Virus record (IMG/VR): IMGVR_UViG_3300021138_001972
Location: 1 to 64,000 of that record
DNA length: 64,000 nt
Strand: one strand, 5' to 3'
From: a virus
The notes under the pieces are model-generated. The model was not told where the DNA came from and did not search any database. It saw nothing but the letters and a program-made list of their open reading frames with translations. The position numbers were made by a program, and so were the translations under genes. This document shows, in pieces, positions 1 through 64,000 of this stretch. Positions within the stretch are counted from its first letter, which is position 1, and each line of letters opens with the position of its first letter.

Positions 1-2427
1 GGCTTCATCTCTGGTGCGGCCCTGCTTGATCAGCGTCTTGATCATGCCGTCAATGATGGTCTTGGCCTTGCGCTTCTTGGCCTCTGCGATTGGTTCTGCG
101 ACCTTGGTGCCAAAGCTGTGTATGATCTGCGGCTTATCGCCTTCACCAGGCCTGAACATCATGTGAGGCGTGAGACCCTGCGCAGTCATGTCATCGCGCC
201 ACTGGAAGATATCTACGTAAACGTTTCTAGCGTTCAGTGCTGTCTGGCCCCAGATCCTGTAGGTCTTGCGCAGCGCATCCAGCATGCCTTCCACTGAGAA
301 CGTGCCAGTTCTGGCATTGGTCTGGAACCTCACGAAGCCTGCTAGGAAAGCTTCTGCGATCCTCATGCCATGTTCGCGGCGCAGATGAGCTTCGTGTCCC
401 TGGTCCTCAACATATTCAACCTTGCGATTGGGTGTTATCCATCCACCGTACTCGTTCATATCCAACCAGGCTTCGTCTAGGCTTTCTGTGGTCTTTTGTG
501 TGTAGCTGGGTTGTGTCTTGGCGCCGGTGGCTTTGACTGCTGCTAACAACAGCTTGTTGCCTGCTGCCTCAGCATTGTCCAGCGCTTCTTGCCTGCTTTG
601 CGCCTTGATACCAGCATCCTTGAACAACCGAGGATCGCGCACATCTGACGTAGGATTTGCCAAAGGCTTGCCGTCCACATGGTATTCTGGCTCTTGATAG
701 TGTTGCAGCATCCATTGGTTCACAGCTGCTCTGTCACGCAGGAACTGCAGCTTGGGGTGGTTTGGTATGGCACTCTTCAGCAGCTTGTAAAACGCTGCTT
801 GGCGTTCAGGATGCGCATCCATGTGCTGCACCAACAGCCAAGCTGCGAAAGGAGCAGCTGGGTAATCACCGTTGCCTTTGTCGCCAAGATCGGAGAATAT
901 CTGTGCCTTGTTGGCATCGATGAAACGCCACACACCCTCTTGCCATGGTGCTCGCTGTGTGGCATCAGCATAGGCCTGATCCTCGCTCATCAGCTTGTTC
1001 AACCTGTCTCTGAGTGCTGCGGTGGTCATGCCGGCGGCTTCTTCTAACCCAGCTTGCTTTAGTTGATCATAGTAGTAGAGGTTCTCGCCCAGATGGTCCA
1101 GCGCTATCTCGCGAGCCACAGCACGGTCGGTGGTGTGCTCCAGCTCGACCTTGATGCCTTTTTTCAGCTGGCGCTTGATCTCTGCCACACCCACGGTGTA
1201 CTGCTTGGCCAACACTGCTTCTGTGGGTGTGTGGCTGCCTGGCAACACACTCTCATGCAGGATCCAAGTGTCTGGTATCTCACCATATTGGTCAACCCAG
1301 AGATCATGCATCTTCTGACCGCTTATACCGTGGGCTTTAGCAATGCTGGTCATGAGCCCATTGATGATGTCGTACACAGTATCCTTGTCACCGGCCTTGC
1401 TCTTGATCAAGCGCTTGCGTGCCAGCAGTGCTGCTTTTAGCTCTGGCACTGCTTGTGCATCCTGGCTGTGATCCATGTTTTCAAATGTCTTCTTGTTCTG
1501 CACGGCGCGATACTGTGCCATGCGGGCCATCTTCTCGCGCTGCTCTGGTGTCTTGCCTGCGAACTTGGGATGTGTGCTGGCCTTGAACACTGCTACCCAC
1601 TTTTCCACGGGATCCTTATGGGTCAAACCTTCTTGTAAGTCATCGCGCATCTTGCGAAATTCAGGAGACCTAGCTTTCTTGAACAGCGTCCTGTTGGTGG
1701 TTTTCAAGACATATTTTATGGATCCGTCTGGACGCTCTTGCTTGAGCACGCCTATGGCAAATTCGCTGGGTTCTGGTTCTCTTATGGTAGCCACACTGTC
1801 AACATCCATGTTTTCCAGTTCCTGCTTGTGATCACGAAGCAGAACAACGATCATCTTTCCTACTTCATTGGCATCCATCTCATACTGCCATATTCTTTCT
1901 CTGAGATGCTTGCTGGCCCACACTTCTCCATCCAATGGCATGTTTTTTAGTTTCACAGGAGGTAGATAGAGATTGGGCGGTAGTGGTTTAGGATTCCTGA
2001 GTATTTCATCTAGCTGCTCAGATTGGGGTTTCCATATCAGCGCAGGTAAACCATGTGTAAAGCCCAGCTTCTTGTAGATAGCAGATAGCGTGCGCGGTGG
2101 TATCTTGCCCTGTCCCCATGGTGTCAGCGTCAGCTTCACTCCAGCAGCTTGTGCAAGTTCTTGTAGCTTTAATATGGTTTTGCGACCTATGCCTTCTCTT
2201 TGTGGATAGGCACTGATCCATGCTATCTCTGCCATATCAGGATCTCGGAGATCAGGCTTGAGCTCAACCAATGCCAATTGCTCTGGTCCATATAGGAACG
2301 CTATCTGGTCAGCATTCAATGGATTCTTTGGTAAAGCAGCGTAGACATCATCCACGAACTTCTTTGCTCGGCCATCAGGGCGCTTGCCCAGTTTTATTGC
2401 TTCTGTGGTTACATCATCTATGCGCAT
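1..2427 (-). CDS. Large phage protein with N-terminal GNAT-like domain (partial, runs off left edge)
   Basis: The frame is open from an ATG at 2427 to the window edge (809 codons, no stop), so the C-terminus is missing. It starts MRIDDVTTEAIKLGKRPDG, similar to the short N-termini of the other large proteins in the first 14 kb. Residues about 45-115 look like a GNAT acetyltransferase core: a strand around AEIAWISAYP, then QREGIGRKTI, which fits the acetyl-CoA-binding Q/R-x-x-G-x-G/A loop, then a helix and YKKLGF. Further on, a segment around HPKFAGKTPEQREKMA resembles a short motif common in phage proteins. The rest is helical and not recognised. A TAAATA box lies 5 nt before the ATG. Acetylation of a host or virion target is possible but inferred; the GNAT call is moderate, the reading frame is firm. 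Confidence 0.8.
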   Translation of the reverse strand, partial: MRIDDVTTEAIKLGKRPDGRAKKFVDDVYAALPKNPLNADQIAFLYGPEQLALVELKPDLRDPDMAEIAWISAYPQREGIGRKTILKLQELAQAAGVKLTLTPWGQGKIPPRTLSAIYKKLGFTHGLPALIWKPQSEQLDEILRNPKPLPPNLYLPPVKLKNMPLDGEVWASKHLRERIWQYEMDANEVGKMIVVLLRDHKQELENMDVDSVATIREPEPSEFAIGVLKQERPDGSIKYVLKTTNRTLFKKARSPEFRKMRDDLQEGLTHKDPVEKWVAVFKASTHPKFAGKTPEQREKMARMAQYRAVQNKKTFENMDHSQDAQAVPELKAALLARKRLIKSKAGDKDTVYDIINGLMTSIAKAHGISGQKMHDLWVDQYGEIPDTWILHESVLPGSHTPTEAVLAKQYTVGVAEIKRQLKKGIKVELEHTTDRAVAREIALDHLGENLYYYDQLKQAGLEEAAGMTTAALRDRLNKLMSEDQAYADATQRAPWQEGVWRFIDANKAQIFSDLGDKGNGDYPAAPFAAWLLVQHMDAHPERQAAFYKLLKSAIPNHPKLQFLRDRAAVNQWMLQHYQEPEYHVDGKPLANPTSDVRDPRLFKDAGIKAQSRQEALDNAEAAGNKLLLAAVKATGAKTQPSYTQKTTESLDEAWLDMNEYGGWITPNRKVEYVEDQGHEAHLRREHGMRIAEAFLAGFVRFQTNARTGTFSVEGMLDALRKTYRIWGQTALNARNVYVDIFQWRDDMTAQGLTPHMMFRPGEGDKPQIIHSFGTKVAEPIAEAKKRKAKTIIDGMIKTLIKQGRTRDEA

Positions 2428-2431
2428 GGTG

Positions 2432-2440
2432 ATATTTATT
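2432..2440 (-). promoter_or_regulatory. T4-type late promoter box, leaderless spacing
   Basis: On the minus strand the sequence reads AATAAATAT, followed by CACC and the ATG at 2427. The TAAATA core ends 5 nt before the start codon, so with T4-like geometry transcription would begin at or next to the ATG. Confidence 0.55.
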
Positions 2441-3098
2441 GATAGTATGGTATGTGTTCTAACCTAAAGCCGTTAGAACCAGTACCGGTGAGCTGATGAT
2501 ATATCACGTCAGCTACATGCATGTTCATGCTGACGTTCATGTGGTTTATGTCCTGATCGTCGTAGTGTAAATCAAACTTATTGCAACGACGCAACCACGA
2601 CATCAGAGGTTCGTTGAGACAGGGTCCACTCTTTAATTCAATATCAACTGTTTCAAAATTATACATATGCACCGTGCGGATGCCGCGAGTGCACAGCAGT
2701 TCATCCATGTCCTTTATAATCAAGCGGTGGGATATAACATGAAATTCAGAATCACAGATGTGCGCATAGTATCCCAGTGCAGCCGTCCATACTTCTGGAT
2801 CGTCATAGTCTTTTGATCTGGAAATGGCTTCTTTTCTATTGGATGTATAATATTCTGCATTAACCAAATTTATAGGCCAGTACAGGCGATTAGGCAATCT
2901 AAATGCATCTGTGTGGCAACAGCAGACGTAGTCAACGCTGTTTATGGTAGCCTGCAGTAGCCGCCATGCATCCAAGATGCACCCACCTGCTTTTCCGAGG
3001 CAGGCTATCTCTGCACCTAACCTCTGCGCTACTATGGTTGTCCAACTATCTGGTCCATAGTTGGCGCAAAAACTGTCGCCGATAAATGCTATTTTCAT
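2436..3098 (-). CDS. SGNH/GDSL hydrolase-like protein, copy 1 of a tandem pair
   Basis: A 220-residue protein starting MKIAFIGDSFCANYG. The GDS motif at the N-terminus is block I of SGNH hydrolases, with Ser as the nucleophile; a Gly in CLGKAGG fits block II. Near the C-terminus INHMNVSMNMHVAD stands where a block V Asp-x-x-His would be expected, but the spacing is not canonical, so activity is uncertain. The next gene upstream (3105-3764) is a clear paralogue with the same motif order, so this is a tandem duplication. SGNH enzymes typically remove or transfer acyl groups on sugars or lipids. With a third GDS protein at 5000-5830, a role in glycan O-acylation is plausible but inferred. Confidence 0.8.
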   Translation of the reverse strand: MKIAFIGDSFCANYGPDSWTTIVAQRLGAEIACLGKAGGCILDAWRLLQATINSVDYVCCCHTDAFRLPNRLYWPINLVNAEYYTSNRKEAISRSKDYDDPEVWTAALGYYAHICDSEFHVISHRLIIKDMDELLCTRGIRTVHMYNFETVDIELKSGPCLNEPLMSWLRRCNKFDLHYDDQDINHMNVSMNMHVADVIYHQLTGTGSNGFRLEHIPYYQ

Positions 3099-3104
3099 GA
3101 TTTT

Positions 3105-3764
3105 TTAGCCAATATATGGTATCACGTCTAACGAAAAACTGCCACAGTGTTGCTGCATGATCTGTTCGTACACTTTTTCTGCCACATGCTGATTCATGCC
3201 ATAGCTCATGTGATTGTAATCATTGTCCATGTCTAGGTTTTGTTTACCGCAGCTGATTAACCAGCTGTTCAAACTGATGTTAAGAGTACTCGAATTAGAA
3301 AACTGCAGGAATGGTTCATCGAAACAAAACATGTGCACAGAATATTTGCTGCGTTCAGCAGCTATCTGTCCCATGTCTTGTATGATCAATCGCTGTGTGA
3401 GAGCATGGTAACCGTCGGCATATATGTGCTGATAGTAGAGATCAGCTGCCTGCCAGACTCGAACGTCAGTGAAAGTCCTGAGGCTATGGCTGGGTTTGGT
3501 ATTGCCTTCCCTGAAATATGTAACTGAGGCTGCATTGATAGGCCAATCATGCTGGTTTGGTAGCCTGTGCCGGTCAGTGTGACAGAAGCACACAACGTCT
3601 GCAGCATCTATATTTTTGATCAGCTGCTTGTGTGCATCCCAGATGTTGCTGCCTGATCGGCCCAAGCTGATGATCTCAGCATCCAAACGGTTACACAATA
3701 TTGATGTCCAACTCTCTGGTTCATCATAGGCACAAAAACTATCGCCTATAAATGCTACCTTCAT
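3105..3764 (-). CDS. SGNH/GDSL hydrolase-like protein, copy 2 of a tandem pair
   Basis: A 219-residue paralogue of the downstream gene. It begins MKVAFIGDSFCAYDEPESW and shares SLGRSGSNIWDA (block II-like), CFCHTDRHRLPN and the C-terminal NHMSYGMNQHVAE. The ATG at 3764 is preceded by AAGGAG at good spacing, so the start is well supported. The stop is 6 nt before the start of copy 1, so the two are probably co-translated. Family knowledge suggests esterase or acyltransferase chemistry on a carbohydrate; the substrate cannot be read from sequence. The two copies have diverged substantially, which argues for separate substrates rather than a recent duplication. Confidence 0.82.
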   Translation of the reverse strand: MKVAFIGDSFCAYDEPESWTSILCNRLDAEIISLGRSGSNIWDAHKQLIKNIDAADVVCFCHTDRHRLPNQHDWPINAASVTYFREGNTKPSHSLRTFTDVRVWQAADLYYQHIYADGYHALTQRLIIQDMGQIAAERSKYSVHMFCFDEPFLQFSNSSTLNISLNSWLISCGKQNLDMDNDYNHMSYGMNQHVAEKVYEQIMQQHCGSFSLDVIPYIG

Positions 3765-3829
3765 GGTCGATCTCCTTAATAACGGTATTTAATGATACTA
3801 TCATGGTTGTTGATCAGGCAAATTTACCA

Positions 3830-3837
3830 TATAAATA
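3830..3837 (+). promoter_or_regulatory. T4-type late promoter (TATAAATA)
   Basis: A perfect TATAAATA octamer in the 128-bp gap upstream of the plus-strand decarboxylase. It matches the T4 late promoter consensus. The predicted transcript would carry a leader of about 50 nt containing the hairpins annotated at 3854-3888. Confidence 0.65.
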
Positions 3838-3853
3838 GATCCTCGGAGCGCAA

Positions 3854-3888
3854 GGGTCACAACCCCCATGCACGGTAGCACAGGGGTT
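3854..3888 (+). promoter_or_regulatory. Two competing hairpins over the decarboxylase ribosome binding site
   Basis: AACCCC at 3861-3866 pairs perfectly with GGGGTT at 3883-3888, and GGGG is the probable Shine-Dalgarno for the ATG at 3893. A second, smaller hairpin pairs GGGT (3854-3857) with ACCC (3862-3865) and uses the same bases, so the two cannot form together. The arrangement looks like a sequester/anti-sequester switch; this is inference from pairing only. Confidence 0.4.
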
Positions 3889-3892
3889 GAAC

Positions 3893-5020
3893 ATGAACAA
3901 GCTAGAATCTCACATCCGCGCTCACACCTTTGACGTGCCCACGCTGGTCATAGACATCGACAAGGTAGAGAGCAATTATGTACAGCTCAAATCGGGCATG
4001 CCCACAGCCCACATACACTATGCTGTGAAAGCCAATCCTCATCCTGCCATACTGGCTCGCTTGGTCCAGCTTGGCTGCAGGTTTGATGCTGCCAGTACAC
4101 AAGAGATTGAAATGTGCTTTGCTGCCGGAGCTAAACACACAGACATCAGCTATGGCAACACCATCAAGCGAGCTCAGGACATAGCCTGGGCGCATGCGCA
4201 GGGTATCACGCTGTTCAGCGCCGATAGTGAGGAAGAGCTACACAAGCTGAGCCAGCATGCTCCAGGCTGTGCTGTGTTCATACGCTTGTTGGTCAGCAGC
4301 GCAGAAGCTGAATGGCCATTATCACGCAAGTTTGGCTGCAGCACCAGTTATGCCATCCCACTGTTGGATCACGCACGCGATCTTGGACTGGACCCAGTGG
4401 GTATCAGCTTCCACGTGGGCAGCCAGACCAAACATCCCTACATGTGGTATGACTGCTTGGATACTGTAGCGGCCATATGGCATGATGCCCGTGCTGAAGG
4501 TCACAAGCTGTGGTTGTTGAACATTGGTGGTGGTTTCCCAGCCTACTACGGCGTGGACATCACAGATAACAAAACCTATGGTGCGACCCTAATGGACCAA
4601 GTAGCGCAGAGGTTTGAAGGTGCAGAATACATCATGGCTGAGCCAGGCAGAGGCATGACTGGATCAGCTGGGGCCATCGCTGCTGAATGCGTGTTGGTAT
4701 CGCGCAAGACGCCTGGTGATCCTGTGCGTTGGGTATACCTCAACGTGGGCAGATTCAGCGGTCTAGCAGAAGCAGAAGGCGAGAGCATCAAGTATCAGTT
4801 CACGGTGCTGGACAAGGAATCTGAGGCAACGTCTCCCTGCATAGTGGCAGGACCAACCTGTGACAGCGCCGATGTGCTGTATGAGCGCAACAAGGTAGAG
4901 TTCCCTGTGAGCCTGACCTCAGGTGACAGGGTGATAATACATACCTGTGGTGCCTATACCAGCACCTACAGCACCATTGCCTTCAACGGGTTCCCGCCCC
5001 TACAGGTCGTAGCTATCTAA
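3893..5020 (+). CDS. Ornithine/lysine decarboxylase, PLP fold type III
   Basis: Decarboxylates ornithine (or a related basic amino acid such as lysine) to the diamine, giving putrescine or cadaverine. The 375-residue protein has the alanine-racemase-fold layout: YAVKANPHP with the PLP Lys near residue 47, FHVGSQ with the His that stacks on the ring, the Gly-rich NIGGGFP loop, EPGRG for the phosphate, and GPTCDSADVLY with the active-site Cys and Asp of the second subunit. Length and motifs fit the short ODC/LDC type of proteobacteria rather than diaminopimelate decarboxylase. The ATG at 3893 follows AGGGG; an upstream in-frame TTG is less likely. It is the lone plus-strand gene here and its 3' end overlaps the convergent SGNH gene. 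Polyamines could help compact phage DNA or feed a modification pathway. Confidence 0.92.
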   Translation: MNKLESHIRAHTFDVPTLVIDIDKVESNYVQLKSGMPTAHIHYAVKANPHPAILARLVQLGCRFDAASTQEIEMCFAAGAKHTDISYGNTIKRAQDIAWAHAQGITLFSADSEEELHKLSQHAPGCAVFIRLLVSSAEAEWPLSRKFGCSTSYAIPLLDHARDLGLDPVGISFHVGSQTKHPYMWYDCLDTVAAIWHDARAEGHKLWLLNIGGGFPAYYGVDITDNKTYGATLMDQVAQRFEGAEYIMAEPGRGMTGSAGAIAAECVLVSRKTPGDPVRWVYLNVGRFSGLAEAEGESIKYQFTVLDKESEATSPCIVAGPTCDSADVLYERNKVEFPVSLTSGDRVIIHTCGAYTSTYSTIAFNGFPPLQVVAI

Positions 5021-5830
5021 GAGGTCCTTAGCCAACAGCTGGTGCACTTCTCTGCGCCAGTGTAGATCTGGGCAGTAGGGTTTGTCTACATCATGTGCCA
5101 GATCCCCCATGCTGCGTGGATGCCATAACTGTCCACAGACTTGCTTGTACATATCGGCTATGGCTGAACTGCCCACATCACTGCGCAGCCTGTTCAAGAT
5201 CCTGTGCTGTTCCAGCACTGCATTCATGTCAGGCATGCCGGCATTGATCAATATCACTCGCACTTTGAGATTTTTCAATGTCGAACACAGGCCCATCACG
5301 CTGATCATCCATCGCGTGAGCAGGCTTTCGTCGTCTTCATTGTTCACGAACCATTCGTGCACTCTAGGATCCATGCTATTGTCATTGCCCAGCTGGAAGC
5401 TGTCCCAGACGCGGTTTTCGATATCGTAGCGCTGCAGCCGCACATGTGTGGGAGGCTGTATCATCACCGTGACGTCAGCAGGTGCATAGGTCTTGAGCAG
5501 ATTGAACACATCTGTGCAGGTCTGGCGTGCTACCCATTCCATGCTCTGACCTATGACTGCACTGTTCTTTACCATCGCAGTGCCCAGAGAGTACAGTTCT
5601 TCAGGCCAGGCATTGAGCCTTTCCAGATGCTGCCATTCCTTGTAGCCTACTGGATCACCTGCACGCAGCTTGCGTTCTCTAAATTCTCGCCACCGTCGCA
5701 TGACCTTGGGATCTCTGAGATCTGTTTCATCCAAGCCCCAGAATCCAGGATGTTGGTCAGACCATAGTGCGTGATCGACCAGCTCTCCGCCGGCTGTGTG
5801 GCTGTCTCCGCAGGTATAGATGATTTTCAT
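5000..5830 (-). CDS. SGNH-hydrolase-like protein
   Basis: A 276-residue protein starting MKIIYTCGDSHTAGGELVD, with GDS as the block I nucleophile motif, and ending with PDLHWRREVHQLL, whose D-L-H fits block V. It is longer than and diverged from the tandem pair at 2436-3764, with an insertion rich in Arg and Glu around residues 35-70. The ATG at 5830 is chosen because the GDS strand then begins at residue 3; a GTG at 5836 is an alternative. It ends with TAG. The last 21 bases overlap the convergent decarboxylase. Likely an esterase or acyltransferase, substrate unknown. Confidence 0.8.
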   Translation of the reverse strand: MKIIYTCGDSHTAGGELVDHALWSDQHPGFWGLDETDLRDPKVMRRWREFRERKLRAGDPVGYKEWQHLERLNAWPEELYSLGTAMVKNSAVIGQSMEWVARQTCTDVFNLLKTYAPADVTVMIQPPTHVRLQRYDIENRVWDSFQLGNDNSMDPRVHEWFVNNEDDESLLTRWMISVMGLCSTLKNLKVRVILINAGMPDMNAVLEQHRILNRLRSDVGSSAIADMYKQVCGQLWHPRSMGDLAHDVDKPYCPDLHWRREVHQLLAKDLLDSYDL

Positions 5831-5837
5831 GCCCACA

Positions 5838-6047
5838 TCAACAATATCTAACCCAAAGATAAAAGAATACCAAGAAATAGTACACTATACATGACATTAT
5901 CCAGTACCCAAATAATGCGCCAGCTGAGACGGGGCTAAAGAAACCCACGACTAAGCAAATCATTAGCACAAACAAGTGTATGTTCACTATGCGGCTCATG
6001 CCTATAGGAGCAGCCAAAAACGCTAGGATTATGATTCCCCAAACCAT
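5838..6047 (-). CDS. Small membrane protein
   Basis: A 69-residue, very hydrophobic protein with two to three predicted membrane segments (around residues 2-18, 22-45 and 48-66). GGAGG sits 6 nt before the ATG at 6047. The stop lies just upstream of the next gene. No family is recognised. Its position among probable virion genes does not indicate a function. Confidence 0.7.
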   Translation of the reverse strand: MVWGIIILAFLAAPIGMSRIVNIHLFVLMICLVVGFFSPVSAGALFGYWIMSCIVYYFLVFFYLWVRYC

Positions 6048-6084
6048 GTGATTACCTCCATTACGCTAACATAGCACAGGAAGT

Positions 6085-7398
6085 TTAGTCTGTCACTGGT
6101 TTTAATGCAAACAGCTCTGGATTTTCTTCGTCAAAACGGCGCATGATCTGCCCAGCCAATGCGTTGGCTTCGTTCTCTATGGGGCTGCCGGTCTTGCCAC
6201 TATCTGGGCCGATCTTGTGCTCAACGTCCTGCTTGTAGTGCACCAGCTCGTGTGCCAGCGTGCGCATGATGTCTATGGGATGGCGATTGCGCATGATGAT
6301 CTTGATAGCCTTGTCATCATTGGTGAAGCGACCAAAGCTGGGGCTGTCTGGAGCTATCTTGTCATCCCAGCTCCAGTTGATCTTGGGCAGCTTGTCCAGC
6401 CCAATCTCTTCCTTGGCGATGACCAGGAACTTGCGCATGGCATCCAGCAGCTGCTCTTGGCTGATGCCCTGGTCTTCTGTGACAGTGATTGATTCACTGA
6501 GATTGTTCTGAGGATCTATGCTCTTGCCTATGGTGTCTAGCTCTGGCCAATCAACTCCATTCTTGCGCAGCAACAGATATCGCAGGGATGCATTTTCCAT
6601 GCGATCCAGTTTGATAGCTGTGAGCAGTCCTTTGATCTGTGCGTCTTTGCTCAGTCTATTGCTCTTTTTGCGCGGATCTTGGTTGTACAGTATCAACGGG
6701 TCGGATTGATCCACGGGATTGCGTTCTGCACTAAGCGCACGCAACGAACCCCACCATGCGCGATTGGCTTGGCCATCTTCCAAATACTGGTTCAACGATT
6801 CAAGAGCTGTGTCGATGTCATCTTCACTGAAATGATCATAGAACGCCTGTATCTCATCTGAGTCAAAGTCGTGATCGTTGAGCACATCGCTCAGCAACCC
6901 CCAATAGCCGTTGGCTGCTTCGGCCAGCGTGTCTTGTGGACCGCCCGGTTGGTGATAGGTCTTGGCAAAGATGTCTGCTTTCACAGCACCGTAATCATTG
7001 GGCCCGTGGCGCACGATGTAATCAGCACCGGTTGTATAAGCTAGATCGCCCCAGCTGGTGTGCAGCACGCCGTCGTGGTCCGCTACCTTGGCCAGCTTTT
7101 CTACACGCTTGGGAGTGGCGGTGCCATTGCCGTTGTCATCATACAGCGACTTGAACTTCTCGGGAGTGATTGGATAGCGTTCGCCCTTGGGACCGGTCAT
7201 GATGTAGTGACCAGCTGCATGCTTCATTGGACCTTCCAGCGTGTCCACAGTGCCTGCTGCGTCTGCTATTTCATACTTCACAGGCATGGGATTCTTCCAA
7301 GTCTTGAAAGCGCCACTCTTGAACCAATCGTCATTGATCCTAGTAGTTTCTTCTACCAAACCACGCAGTCTTGCCATGAATTCTGGTTCGTGGGTCAT
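6085..7398 (-). CDS. Phage protein with C-terminal HExxH metallopeptidase-like domain
   Basis: A 437-residue protein whose start MTHEPEFMARLRG overlaps the stop of the upstream gene as ATGA. The middle (about residues 100-140) contains GADYIVRHGPNDYGAVKA, which resembles the PGDYG domain found in phage proteins. The C-terminal 90 residues hold LAHELVHYKQ, a zinc-binding HExxH, followed by IENEANALAGQIMRRF, whose Glu could be the third ligand as in ImmA/SprT-like peptidases. The peptidase call rests on these motifs. It is probably co-translated with 7395-9755 and may be carried in the virion or process virion proteins; this is inference. Confidence 0.78.
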   Translation of the reverse strand: MTHEPEFMARLRGLVEETTRINDDWFKSGAFKTWKNPMPVKYEIADAAGTVDTLEGPMKHAAGHYIMTGPKGERYPITPEKFKSLYDDNGNGTATPKRVEKLAKVADHDGVLHTSWGDLAYTTGADYIVRHGPNDYGAVKADIFAKTYHQPGGPQDTLAEAANGYWGLLSDVLNDHDFDSDEIQAFYDHFSEDDIDTALESLNQYLEDGQANRAWWGSLRALSAERNPVDQSDPLILYNQDPRKKSNRLSKDAQIKGLLTAIKLDRMENASLRYLLLRKNGVDWPELDTIGKSIDPQNNLSESITVTEDQGISQEQLLDAMRKFLVIAKEEIGLDKLPKINWSWDDKIAPDSPSFGRFTNDDKAIKIIMRNRHPIDIMRTLAHELVHYKQDVEHKIGPDSGKTGSPIENEANALAGQIMRRFDEENPELFALKPVTD

Positions 7399-9755
7399 CG
7401 TCGCGCTGCCCAAATATTATCAACAAGATTTGGATATTTGCGTCCAGCACGCTTGGCACGTGCCTTGGCAACCGCCTTGTCTTTGTCACTGAGATGCTTG
7501 TGTTTTTTCACGGGATTTGGCTTGTCCCAGACATTAACCTCTTCTACGCTAGCCTTTGATGGCTGCAGCGAGAACTTTGGTTTCTTGGCCAACTGTCTGC
7601 CCAGTTTAAGTAGATCAGTTGCCGCAGCACGGGCATTCATGTATTCATTGGTATTACCCTGTTCAGCATGTATCTGGTTAGCTGTACGCACCGCATTGTT
7701 ATAATCCTGCGCTAGCTTGCGTTTTTGTTGCAGCAATTCAATATCTGGAATAACCTCTGGTCGGGAGTCGTTGCGTGGTGCGATGGTGAATTGATTATAA
7801 TTTACTTGCACTATCTTTACATTTGGATCACGCTGAACAAATGGTATCATCTGCAAGAGATTATCACTGACGAACGGGCGTGTGCGACCTGCATATGCAC
7901 TGTTGTAACCATAGAGAGGTCCAATGCGATGCCCGTGAAGCACAGCCAAACCGCCTCTGATTCTTTTAAGGGCTTTTTGCAGCAGTTGGTATGCATATTT
8001 GACATCTATGCCAAGGTCCTTGGCAATATCTGCTAGTTTGTTACCGTCAGCCCAGCGCATGATCAATTCACGTTGCCTAGGAGGTAATAAATTCTGCTGT
8101 TGCCTTACCAACTTGAGCAGCTCTGCGCGATCGCGATCTTCTTCTGGATCAACCGCGATGTCCTGTGCTGTCAGACCCTCGTTCATGTCATCCAGGTGCA
8201 CTGGATCGTCATCATAGGTGAACTGATCGCCAGTCTTGCCAGGACCGTTGGTGTCGCCTTCTGGATCCAGCGGATTCTCCAGATACGTGGGTTGATCCTC
8301 GTCGATCTTGGCACCCAGCTTGTCGTCAAACATACCGCGTATATCGCGATTGGGTTTGCCGTATAGATTGGTAATGATCTGGTCTCGTGTGCTAGGGTCG
8401 GCTGATCTATAAGCCTTGCGTATCTCAGTAGCACTAGTCGCAGGTTCCCCCAGCACTTCAAACTCTTCTGTGGGGGCAGCTATGATGTAGCCATGCTGAT
8501 CCAGAGTCTTTGCTTGATCCATGCCAGGCCACTTCTGAAGATAGCTTAGGCTACCATCTTTTTTGCGGCCCATGCCGTCGCTGTCAAACTTGAAGCGAGG
8601 ATCAGTGTCCATGTCCTTCTCGCCTACAGCAAACAATAACACCGTGTTGTTGGGTACAAACCTGTCGGTAATCTCAGTGGCACTGTAGGGATTCTTGACC
8701 AACTGTATCTTGTCTGCCGGAATGCCTGCTGCTCTGGCCATCCTCAGCTTATCTTCGAAATCAAAAGGGCTCTTGTCTGGATCAGTCTTGTTGCTGGTAG
8801 CTATGTAGACATTTGGACCGAATTCCTTGACAAGCTTGTCATACACAGCCTTGTGACCTCGGTGCAGAGGTTGGAAGCGTCCAGGATATACCACCACTAT
8901 CTGTGGCAATCCGCGGGTGGGTGTCTGCTGATAGGATTTAGCCTTGTCATCTGCTGGTGATAGATTGTCCATGTTAGGACTCTTGGGCTGCACTATCTTG
9001 CCCTGCAGAGGATCATCGTTACCAGCTGCCTCCAGCATCTTGAACTTCATCACTGGGCTGATAGTGTTGACCCAGTCTGGTTCCTGGCTGGGACTGTCAT
9101 TGATCTCGTCTATGGCGAAACCAGCTTCGGCTGCTGCCATCTTGATGGTCTCGATGTCTTGGGGCGTGTAACCTACCACGGCCAAGCTGTTTGACCAAGG
9201 CTGCAGCGCACGATAGGGCACATCACCGTTCTTGATAGCACGTATGCTGGCCATCAGCGTCATGAATCGATACTGCGGATAGTTGTTGCCGCTGTTGAGT
9301 TCTGGTACCACGATCACGGGTGGCAGCGTGGCTTCTATGTTGGGGCTCAGCTTCCTGCTGCCAAATGCTTCCAACAAGCGCCGGCTTTCCAGCATGGGCA
9401 GATGTGCCACTGGACTGACAGTGTTAACCCAGTCTGGTTCGCGACCTTCTGCGTCGTGTATCATATCCACGGTAAAGCCGCTCTGCTTGGCAGCCAGCTT
9501 GACCATCTCTAGCTCTTGAGGAGTGTAGGGAGTGAAGCTGTTCTTGTTGTTCCAAGGCAGCTGTTTGGCATAGGGGTGTTCACCTGCCTCCACGCTGAGA
9601 GCTGCTGCCACTGAGGTCATGAATCTGTAGTTGCCGTAGTAGTTGCTGAAATCCAGTTCAGGTATCACAGCTATGGGAGGCAAGGTATCCCTGGTGCTCC
9701 GGCGCAGCTGACCAATAGGGAAATCCTTGCTCTCGAATAGATCAGCGAGCTTCAT
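7395..9755 (-). CDS. Multidomain protein: tandem repeats, nucleotidyltransferase domain and sigma-region-4-like HTH
   Basis: A 786-residue protein with four recognisable parts. Residues 1-10 (MKLADLFESK) form a short N-terminal motif shared with neighbours. Residues about 25-122 and 144-241 are two copies of one module (PELDFSNYYGNYRFMT / PELNSGNNYPQYRFMT, both ending near PDWVNT.SPV). Residues about 285-460 are a cytidylyltransferase-like domain with YPGRFQPLHRGHK (HxGH-type motif) and SATEIRKAYR. Residues about 540-600 resemble sigma factor region 4, with LLPPRQRELIMRW and a helix-turn-helix around LADIAKDLGIDVKYAYQLL. The C-terminus is Lys-rich. It overlaps both flanking genes. The combination is unusual; the catalytic substrate (NMN, nucleotide or other) is unknown. 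Confidence 0.82.
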   Translation of the reverse strand: MKLADLFESKDFPIGQLRRSTRDTLPPIAVIPELDFSNYYGNYRFMTSVAAALSVEAGEHPYAKQLPWNNKNSFTPYTPQELEMVKLAAKQSGFTVDMIHDAEGREPDWVNTVSPVAHLPMLESRRLLEAFGSRKLSPNIEATLPPVIVVPELNSGNNYPQYRFMTLMASIRAIKNGDVPYRALQPWSNSLAVVGYTPQDIETIKMAAAEAGFAIDEINDSPSQEPDWVNTISPVMKFKMLEAAGNDDPLQGKIVQPKSPNMDNLSPADDKAKSYQQTPTRGLPQIVVVYPGRFQPLHRGHKAVYDKLVKEFGPNVYIATSNKTDPDKSPFDFEDKLRMARAAGIPADKIQLVKNPYSATEITDRFVPNNTVLLFAVGEKDMDTDPRFKFDSDGMGRKKDGSLSYLQKWPGMDQAKTLDQHGYIIAAPTEEFEVLGEPATSATEIRKAYRSADPSTRDQIITNLYGKPNRDIRGMFDDKLGAKIDEDQPTYLENPLDPEGDTNGPGKTGDQFTYDDDPVHLDDMNEGLTAQDIAVDPEEDRDRAELLKLVRQQQNLLPPRQRELIMRWADGNKLADIAKDLGIDVKYAYQLLQKALKRIRGGLAVLHGHRIGPLYGYNSAYAGRTRPFVSDNLLQMIPFVQRDPNVKIVQVNYNQFTIAPRNDSRPEVIPDIELLQQKRKLAQDYNNAVRTANQIHAEQGNTNEYMNARAAATDLLKLGRQLAKKPKFSLQPSKASVEEVNVWDKPNPVKKHKHLSDKDKAVAKARAKRAGRKYPNLVDNIWAARR

Positions 9756-10203
9756 GCGTCATGGCCTCACTGAGCTTGATCAGACCCTGAAGCTTGCGCT
9801 CGCGACCTTCTGGCATGTGGAACTTCATCACCGGACTGGTAGTGTAGGTGTCAGGAAGCTCGTGACTGCCGTGATAGGCCAGTTCGTCCGGCTTGATGCC
9901 CATGCGCTCTGCTGCAGCATGTATCATGTCGTGCTCTTCTTTGGTGTAGGCCACAGCGATGGGAATGTCGCGCAGTGCTATGTTGTCAACCACTTCATTC
10001 TTCTCAGGCATGCCGGCCATGGCCACCACGAAGCGATAGAAACCATAGCTGTTGTCCATGTCTGGAAAGCTGTGCGTGGCTGGCATGCTGTGCTGGAAGC
10101 TTGGTGGTAGGCCGCGCTTGATCTTGTTGTTGCCAGCAGGGACTTCTGGTCGGCTCCCAGCAGCAGCTTCAAACAGGTCTCCGTATAGATCAGTGATGCG
10201 CAT
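9742..10203 (-). CDS. Single-module relative of the downstream repeat protein
   Basis: A 153-residue protein that begins MRITDLYGDLFEA and carries one copy of the module found twice in the next gene: MDNSYGFYRFVVAMAG, a central YTKEEHDMIHAAAERMGI and YTTSPVMKFHMPEGRE. Function of the module is unknown. Its 3' end overlaps the next start by 14 nt. A GGGAG site and a TAAATA box lie just upstream, so it probably heads the transcript for the next two genes. Likely a virion-associated protein by context. Confidence 0.75.
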   Translation of the reverse strand: MRITDLYGDLFEAAAGSRPEVPAGNNKIKRGLPPSFQHSMPATHSFPDMDNSYGFYRFVVAMAGMPEKNEVVDNIALRDIPIAVAYTKEEHDMIHAAAERMGIKPDELAYHGSHELPDTYTTSPVMKFHMPEGRERKLQGLIKLSEAMTHEAR

Positions 10204-10218
10204 GGCAATACTCCCTGG

Positions 10219-10226
10219 GTATTTAT
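10219..10226 (-). promoter_or_regulatory. T4-type late promoter box
   Basis: On the minus strand CATAAATAC lies 16 nt before the ATG at 10203, with GGGAG between them. This copy leaves room for a short leader with a ribosome binding site. Confidence 0.5.
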
Positions 10227-10230
10227 GGCA

Positions 10231-10590
10231 TTATATCATGGAGTCGCCGGCACCGAGGCTGCGCTGGATGGCACTTAGCTCGGGCCAAGGACAACGGTTT
10301 TGCTTTAACCACTGGAATAGATCCTTGGTCTGCGCCCCGAATCTATGCTTGATGTTCACCAGAAGTTGGCGCATGACCCTGGCCTTGACTTCAGGATCTC
10401 TCCAGATTGCGGGATCTGCTCTGCGTATGAGATGGTGTATGTTGGGTTCCGCACGCAGTGCTATGATCTGCAGCTCTGCGCTGGGGTTCTTGATGTCGGC
10501 AATGCTCTCGGGATCCTGCCGGACCGATCGCAGCTGTTCCTCGGGGTCAGTGATCCAGCGTGCTTCTCTTACTATCTCTCTGATCAGCAT
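10231..10590 (-). CDS. Small helical phage protein with an IKNPS-type repeat
   Basis: A 119-residue protein starting MLIREIVREARWI. Residues about 20-45 contain DPESIADIKNPSAELQII, which resembles short helical repeats (DUF4116-like) seen in phage hypothetical proteins. A longer upstream extension in the same frame lies inside the preceding gene and is unlikely to be used. The start is 2 nt after the upstream stop. Function unknown. Confidence 0.65.
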   Translation of the reverse strand: MLIREIVREARWITDPEEQLRSVRQDPESIADIKNPSAELQIIALRAEPNIHHLIRRADPAIWRDPEVKARVMRQLLVNIKHRFGAQTKDLFQWLKQNRCPWPELSAIQRSLGAGDSMI

Positions 10591-10591
10591 G

Positions 10592-13500
10592 TCATTTGCC
10601 CTTGAGTATCTTGCCCACAGGCTTGCGAGTCCACATCTTACACGACCACCAACGAGCCTTGGTCCTCGGTCCCGGGTTATCGCAATGGTGGCGGGCCCTG
10701 AAGCTCTTGCGACGCTTGGGATCATCGCGCTTGATGCTGAGCCCTGTGGTGTCACCAAAACGCACCATCTTGATGTTGCCAGTCTTTGGATCTCTCACGT
10801 ATACCTTGAACTTGCCACCGCTGCTGGTATTTGTGCGCATGGGTTTGCCAAGCTTGATCTCGCGACCATGGTATTTTGCTTCTGACATGCCTATGGTTGG
10901 AGTTGTCACTGCTGGCGGTACCATGCTGGGATCCTTGGGTGTAGCACCCAGAGTGAATCCGGGTTCATGCAATCTCATCTTGTTAGCTCCTGTGAATCTG
11001 CTGCGAGCTATCAGCGAGAACACCTTGTTACCATCAGCATCATCGTGGACATACTCCAATGCATAGCGCATGTTTGGTATCAATCCCAGTTGCTTGACCT
11101 TGTTTGGACCAATACCGAAGCCATAGGTGTTGCTGTCTACACCCCAGTTCCTGTTGCGTATCATGCGGAATCCCAGATCCTCCATCTCTGCGCCAAAAGC
11201 TTTGAAATATTCCTTGCTGGCCATCACCAACTGTGGCTCACCTCCTGGTCCCAGGTCTAGCTTGAAGTAATTGCCCTGTCGTGGATCCATGTATTGCCTG
11301 GTGAAATCGATGTTGAAATCCACAGCAAAGCTCTTGTAATCGCTGGGATCAGTGCTGGCTCTGCTGAGATCAAACATCTGGTCCTGCACTGCATCTATGG
11401 CACCATGTTGTGTCATGGCATAGGCAATGATCGGATCTTTTTTGCGATCCTTGGTGCTGACCGCTCTGGCAATGTACTTGGGAGCCATGCCAGTTTGTGG
11501 ACTGACCACTGGTTCGTCACTCACAGATATCATCCAGTTACCATGCTTGATGGTTTGCCACGTGGGCATTGCCTCGCCCAGCATGACTTCCTTGACTGCT
11601 GCCTTGGGCCCATCCAAGTAGCTGTCCTTGAGCATGCTCAGTGTGTTGGTATCATTGGCTTCAATGTAGGCATCCAAGTTGGCCAGATACTTGGCAGCGC
11701 TCTTGTCGCCATGCTGTGCTGCCACAGTCAATGCCTGGCCCAGAGGTGTCTTGCTGGGTGCGTTCATGCTGTCCAGCGTGGCATTGATGCCGTAAGCGCC
11801 CAGTCCCAGCAATGCCAGTACCTTCAGCGTGTCCATGAGCCCTTCATCCAGCTCTGGCTGTGGCTCTTGCTTGGGTATCTTGGTGGTGTTGATGGCACGT
11901 ATCTCATAGTCTTGGTGATCAGGCAGCTTGGCTAATTCTTTGCGTGCGGCTGCCATGGTGTGACTGCCTGGCTTGCCTGGTATGGTATTGAGCCCAGCAT
12001 TCTTGCGCACGATGTAATACTTGGTCTGTGGTGAGTATGGGTCGCTGGTGTCTTCGCTGGTAGGCGCTGCGTAATCCAGATTTCCAGCTACTGAGCCAGT
12101 GAGACTAGCAGTTACGCCTGAGATTGTTGCACCTATGTTTATTGGCACTTGACCTGTGCTTATCTCGTCAATCTCACCGTGCAGCTCTATGCCTATCATG
12201 TCAGGTCCGATTGCCACCTTATCTACTGGTATGCCTGCTGCATGCAGTGCTTGTTCTATCTCCAGCTCCTCGTTGCCCTTGAGGCCGCGTGTGACTGCAC
12301 CATGTATCACTATGCCTTTGTCTGTGTGGAAGCTGGTGATGTCTGCGGCATTCTTGCCTGTGTACAGCTTGCGTCCCAGCACACGAGTGATGATAGGCCA
12401 CAGTGCCTCATGCGCATCAGCTTCATCCAGCATCTGCTCATTTACCAGAGGTTCAATCTTCTGCCAGTAATGATCTGCTGGCATTCCAGCTTTCTTTGCC
12501 AGTTCCTGTGCGTATTGCTTGAGCGGAGTGCCTTTGCGGCGCGCATCCATGTAGATCTTGGTCAGCACACGATCCTTGCTGCCCAGAGTCTTGCGTATAA
12601 CATGTTCCTGTTCTTCTAGTCCCGGATCCATCTCTGCTAGCTTAGCAGTAACAGCATCTTCCCAGGCACGCTGATCATCAAGTCCCAGTTCATCACCGAG
12701 ATTCACATGCTGTTGGCGCCATAGCTTGCCCCACTTGCGAGCGCTTTCTTTGTCTTGGCTACGCTTCTTGAACATAGCTGCCCAACCTTCCGGTGTGTCA
12801 TGGTCAAGATCGTCTATCATGCTGTTCCAATTCATAGCCACTGGACTGACCTTGCTACTGCTCTGTATCTTGAGATGTTCATGATCTGGTGCTTCTTCCA
12901 GCCACTGGTATGCTGTCTCGTCTAGAGCCAGCACCATGCTGTTGCCTCTGAGCTCTGCGATAGGAGCGTGTATGGCGCGACCGTCGGCCAGTTCCATGAT
13001 CACGTAATCACCGATAGCGGGTGTATCACTACCAGCAATCTCTGACTCGGTCATGCCTGCCAGTGGTAGCGCACCAGTCTGTACCTTGGCCTTGGTTAAT
13101 TTAGCAGCCTGAGCTGCATCTCTATCGCTGGGCAGCACCGGAGTGGTTTCTTTGGCACCTGCAGCTGCCTGCTGTGCTGCTGCAGTCTTGCCTGCAGCAT
13201 TGCCTGCGATGTTCTGCTGTGCATTGTATGCAGCACCAGCTGTGGTGTTAGCCTGCCCTCCGGGAGTACCTGTGGTAGTAGCCATCTTGCCAGCCTGCGG
13301 TGCATTACCAACCTGTGCAGGATTACCACTCTGAGGTGCCTGTGCGGGATTGGCATTGGCCACACTGGTTTCTGGATGCAACGGATCGTCCTTGGCATCC
13401 TCGTCCATGCCGCGCTTGCGATTTAGCAATTCAAGCTCGCGCTGTAGATTCTTGGCGCCGGGCTGCGTGCGCTGTGCCTTGAGTATGCGCCATAGATGCT

Positions 13501-13705
13501 TGCCTAGCATGCCCTTGAAAATGTCTTTCTGCGCTTGGTCTAGCTGATCATAGCTCTTGTCTGTGTGAGCATCAAGATCATTTGCTGACAATTCGCTGCG
13601 CTTGCCTGGATGCCTGCGAGTAACGTCCCACATCTTGGCCACATCTAGCTGGCTCTGCCAATCATTGGTGCTTTCCAGTGTGCTGAATACTTCATCTATC
13701 TTCAT
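10592..13705 (-). CDS. Very large probable virion protein with Ala/Gln-rich linker and conserved basic C-terminus
   Basis: A 1037-residue protein beginning MKIDEVFSTLES. Residues about 135-215 are a low-complexity Ala/Gln/Gly linker. The C-terminal stretch contains FKVYVRDPKTGNIK, then KRRKSFRARHHCDNPGP and ARWWSCKMW, a conserved basic tail with two Cys that I associate with hypothetical proteins of T4-like marine phages. The middle has no recognised domain. A TAAATA box lies 32 nt before the ATG at 13705. Context and N-terminal motif suggest an internal head or other virion protein; no enzymatic role can be assigned. Confidence 0.75.
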   Translation of the reverse strand: MKIDEVFSTLESTNDWQSQLDVAKMWDVTRRHPGKRSELSANDLDAHTDKSYDQLDQAQKDIFKGMLGKHLWRILKAQRTQPGAKNLQRELELLNRKRGMDEDAKDDPLHPETSVANANPAQAPQSGNPAQVGNAPQAGKMATTTGTPGGQANTTAGAAYNAQQNIAGNAAGKTAAAQQAAAGAKETTPVLPSDRDAAQAAKLTKAKVQTGALPLAGMTESEIAGSDTPAIGDYVIMELADGRAIHAPIAELRGNSMVLALDETAYQWLEEAPDHEHLKIQSSSKVSPVAMNWNSMIDDLDHDTPEGWAAMFKKRSQDKESARKWGKLWRQQHVNLGDELGLDDQRAWEDAVTAKLAEMDPGLEEQEHVIRKTLGSKDRVLTKIYMDARRKGTPLKQYAQELAKKAGMPADHYWQKIEPLVNEQMLDEADAHEALWPIITRVLGRKLYTGKNAADITSFHTDKGIVIHGAVTRGLKGNEELEIEQALHAAGIPVDKVAIGPDMIGIELHGEIDEISTGQVPINIGATISGVTASLTGSVAGNLDYAAPTSEDTSDPYSPQTKYYIVRKNAGLNTIPGKPGSHTMAAARKELAKLPDHQDYEIRAINTTKIPKQEPQPELDEGLMDTLKVLALLGLGAYGINATLDSMNAPSKTPLGQALTVAAQHGDKSAAKYLANLDAYIEANDTNTLSMLKDSYLDGPKAAVKEVMLGEAMPTWQTIKHGNWMISVSDEPVVSPQTGMAPKYIARAVSTKDRKKDPIIAYAMTQHGAIDAVQDQMFDLSRASTDPSDYKSFAVDFNIDFTRQYMDPRQGNYFKLDLGPGGEPQLVMASKEYFKAFGAEMEDLGFRMIRNRNWGVDSNTYGFGIGPNKVKQLGLIPNMRYALEYVHDDADGNKVFSLIARSRFTGANKMRLHEPGFTLGATPKDPSMVPPAVTTPTIGMSEAKYHGREIKLGKPMRTNTSSGGKFKVYVRDPKTGNIKMVRFGDTTGLSIKRDDPKRRKSFRARHHCDNPGPRTKARWWSCKMWTRKPVGKILKGK

Positions 13706-13736
13706 GGCAGTGCTGTCCTATCGCGCGATGGTTGCG

Positions 13737-13744
13737 ATATTTAG
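13737..13744 (-). promoter_or_regulatory. T4-type late promoter box
   Basis: On the minus strand GCTAAATAT lies 32 nt before the ATG at 13705, giving a short leader. It overlaps the 3' end of uvsE. Confidence 0.4.
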
Positions 13745-14754
13745 CGGGACTGTGCTACCTGTTGCTGCTCAAAAAGCGGTATGCTAGCTAGGTTCTTGCA
13801 CTTGCTTTCGCACATGATGTCAAATTGATCGAGGAAGCTCAACGCCCATGAATTCACAGCTGTGTTCCAGTAGTAGTCGCTGTGTGCACGCAGCTTACCC
13901 TTCTTGTAACCCCGTGCGATCAGTGCAGCCATGTCAGGCATCACTGTGGGGCTATGATCTGCGAGACAGTCCTCTCTACTGACTGAATAATGCAGTACAG
14001 GACGGCGGTCTCGCCAGCTATCGCGCACACGAGCCACGCGATCATCGCTAGGTGAGATATACTCCCCCTCGCGTACCCAATGGTGATGGATATCAAGCAC
14101 GACGGGAATGATATCAGCAAGAGCAAGGCAATCATCTAGGCCCCAGGCATTTTCTTCGTTCTCGATGGTGATGGTATTGCGGGCCTCGGGTGAGAGCCGA
14201 GCGTAGGCAGCGCGAATACCGGAGGGACCTTGTCGACCGGCGATGTGGACGTTGATCTTAAAGTCCTGGAAGGTCTTACCATATCCCATCCAGCGGGCGA
14301 TATCCGCATGATACTCAAACTCCTCTATCGAACGATCCACGACATCAGGTCGATCGCTGGCAAGCACAGTGAACTGACCAGGATGCATGCTAAGCCGAAC
14401 ATCAAGATCCCGGGCCAACTGGCCGATGCTGTAGAACTCCCGCTCGCATAGCGCACGTATGCTGCTATCAAGCCAATAATAACCCCAAGTAGGCTCAGTG
14501 TAAACAGGCAGCAGGTCACTGCCAATGCGAACCATACGGAGACCGTGATCAAGACTACCAACACGTTGTACCAACTTTCTCAGAGCACTGATGTTATGTA
14601 GCATTATATCATGCAAACGCTGTTCTGCTATATCTTTGCTTTGCCTGTTTAGCCAGGCCACGGTGGTACTGCGGCAGTTGAGATCGGCTGCAGCTTCTGG
14701 ACCCTTGTCAGTGACATCAGTCCATTTACAGGCAAATCCAATACGTTTAATCAC
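13741..14754 (-). CDS. uvsE: UV damage endonuclease (UvsE/UvdE family)
   Basis: Nicks DNA 5' to UV photoproducts and some other lesions to start excision repair. The 337-residue protein has the TIM-barrel motifs of the family in order: RIGSDLLP, LSMHPGQFTVL, TIENEENAWG and VVLDIHHHWVREG, which supply metal-binding Glu, His and Asp residues. Length fits the family. The start is a GTG that overlaps the upstream stop (8 nt shared); no in-frame ATG is suitably placed. It sits near DNA ligase (17701-19050), which could seal the repaired strand. A phage in sunlit water would benefit from carrying its own photoproduct repair. Confidence 0.93.
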   Translation of the reverse strand: MIKRIGFACKWTDVTDKGPEAAADLNCRSTTVAWLNRQSKDIAEQRLHDIMLHNISALRKLVQRVGSLDHGLRMVRIGSDLLPVYTEPTWGYYWLDSSIRALCEREFYSIGQLARDLDVRLSMHPGQFTVLASDRPDVVDRSIEEFEYHADIARWMGYGKTFQDFKINVHIAGRQGPSGIRAAYARLSPEARNTITIENEENAWGLDDCLALADIIPVVLDIHHHWVREGEYISPSDDRVARVRDSWRDRRPVLHYSVSREDCLADHSPTVMPDMAALIARGYKKGKLRAHSDYYWNTAVNSWALSFLDQFDIMCESKCKNLASIPLFEQQQVAQSR

Positions 14755-15154
14755 TGATCACCTGCGTGTTGTCGGCACTGAACCAATTCAGCGCTTCATG
14801 TATTGTATACGAACTGGTGAGCTCTGTCATCAGTTCTCTGTTGTCTCGGGTCATCCACTTGACCAGATAGCCGTGATAGTCCTCTTGGCTGCGATTGTCT
14901 ATGTACTGGTCCCAGTTAGCCGTGCCAAACGCACCTAACCTATAGGCACGCAGGAATTCTGCATAGGCCATGTATTTCATCCTGGGACTAGGCCACATCA
15001 TGCCCCACTGTGCACTAGCCACTATCAGTGCGCTCTCACGCACCATGCCCACTCCGTTCCAGTAGACTATGGTGCTGTGGCTGCGCGGATGATAGGCCAC
15101 TGCTGGTGTTGTGCTGAGCTTGCTCCACGTTATCAACGCATCATGCGTAGTCAT
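14747..15154 (-). CDS. Uncharacterised protein
   Basis: A 135-residue protein, start MTTHDALITWSKLS at 15154, which overlaps the upstream stop by 14 nt. A longer version from 15190 would run further into the upstream gene. It is rich in Trp and Tyr (MMWPSPRMKYMAYAEFLRAY) and ends VISD. No family is recognised. Coupling to the nucleotidyltransferase-fold gene above and uvsE below suggests a shared transcript only. Confidence 0.65.
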   Translation of the reverse strand: MTTHDALITWSKLSTTPAVAYHPRSHSTIVYWNGVGMVRESALIVASAQWGMMWPSPRMKYMAYAEFLRAYRLGAFGTANWDQYIDNRSQEDYHGYLVKWMTRDNRELMTELTSSYTIHEALNWFSADNTQVISD

Positions 15155-15761
15155 CTTCAGTGGCCTTCCAGTTGAGGTCGGGTGCAGCATTGACCATGGC
15201 TATCTCAGCATCACTGGGTTGATACCCATATACCCAGTACTTGACCAGTCGCTTGGCCGAACCTGGGCTAAGCTTGTGGAAGCGCAGGCGACGCTCAGCC
15301 ACGTCTCTGGCAAAGTGTTCTCCAGTCCATACTCGCTTGCCGTCTGTTGCGATCTGGCACACGGTGATGTCAAAGTCGTCCAACACTGCCTGCGCTGTCT
15401 CGTAGAACGCTCGCTTGATCAGCTGTACCTTGTAGTGCCGGCCGGTGTCAGTCTTGCTGACCTGCCTGACCAGAGTGTAGGTAGTGGCGTTAGCCGTGGT
15501 GTGCCGCTCGCTCACAGCCCACCGTTGATTGGGCGTCCATATCCAGCTCTTGTGATTTTCCTCATAGTGCTTGTTGAGAGTGTTGTTGAGCTTGTCGTAC
15601 ACTTTCTCGCCGCGGAAGAACAGATCAATGTCACTGTCACAGGGCCGGCCCAGATACCAGTTTAGAGGTGTGCCTCCACCTATCCAACAGTGATCTGGGT
15701 AGTGAACCAGTCCCTGCAGGTAGTCCACGATGCTGCGATCGTCTGCGTGTACCACGTTCAT
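15141..15761 (-). CDS. Nucleotidyltransferase-fold protein
   Basis: A 206-residue protein. Residues about 26-50 read WIGGGTPLNWYLGRPCDSDI followed by DLFF: a Gly-Gly motif then D-x-D, the signature of the polymerase-beta-like nucleotidyltransferase superfamily. The C-terminal half contains RRLRFHKLSPGSAKRLVKYW, like the helical part of related proteins. A transferase adding a nucleotide to RNA, protein or a small molecule is possible; the substrate is not clear. The ATG at 15761 overlaps the stop of the small membrane protein gene as ATGA. Confidence 0.75.
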   Translation of the reverse strand: MNVVHADDRSIVDYLQGLVHYPDHCWIGGGTPLNWYLGRPCDSDIDLFFRGEKVYDKLNNTLNKHYEENHKSWIWTPNQRWAVSERHTTANATTYTLVRQVSKTDTGRHYKVQLIKRAFYETAQAVLDDFDITVCQIATDGKRVWTGEHFARDVAERRLRFHKLSPGSAKRLVKYWVYGYQPSDAEIAMVNAAPDLNWKATEDDYA

Positions 15762-15907
15762 AGATAGTGCTCCACCACACGTTCAGCCACCAAGTAGTAG
15801 CTCCAGAACGGTATGATCACAGCAAAGAACGTGCTCCAGAATCCCTTGGCAAGCACGATTCCTGCGATCCAAACGAACAGCAAGATCAGATTGGCTAATT
15901 TGTTCAT
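15758..15907 (-). CDS. Small two-helix membrane protein (49 residues)
   Basis: Starts MNKLANLILLFVWIAG and ends VVEHYL. Two hydrophobic segments (about residues 5-19 and 22-40) suggest an inner membrane protein. The stop overlaps the next ATG by 4 nt. A -35/-10 promoter ends 6 nt before the ATG, so the message is predicted to be almost leaderless, with the AGGA sequence lying in the promoter rather than the transcript. No family is recognised. Confidence 0.65.
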   Translation of the reverse strand: MNKLANLILLFVWIAGIVLAKGFWSTFFAVIIPFWSYYLVAERVVEHYL

Positions 15908-15913
15908 GTGTAT

Positions 15914-15941
15914 ATCCTAGCATGTTATAACAATCTGTCAA
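15914..15941 (-). promoter_or_regulatory. Sigma70-type promoter
   Basis: Minus strand TTGACA (15941-15936), 16-bp spacer, TAGGAT (15919-15914). The -10 ends 6 nt upstream of the ATG at 15907. Confidence 0.5.
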
Positions 15942-15945
15942 CCAC

Positions 15946-16290
15946 TTATGGCAAGGGCTCTTCCACTCGCACTATCCAGTCTGCCCATTCGTCCCAGACT
16001 GTGTGCGCGTCCTCGGCATTGTCCACGTAGATCACCACAAAGTCGTTATAGCTGTTTTCGCTGGCAAACCTTACCACCACATCTCCGCCCAGTGCACGCT
16101 CAAACCAACGGCGCATGGCTATCATGTTTGACCGCGTGAAGTCTGGATGCTTGGTATCAAACCAGTACGCCCAGGGCCAGAAGCTGTTGGGCCATGGTGG
16201 ATCGCGTTGGTCAAACCTTATGAGGTCCTCGGGCATGATCCACAATGCAATGTCGGCATCTAAACTGTCTAGATCGATCCAGCGTGCCAC
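15946..16290 (-). CDS. Acidic uncharacterised protein
   Basis: A 114-residue acidic, Trp-rich protein (WPNSFWPWAYWFDTKHPDF). The GTG at 16290 is chosen because GGAG lies 7 nt upstream; the next ATG would remove 18 residues. The start is 4 nt after the stop of the radical SAM gene, so the two are probably co-translated. No family is recognised. Confidence 0.65.
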   Translation of the reverse strand: MARWIDLDSLDADIALWIMPEDLIRFDQRDPPWPNSFWPWAYWFDTKHPDFTRSNMIAMRRWFERALGGDVVVRFASENSYNDFVVIYVDNAEDAHTVWDEWADWIVRVEEPLP

Positions 16291-16294
16291 GATC

Positions 16295-17434
16295 TCACTC
16301 CATCAGCTCAGATAATTGCGGGTAAACATCTGCTAACCTAACCGACCTCAGCTCATCTAGCACAGCAGTTTGATGCTTTAATTTGCTGCGCCACGAGATG
16401 AAATCCATGGTAGCAGACTGTGCCAGATGGCTGATAATTGTGGCATATGCACGTTCAAACTTGGGGGTCAGCTGCATGCTGCTGCGGTAATCCAAGATGA
16501 GACTTTGTTTGAAGCTGTCAGGGAGATTGCGAGCATCATGTATGCTGGGACCGGTAACCAAGCTCACAGATATATCATTGCCGAACTGCGACCACCATGA
16601 TTGGAACTGATCAAATCCCGCTGCATTGAAAACGCTGTATGTAAAGTTAGCACCCTGTACAAGCGTGGGTATTTCTTTCCTAAGCCGGGCTAGGTCACTT
16701 ACGTTTGCTGAGATATCAATCCATTTGCTATCAGACCGCACATACTCATTCATGTCACCGTATCCGTCGATGCTGCAATCGATACGAGATAGTTTAACCT
16801 TGCGCAGTATATCTACCAGTCTGCTGCTCAAAGGCACGGTCATGTTGCTGGTGAAATGCAAACTTAGCTCAGTTAATCTATCAGCAGCAGCTATCTTGTC
16901 TAACTGATCTGCAATATCTTCCTGATGCAACAGAGGTTCGCCACCTAAGAACGCTAACCGTTTCACGGTCTGGGCTTGGCTGTCAGTCAGTTGCCAGCCT
17001 GCGTGTATTAGCCCCACTGGCTGTTCACCCAGACGCACTGCGTCTGATATCCATTTAGTCGATCGCTGTTGATCACAGCTTCTGCAGCGTAGGTTACAGA
17101 GATTGCTGAGATCAACTTCTTGGCTCAGCAACACAGGATCCGAGTTAAGATCTAACTTCAGCTGACGGGCCAACTCAAATCCTTGGTCACGTGTGCTGTT
17201 ACCGCTAAAACCAAATTGGTCGTAATACACGCAACTGGAGCAATTATCGGGCACGCGATGTTGAGAGAAATCCTGGCGCAGAGACTGCATGAACTGGCTA
17301 TTAAAGAACTCCAGGTGATGCTGTGCTGTTGAAATACTGGGATCAACTGCCCAGCTACAACAGGGTACTGCACTGCCATTGGTGTTAACCTTTTGGTGAA
17401 ACCACGGCCAGATGCAGAATGGAGTATCTGTCAT
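16295..17434 (-). CDS. Radical SAM protein with N-terminal Cys-rich (twitch/SPASM-like) region
   Basis: A 379-residue radical SAM enzyme. C113, C117 and C120 in SNLCNLRCRSC form the CxxxCxxC that binds the SAM-cleaving [4Fe-4S] cluster, and FLGGEPLL is the GGE motif for SAM. The N-terminus (FCIWPWFHQKVNTNGSAVPC, then C65 and C68) carries further Cys that may bind an auxiliary cluster, as in twitch/SPASM proteins that modify peptides. This layout is shared with the genes at 35727, 37850, 40378 and 61686. A TAAATA box ends 4 nt before the ATG. It is separate from the main radical SAM cluster. Substrate unknown. Confidence 0.88.
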   Translation of the reverse strand: MTDTPFCIWPWFHQKVNTNGSAVPCCSWAVDPSISTAQHHLEFFNSQFMQSLRQDFSQHRVPDNCSSCVYYDQFGFSGNSTRDQGFELARQLKLDLNSDPVLLSQEVDLSNLCNLRCRSCDQQRSTKWISDAVRLGEQPVGLIHAGWQLTDSQAQTVKRLAFLGGEPLLHQEDIADQLDKIAAADRLTELSLHFTSNMTVPLSSRLVDILRKVKLSRIDCSIDGYGDMNEYVRSDSKWIDISANVSDLARLRKEIPTLVQGANFTYSVFNAAGFDQFQSWWSQFGNDISVSLVTGPSIHDARNLPDSFKQSLILDYRSSMQLTPKFERAYATIISHLAQSATMDFISWRSKLKHQTAVLDELRSVRLADVYPQLSELME

Positions 17435-17438
17435 GCTT

Positions 17439-17444
17439 TATTTA
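17439..17444 (-). promoter_or_regulatory. T4-type late promoter box, leaderless spacing
   Basis: Minus strand GTAAATA followed by AAGC and the ATG at 17434. Only 4 nt separate the TAAATA core and the start codon. Confidence 0.45.
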
Positions 17445-17452
17445 CTGCCATG

Positions 17453-17704
17453 TCAATCGCTTAGCAATCTGACCAGTGCCTGCTCGGTTGGCACTCGGAT
17501 GCAGTGTTTGCTGCTGATGTTGGTGTCTTTGACCACGCTTGTACCGCGGCCCCACACCTTCACGGGTGCATGTGATACTGTGACGAATTTGTCAGTGAAT
17601 TTCACTATCCTACCCAGGATCAATCGGTGGCTGCTGGAACCAGGGCTGCGCAGCACCACGTAGTCATCCACTGCCAGCTCGTTGTCAAAGAAATCACACT
17701 TCAT
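17453..17704 (-). CDS. Small beta-rich uncharacterised protein
   Basis: An 83-residue protein starting MKCDFFDNELAVDDYVVL. Alternating hydrophobic residues suggest a small barrel (SH3/KOW-like), with LGRIVKFTDKFVTV in the middle. The start overlaps the ligase stop as ATGA, so it is coupled to ligase expression. No function is assigned. Confidence 0.65.
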   Translation of the reverse strand: MKCDFFDNELAVDDYVVLRSPGSSSHRLILGRIVKFTDKFVTVSHAPVKVWGRGTSVVKDTNISSKHCIRVPTEQALVRLLSD

Positions 17705-19050
17705 GCTGCCTCCGTGACCTTGTCATCTCTGAACTGCATAAACACTGGAAAGCGTAGGCTCCAAGTGTTGCCATCCTGCGCCCGGGTCAACGCATCGCCC
17801 TTGATCTCCACAGTGCGACCTATCACGGTATCCTTGTTGTTCCAAATCTCATCTCTGAGCTCTTCTGTGTAGCCGCCTCCAACCATTACTTCAATGTGCT
17901 TGCCCTGATCCACACCGCGGCACAGCAGTCCCCCCAGCGTGTGTTTAAACTTGCTTTCAGGCTTGCCAGGTTCGATGCTAACAACTTCAAGATCCACGGT
18001 GATGAAGGGTTTGATCTTCATCCACGCATCTGTGCGCTTGGTGCGATAGGTTGCCAGCGGGTCCTTGATCATGATGCCCTCGTAACCTGCAGCCACGGTG
18101 TCGTTGTTGAACTCGCGGAACTGTGCCTGTCCTTCATCAGTGTCCAAGTTGACCATCATCTTGGGGATAACGTATACCCTGTCGCCGCATGCTGCTTGGA
18201 TCATTGGCATCATGCCCACCAACACTTCGTGACGGTCAACCTGCTTGAGCAGGCTCTCGCCAGCACGGAAATCGCTCAGTGGGATGATGTCAAACAGTGC
18301 CAGCCTGGCATCCGAAGTGTCCACATCGTCCTTGCGGTTCAGCTGCTTCATCAGATCTTGGAAGCTGCGGCTGATCATCTCACCGTCCAGCACTATGCTC
18401 TGCTTGAGATCAGGGATCAGCTTGGCTAGATCACCGGTGATGTCACCAAACCTGTCATTGCGGCGACCATCACGCGAATACTGCGTCACGGTCTTGTTGT
18501 CCACGTCAATGATGGTGATGATCCTAACACCGTCCAGCTTGACATCCAGGTATTTGTAGCCAACCATCTTCCGGGGATGGTCATCACCGTTTTTGGCCAG
18601 CTGGCAGCTAAACACAGCAATCTGATAGTCTAGCGCTGCACCGCCAATGTCAGCCAGCACCTTGTTGATAGTAGCATCAGTGATGCCACACTTGAGATCT
18701 TTCAGCAGGATTCGGCGATACCAACCGTTCCAATCTGCTGCGCTGGCAGTGTCACTGGCAGCAGTGATAACATCGCGAGCATAGTTTCCTGTGATCTCTC
18801 GGCGCTGCAGTTTGAGCAGCATGTCACGGAACTTGTCCCAGGTTAGCGTGGCTTTAAAACCTTCTGGATCGTTTGCATCTTCGAACAGAGGCGCCTTGTT
18901 AATATTGAAAACAACCATGGCATCATAGGCCAGCTTTGCACCCTCAAAGAACTCGGTACAGCCTGCGGCCCAAGCATCACGTAGGATCCGTTCCTTATCC
19001 AAACGACCCGAGTTTGCTTCTAGCTGTGCGACCACTTCATTGGGCTTCAT
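17701..19050 (-). CDS. ATP-dependent DNA ligase (T4-type)
   Basis: Seals 5'-phosphate/3'-OH nicks in duplex DNA using ATP. The 449-residue protein has motif I YLDVKLDGVR with the adenylated Lys at about residue 171, motif III-like VLDGEMIS, motif IV YEGIMIKDP, motif V WMKIKP and the C-terminal OB-fold motif RTVEIKGDAL. Length and the N-terminal domain fit phage T4 gp30-type ligases. AGGAG precedes the ATG at 19050 and a sigma70-type promoter lies just upstream. A role in replication, recombination and UvsE-initiated repair follows from the family. Confidence 0.93.
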   Translation of the reverse strand: MKPNEVVAQLEANSGRLDKERILRDAWAAGCTEFFEGAKLAYDAMVVFNINKAPLFEDANDPEGFKATLTWDKFRDMLLKLQRREITGNYARDVITAASDTASAADWNGWYRRILLKDLKCGITDATINKVLADIGGAALDYQIAVFSCQLAKNGDDHPRKMVGYKYLDVKLDGVRIITIIDVDNKTVTQYSRDGRRNDRFGDITGDLAKLIPDLKQSIVLDGEMISRSFQDLMKQLNRKDDVDTSDARLALFDIIPLSDFRAGESLLKQVDRHEVLVGMMPMIQAACGDRVYVIPKMMVNLDTDEGQAQFREFNNDTVAAGYEGIMIKDPLATYRTKRTDAWMKIKPFITVDLEVVSIEPGKPESKFKHTLGGLLCRGVDQGKHIEVMVGGGYTEELRDEIWNNKDTVIGRTVEIKGDALTRAQDGNTWSLRFPVFMQFRDDKVTEAA

Positions 19051-19076
19051 GCTGATCTCCTAATGTTTTCTCACAT

Positions 19077-19104
19077 ACAGTAGCACAAATAGCAGGGCTG
19101 TCAA
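19077..19104 (-). promoter_or_regulatory. Sigma70-type promoter for DNA ligase
   Basis: Minus strand TTGACA (19104-19099), 16-bp spacer, TACTGT (19082-19077), about 27 bp before the ATG at 19050. The perfect -35 suggests reading by a sigma70-type holoenzyme, host or the phage's own sigma factor. Confidence 0.55.
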
Positions 19105-19112
19105 CCAGTAAA

Positions 19113-19133
19113 TTCAGCCAATATCCTGCTGAA
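19113..19133 (-). terminator. Weak hairpin downstream of metK
   Basis: TTCAGC (19113-19118) pairs with GCTGAA (19128-19133) around a 9-nt loop. On the minus strand it is followed by only TTTA, so termination is uncertain. Confidence 0.25.
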
Positions 19134-19156
19134 ATCGCTGATAAATTTTTGCGAAA

Positions 19157-20248
19157 TTAGAAGAGATCCACGATCTCCCAGGGCAGTCCGGCCTTGCCAA
19201 AATGTCCATAGTTGGTTGTGCTGCTGTAGATCGGGCGGAACAGATTGAATCGGTTGATGATGCCCAGTGGTGTGAGATCAACATTGTCCTTGATCCATGC
19301 TGTGAGTGCACGGCTGTCACCATTGCTCTCCACATAGAAACTCATGGGCTGAGCCAGACCGATGGCATAGCTGATTTGCACGGTGGCCCAATCGGCACGC
19401 CCGCTGGCCACGATGTTCTTGGCGAGATAACGCATCATATATGCAGCAGACCTATCAACCTTGGTTGGGTCTTTGCCACTAAATGCACCGCCACCGTGCG
19501 GCGCACTACCGCCGTAGGTATCAACAATGATCTTGCGACCAGTCAGACCAGTATCGCCATCTGGACCACCAATAACAAAACGTCCAGTGGGATTGATATG
19601 GAATTCTGTGCCTGTGTCAACCAAACGATCAGGCAGCACACTGCGTATAAGTTGTTCTACTCGTGTACGAACGGTGTAAATGTCTGTGCCTTCACTGTGT
19701 TGGGTAGAGCAAACTACCTTGTCAATACGAAATGGTTTGCTATCATCGTTGTACTCGACAGTGATCTGACTCTTGGCATCTGGTCCAAGCCAATCACTAC
19801 CACTCTTGCGATGTTCCGTCAGTTTTTTGACAACTTCGTGACTGTAATGGATAGCACTGGGCATGAAATTATCTGTCTCATTGGTAGCATAACCAAACAT
19901 CAAGCCTTGATCGCCAGCGCCAAACGTATCGGTACCTAGCGCAATGTCAGCACTTTGTCCATGCATTAGATTGAGGATTTCCACTGTGCGCCAACTAAAA
20001 CCACTTTGTTCGTAGCCAATATCACGAATGGTATTGATCACAGTTGCCTCAACCACATGGCGGTCAAGTTCACCTTTATATTCACCTGCAACAACTACCT
20101 TATTGGTAGTGACAAGTGTCTCGCAAGCACAGCGATAGGATTTATCTTGCGGTGCCATCATCAAATCCAGAACCGCATCACTGATTGCATCTGCTACCTT
20201 GTCTGGATGACCTTCTGATACGGATTCGCTGGTGAATAGATAGGACAT
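19157..20248 (-). CDS. metK: S-adenosylmethionine synthetase
   Basis: Makes SAM from methionine and ATP. The 363-residue protein begins MSYLFTSESVSEGHPDKVAD (ATP and methionine site) and contains TFGAGDQGLMFGYA, IGGPDGDTGLTGRKIIVD and HGGGAFSGKDPTKVDRSAAY, the family's hallmark motifs. It is slightly shorter than typical bacterial MetK (about 380-400). The ATG at 20248 is chosen because the canonical N-terminus starts there and AGGAG lies upstream; a longer frame back to 20311 has no support. SAM is consumed by the eight radical SAM genes and the methyltransferases in the window, so this gene probably feeds them. Inactive variants are unlikely given intact motifs. Confidence 0.96.
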   Translation of the reverse strand: MSYLFTSESVSEGHPDKVADAISDAVLDLMMAPQDKSYRCACETLVTTNKVVVAGEYKGELDRHVVEATVINTIRDIGYEQSGFSWRTVEILNLMHGQSADIALGTDTFGAGDQGLMFGYATNETDNFMPSAIHYSHEVVKKLTEHRKSGSDWLGPDAKSQITVEYNDDSKPFRIDKVVCSTQHSEGTDIYTVRTRVEQLIRSVLPDRLVDTGTEFHINPTGRFVIGGPDGDTGLTGRKIIVDTYGGSAPHGGGAFSGKDPTKVDRSAAYMMRYLAKNIVASGRADWATVQISYAIGLAQPMSFYVESNGDSRALTAWIKDNVDLTPLGIINRFNLFRPIYSSTTNYGHFGKAGLPWEIVDLF

Positions 20249-20268
20249 GCTGTATAGCTCCTGTTGTG

Positions 20269-20289
20269 TGTCACAAGTATTATGTGACA
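20269..20289 (-). promoter_or_regulatory. Perfect 7-bp hairpin in the metK leader
   Basis: TGTCACA (20269-20275) pairs with TGTGACA (20283-20289) around a 7-nt loop, about 20 nt upstream of the metK start and just before its AGGAG. It could be an operator or an RNA hairpin affecting translation. The 145-bp leader does not clearly match a SAM riboswitch class. Confidence 0.35.
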
Positions 20290-20393
20290 TGCCAACTAAA
20301 GCAATTACCATGTAAAACTTTGCAAGAATTCTTTATTCATGGATGGCACCACGAGTAAATTTACAAAAATATGCTGTTGAAATAATTGATTTT

Positions 20394-21392
20394 TTATGGC
20401 TTGATCACGTACCATATATTGGCTCGCAGGAATAATGTGACACCCAGCTGCTCTGCCAATCTATCTGCTTCGCCCTTAACATCTATCCAGGTATTGCTGG
20501 TGTAGTCATGTCCTGCGATGATGCCTCCGCTCTTGACTTTGGGCACCCAGAATGCTAGATTATCTCTGAGCTGTGGATTTTCATGTGCGCTGTCCTCAAA
20601 AATAAAGTCCACGGGTTCAGTCCACCAGCCCAGATCGTATGGGCTATCAAACGCCAGCAATCTTGCTGCCGGATAGGGTTTCAAAATCTGGCTCGCATAG
20701 TCAAAGGTGCGAGCATGTTCATCTATACCATGCTGCTGCCTTATCCAGCTCAGTGCCCATTCGCTGCAATCATCTCCGTATTTCCAACCATTGTCAATGC
20801 AGTACAATCGCTTGATTCTGGGAGCATTCTGCATGATGCTGAGTGCGCTGCCGCCCAGCCGCGAGCCGATCTCTACTGCTATAGCATTCGCTGGCAGCTG
20901 CTGTGCCAAGCTGATCAGAGCATCTTGATCGTTATCCCAGAGCATGCTGGGATATCGCGAGTTGCCAACTGGTTTTCTTTCATAGCTTATTGGTTCTGGC
21001 ATGGGAGGAACACCGCTGACGCAGTGCTGCAGATCTAGCCTGCCTTCCAGCACGTCCACAGCCACAGCATACGGGATCTCTAGCTGCGAAATGCTGGGAT
21101 CGTATGATGTATCTATGCGAGCAAATCCAACTTCTAACACAGTGCCATTGGTGTGCAAGGTAGCCCAGGCTGTTGATCCGCCTGGTAGCTGAGGTTGCAC
21201 GGGTGCTGCTGCAGGCAGCGTGTTAATGGCCACACTGAGGCAGTGCTGCAGATCTATGTTGCCATTGCGCACAGCAAACGCTATATCGTCAGGTATCTCT
21301 ACCTGTGTGATGTTCTTGCTTACTAGATGTTCTGTCTTGTTAAATCCAACTGCCAGCACAGTACCGTCAGTGAGCAATGTCACCCATGCCAT
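20394..21392 (-). CDS. Class I SAM-dependent methyltransferase with duplicated N-terminal module
   Basis: A 332-residue protein. Residues about 2-55 and 75-130 are two copies of one module (DGTVLAVGFN...DLQHCLS and NGTVLEVGFA...DLQHCVS). Residues about 150-332 form a Rossmann methyltransferase: VEIGSRLGGSALSIM is motif I, RLYCIDNGW holds the acidic residue for SAM ribose, and FIFEDSAHENPQLRDN and GGIIAGHDY follow, as in the Methyltransf_24 type. Its start overlaps the stop of the bilin reductase gene by 13 nt, so it is in the bilin operon. Whether it methylates a bilin, sugar or another target is unknown. Confidence 0.85.
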   Translation of the reverse strand: MAWVTLLTDGTVLAVGFNKTEHLVSKNITQVEIPDDIAFAVRNGNIDLQHCLSVAINTLPAAAPVQPQLPGGSTAWATLHTNGTVLEVGFARIDTSYDPSISQLEIPYAVAVDVLEGRLDLQHCVSGVPPMPEPISYERKPVGNSRYPSMLWDNDQDALISLAQQLPANAIAVEIGSRLGGSALSIMQNAPRIKRLYCIDNGWKYGDDCSEWALSWIRQQHGIDEHARTFDYASQILKPYPAARLLAFDSPYDLGWWTEPVDFIFEDSAHENPQLRDNLAFWVPKVKSGGIIAGHDYTSNTWIDVKGEADRLAEQLGVTLFLRANIWYVIKP

Positions 21393-22042
21393 GGTAATAT
21401 CCCCTGTTTATCAATGTCGGCTGCAGTAGGGAACAGCACCGTGGTCACGAACTGCTCGGCTAATTCATCGCCCAGGAGGTTCTTTATTGCTCGCAGGGTG
21501 TGTTCATTCTTGCGCTGTTGCATGCAGTAATTATCCTGCGCTGCTACTATAGATTCCTGCTGTGGGCCACTGTCAAATCTCATCAATCCTTGCAGATAGC
21601 CAGCTAGGCATCTCACAGCAGCATCACCAATCTCTGGCAGCTGCTCTGGCGTGGGTCGACAGGCAACCCAGTGCTCGCTGAATATATCGCCCCACTCTGG
21701 ACGATCTCTGTTAACCAAGCCAGCAATGGTGTTGAAAGGTACTGTGGGCTGCACCGTGGGGCTGAGGTCCCAGAACAACCCGGTTATCTTGCTTTCTCCC
21801 GCTATGGCATCGAATCCAAATATTGGACTGGGATCGTTGTATGCAGGAAAGACACAGCAGTGGACTACCATGAACCGATCACGGTTGAATATCTCTACAT
21901 GCGCCATGCGGAACGTGGAATGCGACCAACGATGGTTAAGCCATCCGTAATCTTTGGTTGGAATGGGCACACATTGTTTTAATTCTGTTATGGTTGCACA
22001 GAAGCGCTGTGCAAGTTCATCCAAATAGGTTATACAGTTCAT
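21380..22042 (-). CDS. pcyX: Ferredoxin-dependent bilin reductase (PcyA/PcyX-like)
   Basis: Reduces biliverdin IXalpha with electrons from ferredoxin to a phycobilin. The signature block reads VVHCCVFPAYNDPSPIFGFD followed by AIAGESKITGLFWDLSP. The His and Asp in it are 17 residues apart, the same spacing as the catalytic His88 and Asp105 of PcyA, and a Glu 11 residues before the His could match Glu76. The product (phycocyanobilin or phycoerythrobilin) cannot be told from sequence; phage PcyX enzymes are known to give phycoerythrobilin. The ATG at 22042 gives 220 residues, close to family length, and overlaps the heme oxygenase gene by 26 nt. Biliverdin comes from that neighbour. Symbol is a best guess. 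Confidence 0.85.
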   Translation of the reverse strand: MNCITYLDELAQRFCATITELKQCVPIPTKDYGWLNHRWSHSTFRMAHVEIFNRDRFMVVHCCVFPAYNDPSPIFGFDAIAGESKITGLFWDLSPTVQPTVPFNTIAGLVNRDRPEWGDIFSEHWVACRPTPEQLPEIGDAAVRCLAGYLQGLMRFDSGPQQESIVAAQDNYCMQQRKNEHTLRAIKNLLGDELAEQFVTTVLFPTAADIDKQGILPWHG

Positions 22043-22526
22043 CGTATACCCGTATGGTCCATTCAAACGCTGTGTTGGCTTCTGCGGCACTGACATTGCC
22101 AAGGTTGGCTCTCACGTAGTCTATGCAGCCCTTGAGGTCATTGAACAGCAGATGCGTGTGCTGTCCAGGCAGTCGCCTGCCAATCAGCTGCCCGCCATGC
22201 ATGTTGCCTAGATAGTGCACATAGATGTGAGCCCAGCGAGCATCATCATCCAGTGTCTCGAGGTAGCGTGTGTAGTACACTGTGCTCAGCGTGAGACCGT
22301 GTGTGGTGCCACCTAGCGCATCCAGATCAGCCTGTACCAAGCTGGCACGCAGCACTTCTGGTTTGGCGATCAAACCTGTGCGTTCCAGTTCAGTGTAGAT
22401 TGGCAGCATGTTGTACAGCATGGCAGCATATTGTTCGATGCGCATGTCGCCGCCGATCATCATCTGTGACCAGCGAGTCTTTTCTGCAGCTTGGTGATTG
22501 TCTCTGACTGCTTCTCTGAGATCCAT
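22017..22526 (-). CDS. hemO: Heme oxygenase
   Basis: Opens heme to biliverdin, CO and Fe2+ using reduced ferredoxin and O2. The 169-residue protein has the proximal His in LREAVRDNHQAAEKT (His11) and the distal-helix YLGNMHGGQLIGRRL, matching the conserved GG(Q) helix of the family. It is somewhat shorter than cyanobacterial HO1 (about 240), close to bacterial HemO. Strong GGAGG lies before the ATG at 22526. The start is 2 nt after the RyR-domain gene and the 3' end overlaps the bilin reductase gene, so the pair forms a heme-to-phycobilin module. Released iron and CO may matter too. Confidence 0.93.
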   Translation of the reverse strand: MDLREAVRDNHQAAEKTRWSQMMIGGDMRIEQYAAMLYNMLPIYTELERTGLIAKPEVLRASLVQADLDALGGTTHGLTLSTVYYTRYLETLDDDARWAHIYVHYLGNMHGGQLIGRRLPGQHTHLLFNDLKGCIDYVRANLGNVSAAEANTAFEWTIRVYDELYNLFG

Positions 22527-22528
22527 GA

Positions 22529-23104
22529 TTACCTCCGTGTGATCTGGAGGTCCAATCCTTCCAGCACATTCATCAGTGTATGGAATCTTTCACGTTCTGT
22601 CACTCTGTATGATTCTGGGAGGTTCTCCCAGGGCTGCAGCATGGGATGCTTGCGGTTCTTGCCGTCCAGCTTGTGAGCAAAGCTCCAGCCCTCGTTGACC
22701 TTGGTAGCATGCCATGTGTTGTGGTACTGCTTGGCAGCTGCTTCTGCGATCTCAGCCAGCAAATCTGCCTGCTGTGTTTCAACTCTGCTCTCTGCCACAG
22801 CTCGCTGTGTCCAGTTGATCACAAAGTCGCCATCTGGGTAAGCATCGCTCCAACCCTGTGCTATGGCATCTGCTTCTGATTCTTCCAGATCGCGTCCCAG
22901 TGGCACTATGTAGTGATAACCAGTGCTGCCGTGCTCACACCATAGCTTGCTGTACATACTCTCACGTCCATTCATCAGCTGAGCTGCAGTTGTTATGCCA
23001 GGCGGGCCGTGATCGCGAACCGTGCGTGCCCAGAGTCCTGCTGTGCCCTTGGGCAAGCGTGCTGCGGTCTTGACTTCTATGCTGTGTTTGGCTGTGTGAC
23101 GCAT
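22529..23104 (-). CDS. RyR-domain-like protein
   Basis: A 191-residue protein, first in the bilin operon. The C-terminal 65 residues (HNTWHATKVNEGWSFAHKLD, then HPMLQPWENLPESYRVTERE) match the RyR repeat pattern, a small domain named from ryanodine receptors that also occurs in phages and bacteria and may bind nucleotide-derived ligands. The N-terminal half (MRHTAKHSIEVKTAARLPKG) is not recognised. The ATG at 23104 is chosen because a TAAATA box ends 4 nt before it. A regulatory or sensing role is possible but not shown. Confidence 0.75.
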   Translation of the reverse strand: MRHTAKHSIEVKTAARLPKGTAGLWARTVRDHGPPGITTAAQLMNGRESMYSKLWCEHGSTGYHYIVPLGRDLEESEADAIAQGWSDAYPDGDFVINWTQRAVAESRVETQQADLLAEIAEAAAKQYHNTWHATKVNEGWSFAHKLDGKNRKHPMLQPWENLPESYRVTERERFHTLMNVLEGLDLQITRR

Positions 23105-23107
23105 GTG

Positions 23108-23115
23108 ATATTTAT
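23108..23115 (-). promoter_or_regulatory. T4-type late promoter box for the bilin operon
   Basis: Minus strand CATAAATATCAC directly followed by the ATG at 23104; the TAAATA core ends 4 nt before the start. It would drive the RyR, hemO, pcyX and methyltransferase genes. Confidence 0.55.
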
Positions 23116-23133
23116 GGTCTGCGGTACCACATA

Positions 23134-23162
23134 TTGGCAAGGTAAATATTTGTTCATATACT
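23134..23162 (+). promoter_or_regulatory. Sigma70-type promoter
   Basis: TTGGCA (23134-23139), 17-bp spacer, TATACT (23157-23162), upstream of the plus-strand gene at 23184. It lies back to back with the late box of the bilin operon. Confidence 0.55.
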
Positions 23163-23183
23163 GTTCATATAAGGGAGGCAAGA

Positions 23184-23405
23184 ATGCAGCATAAGATATC
23201 AGATCTCACACGCAAGATCAGTGTGATGTACGACCTCAGCCTCAGACTGCACAGGCTCAAGTACGACACGCCTGCGCATGCGCAGGATCACATATTGATC
23301 AATAATCTGGTGGCTGACATACAGGCTATAGCTGGTGACATCTATAATGATCGCAGTCCTTACCCGCGCCACATAGACGTTGATTTTGAAACGTCTGCAG
23401 TCTGA
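23184..23405 (+). CDS. Small helical uncharacterised protein
   Basis: A 73-residue protein starting MQHKISDLTRKISVMYDL, predicted helical in the first two thirds. GGGAGG lies 6 nt before the ATG and a good -35/-10 promoter further upstream. It opens the plus-strand block that contains the lysis genes, but no lysis motif is visible in it. Confidence 0.7.
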   Translation: MQHKISDLTRKISVMYDLSLRLHRLKYDTPAHAQDHILINNLVADIQAIAGDIYNDRSPYPRHIDVDFETSAV

Positions 23406-23450
23406 GTGCGCCTTGGTAATTTTGTTATGATTTTGTCATGGTTGAGCAAT

Positions 23451-23456
23451 TAAATA
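23451..23456 (+). promoter_or_regulatory. T4-type late promoter box, leaderless spacing
   Basis: TTAAATA followed by GTCAC and an ATG at 23462; 5 nt between the core and the start codon. Confidence 0.4.
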
Positions 23457-23461
23457 GTCAC

Positions 23462-23575
23462 ATGAACGACAGTAATGCCAACGTAGCCGTGTCAAGTGTA
23501 TCTGTGGACGTGGAACAGATGACAGCCGCTGACCAAACCAGGTTGATGTTGCTGTTGCTTGATGACCTGCTGTGA
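23462..23575 (+). CDS. Possible 37-residue small protein
   Basis: A short frame starting MNDSNANVAVSSVSVDVEQM and ending in a Leu-rich run (LMLLLLDDLL). The start is chosen because a TAAATA box precedes it at the usual spacing; an in-frame ATG at 23438 is an alternative. No family is known. Its place directly before the spanin gene fits a small lysis-related or regulatory peptide, but this is weak. Confidence 0.45.
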   Translation: MNDSNANVAVSSVSVDVEQMTAADQTRLMLLLLDDLL

Positions 23576-23581
23576 TGGAGA

Positions 23582-23589
23582 ATAAATAT
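23582..23589 (+). promoter_or_regulatory. T4-type late promoter box for the lysis genes
   Basis: AATAAATATCGCC directly precedes the ATG at 23594; 5 nt separate the core and the start codon. Confidence 0.5.
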
Positions 23590-23593
23590 CGCC

Positions 23594-24085
23594 ATGGGAT
23601 TCGGATTTAGGATAGCACTGCTCAACCTCATACTGCTGCTGTGTAGCCTTGGTGCCTTCTATTGGTATTACAACGATGTACAAGCCAGGGTACAGGGACT
23701 GATGGATGAGAAAGCCAGGCTTACCGTACAGGTAGCCGAGCAGAAGCAGGCCATAGACACCCTGCAGGCACATGCAGCTGCACAAGCACAGCAGGTAACT
23801 GAACTACAGCAAGGTCTCAACGAAGCCACGCAGGCACGCAGGGATCTGGAGAACAAGTTCAACAACCGCGACATTGCACAGTGGGGTAGACAGGATGCCC
23901 AGCAGCTGGAAGATCACATGAACACAGCCACTCAGCGAGTGTTCCAAGATCTCGAGACTACCACTGGTGCCAAGCCTAGTAATAAACCGCTGCCTGCACC
24001 CAGCAAGGCGCAGGTCAAGAACGCACCAAAGAAACCGGGCACAGTAGAGCCCTTCAAGCAATTGGATGGAGTCAATGCTCAATAA
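23594..24085 (+). CDS. Probable inner-membrane spanin (Rz-like)
   Basis: A 163-residue protein with one N-terminal membrane anchor (about residues 7-25, ALLNLILLLCSLGAFYWYY) followed by a long coiled coil rich in Gln, Ala and Glu (residues about 28-95) and a Pro/Lys-rich tail. This is the layout of an i-spanin, which spans the periplasm and joins an outer-membrane lipoprotein to fuse the membranes at the last step of lysis. The next gene, overlapping by 20 nt, is the lipoprotein partner and a holin follows, which supports the call. Confidence 0.75.
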   Translation: MGFGFRIALLNLILLLCSLGAFYWYYNDVQARVQGLMDEKARLTVQVAEQKQAIDTLQAHAAAQAQQVTELQQGLNEATQARRDLENKFNNRDIAQWGRQDAQQLEDHMNTATQRVFQDLETTTGAKPSNKPLPAPSKAQVKNAPKKPGTVEPFKQLDGVNAQ

Positions 24086-24428
24086 GCTATCATTACTGAT
24101 ACTCGCAGCTCTGCCACTGGCTGCTTGCCAAACAACCACAGTGGAAACCAAACCCGTGCAGCTGACCATCATACAGCCTGTAGATCCTCAGCCAGTTGAT
24201 CTGCTCAACGTGCATGTGAACGTGGTTACCAAGGGCAATGTCAATGATTTCATTGCCAAGGCCGCCACGGATCAAGGCACAGATAATCCAGTGTTCGTGG
24301 TGTTGGGTACCAAGGATTATCAAGCGCTTAGCTTGAACATTGCTGAACTCAAACGTTACATAGAGCAGGAACAAAAAATCATAGCGTACTACCGCAAGGC
24401 TACTGCCCAGGCTGCACCTGCTAATTAA
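24066..24428 (+). CDS. Probable outer-membrane spanin lipoprotein (Rz1-like)
   Basis: A 120-residue lipoprotein: signal sequence MESMLNKLSLLILAALPLAA then the lipobox Cys (LAAC, about residue 21). A Pro-rich stretch follows, then LNIAELKRYIEQEQKIIAYY, a helix that could pair with the i-spanin coiled coil. The start overlaps the i-spanin gene, the normal spanin arrangement. A second in-frame ATG three codons later is also possible. Longer than lambda Rz1 but similar to lipoproteins next to holins in T4-like marine phages. Confidence 0.72.
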   Translation: MESMLNKLSLLILAALPLAACQTTTVETKPVQLTIIQPVDPQPVDLLNVHVNVVTKGNVNDFIAKAATDQGTDNPVFVVLGTKDYQALSLNIAELKRYIEQEQKIIAYYRKATAQAAPAN

Positions 24429-24435
24429 ACGAAAA

Positions 24436-24443
24436 TATAAATA
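24436..24443 (+). promoter_or_regulatory. T4-type late promoter (TATAAATA)
   Basis: Perfect TATAAATA 26 nt before the ATG at 24470, leaving a short leader with CGGAG. Confidence 0.6.
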
Positions 24444-24469
24444 TCTCCGTAATAGCACGGAGCAACTTG

Positions 24470-25405
24470 ATGATCAAGAGACTGGGTCCAGATGATGAGG
24501 CCACGGCTGCCAAACAACCCAAGGCTATAGATGGCCTGCAGTTTGATAGCGATGACGATGGTAGCGATGATAACTTTGCTAACATCGGAGGCACAACTGC
24601 GCCGTCTGCTGCACCGTCTAGTAACACTGCAACCACAACCAATACCAGCACTAACATAACCATCAACACTGCCCCAGCCACAGCAGCACCAGGTATGGTC
24701 CCAGGCATGTCTCAACCCGGAATGGTCGGCGGCACTGCGCAACCAGGCATGGTAGGTGGCATGACCCCTGGTATCAGCGGAATGGCTCAGCCTGGCATGA
24801 TGGGCAGTATGAGCATGACAGCTGCACCTCCTCCGCCCCTGGCGCCGGCGGCTGCTCCTGGTACGCAAGCATTCGGTGGTGCGACAGCAGCAGGTGGGTC
24901 AGTCACAGCCAGCACAGAGTACGAGATAGCAGGACCGATCACCAATGCCATTGGCGCCAGTGATCTCGGTGCTATAGCAGATGTTGACAAGCAGATAGTG
25001 CATCGCAAGATGCTGCTGGAAGAAGCCCGCTTCCAGTTAGAAGAAGAACGTGAACGCCATCGCATGAAGATGGAGCTGCGCAAGGAACAGTTCCGCGAGG
25101 ATGAATTGCGCAGGGATGAGGAAAAGGAAGACAACAAGGAAGGTGAGCATTGGATGAAAGCCTATTGGCGTCCTGCCATGGGCTGGCTGTATATGGTCAT
25201 CTGCATGTTTGATTTCATCATAGCACCCATGCTCAGCATGGCTATGCCATTGTTTCTCAAATATCTAGGTGCTGCTACCGTTGCCTACACGCAGTGGCAA
25301 AGCCTTACGCTCAGCAATGGTGGATTGATCCACTTGGCATTTGGTGCTATCCTTGGCGTGACTGCCTGGACCCGAGGTCAGGAAAAGATAGCCAAGATGG
25401 GTTAA
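24470..25405 (+). CDS. Probable holin with long low-complexity N-terminus (3TM type)
   Basis: A 311-residue protein in three parts. Residues 1-150 are acidic then Thr/Ala/Pro/Met-rich low complexity (repeats such as QPGMVGG). Residues about 165-225 are a highly charged coiled coil (EEERERHRMKMELRKEQF). The last 85 residues read WRPAMGWLYMVICMFDFIIA, a second hydrophobic segment and HLAFGAILGVTAWTRGQEKI, like the three-helix holin superfamily, in which a WRP motif precedes the first helix. A holin makes the inner-membrane lesions that trigger lysis; spanins lie directly upstream. The long extension is unusual for a holin and could set timing. No endolysin gene is seen beside it. Confidence 0.72.
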   Translation: MIKRLGPDDEATAAKQPKAIDGLQFDSDDDGSDDNFANIGGTTAPSAAPSSNTATTTNTSTNITINTAPATAAPGMVPGMSQPGMVGGTAQPGMVGGMTPGISGMAQPGMMGSMSMTAAPPPPLAPAAAPGTQAFGGATAAGGSVTASTEYEIAGPITNAIGASDLGAIADVDKQIVHRKMLLEEARFQLEEERERHRMKMELRKEQFREDELRRDEEKEDNKEGEHWMKAYWRPAMGWLYMVICMFDFIIAPMLSMAMPLFLKYLGAATVAYTQWQSLTLSNGGLIHLAFGAILGVTAWTRGQEKIAKMG

Positions 25406-26877
25406 TCCCTGCAGAATACAGGGATACCGTACTCACTGGTAAATGCTTCTGCATCTGACTCTGAGTTGACCAGGGGCTGACCTTTTATGTTCAAGCTGGT
25501 ATTGACCAGCATGGGACATTCAGTCATGTTGTACCAACGCACCAACAGCTCCCAGAGTTTGGGATGCTGATGCCGGCCCACTGTCTGCAGCCTGCTGGTA
25601 CCATCCACATGCACGATGCCAGGAAACTGCTCAGGACTCTTGCAGCGCACGGTGTACTGCATGTAGCTATGATCCTGTCCCAGAATATCAAAGTAGCTGC
25701 CTGCCAGTTCTTCCAGTATCACTGGTGCGAACGGTCTGAAGCTCTCGCGCTTCTTGGCAGCATTCATCTTGTGCTTGATGTCTGGATCTCTGGGATCTCC
25801 CAGCAGGCTGCGGTTACCCAGCGCACGCGGGCCGAACTCTGCACGACCGTTGGCTATGCCGACCAGCTGTCCCATGCCCAGCACTGACAGCGCACGCTGC
25901 ACAGGATAGTCACCCGTGATGTTGTGGCCAAGATAGGGTCCGGTCCATTTGGTGTGCTCGCCATGGTAGGCCAGTGCTGCACCGAGGCTGTTGCCAGCAT
26001 CGCCGGGATTTGGCATGATCCACACGCGGTCCCAGATATTGCTGTATACCAGCATGCTGTTGGTCACGCAGTTCAACGCACAGCCGCCGCTGAGCACCAA
26101 GTTGTTGCTGCCCACGAGGTCGCGAGCATAGGCACAGATGCTGACCATGATGGTGGTGAATATCTGCTGTGCCGCAGCAGCGATGTCTGCTGCATTGGTC
26201 TCTTCAGGCAGCCACCATGCGCAGCCTCTGTGCAGGTTGTGCCGCAGCTTGAAGAAAGGCCAGCTGGCTGTGACTTCTATGAGGTCATCGCGCATCTGCT
26301 GCGCCAGCCGCTGCGGATCTCCCAGTGCTGCCAGGCCCATCATGATGTATTCTTCTTCGTTAGGTTTGAAACCGCAGCGCTGTGTCATAGCACTGTAGAA
26401 CAGCCCGAGGCTGTTGGGATAGCTGATGCTGGCACGCTTGTAGATCTCACTGTCACGACCTTCCCAGATGCTGAGCGTGTCCCATTCGCCTATGGCATCA
26501 ACTACCACGATGGCAGCGTCCCCGAAGCCACTGGTATAGAAACCACCGGCTGCATGGCTGTGATGATGGCTCACGGTCTTGATAGGAATGTGCTCGAGAA
26601 AGTTACCCTTGAGCTGTTTGCGTATGCTGGGTCCAAATGCGTCATCCCACTGCCCAGTATAGGCAGCGCGAGTCCTCAGCAGCCATGGTTTCTCATGCCA
26701 TATCAACAGATCTGGTTCGCCGTGTGTGAATGCTTCTCTGATCAGAGGCCAGCAGAGATTGGGATCGTTCTTGGATCTGCTGTAGCGCTCGGCATGTGCA
26801 GCAAACGCTATCTCGCCATTGCGTAACACGCTAACTGCTGCATCGTGCCCGCCTGCTGATATGCCCCAGATTATCAT
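25402..26877 (-). CDS. Carbamoyltransferase (NodU/TobZ family)
   Basis: Transfers a carbamoyl group from carbamoyl phosphate via carbamoyl-AMP to a hydroxyl on a sugar, antibiotic or modified base. The 491-residue protein has the N-terminal Kae1-like domain (ISAGGHDAAVSVL, HHHSHAAGGFYTSGF, VVVDAIGEWDT, LVLSGGCALNCVTNS) and the C-terminal YrdC-like carbamoyltransferase part (GRAEFGPRALGNRSLLGDPR, NTSLNIKGQPLV). Metal-binding His residues in the HHHSH motif are present. It converges on the holin gene with a 4-nt overlap. Related enzymes occur in T4-like phages, where sugar or hydroxymethyl-base carbamoylation has been proposed. Near the glycosyltransferase-like genes, a glycan target seems likely. 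Confidence 0.92.
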   Translation of the reverse strand: MIIWGISAGGHDAAVSVLRNGEIAFAAHAERYSRSKNDPNLCWPLIREAFTHGEPDLLIWHEKPWLLRTRAAYTGQWDDAFGPSIRKQLKGNFLEHIPIKTVSHHHSHAAGGFYTSGFGDAAIVVVDAIGEWDTLSIWEGRDSEIYKRASISYPNSLGLFYSAMTQRCGFKPNEEEYIMMGLAALGDPQRLAQQMRDDLIEVTASWPFFKLRHNLHRGCAWWLPEETNAADIAAAAQQIFTTIMVSICAYARDLVGSNNLVLSGGCALNCVTNSMLVYSNIWDRVWIMPNPGDAGNSLGAALAYHGEHTKWTGPYLGHNITGDYPVQRALSVLGMGQLVGIANGRAEFGPRALGNRSLLGDPRDPDIKHKMNAAKKRESFRPFAPVILEELAGSYFDILGQDHSYMQYTVRCKSPEQFPGIVHVDGTSRLQTVGRHQHPKLWELLVRWYNMTECPMLVNTSLNIKGQPLVNSESDAEAFTSEYGIPVFCRD

Positions 26878-26908
26878 TTTTCTCTCACTGCGTTTTTTAT
26901 TATGTAAG

Positions 26909-26914
26909 TATACT
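26909..26914 (+). promoter_or_regulatory. -10 box immediately before a start codon
   Basis: TATACT followed by GC and the ATG at 26917. No good -35 is visible. If used, the transcript would be leaderless. Confidence 0.35.
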
Positions 26915-26916
26915 GC

Positions 26917-28119
26917 ATGAACAAGATATATCTACTATACCATAGCCTATTTCAAGGCGTGCCAAGTTTAAACTGGCTACCCGCTCATATCGAGATGGAT
27001 GGTACTGAATTACACGAGGGACTCTGTCACGATCCTCTGTTTGAGTTCAAGGACATATCTAAAGTCGCTTCGCAAGATAACTGGTTATATGAGCTAAACT
27101 ATTTTTTCACACCTCAGGATTTTACAGATGACTGTACCATACTAGATAGAATAGTACATGATCAAAAATTAATGGAAGGTTTGCATCAAGGCAAGGGCAA
27201 AGTCTTGGTCAATCTCATGCATGAAGGATATTTTCCAGAACTCGTTGAACAGATGATTGGATTCTTACGCAGCAAAAACATACCGGATAATGCAGTGATA
27301 TGCGCGTCTGGCGCTGCCAATGCGGCAGACATATTCCCTGCACGAGGTATGATATACCAGACTATTTCAACTAGATATTTTGAAAGCAGAAGCACTAGAT
27401 GGATAAAGTGGGGAAATTTCTCTAGACAGCTTCGATCAAATGTTTCACGTAGATTTATCTGTTTCAATCGGCGTTTTCGATCACACAGATTACAGTTATT
27501 GGCATATCTACATGAAGCAGATGTGTTAGACCAATTCTATATAAGTTTTGGTCGCAGCGTGGAGGGTCTGGATGCCAAGCAGAGCGCAAGAGATTTTTGT
27601 AGAGATTTACCAGATGTGGAAAAAGTGATTAAGAACATTGATGCACTGTATGATAGATTGCCTTTCATCTTGGACAACAGTGTGTTAGATTACAATCTAG
27701 TAGATGAACACTTCAACAAAAACGTATTGCAGCTATATGCAGATAGCGGTATCAGTGTCATTTCAGAGACTCTGTTCCACACAGATTCCATCTTCCACTC
27801 AGAAAAAACCTATCATCCCATGCGCTATTGCCAACCTTTCATAATGGTCAATGCATCAGGCAGCTTAGCAACATTGCGCAGGGACGGTTATCGCACGTTT
27901 GGCGATTTCTGGGATGAAAGCTACGACGATATCAAGGATCACCATGCACGCATGCAGGCTATCATACAGCTGATTAAAGAAATAGCAGCTTGGTCAGATT
28001 CAAAATTTAAACAGTTTTTGATAGATAGCAGAGAGATCTGTTTGCACAATCTTCGCCTGCTTGAATCATGCCACGATCGCCTTGATTATATTGCTGATAT
28101 TTCTAAGATATTTGATTAA
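26917..28119 (+). CDS. Glycosyltransferase-like protein, paralogue 1 of 3
   Basis: A 400-residue protein that shares a C-terminal signature with the genes at 31246 and 34471: SVISETLFHTDSIFHSEKTY, then PFIMVNASGSLATLRRDGYR and FGDFWDESYDD. In exostosin- and fucosyltransferase-like GT-B proteins a similar SEK...G.P segment binds the nucleotide sugar, so a glycosyltransferase is the best guess. FICFNRRFRSHR corresponds to the NCLNR-HR segment of the paralogues. It is the only member on the plus strand and its codons look richer in A and T than its neighbours, so it may have a separate origin. It overlaps the convergent radical SAM gene by 4 nt. Confidence 0.72.
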   Translation: MNKIYLLYHSLFQGVPSLNWLPAHIEMDGTELHEGLCHDPLFEFKDISKVASQDNWLYELNYFFTPQDFTDDCTILDRIVHDQKLMEGLHQGKGKVLVNLMHEGYFPELVEQMIGFLRSKNIPDNAVICASGAANAADIFPARGMIYQTISTRYFESRSTRWIKWGNFSRQLRSNVSRRFICFNRRFRSHRLQLLAYLHEADVLDQFYISFGRSVEGLDAKQSARDFCRDLPDVEKVIKNIDALYDRLPFILDNSVLDYNLVDEHFNKNVLQLYADSGISVISETLFHTDSIFHSEKTYHPMRYCQPFIMVNASGSLATLRRDGYRTFGDFWDESYDDIKDHHARMQAIIQLIKEIAAWSDSKFKQFLIDSREICLHNLRLLESCHDRLDYIADISKIFD

Positions 28120-30059
28120 ACTAATTTCAGCTGCGCTTTGCCAAAGTTTCGGCGCCTTGCGTAGTATATGTTCTGCAGAAACACCTGCAGAGACATGGTA
28201 CGATCTTCTGGAAAATCCACCACGTATGCATCATATCTATTAGACAGCGGTTGATCTGATATGACATGATCCAAGAGATTGCTGTCAGTATGCAACTGCA
28301 TAGGGTACAGTGTGATACGGTCATATCGCACCACATAGGCCTCGGTAATCTTTCTCAGATCCAGCAAGGGCCTGATCATGTTTCCAGTGGGCAGAGCAGG
28401 CTCAAGCAGGTGTCCATATGTTTCTTCAACGTACATCTCCACAGCTGAGCAATACCTATGGTAGCTGCGGTCAGCATGCATGCGTAGATTGCTAAGATGT
28501 ATGAGATTCCATCCATGTATCCTAACCCCAGCTATTGGATCAACTGAGATGCTGCCAGTGGTCATCCAGCTGCGATATGCGTCCATAACAAGATCTCGTT
28601 CACTGCGCCACCAGGCTGCATTCTGTTCAAGCCATGTTTGGAATCCAATGTAGAATTCCTCGTAGCTTACAGCGCATGCCTTGCGCAAGAACCTACTATA
28701 CCATTGGCTGATGCCATTGATGTGCCAGGTGTTGATGAACCAGCTGAACTCTTGGCAAGACAGCATGTTGTCAAGAGGCAGGTCTCGAGTGCTGGTCACT
28801 ACTTCCACACCTTCTAATATAGCATCGCCCTCATCGTTGCCACTAAGATAATCATATACGGTAATGCTTGTGATGCTATTGGACTCACGCTGTGTGAGAT
28901 TCATCTCAGCATTCTCCAACAGCTGTGCTTGGAAGAATTCTATGCCGCTGTGTTGATTGATCTCCAACAGGCCCCAGACATTTCTACGCCAACTGTCTAC
29001 AGTCTCACCAGGTAAGCCCAGTATCAGTTCGGTGTTGACCGTGATGCCTTCGCGTTGGCACAGATCAAACACCTCGTTCAGCCGATTGATCTCTAGGTTC
29101 TTGCGCTTTATCTCACCGAGCACATGGTCGTCTAGGCTCTGCACGCTCAGAGTTAACCCATTGTTGAACCCGCGAGCAGTCAGCTTCTTGGCCAGCTTGA
29201 CCACATCTGCCTTTTGGTTCTTGGCCCAACTGAGCCCCATGCGACGCGGATAGCCGAATCGATCCTGCGTCCCTATGACTTTCTCCACTATTAGATTATC
29301 GCGTTCGATGAACATGCCAAAGTTGGCATCTGTGATGCTCATCCAATCGCACTCATGCTCGCCCATCCACTCTATCTCTGCAAACACCCGCTTGAGATCA
29401 AACTGCTTGACCTTGTTGTAGGTGAGGCTGCCCCAGTCACAGAAGGTGCACTGATAAGGGCAACCTCTGTTGGTCTCCAACGTGGCATTCCAAGTTACCG
29501 TGGGATTGTCAGCCATGATGCCATCAAACACGCCTGTGGTATAGGGGCTGGGGATCTGATCCAATCGGTCTATGCGCACTGCTGTGCCAGTGTCTACCAC
29601 ACGACCTTGGTCGTTCAGCAGCAGGCCTCTGACCGTGGGCAAAGCACCATGGTGCAGCAGATCAGCAAACGCTACCTCACCCTCCTTCTTGACCACTGCG
29701 TCAATGAAAGGATAGTGTTGGAATATGTCTGTGCTTTCCACGGGAGGTTCTGGTCCACCAAACACGATCTGGCAACGAGGATTATAGTCCTTGATCCTGC
29801 GAGCCAACTGGTAGTTGTAGCTTTTGTTCCAGATGTAGGTGCTGAAACCTATTGTATCACAGTCTGCCAGCTGCTTGTACACAGATTCTATGGGATCGCG
29901 TCGCCACACCAGCTGGTCCAGATGCCAGCGTTCGGTGATCAGGCTCATCCGGCTGGCGTAGGCCCACAGCACGCCTGCGCTGTAAGGTAGGTAGTAGGCA
30001 TTTAACTCGCGCGGACCCTGTGCGAAATTTGGCTGCACAAGGTTGAGCCTGCGTGTCAT
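28116..30059 (-). CDS. Cobalamin-binding-type radical SAM protein, copy A
   Basis: A 647-residue class B-like radical SAM enzyme. The first 130 residues are a Rossmann B12-binding-like domain (DTIGFSTYIWNKSYNYQLAR, IVFGGPEPPVEST). C200, C204 and C207 in NRGCPYQCTFCDWGS bind the radical SAM cluster. The C-terminal 250 residues are family-specific. Such enzymes often methylate unreactive carbons or rearrange rings in natural products and lipids. It is a paralogue of 32558-34474 (both contain LPYSAG near the N-terminus and GCPY.CTFCDWGS). The start overlaps the UDP-sugar dehydrogenase stop as ATGA. Substrate unknown; a sugar or glycan-linked target is suggested by neighbours. Confidence 0.88.
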   Translation of the reverse strand: MTRRLNLVQPNFAQGPRELNAYYLPYSAGVLWAYASRMSLITERWHLDQLVWRRDPIESVYKQLADCDTIGFSTYIWNKSYNYQLARRIKDYNPRCQIVFGGPEPPVESTDIFQHYPFIDAVVKKEGEVAFADLLHHGALPTVRGLLLNDQGRVVDTGTAVRIDRLDQIPSPYTTGVFDGIMADNPTVTWNATLETNRGCPYQCTFCDWGSLTYNKVKQFDLKRVFAEIEWMGEHECDWMSITDANFGMFIERDNLIVEKVIGTQDRFGYPRRMGLSWAKNQKADVVKLAKKLTARGFNNGLTLSVQSLDDHVLGEIKRKNLEINRLNEVFDLCQREGITVNTELILGLPGETVDSWRRNVWGLLEINQHSGIEFFQAQLLENAEMNLTQRESNSITSITVYDYLSGNDEGDAILEGVEVVTSTRDLPLDNMLSCQEFSWFINTWHINGISQWYSRFLRKACAVSYEEFYIGFQTWLEQNAAWWRSERDLVMDAYRSWMTTGSISVDPIAGVRIHGWNLIHLSNLRMHADRSYHRYCSAVEMYVEETYGHLLEPALPTGNMIRPLLDLRKITEAYVVRYDRITLYPMQLHTDSNLLDHVISDQPLSNRYDAYVVDFPEDRTMSLQVFLQNIYYARRRNFGKAQLKLV

Positions 30060-31222
30060 GCGCTGGGAATTTCTCTGGTGTTGCCATATGGTATGTAGTC
30101 AATGCCCTCGGGCACCTTGGAGCTCCGCCACGGATCTACTACCACGCTGCCCTGTGCCATCTGAGATAGCTGAGCTGTGTAATATCCCTGATGCGCCAGC
30201 AGATAGGCTGATGGTTCTGACGCTATCTCATCATACGCAACCGTTGCTCCCAGCTGTTCACAGTAGTATCCTACCAGCAGGCTGTAGCTGCCATCCGTAT
30301 ATGATACTCCGGGTTTGAAGCTCTTGCCCAGTATGATCACTGGCAGCTTATGGCTGGCCAATTCTCGAGCCAGATTCTCTGCTTGCACTTCGCGGGCACG
30401 CATGATGCTGTCAAACAGATCATAACCTAACTTGAGCTTTTCAGCCATGTGGCGCAGTGCTATGTTGTCTCTGGGATGGCAGGGGCCGCCGTCTCCCATG
30501 CCTGGTTTCATGTAGGCAGGTCCTGTGATGCGATAGCTGCTCTCGCTCAGTGCCCTGGCTACCACGTCCACATCCATGTTGCCGATGCGCTCTGCCACGT
30601 CCTGTATCATGTTGACCAAGCTCAGCTTGGCTGAGATGAAGGTGTTGTAGAATATCTTGGTGCTTTCCATCTCTTCCCAGGTACCCGTGACCATGCGAGG
30701 TGAGTTCTGCATCAGTGGTTTGTAGAACTGCATCAGCTGTTCCACTGCCATGTCGACACGCCCAGTAGCGTTGCCTATCATCACCATCTCGGGATTGACC
30801 ATGTCGTGGGCCACAGTGCCCATGGCTATGAGATAGGGATTATAGATCAAGCTGGCCTTGGTCAGATGCTTGGCCAGCTGTCGTCGAACCGTGCCGGGCA
30901 GCACCGTGCTGATCAGCACCACCGTCTTGCCATCAGCGTCCAGCTTATCCAGCTGATCCAACACACTAATAACCGTGCTGTAATCGAAATCCTTGTTGGG
31001 CAAGTGGCTGGTTGGTGCGCTGCCGTCGTACTGTGGATCATGCGGTGTCTGCACTGCTATGAATATTATGTCACCGTGTGCGACTATCTGTTCCAGCGTG
31101 CCCTGCCTTACCATCTGCGTGCTCACTGGTCGCACATCCATGCCCATGACATCATGTACCCGTGCCATGGCCTCTGCCACCGGCAAGCCCAGCTTGCCTA
31201 AACCTATAACGCTTGCTTTCAT
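30056..31222 (-). CDS. UDP-glucose/GDP-mannose dehydrogenase family protein
   Basis: Family members oxidise a nucleotide sugar twice with NAD+ to the uronic acid. The 388-residue protein has the N-terminal Rossmann start MKASVIGLGKLGLPVAEAMA, FIAVQTPHD, ISTVLPGTVR, the central helix with KIFYNTFISAKLSLVNMI and the catalytic Cys in GDGGPCHPRDNIALR (about residue 248). The C-terminal domain keeps LGKSFKPGVSYTDGS and VVVDPWR. All key motifs are present, so it is probably active. It is slightly shorter than the usual 400-450. AGAGGA precedes the ATG. It would supply a uronic acid precursor for the neighbouring glycosyltransferase-like proteins. Confidence 0.9.
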   Translation of the reverse strand: MKASVIGLGKLGLPVAEAMARVHDVMGMDVRPVSTQMVRQGTLEQIVAHGDIIFIAVQTPHDPQYDGSAPTSHLPNKDFDYSTVISVLDQLDKLDADGKTVVLISTVLPGTVRRQLAKHLTKASLIYNPYLIAMGTVAHDMVNPEMVMIGNATGRVDMAVEQLMQFYKPLMQNSPRMVTGTWEEMESTKIFYNTFISAKLSLVNMIQDVAERIGNMDVDVVARALSESSYRITGPAYMKPGMGDGGPCHPRDNIALRHMAEKLKLGYDLFDSIMRAREVQAENLARELASHKLPVIILGKSFKPGVSYTDGSYSLLVGYYCEQLGATVAYDEIASEPSAYLLAHQGYYTAQLSQMAQGSVVVDPWRSSKVPEGIDYIPYGNTREIPSA

Positions 31223-31245
31223 ATGATGGTCCTCTTGATTTTATA

Positions 31246-32457
31246 TTATGCCACGAATTCTTGCCAGATCGCAAGTAGTCGTTGATAGTCCTTGCTGTTT
31301 TCCCAGTGCTGCCATGCTAATCTATGGTTGTGTCGCAGCGCAGGTTCTGCGCGGGCAAACCATGCAGGCAGGTCCTGTATCTCATTGAGCTTGGCTATCT
31401 GCTCTACGATGGCATCGATTCTCGCCACAGTGTCCAAATGGTCATAGCTCTCATCCCAGAGCATGGGAAAAGTCTGGAAGCCCAGCTCGCGCAATCTGTG
31501 CAGAGTGCCAGGGTTGCCCAGGACCATGAATGGGCTGCTGCACAGCATGGGTTTGAACACCTTCTCGCCTATCAGCAGCTGATCATTGCCCACATAGGTC
31601 TCGGTTATCACGCTAAACCAGCTGCGCAGATAGATATCTTCGTTGAGATCATTGAAATGGTTAACGGTGAAATCAGTCTTGTCTACTGTCATGGGCAGCA
31701 CACTCTGCACGCGGCGCACTAGGCTATCGTCCAACAGCGTGCCATCTGGCAGCGCAGGCACGTCAGTGAAGCTGTCCATGCTGATCAAGCCCTGCGGCAC
31801 CAAACCCTGCTCAAACAGCTTGAGGAACAGCCAACGGCGATGCGGATGCAGCACCCTGTTAAGACAGTTGTAGAGCTTGGTATCGCTGTGTTTGGCCTGC
31901 AGCCATTGATCATAGCTCAGGGGTACCGTGCCACGGCGTCCAAGCATGTCAGTGATAGCATGCAGATTGAACAGGGTACTGAGCACCTGCATCTGTGGTT
32001 CTACGCCATTGAAATCACACCAAGAAATATGAGATTTTTCCGCTAAATGATCGCTGGTCATGTATATGATATTCTTGGCTGCTACGGCCCAGCGTGACGC
32101 TGTAGCATAGAACCAACTCCACAGATCAGGATCAGCGTTGCCTTCCTGGCTCTGATCAAATATCAGCAGCACCCTGCCGCGCTGTGCATCCCGCAGCACT
32201 GCCTCGGGCAGATAGCTCAGCGGGTCTTGGGCCCACTGAGCAGGTCTATGGAAGCAGCCAATGGGAAACACATAGTGCCTTGGCCGATTGGCCACGCTGT
32301 AAGCGGGCCAGTCTGTGGTAAGCTGTGCATGCACCCAAGAATCATGCAAGGGCCTAATGCCTTCGGTGGCCCACTGGTTACAGGCCAGCAGATTGCGACG
32401 ATTGTCAAGGTCTTCATAGACCATGCTGGGTGCTCTCATCTGCAGCAGCTGTGGCAT
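31246..32457 (-). CDS. Glycosyltransferase-like protein, paralogue 2 of 3
   Basis: A 403-residue protein with the signature shared by this trio: YNCLNRVLHPHRRWLFLKLF in the middle, then SVITETYVGNDQLLIGEKVF, PFMVLGNPGTLHRLRELGFQ and PMLWDESYDHL. The GEK...P...G.PG pattern resembles the nucleotide-sugar site of GT-B enzymes. It is part of the long minus-strand run; the start follows the 36-residue gene by 3 nt with AGGT before the ATG. Acceptor and donor are unknown. Confidence 0.75.
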   Translation of the reverse strand: MPQLLQMRAPSMVYEDLDNRRNLLACNQWATEGIRPLHDSWVHAQLTTDWPAYSVANRPRHYVFPIGCFHRPAQWAQDPLSYLPEAVLRDAQRGRVLLIFDQSQEGNADPDLWSWFYATASRWAVAAKNIIYMTSDHLAEKSHISWCDFNGVEPQMQVLSTLFNLHAITDMLGRRGTVPLSYDQWLQAKHSDTKLYNCLNRVLHPHRRWLFLKLFEQGLVPQGLISMDSFTDVPALPDGTLLDDSLVRRVQSVLPMTVDKTDFTVNHFNDLNEDIYLRSWFSVITETYVGNDQLLIGEKVFKPMLCSSPFMVLGNPGTLHRLRELGFQTFPMLWDESYDHLDTVARIDAIVEQIAKLNEIQDLPAWFARAEPALRHNHRLAWQHWENSKDYQRLLAIWQEFVA

Positions 32458-32460
32458 GTA

Positions 32461-32571
32461 TTACCTATAGATGAACGGATCGCGCGATCGCAATGCTGCC
32501 AAACGCTTCTTATAGGCACGGCGTTGCTTAAAACGATGCCAAGGTGTTAACAGCCAATTAATCAACCACAT
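32461..32571 (-). CDS. Conserved basic small protein (36 residues)
   Basis: Reads MWLINWLLTPWHRFKQRRAY, then KKRLAALRSRDPFIYR. An amphipathic or membrane-touching Trp-rich start followed by a basic helix and a DPFIY ending is a pattern I know from small proteins of T4-like marine phages. AGAGGAAG lies upstream of the ATG. It overlaps the stop of the B12-type radical SAM gene by 14 nt, so it is translated with the cluster. Function unknown. Confidence 0.7.
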   Translation of the reverse strand: MWLINWLLTPWHRFKQRRAYKKRLAALRSRDPFIYR

Positions 32572-34474
32572 GTGTAATCTTCCTCTTGTGTAATACCTGT
32601 TTCCTACCATACCAAACTATCTGCCGCGCCCAGGTTTCAGCGCTGCCGGGATACTCTGCCGCTGTAAATGCCACGGTTACCGGCCTGTGGATCACTGGAC
32701 CTGATCTGCACTGCAGCGCAGCAGCTATCATGCTGGGTATGTCGTGGCTGTAGCTGCTGCTATCATCTGCAGCATGCGCGGGCCCTAGTATCCACTGCTG
32801 TTGGAAATCAATGGCATCTGCGATGTGAGCATCTGTCATCCAATCTCGCAGGAACGGGACCAGCTCAGCGTAGAACTGCTCTGCCTGGGCTCTGAGTTGC
32901 AGGAACGTGAGCTCTTCCACTGGCCAATTGATGTCGCCAAACTGTGGATCGCTCTGCCCCAGATCCTCAGCGCCAGTCAGCATGAGATCCAGCGTTTGAT
33001 CAATCCTTGCGATCTGTGCGCCCAGCAGCGTAGGCTGTCCCTGATGAGCTCGCAGCAAGCGCAGATAGAATTCCACGTAGCTGTGATTAACCCGCCAGTA
33101 GTCCATGGCCAGATACTGGGTGAGGCCCAGGCAGTGCAGGCTCTGCACAATCCAGCTGATCATGTAGGCCTGTCGCCAATCTGCATGAGGCATGGACTCA
33201 GTGGCTATGACTATGTCGTTGTACTCGGCAATCTCATCAGGACGTGTGCTGCTGTGATTGTCCATCAGAGGCACGCGCTGCTTGACGATGCCCTGCGCGG
33301 CCATGTGAGCAGCGTCAGCCATTTCTGAGTTGCGCAGTACCATGCAGGTGTAGATCACTAGATTGTCATGCTGCCCCCCCTGCAGCAGAGTCTCTATGCC
33401 TGCTGTGTAGCTGGCCAGTGTCTCGCCAGGCAGGCCTATGATCAGCTCTGTGTAGGTAGGTATACCCTGCTCGCGATAGCGTTCAACCAAGGGACGGAAG
33501 TCGTCGATGGCTATGTTCTTGCGCTTGATGGTTTCCAGCGTGTGCGGATCCATGCTCTGCATGCTCAGCGTCACACCCTTGCTCATGCCAGCGTCATTCA
33601 GCATGCGGCTGATCTCAAACACCTTGTGATCGCTCTTCTTGGCATAGCTCGCTCTAAACTTCTGAGGATAGCCCAGGCGCTGCTTGGTATCAACCATGGC
33701 TGTGGTGAGCTCTATGTCGCGAGCATAGATGCCATAGTTGGCGTCGCAGTTGTAGAGCAGATCTATGTGATTGTGGCCAAACCAATCCAGCTCTTCTATC
33801 AATCGCGGCTGATCAAACTGCCGTATCTTGGTATACACAGCCGATCCCCAATCACAGAAGGTACAGCTGTAGGGACATCCTCTGTGGGTCTCCTGGCTGG
33901 CGTGCCAACTGATGCTGGGATTTGCTGCGATCAGCTGGTCAAACACCCCAGTCATGTAAGGGCTGGGTATCACTGATAGATCTGTTAGACGTGGCCGCGA
34001 TTCTGTCTTGATGGTGCGGCCTTTGCGCCTATAGCTTATGCCTTGAACCTTGGCAGGGTCTGAGCGATCTCGGATGCAGCGCAGCAGTTCCGCGAAAGTG
34101 ACTTCACCCTCGTCGTGTACCAAGAAATCTATGTCTGGGTTGTCTTCGAAAAACCCTGTGCTGTCACTGGGCACCTCGGGACCTCCACATATCACGCGGC
34201 AACCAGGATAGCGCATCTTGATCAGTGCTATGAGATCCATGTTGTAGTTCCAGTTCCACAGATAGCAGCTGACTGCCAGCACGTCTGGATCTTGTATCCT
34301 GTTGAATGCCGTGCTCAGAGACTCTCGTAGAAACAGTAGATCACACAGCTCGTAGGACTCTGCGATGTCGGCCTGGCTGTGGGCATAGCTCCACAGCATG
34401 CCTGCACTGTAAGGCAAGAACGCCTGACCACCGAAGCTGTTGTTGATCTGCGCTAGGTAAACACGTTTTATCAA
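32558..34474 (-). CDS. Cobalamin-binding-type radical SAM protein, copy B
   Basis: A 638-residue paralogue of 28116-30059. The N-terminal B12-like domain contains LAVSCYLWNWNYNMDLIALI and RVICGGPEVPSDSTGF; the radical SAM cluster motif is HRGCPYSCTFCDWGSAVY. TELIIGLPGET is the later SAM-site strand. The start is set at a TTG that overlaps the upstream stop (TTGA), because the protein then aligns with the N-terminus of copy A (LIKRVYLAQINN against MTRRLNLVQPNF). A longer frame from another TTG lies inside the upstream gene. Two diverged copies in one operon suggest two successive C-methylation or rearrangement steps, which is inference. Confidence 0.85.
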   Translation of the reverse strand: MIKRVYLAQINNSFGGQAFLPYSAGMLWSYAHSQADIAESYELCDLLFLRESLSTAFNRIQDPDVLAVSCYLWNWNYNMDLIALIKMRYPGCRVICGGPEVPSDSTGFFEDNPDIDFLVHDEGEVTFAELLRCIRDRSDPAKVQGISYRRKGRTIKTESRPRLTDLSVIPSPYMTGVFDQLIAANPSISWHASQETHRGCPYSCTFCDWGSAVYTKIRQFDQPRLIEELDWFGHNHIDLLYNCDANYGIYARDIELTTAMVDTKQRLGYPQKFRASYAKKSDHKVFEISRMLNDAGMSKGVTLSMQSMDPHTLETIKRKNIAIDDFRPLVERYREQGIPTYTELIIGLPGETLASYTAGIETLLQGGQHDNLVIYTCMVLRNSEMADAAHMAAQGIVKQRVPLMDNHSSTRPDEIAEYNDIVIATESMPHADWRQAYMISWIVQSLHCLGLTQYLAMDYWRVNHSYVEFYLRLLRAHQGQPTLLGAQIARIDQTLDLMLTGAEDLGQSDPQFGDINWPVEELTFLQLRAQAEQFYAELVPFLRDWMTDAHIADAIDFQQQWILGPAHAADDSSSYSHDIPSMIAAALQCRSGPVIHRPVTVAFTAAEYPGSAETWARQIVWYGRKQVLHKRKITHVVD

Positions 34475-35730
34475 CTGTTTAGTCCATTGTACGCAGTCAT
34501 GAACTGCTGATAGTAGTTGCTGTTGAACCAATCTCTGCTCATGAAATGCCGTTGGTTGTGTTCACAGATCTCACGTGCCTGCGCCAGCCATCCTGATTTG
34601 TCTTTGATCACTGACAGTCCCTGCAGGTTATCCAACACTGAGTGCATGCGCTGGAGGTCAGGTAGGATATCATAGCTCTCGTCCCAGAGGCAATCAAAAG
34701 TCTGGTAGCCCCAGCTGCGCAGCTGTGCCATGGTTCCATGTTGTCCCCAGACTATGAATGGTTGCAGCGCAAACATGGGTTTCCACAGCTTTTCTGATAT
34801 GAACAGATTGTGTGCTTCGTCAAATGCATGAGTCTCGGTGATCACGCTGCACCAGCTGTTGAGATATATCTCTGTGTTGATATGCATGGCCTTGTTGTTG
34901 CCAAAGTCACTGTCATCTACCACCAATGGCAGCACAGTGCGGGCACGATCTATCACAGCCTGTGGTACACCGTGTTCTGTCCACGCATGATAGGCCAACT
35001 CATTGTGGCTGACCATGCCCTGTGTGTGTAGATCTCGGTCTATGAGATGCATCACCAAAAGTTCGCGATGGTTCCTGCTGATGCGATTGAGGCAGTTATA
35101 GTTAGCGATGCCGCGCGAGCGTGCCTTGGCTCGTTCGTGATCAGTCCAGGTCAGCAGCGGGCTGTTGCGCAGGTTCAGCTGCTGCATGTACATGAGATGT
35201 GGCATGCCTATCACCGTGATGCGATCCAGCACACCATTGGTTGTGCACCACTCAGCATAGCCTCGGGGATCCAGCTCGTTGTTGGTCATGAAGCAGATGG
35301 CACGAGGCGGCAGATTAAACCGTGCGCAGCAGTGGTGCAGGAACTCATAGAGGCGGGAATCGTAGAAACCTTCGTTGAGATTGTCAATAACCAGCAGCAC
35401 GCGACCATCTCTGGCATCAGCCATGACCTCAGTAGGCACGTAACTGAGAAAGTTTTCAAAACCATGGGCATTGCCCGGCCAGCCAGTCCAATAACCAGAA
35501 TTGTTCCATGTGCCTATGTTGTAGGCATATCGCTGCGGCCTATCATGCAGTCCGCTGTGTTGCCAGCTGTGACCCGCACGGTTCCACCAATTGTTCTTGA
35601 AATAGTGAAACAGGTTGGCCATGGGAAAGCGGCCAGCAATCAGCTGAGTCTTGTCACCATATATGGTGTGTGGACAGGCTGTCATTGTCAGCAGCCGTTC
35701 AGCATCATCAAACACCCAGTGCACAGTCAT
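34471..35730 (-). CDS. Glycosyltransferase-like protein, paralogue 3 of 3
   Basis: A 419-residue protein with the trio signature: YNCLNRISRNHRELLVMHLI, SVITETHAFDEAHNLFISEK, PFIVWGQHGTMAQLRSWGYQ and FDCLWDESYD. The N-terminus (VFDDAERLLTMTACPHTIYG) differs from the other two, so each may use a different donor or acceptor. The start overlaps the upstream radical SAM stop (ATGA) and the stop overlaps the next start (TTGA). It is embedded in the radical SAM run. Confidence 0.75.
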   Translation of the reverse strand: MTVHWVFDDAERLLTMTACPHTIYGDKTQLIAGRFPMANLFHYFKNNWWNRAGHSWQHSGLHDRPQRYAYNIGTWNNSGYWTGWPGNAHGFENFLSYVPTEVMADARDGRVLLVIDNLNEGFYDSRLYEFLHHCCARFNLPPRAICFMTNNELDPRGYAEWCTTNGVLDRITVIGMPHLMYMQQLNLRNSPLLTWTDHERAKARSRGIANYNCLNRISRNHRELLVMHLIDRDLHTQGMVSHNELAYHAWTEHGVPQAVIDRARTVLPLVVDDSDFGNNKAMHINTEIYLNSWCSVITETHAFDEAHNLFISEKLWKPMFALQPFIVWGQHGTMAQLRSWGYQTFDCLWDESYDILPDLQRMHSVLDNLQGLSVIKDKSGWLAQAREICEHNQRHFMSRDWFNSNYYQQFMTAYNGLNS

Positions 35731-36890
35731 GGTCGATAGCTCGCGAGTTCTGGTAGGCTTTGTGCGATGCTAGTTTGCTTGTAAGCATCCAATTGATCAA
35801 CCTCTGTCCAAAAATTAGTCCACTGATCTGGATCACCCTGTTCATCTAGATGAGCACGCGCTGATATCCAACTGCTGTAATTGCTGTCTTGCTCTCTGTT
35901 GAGCATGACAGAGTCCATGTTATATTTTACAGCAGATTTGACATCATCTGGTAGATGTTTGACATCTTGATTGGCAGGATAGGTTATCACGTTTAACCAC
36001 GGCAGCCGGTCTCCAAACACTGCCGACGATGCCAGTGTGCTTGCCATGCTGCTCACCGTGAGGCAATTCAGTATTCCAAACGTAGCATGCACAGACATGC
36101 GCACGTTATCGCACCCTGCATGTATGAGATCAATGTTGCGCATGATCACATCCCAGCTGCTGTTTTGCCGTATGTAATCATTGACAATGCCTGTGCCTTC
36201 CAAGCTAACACTGAGATCAACTTGCTTGAATTCTCGCCACAGGTCCAGCTGACCTGGCAGCAGTGTGGTCATGTTGGTATTATAACTGAGATTGATGCTG
36301 TCTGCCGTGCCTAGATCTATGCAGCGTTGCAATATATCCAGTTGTTCTCTGACTATCAGTGGCTCTCCGCCTAGGAAATTAATGTGGGTGACCGTGTGCA
36401 GGCTCTGGTTTATCAGCTCTCTGGCAGCAGGTGCAGTGAACCAATCAGTGTTGCTGAGGTCAGCGTCGCTGGTACGTCCTAATCTGACATTGTCTATCTG
36501 CCACAGATGGCTGTTCCATTCATTGCACATCCTGCAGGTGAGATTGCACTTGTTGCCAAGAGTGATGTCCAGATAGCGCACTTCTGTGTGCAGAGGTTGT
36601 GCATCATGTTGCAGTATATCATTCCATATCTGCCTGAAGCTACGCCCACCAGAATCCTCTATGTCCCAGCATTTCTTGCAGCTGGGATGGCGTTGTTCTC
36701 GCATTTGTGCTTGCCGCACTTCGTTGTGATATGGGGTTCCCATGGCCTCTGACAGGCTGCTCATGTCATTGATCTGCTCGCGATAAGGTCCTCGGTAATG
36801 TGCATCATTGTTGCAGCAGATCCTCGATCGTCCTTGATTATCGACGCTGAGGCTTGACCATGGTAAAACACAAAAGCTATCTTTATGCAC
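35727..36890 (-). CDS. Radical SAM protein with N-terminal Cys motifs (twitch-type)
   Basis: A 387-residue radical SAM enzyme. It begins near HKDSFCVLPWSSLSVDNQGR followed by a Cys pair, the N-terminal Cys layout shared with 16295, 37850 and 61686. LGNKCNLTCRMC holds the cluster Cys and FLGGEPLIV the GGE motif. The start is set at a GTG at 36890 that overlaps the upstream stop by 8 nt with AAGAG upstream; the ATG at 36989 would overlap the neighbour by more than 100 nt. The C-terminal Cys-rich SPASM domain is absent, so only the N-terminal Cys could hold an extra cluster. Substrate unknown. Confidence 0.85.
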   Translation of the reverse strand: MHKDSFCVLPWSSLSVDNQGRSRICCNNDAHYRGPYREQINDMSSLSEAMGTPYHNEVRQAQMREQRHPSCKKCWDIEDSGGRSFRQIWNDILQHDAQPLHTEVRYLDITLGNKCNLTCRMCNEWNSHLWQIDNVRLGRTSDADLSNTDWFTAPAARELINQSLHTVTHINFLGGEPLIVREQLDILQRCIDLGTADSINLSYNTNMTTLLPGQLDLWREFKQVDLSVSLEGTGIVNDYIRQNSSWDVIMRNIDLIHAGCDNVRMSVHATFGILNCLTVSSMASTLASSAVFGDRLPWLNVITYPANQDVKHLPDDVKSAVKYNMDSVMLNREQDSNYSSWISARAHLDEQGDPDQWTNFWTEVDQLDAYKQTSIAQSLPELASYRP

Positions 36891-37857
36891 TGATCGTTCT
36901 CTTGGGTATGCAGATGTCTGTGCCACAATGGCAGTGATGCTTGTTGCATGTGATGGATAATGGTAGATCGTCAAGCACCAGTTGGTCATTGATGTTGCCT
37001 ATCACGCCGCTTACGCCACAGCTGGCCAGCGTTATACTGCCATCTATGCCTATGTTGATGCTGCTGCCAATGTCACACTGCCAACCCTCAAAGAAGTTGC
37101 GATGCTCTGCTGCCAGTCTATTGCTGTTCACAGGTTGTACCATGCCGTCGCTGTAGCGTTCCATAGTATGTGTACCGCCAACCCTGTTGTGTGGTTTGTC
37201 TGCAGTCTGCTTGATCTTTAGATTGTTGCGTTCTAACCAAGCCACCTTGCGCGGATCACTGTAGCTGTAGGGTTCAGCAGCCCTGCTCATCTCAGTCAGT
37301 ATGGGCACATATTCCAGATGCACATTGGGCAGAGCTGCATATATCTGATCTGCTGCGGCCAGCTGACTGTCCCAGTGCTGCTCTGTCATCATCATGCGCA
37401 CTGCCAAGTAGTTCACGTTGGTGCTGAGCAGCTGTGCATTAGCCATGAACAGATCGTGCTTGACCCACTCAGGATGATAGCTGGCTACCACGTCGTCAAA
37501 GTGATGACAGAAGCGTTCCCACCATACGGTAGGCTTGCTGAGATTGGTATTGACTGCTGTAGTAACCTTCCAGCCTGGCCTACCAGTGAACCATCGCAGC
37601 ATGGGTATCAAACCCTGCCAGTGCGTGGGTTCACCGCCGCTGAGAAACAGCTTGATCTTGCGATAGCCCTGCTGCCACATCTTATCCAGCGTCAATCCCA
37701 GATTGCGCTGATAGGTTTCCACGTCCTCGTTGGGTTGATCGCCGCCCCAGTTGCCTTCGTTGCAATAACTGCAACGGAAATTGCAGACGTCACTGGTCTG
37801 CCAGGTTATAAACAACACTGGATCTTCGCTCCATGCGATTTCCACTAGATCATCCAT
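36883..37857 (-). CDS. Radical SAM protein with C-terminal Cys-rich domain
   Basis: A 324-residue enzyme. C25, C29 and C32 in SDVCNFRCSYCNEGNWGG bind the radical SAM cluster and LFLSGGEPTHW is the GGE motif. The C-terminal 65 residues hold Cys at GWQCDIGSSINIG, LASCGVSG and the run TCNKHHCHCGTDICIPK, consistent with an auxiliary iron-sulphur cluster (twitch/SPASM-like). The radical SAM core lies at the very N-terminus, unlike the other members of the cluster. It resembles peptide- or base-modifying radical SAM enzymes. The start overlaps the upstream stop by 8 nt. Confidence 0.87.
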   Translation of the reverse strand: MDDLVEIAWSEDPVLFITWQTSDVCNFRCSYCNEGNWGGDQPNEDVETYQRNLGLTLDKMWQQGYRKIKLFLSGGEPTHWQGLIPMLRWFTGRPGWKVTTAVNTNLSKPTVWWERFCHHFDDVVASYHPEWVKHDLFMANAQLLSTNVNYLAVRMMMTEQHWDSQLAAADQIYAALPNVHLEYVPILTEMSRAAEPYSYSDPRKVAWLERNNLKIKQTADKPHNRVGGTHTMERYSDGMVQPVNSNRLAAEHRNFFEGWQCDIGSSINIGIDGSITLASCGVSGVIGNINDQLVLDDLPLSITCNKHHCHCGTDICIPKRTISA

Positions 37858-40381
37858 GGTTTTTCCAATCTTCTTCGGTCCATTCGAGTACGTTTGCTAG
37901 TGTAGGCAACACGCTGTTCCAATATTGGCTTGGTTTAACATGATCACGCTGCCGCCGCAGATGCCAATCGTAAAACAGCCATTCGCGAAGCTTGTAGATG
38001 CCTTCTTCTTTGGGCAACACATCACTATCGCGCAATGCACGCAAGCAATGGGCTAAACCATCTCGATAGTCGCAGGTGTGCTGCGGCCAATCATGCTCGT
38101 TGAAACGCTGGTCTAAGACATCAGCTGCTGCTAATCTCGCTGCTAGTGGCAATGTAGTGAGCCTCTGATAGCTAGGACTCTCTAATATGATTGGAAACCA
38201 TATGACTTTACGACCATGCAGATTGACCGTATTGATCACCCATTCGATGAATGGTTCTAACTCCAAGCAATTAAAGGCGCTGATCACGGTATATATTTTG
38301 ATGTTGCTTGCAGCTGACATAGTAAGATATCTCTGCACATTAGCAGTGATCTCATGCCAGTGGCTGCCTTGCCGTATGAAATCATTGGCAGCACCATGTG
38401 CATCTATGCTTAGCTGTATCTCTGTGTTAGAGAATTGGCCTAGCTTATCTATCAGCTTTTGATTCCATAGCGTGCAGTTAGTAGTGAAGCTCACATGGCA
38501 ATCATGGTTACCTGCTGTTAGCAGAGCATCCAGATATCGCGGTATGTTGGCATCCATGGTAGGTTCGCCGCCTGTGATGTACAAGCGTTTCAATCCAGCA
38601 GCAAGCTTTCCAAAGCTTTCAAAGCTATGTTGTTCTTGAGCATATCCGTTCGATTCCGTGCCAACATGATCTAGCTCCTCATTCCAACTTTCTGCTAACC
38701 AACCAGGTAGTGCCAGGTGCTGTGGATCATTCTCAGGCAGATTGGCCCATCCAAGGCTCAGCTTTCGCTGTTCTGCAATGAGATTGCTGCTGCCACTCCA
38801 GCAGGTCTTGCACTGCAGATTGCACCTAGTGCTGGTACGCAGTTCGAAGCTAACGGGCAAGCTGGCTACAGTATCTAACCTGCTGCTGTCCTGTGCGAAT
38901 GCAACATTAGCAGTCAATCTGGGACTGCTGTTGTTGAGCTGTTCTTGCCTGTAGCATACCTGGCAATCTCGCACTGGTTTGCCCTGCAACATCTGCGATC
39001 TGACCTGCTGCAGGTATTCGCCGTTCCATATCTGTTCTAGATCGTCTCGCGACCAGTCGGCAGGCCTTTCTCCGATGGTCACATGTTGATTATCAGAGAT
39101 ATTGCAGCAAAGCTTGACGCGACCCTGAGGTGTGGTGTTGATGTTTACCCAGGGCAATCGGCACATTGTAGCTGTGTCATTTGCAGTATTCATCAGGGTT
39201 AGTTCAGGGAATGTGTCCCAGAAGGATTCTTTCCTCAGCTGATCAAGTTTGGAGGTATCATTGTAGAAATCCTTGAGATGATGGCTGTCGTCACTGCTGT
39301 CCATGACGTTCACTATGCTCTGCCAGGCCGCCAAGCTGTCCTGCTTGGCCTGTAGCGATCGCAGCCAGTCCGTGTGCTGATGCAACCGCGATCTCGCTGC
39401 GTCCTTGAGCACTGCAGGCAGTGCCTTGACGCTGCTGTGTTCTGGATGATCGAGGATGTTTATGCGCACGTTGTCTGGTTCCAGCAGCCCTAGCTCTACC
39501 CATTCGCGGTGGAAGTCTGGCAGATGCAGCACGTTCATCAGGCTCACTGTTGGCGTGATATGGAACTGTACCTGCGGGATCTCCCTGATCATGCGCTCTC
39601 GATTGGCTACCACGTCTGCCCACACCATGTTCTTGCGCAGATACTCGCCGCGAGCATGGCTAGCATCCAAGCTGGCAGCAACGTGTATGTTGGGAAAATG
39701 CCGCCACAGCTCAAAGAGGTCTCGCTGCTTGTAGTCTAACACTGTGAAGTTAGTGGTATAGCGTATCCTCACCTGGGTATGGCCTGTGGCTATCCAGTGA
39801 TCCAATATGTGATAGTGTTCTTCAGTGAGCAGGCTCTCGCCACCCGCGAAGTAGACTTCTTCGGTCTGGTCTAGATAGGGTAACAGCTGCGCCCAAAACT
39901 CTCCGCTGCGGTTGATGTTTATGATGCGCGGCTGATCGTATGTGGGTTGCTGCGCCACAGCATCATCATACCATCCGCTGCTCAGCTCAGGGCCACAGGT
40001 CCTGCAGCGCAGGTTGCAGATGTTGCTGAACCGCACGTCAAGGTATGCCATGTTTACCTCAGGCACCGTACCATCTGCCAGCGTGGATGACACGCTGCGG
40101 TGATGATGCGAATAGTCAGCTAAGCTCTGCTGTCTCAGAGTTTGGACACCTGCTGTTTCCAGCTCATAGCAGCGAGCACAGGCAGTGCTGGGTTGATCTG
40201 CAAGCATGTTGCGCCTTAGCTCTCGCATGGGCGCAGCGTTCCAGATCTCTGAGATGCTGGTTTGATTGGTGTTACCCAGTGCGTATCTGCTGTCGCTGAC
40301 ACAGCAGGGATAGGCGTTGCCGTTTGGCCAGAAATGCATGTGTACCCAGGGCAACATGCAGAACACGCCATTGTTGCTCAT
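37850..40381 (-). CDS. Two fused radical SAM domains in one polypeptide
   Basis: An 843-residue protein made of two complete copies of the twitch-type layout. Copy 1: VFCMLPWVHMHFWPNGNAYP then a Cys pair; C122, C126 and C129 in SNICNLRCRTC; FAGGESLL. Copy 2 starts near residue 405: TMCRLPWVNINTTPQGRVKL then a Cys pair; C520, C524 and C527 in STRCNLQCKTC; ITGGEPTMD. Each half is about the size of the stand-alone enzymes, so this is a tandem fusion with both sites intact. Both GGE motifs remain, so both halves may cleave SAM. The start overlaps the upstream stop as ATGA. Substrate unknown. Confidence 0.9.
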   Translation of the reverse strand: MSNNGVFCMLPWVHMHFWPNGNAYPCCVSDSRYALGNTNQTSISEIWNAAPMRELRRNMLADQPSTACARCYELETAGVQTLRQQSLADYSHHHRSVSSTLADGTVPEVNMAYLDVRFSNICNLRCRTCGPELSSGWYDDAVAQQPTYDQPRIININRSGEFWAQLLPYLDQTEEVYFAGGESLLTEEHYHILDHWIATGHTQVRIRYTTNFTVLDYKQRDLFELWRHFPNIHVAASLDASHARGEYLRKNMVWADVVANRERMIREIPQVQFHITPTVSLMNVLHLPDFHREWVELGLLEPDNVRINILDHPEHSSVKALPAVLKDAARSRLHQHTDWLRSLQAKQDSLAAWQSIVNVMDSSDDSHHLKDFYNDTSKLDQLRKESFWDTFPELTLMNTANDTATMCRLPWVNINTTPQGRVKLCCNISDNQHVTIGERPADWSRDDLEQIWNGEYLQQVRSQMLQGKPVRDCQVCYRQEQLNNSSPRLTANVAFAQDSSRLDTVASLPVSFELRTSTRCNLQCKTCWSGSSNLIAEQRKLSLGWANLPENDPQHLALPGWLAESWNEELDHVGTESNGYAQEQHSFESFGKLAAGLKRLYITGGEPTMDANIPRYLDALLTAGNHDCHVSFTTNCTLWNQKLIDKLGQFSNTEIQLSIDAHGAANDFIRQGSHWHEITANVQRYLTMSAASNIKIYTVISAFNCLELEPFIEWVINTVNLHGRKVIWFPIILESPSYQRLTTLPLAARLAAADVLDQRFNEHDWPQHTCDYRDGLAHCLRALRDSDVLPKEEGIYKLREWLFYDWHLRRQRDHVKPSQYWNSVLPTLANVLEWTEEDWKNHG

Positions 40382-41751
40382 AACAGCGCACAGGCCTCAT
40401 AGAACGCAACTAATTCTGGGAAGGTTGCACGGAAATCAGTGCTGCGCCTGCGATCATACTCGGTGAACCAAGCGTGGAAATCCCGCCGTCCTTCCAGCAG
40501 CTTTTCAGCACTGTATTCAGTGGTTTCCATGTACTTGACCACTCGCCGGAACTTGTCCACTTCCAAGCTGCCAAATGCCTGCTTGTCCTCGTCTGCTTCG
40601 TGTGCTTCCATGAATGACAGCGCTACTCGCATTGCGGGCATGAATTCTGCCTTGGGCAATATGTTGATGTCATACTGCAGAGGTTCTCTGAGATAGGGCG
40701 TGTCAAACCTGACATTGCGTATCTTGGGCCGGGGATCATCTGTGGGAGCATAACGCGCACGCCATTCCAGCAGCTTGGCCAACAGTGACTGGAAGCGGGG
40801 CACGCTCAGCGCATTGAAGGTTATCATGAAGCTGACGATCTGCCCGCTTAATCTCATGTAGGTGTCTAGGTTCTGCTCCCAGATCGTGAGATCTAATCCA
40901 GTACGTATGTATTCTGCCTGTGGGCCCCAGGTGTCTAAACTGGTAAACAAGCTGAAACTCTTGATACACTTGCGATCAATCAGCTCGCGCACCTTGCGGC
41001 TCATGCGCTCCACTAGTATGGGTTTTACACCAAGGTTGCTGTTGATGTTGAGCTCCAAGTTGGGCATGGGATTCTCTAATAGATCGTCTAGCAGTTTCCA
41101 TGTGCTCTTGTGCAGCAGAGGTTCGCCGCCTGTGACACGCATGATGTTAACTGTGTCGCGGATCTGCGGCCACCACTGCCACCAGGCATCCACGAACGGA
41201 TTGGCATCTTCCTCGTAGATGGTCATCCAATCTATGTCGCAGCGATGGTTCTTGACTTTTAGATAAGGACCATGATCTCTGATCTCGTTGTAGAACTTGC
41301 TGCTGCTCTTGGGATGGCAATAACCACATTTGAAGTTGCACTCATTGCCAAAGCTGATCTCGATGTATTCTGGCTTGACGTCAAAGCTAGCACCGCGCTG
41401 CTTGATCTCTTCCAAGCGTTCTGGACGATAGATGGTGCTGTTGCGTATGTGCCTATCGCTGACATAATCCTTGCCCATGTCCTCGATCTTCCAGCAGTAG
41501 TTGCAACCGTCTGGCTTACCACCTGCCATCATCTGCCTGCGCTCGCTCTTCTTCTGCGCAGTGTTGTGCAGTGCAGATGGGTTCATGCCTATACGCTTGA
41601 TATCTATAGCATGCGGCGCCGGATGATAACAGCTGTGTGTCTCACCAGTATGTAGATATATTGTGGTATGATGCCACTTGGCCATGCAGAAAGTTGGACT
41701 GATTGCGTCCATTAATGGTGCTAGCTCATCTATGCGCTGTCTGTCTGCCAT
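40378..41751 (-). CDS. Radical SAM protein (twitch-type), first gene of the long operon
   Basis: A 457-residue enzyme. C138, C142 and C145 in NECNFKCGYC bind the radical SAM cluster and RVTGGEPLLH is the GGE motif. The N-terminus has FCMAKWHHTTIYLHTGETHS, a Cys at 41, and C83 and C86 in DGCNYCWKIEDMG, likely ligands of a second cluster. It is the first of ten coupled minus-strand genes. A TATAAT box lies 5 nt before the ATG, so the operon's mRNA could be leaderless. It resembles the protein at 61686-62924 in length and layout. Confidence 0.88.
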   Translation of the reverse strand: MADRQRIDELAPLMDAISPTFCMAKWHHTTIYLHTGETHSCYHPAPHAIDIKRIGMNPSALHNTAQKKSERRQMMAGGKPDGCNYCWKIEDMGKDYVSDRHIRNSTIYRPERLEEIKQRGASFDVKPEYIEISFGNECNFKCGYCHPKSSSKFYNEIRDHGPYLKVKNHRCDIDWMTIYEEDANPFVDAWWQWWPQIRDTVNIMRVTGGEPLLHKSTWKLLDDLLENPMPNLELNINSNLGVKPILVERMSRKVRELIDRKCIKSFSLFTSLDTWGPQAEYIRTGLDLTIWEQNLDTYMRLSGQIVSFMITFNALSVPRFQSLLAKLLEWRARYAPTDDPRPKIRNVRFDTPYLREPLQYDINILPKAEFMPAMRVALSFMEAHEADEDKQAFGSLEVDKFRRVVKYMETTEYSAEKLLEGRRDFHAWFTEYDRRRSTDFRATFPELVAFYEACALL

Positions 41752-41756
41752 GCTAT

Positions 41757-41762
41757 ATTATA
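41757..41762 (-). promoter_or_regulatory. -10 box of the long radical SAM operon
   Basis: Minus strand TATAAT, followed by ATAGC and the ATG at 41751. No clear -35 is present at 16-18 bp. The position would give a leaderless transcript. Confidence 0.4.
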
Positions 41763-41869
41763 TAACGTCGATCACAGATATCGCTACCTAAGATTATTTC
41801 TCGGATACACTTGAAAGTCGCGACCTGCGCACACATATATATTAATGAAAACCAGCGTGGGAGCATTCA

Positions 41870-42028
41870 ATGACGGACGGTGTAAAACCCAAGACCACCA
41901 TCATATTACCCAAGATAACCAAGCCAGATCCCAAGAATTTACGTAACGATTTCAAAAACTCGCCCAAGCAAAATCGCTATAAAGCACCCAAGAACACCAT
42001 CCGCAAAGCAGGACCCAGAGGGGGCTGA
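41870..42028 (+). CDS. Basic 52-residue protein
   Basis: Reads MTDGVKPKTTIILPKITKPD and ends RKAGPRGG. It is strongly basic and likely unstructured, rich in Lys and Pro, as expected of a nucleic-acid-binding peptide. GGGAG lies 8 nt before the ATG. The stop is just before the promoter of the sigma factor gene, so the two may be read together. No family is known. Confidence 0.65.
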   Translation: MTDGVKPKTTIILPKITKPDPKNLRNDFKNSPKQNRYKAPKNTIRKAGPRGG

Positions 42029-42041
42029 ACCAAAATTCCAC

Positions 42042-42070
42042 TTGACAGCACTAGATCCACGTGCTAGTTT
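42042..42070 (+). promoter_or_regulatory. Sigma70-type promoter for the sigma factor gene
   Basis: Perfect TTGACA (42042-42047), 17-bp spacer, TAGTTT (42065-42070). The -35 is ideal, the -10 weak. It lies 62 bp before the ATG at 42132. Confidence 0.5.
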
Positions 42071-42131
42071 ACCGCTAGCTGAGGTATATCACATCAGGTT
42101 TGGTATGAGTATGACAAGGGACAACACACAT

Positions 42132-43613
42132 ATGGCAAAAGCAACAACCAAAGCAAAAGCTCCAAAAGACACCAAGGTCAAGGTCACTGCAGACAGTGGA
42201 TCGCAGGATCCTGTACGCTTGTATCTCAGGGAAGTGGGCAAGACTCCACTGCTGAACCATGCCAAAGAGATTGAGATCAGCAAAAGCATCGAGAGCAGCA
42301 AGCAGACCATCATGGACACGCTGTTTGCAGTGCCCATGACTGTGCAGACCATCGATGCTTGGATTGGAGAGATCCAACGGGGCGATAAAGCAGTTGACAC
42401 TGTGTTTGATCTGGAAGGCGACGAGGATGGCAATCTCAGCAGCGAGCTGGATGCACAGCTATCACATGTGCGAGAATTGTGTGCACAGTATCTGTCAGAC
42501 ACCAGCAAGAAAGCAGCCAAGGACGAACTGATTGCTGCTTTTAATGAACTGCATCTGCTGCCCGCCAGCATTGGTACCATCATGGAACGGCTACAAGAGA
42601 CCAACAGGCGATTGTTGGAAGGCGACGGCGCTCTCATGCGCTTGGCCATGGACGCAGGAGTTGACCGCAGCGAGTTCCTGGACAAGTATGTGGGACATGA
42701 GCATATGTCGTGGCTGCAAGGTACCAAAGGCAAGGGCTGGGACAAGCTTAAACACAAAGCCAACGAGATTGGCAACTGGGTTGGCATGATGCAGGAACAG
42801 GCTGATTCAGCTGGACTGCCGGTGGGCGAGCTGCGCACAGCTGTGCGTGTGTTGCGCCATCAGAGCAAGGTCAAGGATGAAGCCATAGCTGCTATGACCA
42901 AGGCCAATCTGCGCTTGGTGATCTCAGTGGCCAAGAAGTATAACCAAAACAGCAATAACGGCGGGCAGCTGCTGGATCTGATCCAAGAGGGCAACATTGG
43001 CCTGCTCAAAGCAGTGGAGAAGTTCAAGTGGCAGCTGGGCTATCGTTTCTCTACCTATGCCACCTGGTGGATCAGACAGGCCATCATCAAGGCAGCCACA
43101 GAATCCAACAGAACAATCAGAATCCCGTCGCATGTGTTGGACACGCTCAAGAAGATACAGAAGGCCACCAAGGAGCATGTGTTCGTCACTGGGCATGAGC
43201 CCAGCGTGGAAGAGCTAGCCAAGATGCTGAGCTGTGATGTGGACAAGATCAATCGCACGCTGCGAGTGGCCAAGGATCCCATCTCCCTGGAGACGCCCGT
43301 GGGTGACGAGGAAGAAGGCAAGCTAGGCAATCTCATCGAAGACACTGAAAGCGAGAATGCCTTTGAACAGATTGCCAAGGCAGAGATCACTGAGGTCATA
43401 GGTGATGTGCTGGAAGGGCTGAGCAGCAGAGAAGAGCGTGTGCTGCGCATGCGCTTTGGCATTGGCACCATGCGAGAGTACACCCTGGAAGAGATCGGCA
43501 ATCGCTTCAATGTCACTCGCGAGCGCGTGCGGCAGATCGAAAACAAGGCATTGGAGAGATTGAAGAATCCTCAGCGGGCTCGCGACCTGCTCAGTGCTAT
43601 CACCGACCAATGA
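42132..43613 (+). CDS. Primary-type sigma70 factor (RpoD-like)
   Basis: A 493-residue sigma factor with near-complete domains. Region 1.2 is DPVRLYLREVGKTPLL; regions 2.1-2.4 include LIQEGNIGLLKAVEKF, YRFSTYATWWIRQAI and SNRTIRIPSHVLDTL; region 3 follows; region 4 is LSSREERVLRMRFGIG with the helix-turn-helix TLEEIGNRFNVTRERVRQIE. The acidic region 1.1 is replaced by a short Lys/Ala-rich tail. This is the layout of a housekeeping sigma, not the small gp55-type late sigma of T4. The ATG at 42132 is chosen for its Lys-rich start and AAGGGA upstream. It could redirect host polymerase to phage sigma70-type promoters. The following gene overlaps or abuts its stop. Confidence 0.93.
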   Translation: MAKATTKAKAPKDTKVKVTADSGSQDPVRLYLREVGKTPLLNHAKEIEISKSIESSKQTIMDTLFAVPMTVQTIDAWIGEIQRGDKAVDTVFDLEGDEDGNLSSELDAQLSHVRELCAQYLSDTSKKAAKDELIAAFNELHLLPASIGTIMERLQETNRRLLEGDGALMRLAMDAGVDRSEFLDKYVGHEHMSWLQGTKGKGWDKLKHKANEIGNWVGMMQEQADSAGLPVGELRTAVRVLRHQSKVKDEAIAAMTKANLRLVISVAKKYNQNSNNGGQLLDLIQEGNIGLLKAVEKFKWQLGYRFSTYATWWIRQAIIKAATESNRTIRIPSHVLDTLKKIQKATKEHVFVTGHEPSVEELAKMLSCDVDKINRTLRVAKDPISLETPVGDEEEGKLGNLIEDTESENAFEQIAKAEITEVIGDVLEGLSSREERVLRMRFGIGTMREYTLEEIGNRFNVTRERVRQIENKALERLKNPQRARDLLSAITDQ

Positions 43614-43627
43614 CGGGAGCAAGTGAC

Positions 43628-44125
43628 ATGGAACATGCGGCAGCTGAACGCTATCTCATTGAGTGGATAGTCAAGGATCTCAGCCTGCCGCATGAGCAGT
43701 TGGCTGGGCTCAGCAAGTGTCCATTCGCACGCAAGGCACATCTTGATGGCAAGGTTGAGTTCATCACAGTTCTTGGCGATGCGCTATCGGTGATCATGGC
43801 AGCTGCTGATGCCTGGGATGACAGCAGAGATGTCGTGGTGTTCATCATGCCAGACAGCATGCCATCCAGCGCATTATGGGCTTTGATGGATGCGCTGAAC
43901 CAGGAATACATGCCGCGCGATCTAGTGGTCTTAGATGATCACAAGGCAGAGCCAGAACAGCAGCTGGGTCTCAGTTTCAACAATGGCAGGTACAATCTGT
44001 TGATGATGCAGAGATTGAGCAAATTGGATCTAGCCAGCAGGAAGCTGAAGATGCTGGGCTACTACAAAAACTGGACCAAAGAGTACCTTGACCAGGTGGT
44101 AACTTGGAGATCAAGCAGGGCCTAG
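43628..44125 (+). CDS. Uncharacterised protein, DUF1415-like
   Basis: A 165-residue protein starting MEHAAAERYLIEWIVKDLSL. A GLSKCPFARKAHL segment near residue 33 resembles the CPFA motif of DUF1415 proteins, but the match is short. The ATG at 43628 follows GGGAG; an earlier ATG at 43610 overlaps the sigma stop. It ends with TAG, showing that TAG works as a stop in this genome. It is probably co-transcribed with the sigma factor. Confidence 0.65.
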   Translation: MEHAAAERYLIEWIVKDLSLPHEQLAGLSKCPFARKAHLDGKVEFITVLGDALSVIMAAADAWDDSRDVVVFIMPDSMPSSALWALMDALNQEYMPRDLVVLDDHKAEPEQQLGLSFNNGRYNLLMMQRLSKLDLASRKLKMLGYYKNWTKEYLDQVVTWRSSRA

Positions 44126-44533
44126 CAGCTCAAACCCTGCTATCTTGCTCTTGTACTCATCCGCATCGCCTAGATAGAGATAGCTGTAGCCCAGTGATTT
44201 ATAATAGGCACATTCATGCTCTAGGCTGCGTATGCCCAAGCGTAGTTTTGGTTCTGCATAGTCCCAGGCAAACTGTATGGCTTCCACGTTGCGATCATCA
44301 TATCTGCGCAGCAAGCTGAATGCTATCACAGATTGCTGATTGTAATACACTATCACGTCGTTACGGGCATCTGTGTATTCGCTATCAAAGATGGGCATCA
44401 CGCTGCGAAACTTCTTGTGTTTGCAGTATTGAACATAGATCTGCTGCAGCTGATCTATGTTTGGATCATTGACGAGCTTGGCATTGGGTCTCAGCTGGTA
44501 ATCTGTGTGACACAGGTTTATTCGAGCGTACAT
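44111..44533 (-). CDS. Probable GNAT-fold protein
   Basis: A 140-residue protein. DVIVYYNQQSVIAFSLLRRY looks like the central strands of a GNAT fold and HECAYYKSLGYSYLYLGD like its C-terminal helix and strand, but no Q-x-x-G-x-G loop is clear. It could be a degenerate or aminoacyl-transfer type acyltransferase. It starts at the stop of the amidinotransferase gene (one base shared), so the two form a pair. Confidence 0.6.
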   Translation of the reverse strand: MYARINLCHTDYQLRPNAKLVNDPNIDQLQQIYVQYCKHKKFRSVMPIFDSEYTDARNDVIVYYNQQSVIAFSLLRRYDDRNVEAIQFAWDYAEPKLRLGIRSLEHECAYYKSLGYSYLYLGDADEYKSKIAGFELLGPA

Positions 44534-45774
44534 CAGTAGCCGTTGTCAAATACCGGTCCTTGCCTGTCAGGAAAATAATCTTCCTGCGTGCCCTCCCGAT
44601 TGAGATCCAGCGTGATGCAGTGCAGCCCACCGTCCCAGAACCATCGGTGGCGCCAAGGCACTATGATGGGCTCTATGTTATGCTTCTTGAAGAACTGAAA
44701 TGCAGTCTCGTTGTAGTTGCTCACGCACACATGTCTTTCGTCCAACATCAACACATTAACGTCAAACACAGATTCCTCTGCATAGCCAACCCAGTCCTGA
44801 AGCCAAGTTTCCACGAATTCTGTGAATTCGTCATTGTCTTCTTCTCCTGGTACCCACCATTTGCCCTGCACCTTGCGCTTCATCTTGAGGAATCCGCGCA
44901 TCTTGTTCCAGCTTTGGTTTTCCAAATAGCAAACGTCCCAGCCAGGGAAGGTCTCTGCGTAGTTCTGTATTTCTCTGAGGCTGATGATGGCGCCAGGTTT
45001 GAGAGTGTGAAATACGCCATCGTTATGCCCACCAATGGTCAGACCATTTATGCGCACATCGCTGTGTGAGTTTATCAGATCGGTTTGCAGCGTATCCAAC
45101 GGCGGCCTGGTATAATCTAGCATGTAATCTATGTAAAGGTCCCTACCAACCAGAGTCATGCTGGCAGCATCTATGGATGGCCTAAGCGTGTTGTGGTGTC
45201 TGAGGATGTCAGCTGCGATCTGTGCATCAACGGTGTTAAAATAATCTGGTTTGACATAATCTTCATAGTTACCCCAGCCCTGACCTGCTATCTCATGCCA
45301 TAGCCATCTAGGAATGCTACGGGTTCTGCGTTTGATATCTTCGCTGCTATTTGCTATGCCTATCACCAGATTCACATACGAATCTATGTGGCTCTCATAT
45401 CTGTAGAGTTCCTGCATGATTGAACCATGATCGGTGTTGGTCATGTAAAGCTTATCTCCGATCACCAGCTGAGTATCTCTGGGTTGCAACGGTGCGCGAG
45501 GTACACCCTGACCTCCGTTTATCTGGCCGCGGGCGTTAATATTATCCATTATGCTGATGTGCGGGTTCAATCTGGGACGCAGAACCGTAGCACCATAATC
45601 TTTGAGCACTTTTTGGAAACCTTCTAGGTCTTCTTGTGTGTCGTCGGCTATGCGTTGCAAGGCTGACCGTATCCGTGTATTCTTGATATCTTTGAAAAAG
45701 CTGCTGCTGTAACATTCACCTAATAGCACCACTTTCAACGGATGCCACTTGCACCAAACATTGTATCCAGACAT
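44533..45774 (-). CDS. Amidinotransferase / arginine-modifying enzyme family protein
   Basis: Family enzymes (arginine:glycine amidinotransferase, arginine deiminase) use a Cys to attack a guanidinium carbon. The 413-residue protein has the catalytic Cys in DGGLHCITLDLNRE (about residue 386), a His in INGLTIGGHNDGVFHTLKPG and acidic residues such as FDVNVLMLDERH. The start MSGYNVWCKWHPLKVVLLGE fits the first blade of the five-fold barrel. Length fits amidinotransferases rather than deiminases. With ornithine decarboxylase in the same genome, arginine-to-polyamine or guanidinylated product chemistry is possible; the link is inferred. GGAG precedes the ATG. Confidence 0.82.
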   Translation of the reverse strand: MSGYNVWCKWHPLKVVLLGECYSSSFFKDIKNTRIRSALQRIADDTQEDLEGFQKVLKDYGATVLRPRLNPHISIMDNINARGQINGGQGVPRAPLQPRDTQLVIGDKLYMTNTDHGSIMQELYRYESHIDSYVNLVIGIANSSEDIKRRTRSIPRWLWHEIAGQGWGNYEDYVKPDYFNTVDAQIAADILRHHNTLRPSIDAASMTLVGRDLYIDYMLDYTRPPLDTLQTDLINSHSDVRINGLTIGGHNDGVFHTLKPGAIISLREIQNYAETFPGWDVCYLENQSWNKMRGFLKMKRKVQGKWWVPGEEDNDEFTEFVETWLQDWVGYAEESVFDVNVLMLDERHVCVSNYNETAFQFFKKHNIEPIIVPWRHRWFWDGGLHCITLDLNREGTQEDYFPDRQGPVFDNGY

Positions 45775-45854
45775 TGTCGCACTCCACAGTTGATTGAGTA
45801 ATTATGTGTCGCGGAACTGGCAGAATCTATCTATGACTATCTGCGAGAGTGTCT

Positions 45855-46394
45855 TTATGCACCACTCAAACGGTGATTTATCACATCCCAGTCCACGCAG
45901 CGCCAGATCTTGCTGAGGAATGCATCCTTATCCCATTCATAATCCAACGCATAGGTATGTTCCCAGAAGTCTATAGCAATCAGGATGTCGCGCCGTATCT
46001 TGTGGTTTGGTATGGTCTTGATCTCGCCGCGCTTGCTGAGGTATACCCAACCAGATCCCTGTATGCTTTTGGCAGCCTTGGCTATCTCCAGCTTGAAGTT
46101 ATCGTAGCTGCGGAAGTTATCTTCTATCAGCTTGAGCGCAGCACCCACGGGACGGTTAGGTACCTTGGGTGTTCGGAACTGAGCCCAAAATATGGCATGC
46201 AGGAAAGCACCAGCTTCGTTGAAATCCGGATCGCCCTCGCCAGAATTAAACCTATCCACATAGCCTTTGGTGAGGTGATCATAGTGATATATCACGGTGG
46301 CTTTGCTCATCACTGGTTCCAGCGCATCGCGAGCATATGGCAAGGGTTCAAGGGTTAGTTTTTCTTTGGTTTCGTTGAGCTGGGTGAGTTTCAT
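45855..46394 (-). CDS. Iron/manganese superoxide dismutase
   Basis: Dismutes superoxide to O2 and H2O2. The 179-residue protein keeps the metal ligands in the usual order: a His in ATVIYHYDHLTKGYVDRF, a His in NEAGAFLHAIFWAQF, and Asp and His in IDFWEHTYALDYEWDK. GSGWVYL is the conserved turn. It is a little shorter than cellular SodB (about 190-200). The ATG at 46394 is preceded by a TAAATA box with 5 nt between, so it is expressed as a leaderless late gene. It may protect the virion or the host's iron-sulphur enzymes, such as the radical SAM proteins. Confidence 0.9.
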   Translation of the reverse strand: MKLTQLNETKEKLTLEPLPYARDALEPVMSKATVIYHYDHLTKGYVDRFNSGEGDPDFNEAGAFLHAIFWAQFRTPKVPNRPVGAALKLIEDNFRSYDNFKLEIAKAAKSIQGSGWVYLSKRGEIKTIPNHKIRRDILIAIDFWEHTYALDYEWDKDAFLSKIWRCVDWDVINHRLSGA

Positions 46395-46398
46395 GCGG

Positions 46399-46406
46399 AT
46401 ATTTAT
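46399..46406 (-). promoter_or_regulatory. T4-type late promoter box, leaderless spacing
   Basis: Minus strand GATAAATATCCGC directly before the ATG at 46394; 5 nt after the core. Confidence 0.55.
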
Positions 46407-46420
46407 CGCAGAGATTTCGC

Positions 46421-46448
46421 TTGTGCTCTGCGAAATCTGTGCTAATAT
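46421..46448 (+). promoter_or_regulatory. Weak sigma70-type promoter for the S8 protease gene
   Basis: TTGTGC (46421-46426), 16-bp spacer, TAATAT (46443-46448). It lies back to back with the late box of the superoxide dismutase gene. Confidence 0.35.
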
Positions 46449-46470
46449 AACAGGGTAATCGGAGAGAAAC

Positions 46471-48516
46471 ATGCGTAATTTCATTGCCATTATGTTGCTT
46501 TTGCTAGCTGGTCCGGCCGCTGCACAGACATTTACACAGGGCTATTACGTGCCCATCGGTCAATATTATGTGAGTTGGGCGTTGCCCACTATAAATCTCA
46601 GCGCAGCGCAGTCTCGAGGATTGACTGGAAAGGGTATCACGGTTGCTGTATTTGATACTGGGCTTACCAACAGTTACAAGTTCCTGGGCAACACAGCGGG
46701 TCCCAGTTACAACATCTACACGGGCGGCGCTGTAAACAGCGACGGCAACGGGCACGGTACTTTCGTTAGCAGCATCATCGCTGCTAACACGCAGACACAG
46801 CCTGGACAGATGACCATGTACGGCGTGGCATCAAGTGCTAAGATCATGCCCATCCAGGTCATGGATAGCACAGGGTCTGGCACATGGACTGATCAACAGT
46901 TGGCCAACGGTATCACCTTTGCTACCAACAATGGTGCCAAGGTTTTTAACAATAGCTGGGGCAGCAACCTCATGCAGAGCCAGGTCAACACTGCCACGGT
47001 ATTGAGCCAGAACGCTCGGACTATCGCAGCCTATGAGAACGCTGCTGCACACGGTGCGGTCACGGTGTTCGCTGCAGGCAATTACAGCACGACCAGTCCC
47101 GATTATTATGCAACCTTGCCCAGCATTGACAGCAAGCTAGCTGGCACGTGGTTGGTGGCTGTGGCAACTGATACCAATGGTGCTATCGCCAGCTACAGCA
47201 ACCAATGCGGCATAGCCAAGGCCTATTGTCTGGCAGCACCCGGCAGCAACATACTGGGAATATACGGCACACAGCTGGCTATCGGTAGTGGCACCAGCTT
47301 TGCTGCACCAATGGTAGCAGGCGGCGTGGCACTGCTGGAACAGGAATGGCCCTATCTCACAGGCAGCCAGATCACCAGCATCCTCTTGCGCACAGCTACC
47401 AAGACAGGTATCTATGCCAACTCCAACATCTACGGCCAAGGCATGATGAACTTGGCCGCGGCAACTGCACCACAGGGCACTGTCGTGGTCCCAACCGGAG
47501 CAACTGTGGCAAGCGGTGCAGTGCCTCTGAACCAGAGTGGCCTCAGCCTTCCTGCGGGATTTGGCAAGATAGCCGCAGCTGGCAACAGCATGATGGTGCT
47601 GGATGATTACGGTCGTGCCTACAGCGTGAGCATGAGCAGCATGGTCGGTGGCACACAAAGCTGGGTCAACATGGACACACAGATGGCACGCTTTGGTGCT
47701 GATCAAACTATCACTGAGCTACCGGGTGGGTGGAAGCTTGGATTAGTAGATGATGCTAATCTCGCCGAGCACGCAACTGTGCCAACGGCTATAGCAGGAC
47801 TGGGTAACCCATATCTCAGCATGGGCATGGATCAGAAGATGGTGGCGAGCACACCTAGTATGACCACTTGGTTCAGCACACATACCTATGCAGCAGGAGA
47901 TGATCAATCACTGATGGGCACTGCTACCCAACCCAGCATTGCAGGCGCACTCTATCGCTGGGGCGATCTACAGCTAGGCTTGGTACACGAATCTAATAGC
48001 ATCTACGGGCAGCAGGTTGCAGCAGGATCAAGCATGGCGACCAGTGCAGACACTGCATTCGTTGCACTAGATCGTGGACTATCTCTGGGCAGTGGTTTCA
48101 GCCTGGATCTCAGTGCCAGCATCGGTTACAGCAAACTGGGTGGTACTAACCAACTGGTAGATAACATGAGCCAGATCGTGTTGGCCAGTGCAGCTGTGGG
48201 ATTCAGCAAGAGCGCAGTGTTCAGTGACAGCGATCGCCTAGGCGTGGTTGCGAGCATGCCAAACCATACAGTCAGTGGTAGCGCAGTGCTAAATGTGCCC
48301 GCGAGTCGCGACATGGACGGTAACATCACTTATCAGTCACAGACACTGGATTTGGTTGGTACTGGTACCGAAACTGACCTGCAAGCATACTGGACCAATA
48401 GCTTCCGCCAAGGCAACAAGCTCAGCCTAGCAGCTGGCGTGCGCTTGCAACCAGACGGCAATGCTGATGCTGCACCAGATGGCATTGCTATGCTGCGTTG
48501 GAATTTACAGTTTTGA
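46471..48516 (+). CDS. Secreted S8 (subtilisin-like) protease with C-terminal beta-barrel-like domain
   Basis: A 681-residue exported serine protease. Signal peptide: MRNFIAIMLLLLAGPAAAQ with cleavage after AAA or AAQ. Catalytic triad: Asp62 in VAVFDTGL, His95 in DGNGHGTFVSSI and Ser276 in GSGTSFAAPMVAGG. The C-terminal half is Gly/Ser/Asn-rich with alternating hydrophobics and ends MLRWNLQF; a terminal aromatic Phe is the usual signal of outer-membrane barrels, so this looks like an autotransporter (type V secretion). GGAGA precedes the ATG. Phage-encoded exported subtilases are rare; it could shave host receptors to block superinfection or act outside the cell. The barrel call is inferred. 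Confidence 0.85.
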   Translation: MRNFIAIMLLLLAGPAAAQTFTQGYYVPIGQYYVSWALPTINLSAAQSRGLTGKGITVAVFDTGLTNSYKFLGNTAGPSYNIYTGGAVNSDGNGHGTFVSSIIAANTQTQPGQMTMYGVASSAKIMPIQVMDSTGSGTWTDQQLANGITFATNNGAKVFNNSWGSNLMQSQVNTATVLSQNARTIAAYENAAAHGAVTVFAAGNYSTTSPDYYATLPSIDSKLAGTWLVAVATDTNGAIASYSNQCGIAKAYCLAAPGSNILGIYGTQLAIGSGTSFAAPMVAGGVALLEQEWPYLTGSQITSILLRTATKTGIYANSNIYGQGMMNLAAATAPQGTVVVPTGATVASGAVPLNQSGLSLPAGFGKIAAAGNSMMVLDDYGRAYSVSMSSMVGGTQSWVNMDTQMARFGADQTITELPGGWKLGLVDDANLAEHATVPTAIAGLGNPYLSMGMDQKMVASTPSMTTWFSTHTYAAGDDQSLMGTATQPSIAGALYRWGDLQLGLVHESNSIYGQQVAAGSSMATSADTAFVALDRGLSLGSGFSLDLSASIGYSKLGGTNQLVDNMSQIVLASAAVGFSKSAVFSDSDRLGVVASMPNHTVSGSAVLNVPASRDMDGNITYQSQTLDLVGTGTETDLQAYWTNSFRQGNKLSLAAGVRLQPDGNADAAPDGIAMLRWNLQF

Positions 48517-48555
48517 ATCAAGCTGATCGTACACTGCGATCAAGGAGATCCAGTG

Positions 48556-48774
48556 ATGATCAATGAAAAGGCACCAAAGAACCGCGTTTACATAGAATGC
48601 AGTGACACTGCACGGCGAGTCAAAGGTACCATAATACGCAAGGAACTGGCAGAGCTGGAGGTAGAGATGCCCACTGGATTTGTGATGAAAATGAAGCGCA
48701 AGAACAAGCGTAGCCCATTCATCATGCGTTTAGGCTTATTAGAATTCTACAGTGATGGCAAGGAAATCAGTTAA
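48556..48774 (+). CDS. Small basic beta-rich protein
   Basis: A 72-residue protein starting MINEKAPKNRVYIECSDTA. Alternating strands (KGTIIRKELAELEVEMPTGF) and the basic segment KMKRKNKRSPF suggest a small barrel. AAGGAG lies before the ATG. It converges on the next gene with a 4-nt overlap. Function unknown. Confidence 0.65.
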   Translation: MINEKAPKNRVYIECSDTARRVKGTIIRKELAELEVEMPTGFVMKMKRKNKRSPFIMRLGLLEFYSDGKEIS

Positions 48775-49136
48775 ACGGTTACTGTAGAACCAGTGAACAC
48801 GAAACTGGTATAACCTTTCTGGCTATAGATGAACAGGCTCTCACCGCTAGCTAGATTTATATCCTGTAGCTGTGCTACTTGATTAGGCGGTACCTGCGTG
48901 TCATACATCACGTATCCAGTCTGATACAGTATTAGATTTGAACTCAGTCCTACTCTGATATAATCAGTGTCCCGTCCTAGATCAATAGGTATGCTACCAT
49001 TGTCAACCTGAGGATTGCCTTGGTTGACTATCAGCAGCTGGCCTTGCACACCTAGATTGCTGCCATAAGGGGCAGTGTACATCCTTACGGTGTCGTATTG
49101 CGATGGCTTTAGCTCTTGGAATATCTGGAACGTCAT
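48771..49136 (-). CDS. Probable virion protein, small beta-sandwich type
   Basis: A 121-residue protein of strands and polar turns (YGSNLGVQGQLLIVNQGNPQ, ESLFIYSQKGYTSFVFTG). This composition is typical of tail or baseplate accessory proteins. The start is preceded by GAGGTATCA and then the ATG, the same sequence that precedes the ATG of the small gene at 50607-50816, and by a TAAATA box. Specific function unknown. Confidence 0.65.
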   Translation of the reverse strand: MTFQIFQELKPSQYDTVRMYTAPYGSNLGVQGQLLIVNQGNPQVDNGSIPIDLGRDTDYIRVGLSSNLILYQTGYVMYDTQVPPNQVAQLQDINLASGESLFIYSQKGYTSFVFTGSTVTV

Positions 49137-49151
49137 TGATACCTCTGGCAG

Positions 49152-49157
49152 TATTTA
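49152..49157 (-). promoter_or_regulatory. T4-type late promoter box
   Basis: Minus strand TTAAATA 15 nt before the ATG at 49136, leaving room for AGAGGTATCA as ribosome binding site. Confidence 0.4.
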
Positions 49158-49161
49158 ACTG

Positions 49162-49824
49162 CTATACCAGTCCGGCTTTGACCATACCGTGGTTGAAACT
49201 TACCGTACCCAGATGCTGCAGCTCACGGCTGAGCGCATCGTCGATCAGTATCTCGTAGCCTAGCTTGATTGCCTGCTGGCAGAAATAGAAATCTTCGCCC
49301 ATGTGATCCTGTGTCTCGGGTATCCATGTGGTTTGGAAACGAGGTCTGGCCATCTGCTGTATCACGTCTGTCTTGACTAACATGCAGCCCATGCCCACTG
49401 CTGCTACGCTGATGAGGTCTTGCTTGCCGTCATTGATCACATAGCTGCGCCAGTCATGCATCTCACGGTATGCCACTGTCTTGTGCGGATATTGCCGTGT
49501 GACATAGTTTCCTGCTACCACGGCTGCATCATGCGCTAGCAATCTCTGTATAGTATCAGGCGGGAACATCATATCACTGTCTAACCACATGATGTGAGTG
49601 CTGCCTGCTTCAATAGCCATCTCAGCAAGCTGATCGCGCTGGTTTACGATCAGAGTTCCTATGCAGAAATGTGGTGTAACTTCTGTGCCAATCATCTGGC
49701 AATGCTGCATGAGCTTGGCTAGATCAAAAGCAAATGCTGCGTGCACTGTATCGCGGCAGGGCACACAGATGCTGATCTTGGCAGGTTGGATGCGTCCTAG
49801 CGCACGCTTCATCATGCCTGACAT
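49162..49824 (-). CDS. GT-A type glycosyltransferase-like protein
   Basis: A 220-residue protein. KISICVPCRDTVHAAFAFDL is the first nucleotide-binding strand of a family 2-like GT-A fold, STHIMWLDSDMMFPPDTIQR contains the D-x-D metal motif and GEDFYFCQQAIKLGY the later acidic motif. It lacks a membrane anchor. It ends with TAG. The donor sugar is unknown. It lies between fibre and virion genes, so glycosylation of virion proteins is plausible. Confidence 0.82.
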   Translation of the reverse strand: MSGMMKRALGRIQPAKISICVPCRDTVHAAFAFDLAKLMQHCQMIGTEVTPHFCIGTLIVNQRDQLAEMAIEAGSTHIMWLDSDMMFPPDTIQRLLAHDAAVVAGNYVTRQYPHKTVAYREMHDWRSYVINDGKQDLISVAAVGMGCMLVKTDVIQQMARPRFQTTWIPETQDHMGEDFYFCQQAIKLGYEILIDDALSRELQHLGTVSFNHGMVKAGLV

Positions 49825-49827
49825 GTG

Positions 49828-50547
49828 TTACTTTTTCTTCTTTTTCTTCTTTTTCTCTTTGCTGTCAGCGTCCGATGCAGCTTCCACCGCTTCAAACATC
49901 TTATCGCGTAGCTCGGCCATCTCAGCTACTGCATCTGGCAACACTTCCGGAGCCTGGGTCGGCATGCTAGGAGGTCTATTCACAGCAACGCTGTTCTCAG
50001 CCTGTTCTGCAGTCTTCTTGAGGAATCCAGCGAATTGATTGGTGATGATCACGCTCTTCTTGTAGTCAGCCAATGGCAGCATACTGGCCTGCATGAGGCT
50101 GGACTTACTGGCTTGCTTGTCCGTGAGCACTTCTACACCTATTTCGCGTCCCAGCGTCTCGCTCCAGCTATCACCTTCGTTGAGCTCCAGCCCGCGTATG
50201 ACATCTTCAAATTCACTGTCGTCGTAGACATCTAACCATGCATCGACCTGCGCCATCTGCTGCACCAGATCGCTGCGGTCGCGATTTAGCTGATTGTTAT
50301 TGGCTGCTACTATACGAGCCTGTATGGCCTGTTCGTTGGTATCGACTATTCGGGACACTGCATATTCTGCCAGCTCTATCTCTGCGGCGATCTTGTCAAT
50401 AGCGTCTGCTAGGCTTTCCTTCTGCCTCAGCGCATAGCGCATCTGTCGATGCCAGCTACCCTGTGATTCTATCTCGAAATTGCGGAATTCATAATCAGTC
50501 CTGCTGGGAATCTTATCCAACAGCTCTCGAGTCTTTGCGATATCCAT
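49828..50547 (-). CDS. Coiled-coil protein with poly-lysine C-terminus
   Basis: A 239-residue, mostly helical protein starting MDIAKTRELLDKIPSR. The ATG at 50547 is chosen because GGAG lies 7 nt upstream. Residues about 40-110 form a coiled coil (ADAIDKIAAEIELAEYAV). The end is EKKKKKKKKK, encoded by alternating AAG/AAA codons. A poly-Lys tail suggests contact with nucleic acid or a negatively charged surface. No family is recognised; the stop is 4 nt before the next start. Confidence 0.68.
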   Translation of the reverse strand: MDIAKTRELLDKIPSRTDYEFRNFEIESQGSWHRQMRYALRQKESLADAIDKIAAEIELAEYAVSRIVDTNEQAIQARIVAANNNQLNRDRSDLVQQMAQVDAWLDVYDDSEFEDVIRGLELNEGDSWSETLGREIGVEVLTDKQASKSSLMQASMLPLADYKKSVIITNQFAGFLKKTAEQAENSVAVNRPPSMPTQAPEVLPDAVAEMAELRDKMFEAVEAASDADSKEKKKKKKKK

Positions 50548-50606
50548 GTCAGTCTCCGGTGTGAACTCACTAGAGTTTAGGCACCGTTGCACATAAGGTC
50601 AAGTTA

Positions 50607-50816
50607 TCAAACGTAATTGAAAGGTCCAACCCTGCCGCCAAAGGTAGCGCTCAATGGCGTTATCTGGCCTGCAGTACGCAGGCCTGATTTGGTAACACCT
50701 AGCACAGCATTGAGGCTTACATTGGTGCTGGCTGCCGGTAATGCACCAGCTGTGTAAGCCGCCCATACGCCACCCATCCTGATTGCAGTGCCTGTAGCTG
50801 GGATTGCGGTTACCAT
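50607..50816 (-). CDS. Small Ala/Gly-rich probable virion protein
   Basis: A 69-residue protein (MVTAIPATGTAIRMGGVWAA and ASTNVSLNAVLGVTKSG) of small residues and short strands, as in minor tail or fibre-associated proteins. The sequence GAGGTATCA before the ATG matches that before 48771-49136. It lies just downstream of the fibre gene on the same strand. Confidence 0.6.
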   Translation of the reverse strand: MVTAIPATGTAIRMGGVWAAYTAGALPAASTNVSLNAVLGVTKSGLRTAGQITPLSATFGGRVGPFNYV

Positions 50817-50901
50817 TGATACCTCATGCCGTGATCACAGATTATATCAGTTATGTAGCCTGAAAGTCTATCTACCTGCTGCTTTTTCATCGCTCGAGTT
50901 C

Positions 50902-52356
50902 TCACGGATGTGTATCTTTGTAAGCAGAAAAATCAGCTGCGAGCGCATCGTGCTTGGCATTCAGCTCCTGTAGAGCCTTGACCAACAGAGGTATCAGTGC
51001 TGTTTCACCAAGACCCAAGAATGGTTCTGCTGTGCCATCTAACAGCGTAGTACTGTTCTCATACACGATGCTATCAATGTAAGCGGTGTCTTTCAACACT
51101 GTCTGTACATCTTGTGCTATAAAACCAACCTTGGTACCTTGGGTGAAGTTGTGCACCGGATGCGGCTTCCAATCAAAGGTCACAGGATTGAGGCTCATCA
51201 CCATGTCCAGAGTCGATCCCAGAGGCGTGATGTTATCTTTATACTGTTGGTCAGATGTAGCTATAGTTGCACTTGTAGCAAAGATTTGGCTGTTAACCTG
51301 CAATCGATAATTGCCGTTGGATGCAGTGTATCCTATCAATAGGTTACCAGCATTGCCAGTGGCAGGGAATGCTTGTACCAATCGCATCTGTTCAGTGTAG
51401 ACTTCTGCACCAACAGTGCCACTGTAAGTACTGAACACTAATGCATTGCCGAATCCAATACCAATGTTGCTGCCGCCCGATGCGCTGTTAGCAAATTGTA
51501 TGCCGCCTGCATTGGTTCCAGCACCATCTACAACTATAGTAGCTGTGCTGCCAGATGGCAGTGTTGTTGGTCCAACTAGTAGATTGCCTTGCCCACTGAG
51601 CTGCATGATATTAGTGGTTCCGGCGTACCATTTGAACTGACGTGTGGTAACAGTGCTTGGTATGCTGTACCATAGCGTGCCGCTTTCTATGCCCAGGGCA
51701 AAGTCAGTGGCTGCTGGGCCAATAGCTGGATATAACAGCAGTTTGGTTCCCGCTGACCGTGTGGTAAACGTTGGAGCAGCTATACCGTTGACGTTCCATG
51801 CAATGCTGTTCTGCACAGCATTGGTCAGTGATATGTTGCTACCGGCCACTATTACGTTGCTGCCAACGAATAAGTTGCCTGCTATGCCGGCACCGCCTGT
51901 GGTCTGTATCGCACCACTCACAGTCGATGTAGCTGCTGCAGTGTTGAATACTATGACAGCATTGGTTACGGTGCCGCCGTTCCAAGTAGGACCTGTTTCA
52001 CCGATAGGACCAGTAGGACCTATGTAACCTGTTGGACCAGTGATACTTGGACCAGTTGGACCTGTGTATCCGATTGGTCCGGGTACCGTGCTGGTAGCAC
52101 CAGTTGGGCCAGTTGCACCTGTGTTAGCTGCTGTACCTGCTGCACCAGTAGCACCTCTGAGGCCAGTAGGACCAGTTGCACCAGTGTTCACTGCCGTACC
52201 AGCGATGCCTTGCGGGCCCTGCACGCCTGTGGGGCCAGTTGCACCAGTGTTTACTGCTGTACCTGGGGTGCCGCTTGGACCCGTAGGCCCTCCTAGCGGG
52301 CCGGTTGGGCCAGTAGGTCCTTGTATGTCTACCACGGGATAAGAATAAACGCTCAT
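50902..52356 (-). CDS. Tail fibre with collagen-like repeats and S74 chaperone domain
   Basis: A 484-residue fibre protein. After [13 protein letters not shown] come about 110 residues of Gly-x-y triplets, many Gly-Pro-Thr. A beta-structured middle follows (TASTSGA- and IGFGNALVF-like segments), and residues about 380-484 are an intramolecular chaperone of endosialidase (peptidase S74) domain: [45 protein letters not shown] and a C-terminal helix [17 protein letters not shown]. The chaperone trimerises the fibre and cleaves itself off. The ATG at 52356 starts at the fibre N-terminus. It shares collagen and N-terminal themes with the giant fibre at 55511-60901. Confidence 0.88.
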
Positions 52357-52379
52357 GAGCACTCGCAGGATTGATCTTG

Positions 52380-52388
52380 GATATTTAG
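52380..52388 (-). promoter_or_regulatory. T4-type late promoter box for the tail fibre
   Basis: Minus strand GCTAAATATCC about 25 nt before the ATG at 52356. It overlaps a plus-strand box of the same type. Confidence 0.5.
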
Positions 52389-52389
52389 C

Positions 52390-52399
52390 CCATAAATAT
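52390..52399 (+). promoter_or_regulatory. T4-type late promoter box, leaderless spacing
   Basis: CCATAAATATCTGC followed by the ATG at 52404; 5 nt between the core and the start codon. Confidence 0.5.
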
Positions 52400-52403
52400 C
52401 TGC

Positions 52404-52880
52404 ATGGTCTACTATCCTTTACCTCTGACACCGCCGGGCGTGAACATCCGACAGGACTACAGTCCTACCAATCAATACACCATACCGCAATCTCAGACGG
52501 ATTGCTGGCCCATGCGCTTGGCGCCAGACTGGCAGCAGTGTGTGATAGCTGCAAATCAAAGCACATTTTGGAGCCAGCAACAGGGTACCATGCTGCTGTG
52601 GCTCAGCATAGACCCCAATGGCATCAACGTGATCCCGCCAGGATTTGCTGGCAATCGCATCAATCTCAACGGTCTGGGCAACACTGTGTGCTACTATGCT
52701 GACACTCTCAGCGCCGATCAGATAAAACCTGCGCAGGCTGCATGGCCTCTGAACGTGAACCAGCTGGGCACTGGATCAATTCCCGCATACTGGTTGAATA
52801 TACAGAACATCGACAACACTCAGAACGCCTACTATCTGCAGTTCCACTACTACAACCAGTACACCTTCTTCATACAATAA
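52404..52880 (+). CDS. Probable virion protein
   Basis: A 158-residue protein starting [20 protein letters not shown], rich in Asn, Gln, Tyr and Pro ([16 protein letters not shown]). This composition is typical of tail or decoration proteins. It is transcribed divergently from the fibre gene. No domain is recognised. Confidence 0.65.
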
Positions 52881-52883
52881 CGG

Positions 52884-52912
52884 TAGACAGTGTGTCATAA
52901 TCATGCTATATT
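52884..52912 (+). promoter_or_regulatory. Sigma70-type promoter, leaderless spacing
   Basis: TAGACA (52884-52889), 17-bp spacer, TATATT (52907-52912), 6 nt before the ATG at 52919. Transcription would start at the start codon. Confidence 0.55.
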
Positions 52913-52918
52913 TCTAGC

Positions 52919-53737
52919 ATGAGCACACGCAAATTCCTCCGAGAAGTCACGGTACTTGACACCGAAACCACTAACTTAATCGCCGATCAAGCTGAGATCG
53001 TGGAGCTGGCTGCTGCTCGCTTCAACGATCGAGACGGTTGGGTGATCAGAGATAGGTTGTTCAACGCCCGCAATGGCATACCACCAGCTGCCAGCGCCAA
53101 GAACAACATTGGCCCAAGGATGATCCGAGATCAGCCCTATTGGGATCAATGTGTCAGTGAAATCAAACACATGCTGAACTGGGATAGTGCTAGATACTTC
53201 GTAGCACACAACTGCAGTTATGATCAATCTGTGCTGGCTGTGGCCTGGGATCGCTGTGGTAGCGCAGCAGACGTTGCTAGCTCGCGCAACCAGTCAGAAT
53301 GGATCTGTACCTGGCGGCTAAGCAAGCACATACTAGCGCATGATTTTGGAGATATCGAGTATGGACTCAATTACCTCAGATATCTGCTTGATCTACCTGT
53401 ACCTGATGATCACGTTAGCCATAGGGCGGGTGCTGACACTCTAATCTGTGCGCTGCTGTTGGAACGGCTGATTGGCATCGCTGTGGAGAAAGACCTGATC
53501 AGCCTTGGCACAGATGTGGGCGCACAGCTGCATGCACTGTGCTGGAGCACAATTCCCATCGTGTCATGGCCTTTTGGCAAGTATCGAGGCGTGGCACTCT
53601 CAGAGATACCGGATGACTATTGGGTCTGGGCACTCAAGAATCTGCCAGCACTGAATGACACAGACGCAGGCTACGACCGCGATCTAGCAGAAAATATTAG
53701 GCTGCTACTGGAAGCACGGCTGGCCGACGCAGTCTGA
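52919..53737 (+). CDS. DEDDh 3'-5' exonuclease with C-terminal DUF3820-like domain
   Basis: A 272-residue protein. Residues 1-190 are a DnaQ/exonuclease X type domain: VLDTETTNL (motif I), YFVAHNCSYDQS (motif II) and SHRAGADTLICALLL (motif III with the general-base His). The last 55 residues (PFGKYRGVALSEIPDDYWVW) match the DUF3820 pattern, found after such exonucleases. It would trim DNA or RNA 3' ends in repair or proofreading. The start lies right under a sigma70-type promoter. Its 3' end overlaps the convergent GNAT gene by 41 nt. Confidence 0.88.
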   Translation: MSTRKFLREVTVLDTETTNLIADQAEIVELAAARFNDRDGWVIRDRLFNARNGIPPAASAKNNIGPRMIRDQPYWDQCVSEIKHMLNWDSARYFVAHNCSYDQSVLAVAWDRCGSAADVASSRNQSEWICTWRLSKHILAHDFGDIEYGLNYLRYLLDLPVPDDHVSHRAGADTLICALLLERLIGIAVEKDLISLGTDVGAQLHALCWSTIPIVSWPFGKYRGVALSEIPDDYWVWALKNLPALNDTDAGYDRDLAENIRLLLEARLADAV

Positions 53738-54227
53738 TCAGCTTCGCAGCCTTGAGCAGCTTGCGCATGTGCACACGCTTGCCCCAATCATAGCTTTCGC
53801 GATGAGTCTCGCGGAAGCCCCACTGCCTATAAATCTTGAGGTTGCGCGACATCTTGCTGTTGGTGTATAACCTAACTTCGTCATAGCCCAGCTCACGTGC
53901 CTTGCTCTCAGCAAAAGCCAGTGCTTGCTGTCCCAGTCCCTGACCTTGATGATCAGGATTCACACACAGCGCTTGTATCATCAGGTGATCATCGGCAGGA
54001 GTTAGCACTACCATGGCATTCACACCTGCTGTGCTGTCCAGCAACCAGAGGTTCTTGGCTGCTATGTGGTGATCAAAGTTTTCAAGGAAAGTAGGCGGTG
54101 TGCGTCCTAGCAGCGGTATGTAGGCTGCGTAGGCATGGTACACGATGTGCCAAACATGGTGCATGTCAACGAAGGTGGCACGTCGGAATGGAGCTGGCTC
54201 TGTGCCAGACTGAGGTAGGTTGTACAC
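53697..54227 (-). CDS. GNAT acetyltransferase
   Basis: A 176-residue GNAT protein. IQALCVNPDHQGQGLGQQAL holds the strand-4 bulge and the Q-x-x-G-x-G pyrophosphate loop, and LYTNSKMSRNLKIYRQWGF is the C-terminal motif. The start is a GTG at 54227 because AGGAGG lies 9 nt upstream; an ATG just before it is in another frame. Acceptor could be a protein, small molecule or sugar; unknown. Confidence 0.83.
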   Translation of the reverse strand: MYNLPQSGTEPAPFRRATFVDMHHVWHIVYHAYAAYIPLLGRTPPTFLENFDHHIAAKNLWLLDSTAGVNAMVVLTPADDHLMIQALCVNPDHQGQGLGQQALAFAESKARELGYDEVRLYTNSKMSRNLKIYRQWGFRETHRESYDWGKRVHMRKLLKAAKLIRLRRPAVLPVAA

Positions 54228-54312
54228 TGCATGTAACCTCCTGCTCCTGGATCACTTGTATACCCAGGTCCTAAAGTGAATCTATTTAGTGATCTCGGTG
54301 TATCACTGGCAA

Positions 54313-54318
54313 TATAAT
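54313..54318 (+). promoter_or_regulatory. -10 box (TATAAT)
   Basis: Perfect TATAAT 25 nt before the ATG at 54344, with no clear -35 at 16-18 bp. CGGAGAT between them is a plausible ribosome binding site. Confidence 0.4.
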
Positions 54319-54343
54319 TGCGATTATCGGAGATAACATTCAC

Positions 54344-55042
54344 ATGGACGACAAGGTCAAGATAGCAGTACTTTTCAGAGGACCTGTGCGTCCAACAGTG
54401 CAGAGCACCGTGGCTCGCTGTAGTGAATTCATGGCCCAGATGTCTAACATACAAAATGCCACAGTAACTACCTATCTAGCCACATGGCGAGGATGGAAGA
54501 ACAACACCGCAGCCGAGCTGCTGGCCACAGATATGTTCGACAATGTTATCATGCAGACTGAGCCAACAGATGCACAGATTGAACGTGCAACCAAGATCAA
54601 GAACCTTCCTAACGGTGCTGAGATACGTCCTGTTTTCAACATGTACTATCAGAGCAAGACTGCGTTGGACATGATAGCACAAGCAGACGATTACCATTAC
54701 ATCGTGCACACTCGCACTGATATTGCCATGCAACTTGGGCAGTTCCTGCCACAATGGTTCGATAATAATGCTTATACTGCCCCGCACGTACCAGGTGTGT
54801 TAGCACCGCACGCACCTCATGTGCCAGCAGAAGAACAATGGATGTGCGATCAGTTCGGAGTTGCTACAACACCGATGATGCATGCCGCGTGGAATTACGG
54901 CAGCATCGCAGAGCTTGGACAGAGGATAGAAGCAGCAGATAAACCAGAAGCAGTGCTGCAAAACATGATCACCGAGCGTAACATACCAACAAAAGCGCCA
55001 CAGTATCTGGTTTGGCAGCTTGACCCGCAGCGCAATAGCTGA
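54344..55042 (+). CDS. Glycosyltransferase-like protein (capsule/WavE-like)
   Basis: A 232-residue protein starting MDDKVKIAVLFRGPVRPTVQ. The FRGPVR start, TYLATWRGW, FNMYYQSKTALDMI and YHYIVHTRTDIAM resemble small phage and bacterial proteins related to LPS- or capsule-type glycosyltransferases (WavE-like), with R-T-D in place of D-x-D. The assignment is tentative. It is followed by the promoter and leader of the ferredoxin gene, which overlap its last codons. Confidence 0.65.
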   Translation: MDDKVKIAVLFRGPVRPTVQSTVARCSEFMAQMSNIQNATVTTYLATWRGWKNNTAAELLATDMFDNVIMQTEPTDAQIERATKIKNLPNGAEIRPVFNMYYQSKTALDMIAQADDYHYIVHTRTDIAMQLGQFLPQWFDNNAYTAPHVPGVLAPHAPHVPAEEQWMCDQFGVATTPMMHAAWNYGSIAELGQRIEAADKPEAVLQNMITERNIPTKAPQYLVWQLDPQRNS

Positions 55043-55048
55043 TATAAT
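55020..55048 (+). promoter_or_regulatory. Strong sigma70-type promoter for the ferredoxin gene
   Basis: TTGACC (55020-55025), 17-bp spacer, TATAAT (55043-55048). It is the best consensus promoter in the window and predicts a leader of about 100 nt. Confidence 0.7.
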
Positions 55049-55059
55049 TAGATACATAA

Positions 55060-55142
55060 CGGATGGGGACAGTGCTTGCGAGATCCCGTCAGCATCCGAG
55101 ACAGCAAGAGCCACAGGCCTTTGGATAAAGGTATCAAGGAGG
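55060..55142 (+). promoter_or_regulatory. Structured 5' leader of the ferredoxin gene
   Basis: Three stacked hairpins can be drawn: an outer CGGATG with CATCCG enclosing GGGA with TCCC (55060-55098 region), and then CCTTT-GGAT-AAAGG, followed by AAGGAGG (55136-55142). The leader is longer and more structured than others in the window. It could be an RNA regulatory element; it does not clearly match a riboswitch class I know. Confidence 0.4.
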
Positions 55143-55155
55143 AAAAGTGCGGACA

Positions 55156-55506
55156 ATGACATACGTAGTTACAGATAATTGCATCAAGTGCAAATACATG
55201 GATTGTGTCTCTGTCTGCCCTTAGCTAGTAGATTGTTTCTACGAGGGCGACAACATGCTGGTGATCAATCCCAGCGAGTGCATAGATTGCGGTGTTTGCG
55301 AACCAGAATGCCCTGCTGATGCCATATTTCCTGACACCAACAAGAAGCAGGATCTCACGTCATGGTTGAAGTTAAATGATGACTACAGCAAGGCTTGGCC
55401 GCGAGTTACCAGGGCACGCCCACACGATCCGCTAGCCAAGGAATATGACGGCGAACCAGACAAGTTTTGGAAATACTTTTCCAAGGCCCCTGGACAGGGT
55501 GGTTGA
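55156..55506 (+). pseudogene. fdxA: FdxA-type 7Fe-8S ferredoxin gene interrupted by an in-frame TAG (recoded or broken)
   Basis: The frame reads [22 protein letters not shown], then TAG-CTA, then VDCFYEG and [20 protein letters not shown], giving a near-perfect FdxA once the six bases 55222-55227 are ignored: the family has CPVDCFYEG at this point. All cluster Cys are present on both sides. FdxA ferredoxins carry a 3Fe-4S and a 4Fe-4S cluster and pass low-potential electrons. Either the gene is broken, or ribosomes pass the TAG, or the downstream part is translated from the ATG at 55255, which has GAGGG upstream and would keep the CxxCxxCxxxC motif (84 codons). Possible partners are the heme oxygenase, bilin reductase and radical SAM enzymes. 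A GTG at 55147 is an alternative start. Confidence 0.85.
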
Positions 55507-55510
55507 TACC

Positions 55511-60919
<5,409 letters not shown>

Positions 60920-60955
60920 TTAGGCTGTCAACCTTAAACCAACATCCGAGATGTG

Positions 60956-61336
60956 TCAGGTATTCAATACTGTCCAGGCCATCGCAGCATACCACAGCGT
61001 GTGAGCTATTTGATCCATGCCCTGTAAGTGCCAGAATGCCCTGTCCTTGAGAGTCCATTCCATGCCAAAACGTATGCGGCTTTTGATATGATCTATGGCA
61101 TAATGGCACGCAAATTCTGCCAGTGCCAACAGTGCAGCTAGCTCTAACCCAGCAAATAGCACAGTGACCACAAAGCCTAGACCCGCATGATCGCAGCTGT
61201 GTATGAAGTTCTTGTAGCTGAACACGGGCAGCTTAGCAGTATCTCCGCCTGGTATGCGGCCCTGCAGCATGAGATCAGCGATGCTGTGTTTGATCAATAG
61301 CAGCGTTAGGTAAAGCAGTGCTGTGTTAGTGGTCAT
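60956..61336 (-). CDS. DUF3307-like membrane protein
   Basis: A 126-residue protein starting MTTNTALLYLTLLLIKHSIA. Two or three membrane segments and the pattern H-x-x-A-D...Q...EFACHYAIDHIKSR match DUF3307 family proteins, small membrane proteins common in phages, with conserved His and Asp residues facing the bilayer. The ATG at 61336 overlaps the upstream stop by 11 nt. Function unknown. Confidence 0.7.
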   Translation of the reverse strand: MTTNTALLYLTLLLIKHSIADLMLQGRIPGGDTAKLPVFSYKNFIHSCDHAGLGFVVTVLFAGLELAALLALAEFACHYAIDHIKSRIRFGMEWTLKDRAFWHLQGMDQIAHTLWYAAMAWTVLNT

Positions 61337-61565
61337 GTGAGTCAGTGGCCAGTGCCACAGCCATCTTGTAACTATCATAAGCCAGCTTGACGTTGGGGTC
61401 TGATTCGCGCAGCTGTTTCTCCAGCTTGGCATCAGCCAAGTGTGCTCGAAGGTCTTCTAACATCTGCGTGAGCATGTAGCCAGCACTTACTGAGATGTCT
61501 ACACCACCGTAGCTGTCCATCTTTTGGATTTGTATCCAACCATCACCACTCACGTTCTTGATCAT
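61326..61565 (-). CDS. Small uncharacterised protein
   Basis: A 79-residue protein starting MIKNVSGDGWIQIQKMDSYG, with a short beta start and a charged helix. GGGAG precedes the ATG. Coupled to the DUF3307-like gene by an overlap. No family is recognised. Confidence 0.62.
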   Translation of the reverse strand: MIKNVSGDGWIQIQKMDSYGGVDISVSAGYMLTQMLEDLRAHLADAKLEKQLRESDPNVKLAYDSYKMAVALATDSHDH

Positions 61566-61652
61566 GATTCGTCTCCCACAGCTGATTATGCCACAACAGC
61601 GGTATTATCGCAACTAGCTTATCATTATTTGCACATGCACAGATCTCATCTT

Positions 61653-61658
61653 AAATAT
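61653..61658 (+). promoter_or_regulatory. TAAATA box upstream of a radical SAM gene
   Basis: CTTAAATATAAAC 27 nt before the ATG at 61686. A TTGCAC 17 bp upstream could instead make it a weak -35/-10 promoter, so the class is not certain. Confidence 0.4.
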
Positions 61659-61685
61659 AAACTAGGGTAAACAGCAGGAAACACT

Positions 61686-62924
61686 ATGAAAAGCATGGCA
61701 TGCGATAAGATGTGGACTATGATGAACGTTAAATCTAACAAACGTCAGATAACCACATGCTGCCTCAGATATTCAGATGCGATACCATTGGAAACGCTGC
61801 AGGATCTTGGACCCAAAATTTTCACTGACGCATTACCTACTGTGCGACAGGACAGAGACCAGTTCATAGATGATAATATCATACCAGATGCCTGCAAAGT
61901 GTGCAAGGACACGTGGCCCAATTCGCTGTGGCACAGCTGGAACGAATGGAAAGAACGAGATTGGACTGACAACGAGCTAGAACATCTGAGATCAGCAGAA
62001 ATGTTGAATCTCATCGAGATAAGTCTTTCCAACGTTTGCAACCAAACCTGCATGTACTGTGGTCCGGAAAACAGCAGCGATTGGGCCAAGATACTGGGTA
62101 TCCAACAAGAAGATACGTCTGACTGGGAGCTTACCATGCTGCAATCTCTGTATGCGTTCATAGAGCAGACTGTGAATCTGCGGCCAGGTAGGATGACCTA
62201 CAATTTCCTAGGTGGCGAACCTCTGCTTAACCTCAACATGTATGATGTCATAGACGGCATAATATCAAGCCATGCCAATGATCATTATCCAAACCGCAAG
62301 AAGGAGATAATGATCACGTCCAATCTCAACGTCAAACCCATATTGATTGACAGGTTGCTGGCCGTGATAGACGCTAATGAAGGCTGGCGCTGGATGATCA
62401 AGGGCAGCATAGACGCTGTTGGTACCACTGGCGAAACTGTGCGAGACGGGCTTAGCGTGGATCTCTTCCAAGAAAACCTAGAGAAGCTGCTGAAAAATCC
62501 AAAGGTCAGCATCGAGATCCTACCCAGTGTCAGCGTGCTTAGCTTGCCAGAGTTCTCAGATTTGATCAAGTGGGTCAAGGACATTATGAAGCGCAATAAT
62601 CTCATGGACCAGTATGGTACCAGATGGCGCATGGGCATCAACGTGGTGCACTATCCCGAGGCCCTGCATCCGGGCAATCTCTCAGAAGATTTCCGTGACT
62701 GCATAACTCGATGTTTGGAGGAAGCTGCTGAAATTCCTGACACTGGCAACAGGAATTCGTTCCTGCTGCACATCAACAACATGGGTGGGATCATAGGCAC
62801 CAAGCGTTCTGAATCAGACCGCGCAGAGATGCGACGTTGGTTCAAGCAGCAGGGACAGATCAAGAGCAAGGACTATTGGTCCCTGTTTCCCCTGCTAAAT
62901 CAGCTCTGCGGTCCTGCTGATTGA
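61686..62924 (+). CDS. Radical SAM protein (twitch-type), outside the main cluster
   Basis: A 412-residue enzyme. C118, C122 and C125 in LSNVCNQTCMYCGPENSSDW bind the radical SAM cluster and NFLGGEPLLN is the GGE motif. The N-terminus has the family's Cys layout: a Cys pair at about residue 25 and C70 and C73 in DACKVCKDTWP. It resembles 40378-41751 and 16295-17434. AGGA precedes the ATG. It is alone on the plus strand, 20 kb from the main operon, so it may act on a separate substrate. Confidence 0.87.
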   Translation: MKSMACDKMWTMMNVKSNKRQITTCCLRYSDAIPLETLQDLGPKIFTDALPTVRQDRDQFIDDNIIPDACKVCKDTWPNSLWHSWNEWKERDWTDNELEHLRSAEMLNLIEISLSNVCNQTCMYCGPENSSDWAKILGIQQEDTSDWELTMLQSLYAFIEQTVNLRPGRMTYNFLGGEPLLNLNMYDVIDGIISSHANDHYPNRKKEIMITSNLNVKPILIDRLLAVIDANEGWRWMIKGSIDAVGTTGETVRDGLSVDLFQENLEKLLKNPKVSIEILPSVSVLSLPEFSDLIKWVKDIMKRNNLMDQYGTRWRMGINVVHYPEALHPGNLSEDFRDCITRCLEEAAEIPDTGNRNSFLLHINNMGGIIGTKRSESDRAEMRRWFKQQGQIKSKDYWSLFPLLNQLCGPAD

Positions 62925-62929
62925 CGTGT

Positions 62930-63478
62930 TTAGATAAACCAACCCCAGATAGCGTCGCTGAGCAGCAGAGCTCCGATCAGACCGCAGGCAATGCTGGCCC
63001 ACAGCATTTCCATGCTCACTGCAAGTATCGCAGTTGAGCTGAGCACTATGGCAATCTGTAGCGCAGCACTGCTGAAGCTGAAGTAAGGTCCGTGTGCCTT
63101 GGCAGCATCGCGCTCTTCTTCTAGCACTTTGGCCTTGGCCAGCAGTTCGCGCTTGCCCTCACCAGTCTTGGGATCGCTCTCATAGCTAGATATCTTAGCC
63201 CTGATCTCAGCAGCCTTGGCATCGTCCTTGCGTGCCAGCGCGTCATCTAGGGCATATTCAGCTAGATTCTGTTTGATGCTCTTGGCCTGATAGAAGTTGT
63301 AGACATCGTTGATCTTCAGCGTGTTGGTCAGCACCCGGCTGCTGACACCGTTGGCGATCAGAGTTCCAATAGCCAATAGTGCCGCCAGTATGCTGATGGT
63401 TATGGCCCCACGGCCCTTCATCACTGCTTCGCCTTCGCTGCGACTTAATACCTTACCAGTCTTGTCCTTTAGTGCCAT
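62930..63478 (-). CDS. DUF4337-like membrane protein
   Basis: A 182-residue protein with three membrane segments (about residues 27-45, 133-150 and 155-177) and a charged coiled coil between them. YNFYQAKSIKQNLAEYALDD is the conserved family block. The ATG at 63478 is chosen because GGAG lies 8 nt upstream. DUF4337 proteins occur in cyanobacteria, proteobacteria and phages; function unknown. Confidence 0.75.
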   Translation of the reverse strand: MALKDKTGKVLSRSEGEAVMKGRGAITISILAALLAIGTLIANGVSSRVLTNTLKINDVYNFYQAKSIKQNLAEYALDDALARKDDAKAAEIRAKISSYESDPKTGEGKRELLAKAKVLEEERDAAKAHGPYFSFSSAALQIAIVLSSTAILAVSMEMLWASIACGLIGALLLSDAIWGWFI

Positions 63479-63529
63479 GTGAGATCTCCATAAATGCACA
63501 CATGCTAATTTATCTGATCAGGGACAAAT

Positions 63530-64000
63530 TTACTCTTGCACCATAGCTGCTATAGCTGCTGTCTTTGGATAGATCGCGCGCCAATCTCCTCCGCCCCAGC
63601 GGGCCTGGCTGTCATCTAAGAACCCAGTCAACAATCTGGTTTGTTTGATGCTAGGCTGATCTGATGGTAGCGCAAGCCATGTGGATATCTGCTCACTGAT
63701 CACGTTAGCATGCGAGAGGTCTGACGTTGCAAACGCAGACAACAGAGATTGAAAGTGCTGTAGCTCATCTCGGAACGATCCAAACCATTCTGCAGGATCC
63801 AACGCTGGAGGATCAACTACCGGATTGATCTCGTCCCAGATCGGAGCATTACAGAGGCTGGATCTGCTATCAAAAACAAACTGTGCCAGTGCAGGCATGG
63901 ATTCTAACGTCAGTGGTGTTAGTGTTAATGCTGGACGCATGATCACGGGTTTTGATCCCAGTCGTAACCAATTGTCTCGCCACCGTTCCCAGTTACAGTT
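63530..64000 (-). CDS. Uncharacterised protein (partial, runs off right edge)
   Basis: The frame is open from the TAA at 63530 to the window edge (157 codons). The part upstream of the internal ATG at 63940 reads NCNWERWRDNWLRLGSKP, which looks like real coding sequence, so the gene probably starts outside the window. It is Trp-rich (WGGGDWRAIYPKT). No family is recognised. Confidence 0.65.
   Translation of the reverse strand, partial: NCNWERWRDNWLRLGSKPVIMRPALTLTPLTLESMPALAQFVFDSRSSLCNAPIWDEINPVVDPPALDPAEWFGSFRDELQHFQSLLSAFATSDLSHANVISEQISTWLALPSDQPSIKQTRLLTGFLDDSQARWGGGDWRAIYPKTAAIAAMVQE

Follow-up and report, generated by a model that had tools for sequence, protein, structure and literature searches.

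A heme oxygenase and PcyA-type bilin reductase gene pair between RyR-domain and DNA ligase genes in a probable jumbo phage

The stretch of viral DNA analysed here (the window) spans positions 1 to 64,000 of a virus record of 87,334 bases and carries genes for a heme oxygenase (HO) and a ferredoxin-dependent bilin reductase (FDBR) directly behind a gene for an RyR-domain protein. With little more than even confidence, we read the locus as a late-expressed HO and PcyA-type FDBR set between two resident phage genes, RyR and a DNA ligase, with the RyR protein serving a separate function and the adjoining methyltransferase being unrelated to the pair. The record is probably a fragment of a larger genome, and the phage a myophage of probable jumbo size. 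Phage bilin genes outside the cyanophages have no accepted purpose, and the locus extends this unexplained habit of aquatic phages to probable jumbo phages. The reductase sequence predicts phycocyanobilin (PCB) rather than phycoerythrobilin (PEB), the oxygenase belongs to a natural set that has lost the textbook Asp140, and the pair adjoins a gene from a family recently shown to neutralise NAD-based immunity.

Organisation of the locus and its late box

Four tightly packed genes run along the minus strand from 23104 to 20394, as an earlier note on this DNA had described, and all four score above the curated Pfam cut-offs. The RyR-domain protein gene comes first (22529..23104; RyR, 5.4e-14), followed by HO (22017..22526; 169 aa; Heme_oxygenase, 5.2e-12), FDBR (21380..22042, start ATG at 22042; 220 aa; Fe_bilin_red, 3.3e-19) and a class I methyltransferase (20394..21392; Methyltransf_24, 7.6e-11). 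Two bases separate the end of the RyR gene from the start of HO, while HO overlaps FDBR by 26 bases and FDBR overlaps the methyltransferase by 13. Further along the same strand lie a gene for S-adenosylmethionine (SAM) synthetase (19157..20251; Pfam S-AdoMet_synt N, M and C) and, at the end of the locus, one for an ATP-dependent DNA ligase (17701..19050; DNA_ligase_A_M, 4e-20). Comparison with a 74%-identical relative, L009, indicates purifying selection, with dN/dS values of 0.10 for RyR, 0.17 for HO and 0.06 for FDBR, the last obtained with synonymous sites near saturation; on these values we rejected HO and FDBR as pseudogenes.

A late-promoter-like box (CATAAATAT; 23108..23116, minus strand), recognised by its sequence and conserved position, adjoins the RyR start codon. 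The earlier proposal of a single late box stands as regards the box itself, but not as an exact T4 late motif (TATAAATA), which occurs only twice in the whole window. TAAATA lies 2–6 bases 5' of an ATG seven times in the window against 1.7 expected, a count reached in 0 of 200 simulations, and it directly precedes the RyR start both in the window and in 12 of the 12 relatives compared. Since the hexamer is enriched and conserved before RyR, the idea of a late operon is sound, and we infer late timing for the genes that follow. Upstream of the RyR ATG there is only the box (CATAAATATCAC), so near to the start codon that the RyR transcript would have little or no leader; the downstream genes of the operon have Shine–Dalgarno-like stretches, such as GGAGG 5' of HO. 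Boxes of the ATAAATAT type are found 2–6 bases 5' of starts at 2427, 17434, 23104 and 46394 on the minus strand and at 23594 and 52404 on the plus strand; being commoner than chance, they possibly mark leaderless late genes.

The bilin reductase has a PcyA-like triad

The best PDB match of the FDBR is PcyX (5owg, 3e-23), followed by PcyA (2g18, 3e-21). In a tree of 63 rows, which includes 47 phage sequences of the window's type and contains neither pre-PcyA nor CB_2 sequences, all 47 form one clade (100/100) that lies apart from cyanobacterial PcyA and the cyanophage FDBRs. The window enzyme belongs to an 18-row subclade (95/85) and PcyX of Pelagibacter phage Mosig to a separate 24-row clade (100/100). 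The earlier note had proposed placing the reductase in such a tree, and it falls firmly among the FDBRs, not with cyanobacterial PcyA but in a phage-only clade beside PcyX. Cyanophage PcyA and the other cyanophage FDBRs share a Pfam family with the window FDBR, yet in the tree they sit with the cyanobacterial PcyA enzymes. A scan of genome contigs with the phage motifs found no bacterial relative, and a second genome-contig scan found no bacterial donor, its best 80 matches being cyanobacterial PcyA only.

In the alignment, Glu50, His61 and Asp78 of the window FDBR correspond to the PcyA triad Glu76, His88 and Asp105 (Synechocystis numbering), of which PcyX and pre-PcyA lack Glu76 (PMC10151467). 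The PcyX-specific Asp (Asp55) is likewise missing from the window enzyme, which has Glu in that column. Asp55 would thus occupy the Glu76 column, a reading of our own alignment that PMC11480375 does not state. Mosig and the majority of its clade have Asp there, and the window, like most members of its subclade, keeps the PcyA triad; Gln replaces Glu76 in a side branch (L012–L015 and L020). The FDBR of the freshwater phage CB_2 is without the PcyX Asp55 and makes PCB (PMC11480375). Given the PcyA triad (PMC10151467) and the CB_2 precedent, PCB is the predicted product of the window FDBR, and on triad and tree together we rejected a PcyX-type enzyme making PEB. The previous description of the gene as 'PcyA/PcyX-like' was right in pointing to a bilin reductase, but the PcyX label itself does not fit, since the triad is that of PcyA.

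The RyR-domain protein looks like a resident of the phage lineage

The AlphaFold2 (AF2) model of the RyR protein shows two domains, an N-terminal ferredoxin-like fold and a C-terminal RyR/Repeat12 domain, and Foldseek matches the RyR half to the B. thetaiotaomicron RyR structure 3nrt. RyR-domain proteins of phages defeat Thoeris by cleaving or sequestering 2'/3'cADPR (PMC13232231, a preprint). The window protein resembles these anti-Thoeris proteins (RyDEP) in its RyR (Repeat12) domain with His75 and Trp78, and differs in having an extra N-terminal domain and Glu for Asp117. His100 is also present, so that all three of these RyDEP residues are found in the window RyR (PF02026), whereas in most of its relatives the His100 column holds Ser. 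At the Asp117 column L010, another relative, has Asp, and in the window protein the catalytic dyad His75/Asp117 of the glycosidase type is incomplete. Binding of cADPR is not assured, because Asp117 is replaced by Glu and, in most relatives, His100 by Ser. Sponge-type members of the RyDEP family require no catalysis.

An RyR-seeded scan, which added four contigs absent from the FDBR scan (including contigs of 518 and 453 kb), gave 21 full-length relatives, and in 20 of these HO and FDBR come directly after RyR; the count includes L298 (the contig of L020), where one ORF is inserted between RyR and HO, on the opposite strand (L020:8545-9384, minus strand). The order RyR–HO–FDBR is found in about 13 distinct contig lineages, with scans from both ends in agreement, and this recurrence argues for a real three-gene block. 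L310 has RyR directly before a ligase gene without HO–FDBR. Two isolated jumbo phages, Agrobacterium phage Atu_ph07 and Sinorhizobium phage Phosso, share the two-domain RyR, there directly before a small gene whose product matches the N-terminal region of the window ligase (BLASTP 4e-12 and 2e-16); unlike in the window, no HO–FDBR pair lies between, and FDBR and HO queries had no match in either record. The next gene of Atu_ph07 encodes an NAD-dependent ligase, whereas the window ligase is ATP-dependent. Because RyR stands before the ligase gene without HO–FDBR in Atu_ph07 and Phosso, it looks like a resident gene of the phage lineage, and the simplest history would be an RyR–ligase neighbourhood into which HO–FDBR was later inserted (or from which it was lost in the others). 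Several RyR-domain ORFs occur on one phage contig at L315 and L316, and in L012–L014 and L020 an inserted ORF breaks up the ligase gene, whose translation shows an intein-like junction.

We tentatively propose that binding or cleavage of cADPR-type defence signals is the most likely activity of the RyR protein and that, although its gene heads the same late transcript, the protein probably has a job separate from that of the bilin enzymes. The main rival is a linked function, in which RyR, HO and FDBR would form one module and RyR would sense or carry an adenine nucleotide or a bilin and regulate or deliver the product. The 20-of-21 co-occurrence across some 13 lineages, the single late box common to the genes, the strong purifying selection on RyR and the partly altered RyDEP residues of its clade are all in keeping with such a module, as is a weak likeness of the RyR N-terminal half to PII-type sensors, which we rejected as a fold assignment because the Foldseek match is not significant (E ~0.01). 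Set against this are the two-domain RyR before the ligase without HO–FDBR in Atu_ph07, Phosso and L310, and the many phage HO–FDBR pairs without RyR that an FDBR-seeded census returned. We consider a single module unlikely, if still deserving of attention, and a separate anti-defence role the better bet. Two points count against this preference: the co-occurrence is tighter than a bystander needs, and late promoters do not usually drive anti-defence genes. The suggestion in the earlier note that RyR and the methyltransferase may point to light or redox sensing is unsupported, as RyR also occurs without HO and FDBR and its family is reported to act against Thoeris (PMC13232231).

The heme oxygenase has lost its distal Asp

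The AF2 model of HO (pLDDT 95.9) has heme oxygenases as all of its best Foldseek matches, with a TM-score of 0.85 to HmuO, and also matches rat, human and cyanobacterial HO-1. The structure-based HO alignment, which is without the Mosig sequence, shows no variation at the proximal His (His11) or at the GG of the distal helix. The distal pair Arg136/Asp140 (human HO-1 numbering) is replaced by His104/Asn108 in the window, and L009 and L010 have the same His/Asn pair. Most other RyR-linked HOs have His, Asn or Phe at the 136 column with Trp or Tyr at the 140 column, where Pro is also seen among relatives and L016 keeps Asp; PcyX-type phage HOs keep the distal Asp as well. Asp140 is thus lost in most HOs of the window's clade even though selection is purifying. 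By parsimony the Asp state changed three times or more, and on the tree, with only two independent pairs, no association of Asp140 loss with RyR linkage is demonstrable.

The consequences for activity can be judged from characterised enzymes. The D140H variant of human HO-1 has significantly lower activity, as cited in PMC7948506, and plant HO-1 naturally has His in place of Asp140, yet works (PMC7948506). On these grounds activity of the window HO is plausible but not certain, and the loss of Asp counts against our reading in that the enzyme could be weak or altered. Loss of both Asp140 and Arg136 from nearly all RyR-linked HOs, in a short protein of 169 aa, might even suggest a heme- or bilin-binding protein that is not a working oxygenase, with the FDBR drawing on host biliverdin. 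This we regard as rather improbable, since the proximal His and distal-helix GG are invariant, the model has the HO fold, selection is purifying and plant HO-1 functions without Asp140.

Possible electron donor and host

HO and FDBR families both require reduced ferredoxin or a similar donor. A possible one is encoded in the window itself by a 7Fe-type ferredoxin gene (55156..55506, plus strand; identified by sequence and translation), and a ferredoxin is the inferred partner of HO and FDBR. The gene is interrupted by an in-frame TAG, which counts against our reading. The TAG directly follows the Cys-Pro of the first cluster motif, within a 6-base insertion (GTC TGC CCT TAG C[CT][AT] GTN GAY TGY). 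It stands at the same place in the L010 ferredoxin (G002:57419-57762), there in a 5-base insertion, and in about ten distinct phage ferredoxins overall (including L093–L099 and L276–L290), all with the protein downstream conserved; the ferredoxin gene of the L009 phage is intact. The conserved position and downstream protein suggest programmed readthrough or ribosome hopping over the TAG. The ferredoxin type, together with an RyR–ligase neighbourhood like that of Atu_ph07 and Phosso, hints at an alphaproteobacterial host.

Comparison with known phage bilin cassettes and use of the pigment

The HO–FDBR pair is an already known phage cassette. Freshwater phage CB_2, compared here by its description and outside the tree, resembles the window in carrying HO and FDBR (vHemO and vPcyA) in a non-cyanobacterial phage, the FDBR without the PcyX-specific Asp, and its HO makes biliverdin IX-alpha (PMC11480375). 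CB_2 also carries ALA synthase; the window differs in this, and from the hemO–pcyA/X–valaS three-gene cassette, as a search with TIGR01821 found no ALA synthase in the 87-kb record or in 19 other phage records, possibly fragments, and we rejected an ALA synthase supply as in CB_2. Mosig (MT647606; L006) has overlapping HO and FDBR genes in the same order. Its FDBR is 31% identical to that of the window and has Asp for Glu76, as PcyX does; its HO, unlike the window's, keeps Arg136/Asp140; and its neighbours are 2OG-Fe(II) oxygenases and a ferrochelatase, with no RyR.

In the mechanism we propose, HO would open heme to biliverdin IX-alpha, iron and CO, and the FDBR is predicted to carry out a ferredoxin-driven four-electron reduction of biliverdin to PCB, a blue bilin. 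The likeliest benefit would be iron from heme breakdown late in infection, with the reductase serving for disposal of biliverdin or for production of a bilin effector in small quantity. Release of iron is the least demanding benefit, and the benefit as a whole is a guess. The earlier observation that photosystem or phycobilisome genes are lacking agrees with our searches, as 20 phage records, for the most part probable fragments, gave no match to PHY or Phycobilisome; on this basis we set aside the idea that the phage itself senses light or uses the pigment as an antenna. The same note's heme-to-phycobilin operon is upheld for the HO–FDBR pair and for a late-type operon, but not for RyR and the methyltransferase as functional partners. 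A bolder version of the single module, in which a rebuilt HO without Asp140, the PcyA-type FDBR and a nucleotide-binding RyR make a bilin for a novel use, such as a virion pigment or redox buffer or signalling linked to NAD-based defence, strikes us as a long shot.

The methyltransferase is a lineage-specific neighbour

The methyltransferase has two copies of a repeat of about 50 aa N-terminal to its Methyltransf_24 domain. In the census of relatives, L002 (same species) and L009 alone have a homologue next to the cassette. In the L009 protein the methyltransferase domain is doubled and the N-terminal repeats are missing, and the L009 locus lacks the SAM synthetase gene. L010 has a different Methyltransf_24 gene 5' of RyR, and the interval between FDBR and ligase in other relatives holds von Willebrand-type genes or lacks any long ORF. 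Judged by this distribution, the methyltransferase is a lineage-specific neighbour rather than a conserved partner of the bilin genes, and together with the SAM synthetase it would have joined the locus recently in this lineage, with no connection to the bilin. Recurrence of the order, which the earlier note had put forward as a check, extends to RyR–HO–FDBR but for the methyltransferase stops at L002 and L009; with RyR also found without HO–FDBR, a functional unit of four genes is not supported. Joint synthesis of a methylated bilin, to which the overlap with FDBR and the SAM synthetase gene next door might point, can be dismissed as highly improbable, the methyltransferase being missing from all but the two closest relatives and the L009 version being a different, duplicated-domain protein with no adjacent SAM synthetase.

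Other features of the record

A run of ORFs with radical-SAM features occupies 28116-41751 on the minus strand, one of them B12-binding and radical SAM by Pfam and the others judged by eye from their cysteine motifs; these are possible users of the SAM synthetase and the ferredoxin. The plus-strand gene at 42042-43610 encodes a full-length phage sigma-70 factor with regions 1.2, non-essential, 2, 3 and 4, and a 786-aa protein (7395-9755, minus strand) combines a cytidylyltransferase-like domain with a weak match to sigma region 4 that falls below the curated cut-off. Towards the end of the record, at about 68.6–87.3 kb (L007 and L008), more than 20 tRNA genes form a dense array interspersed with short ORFs.
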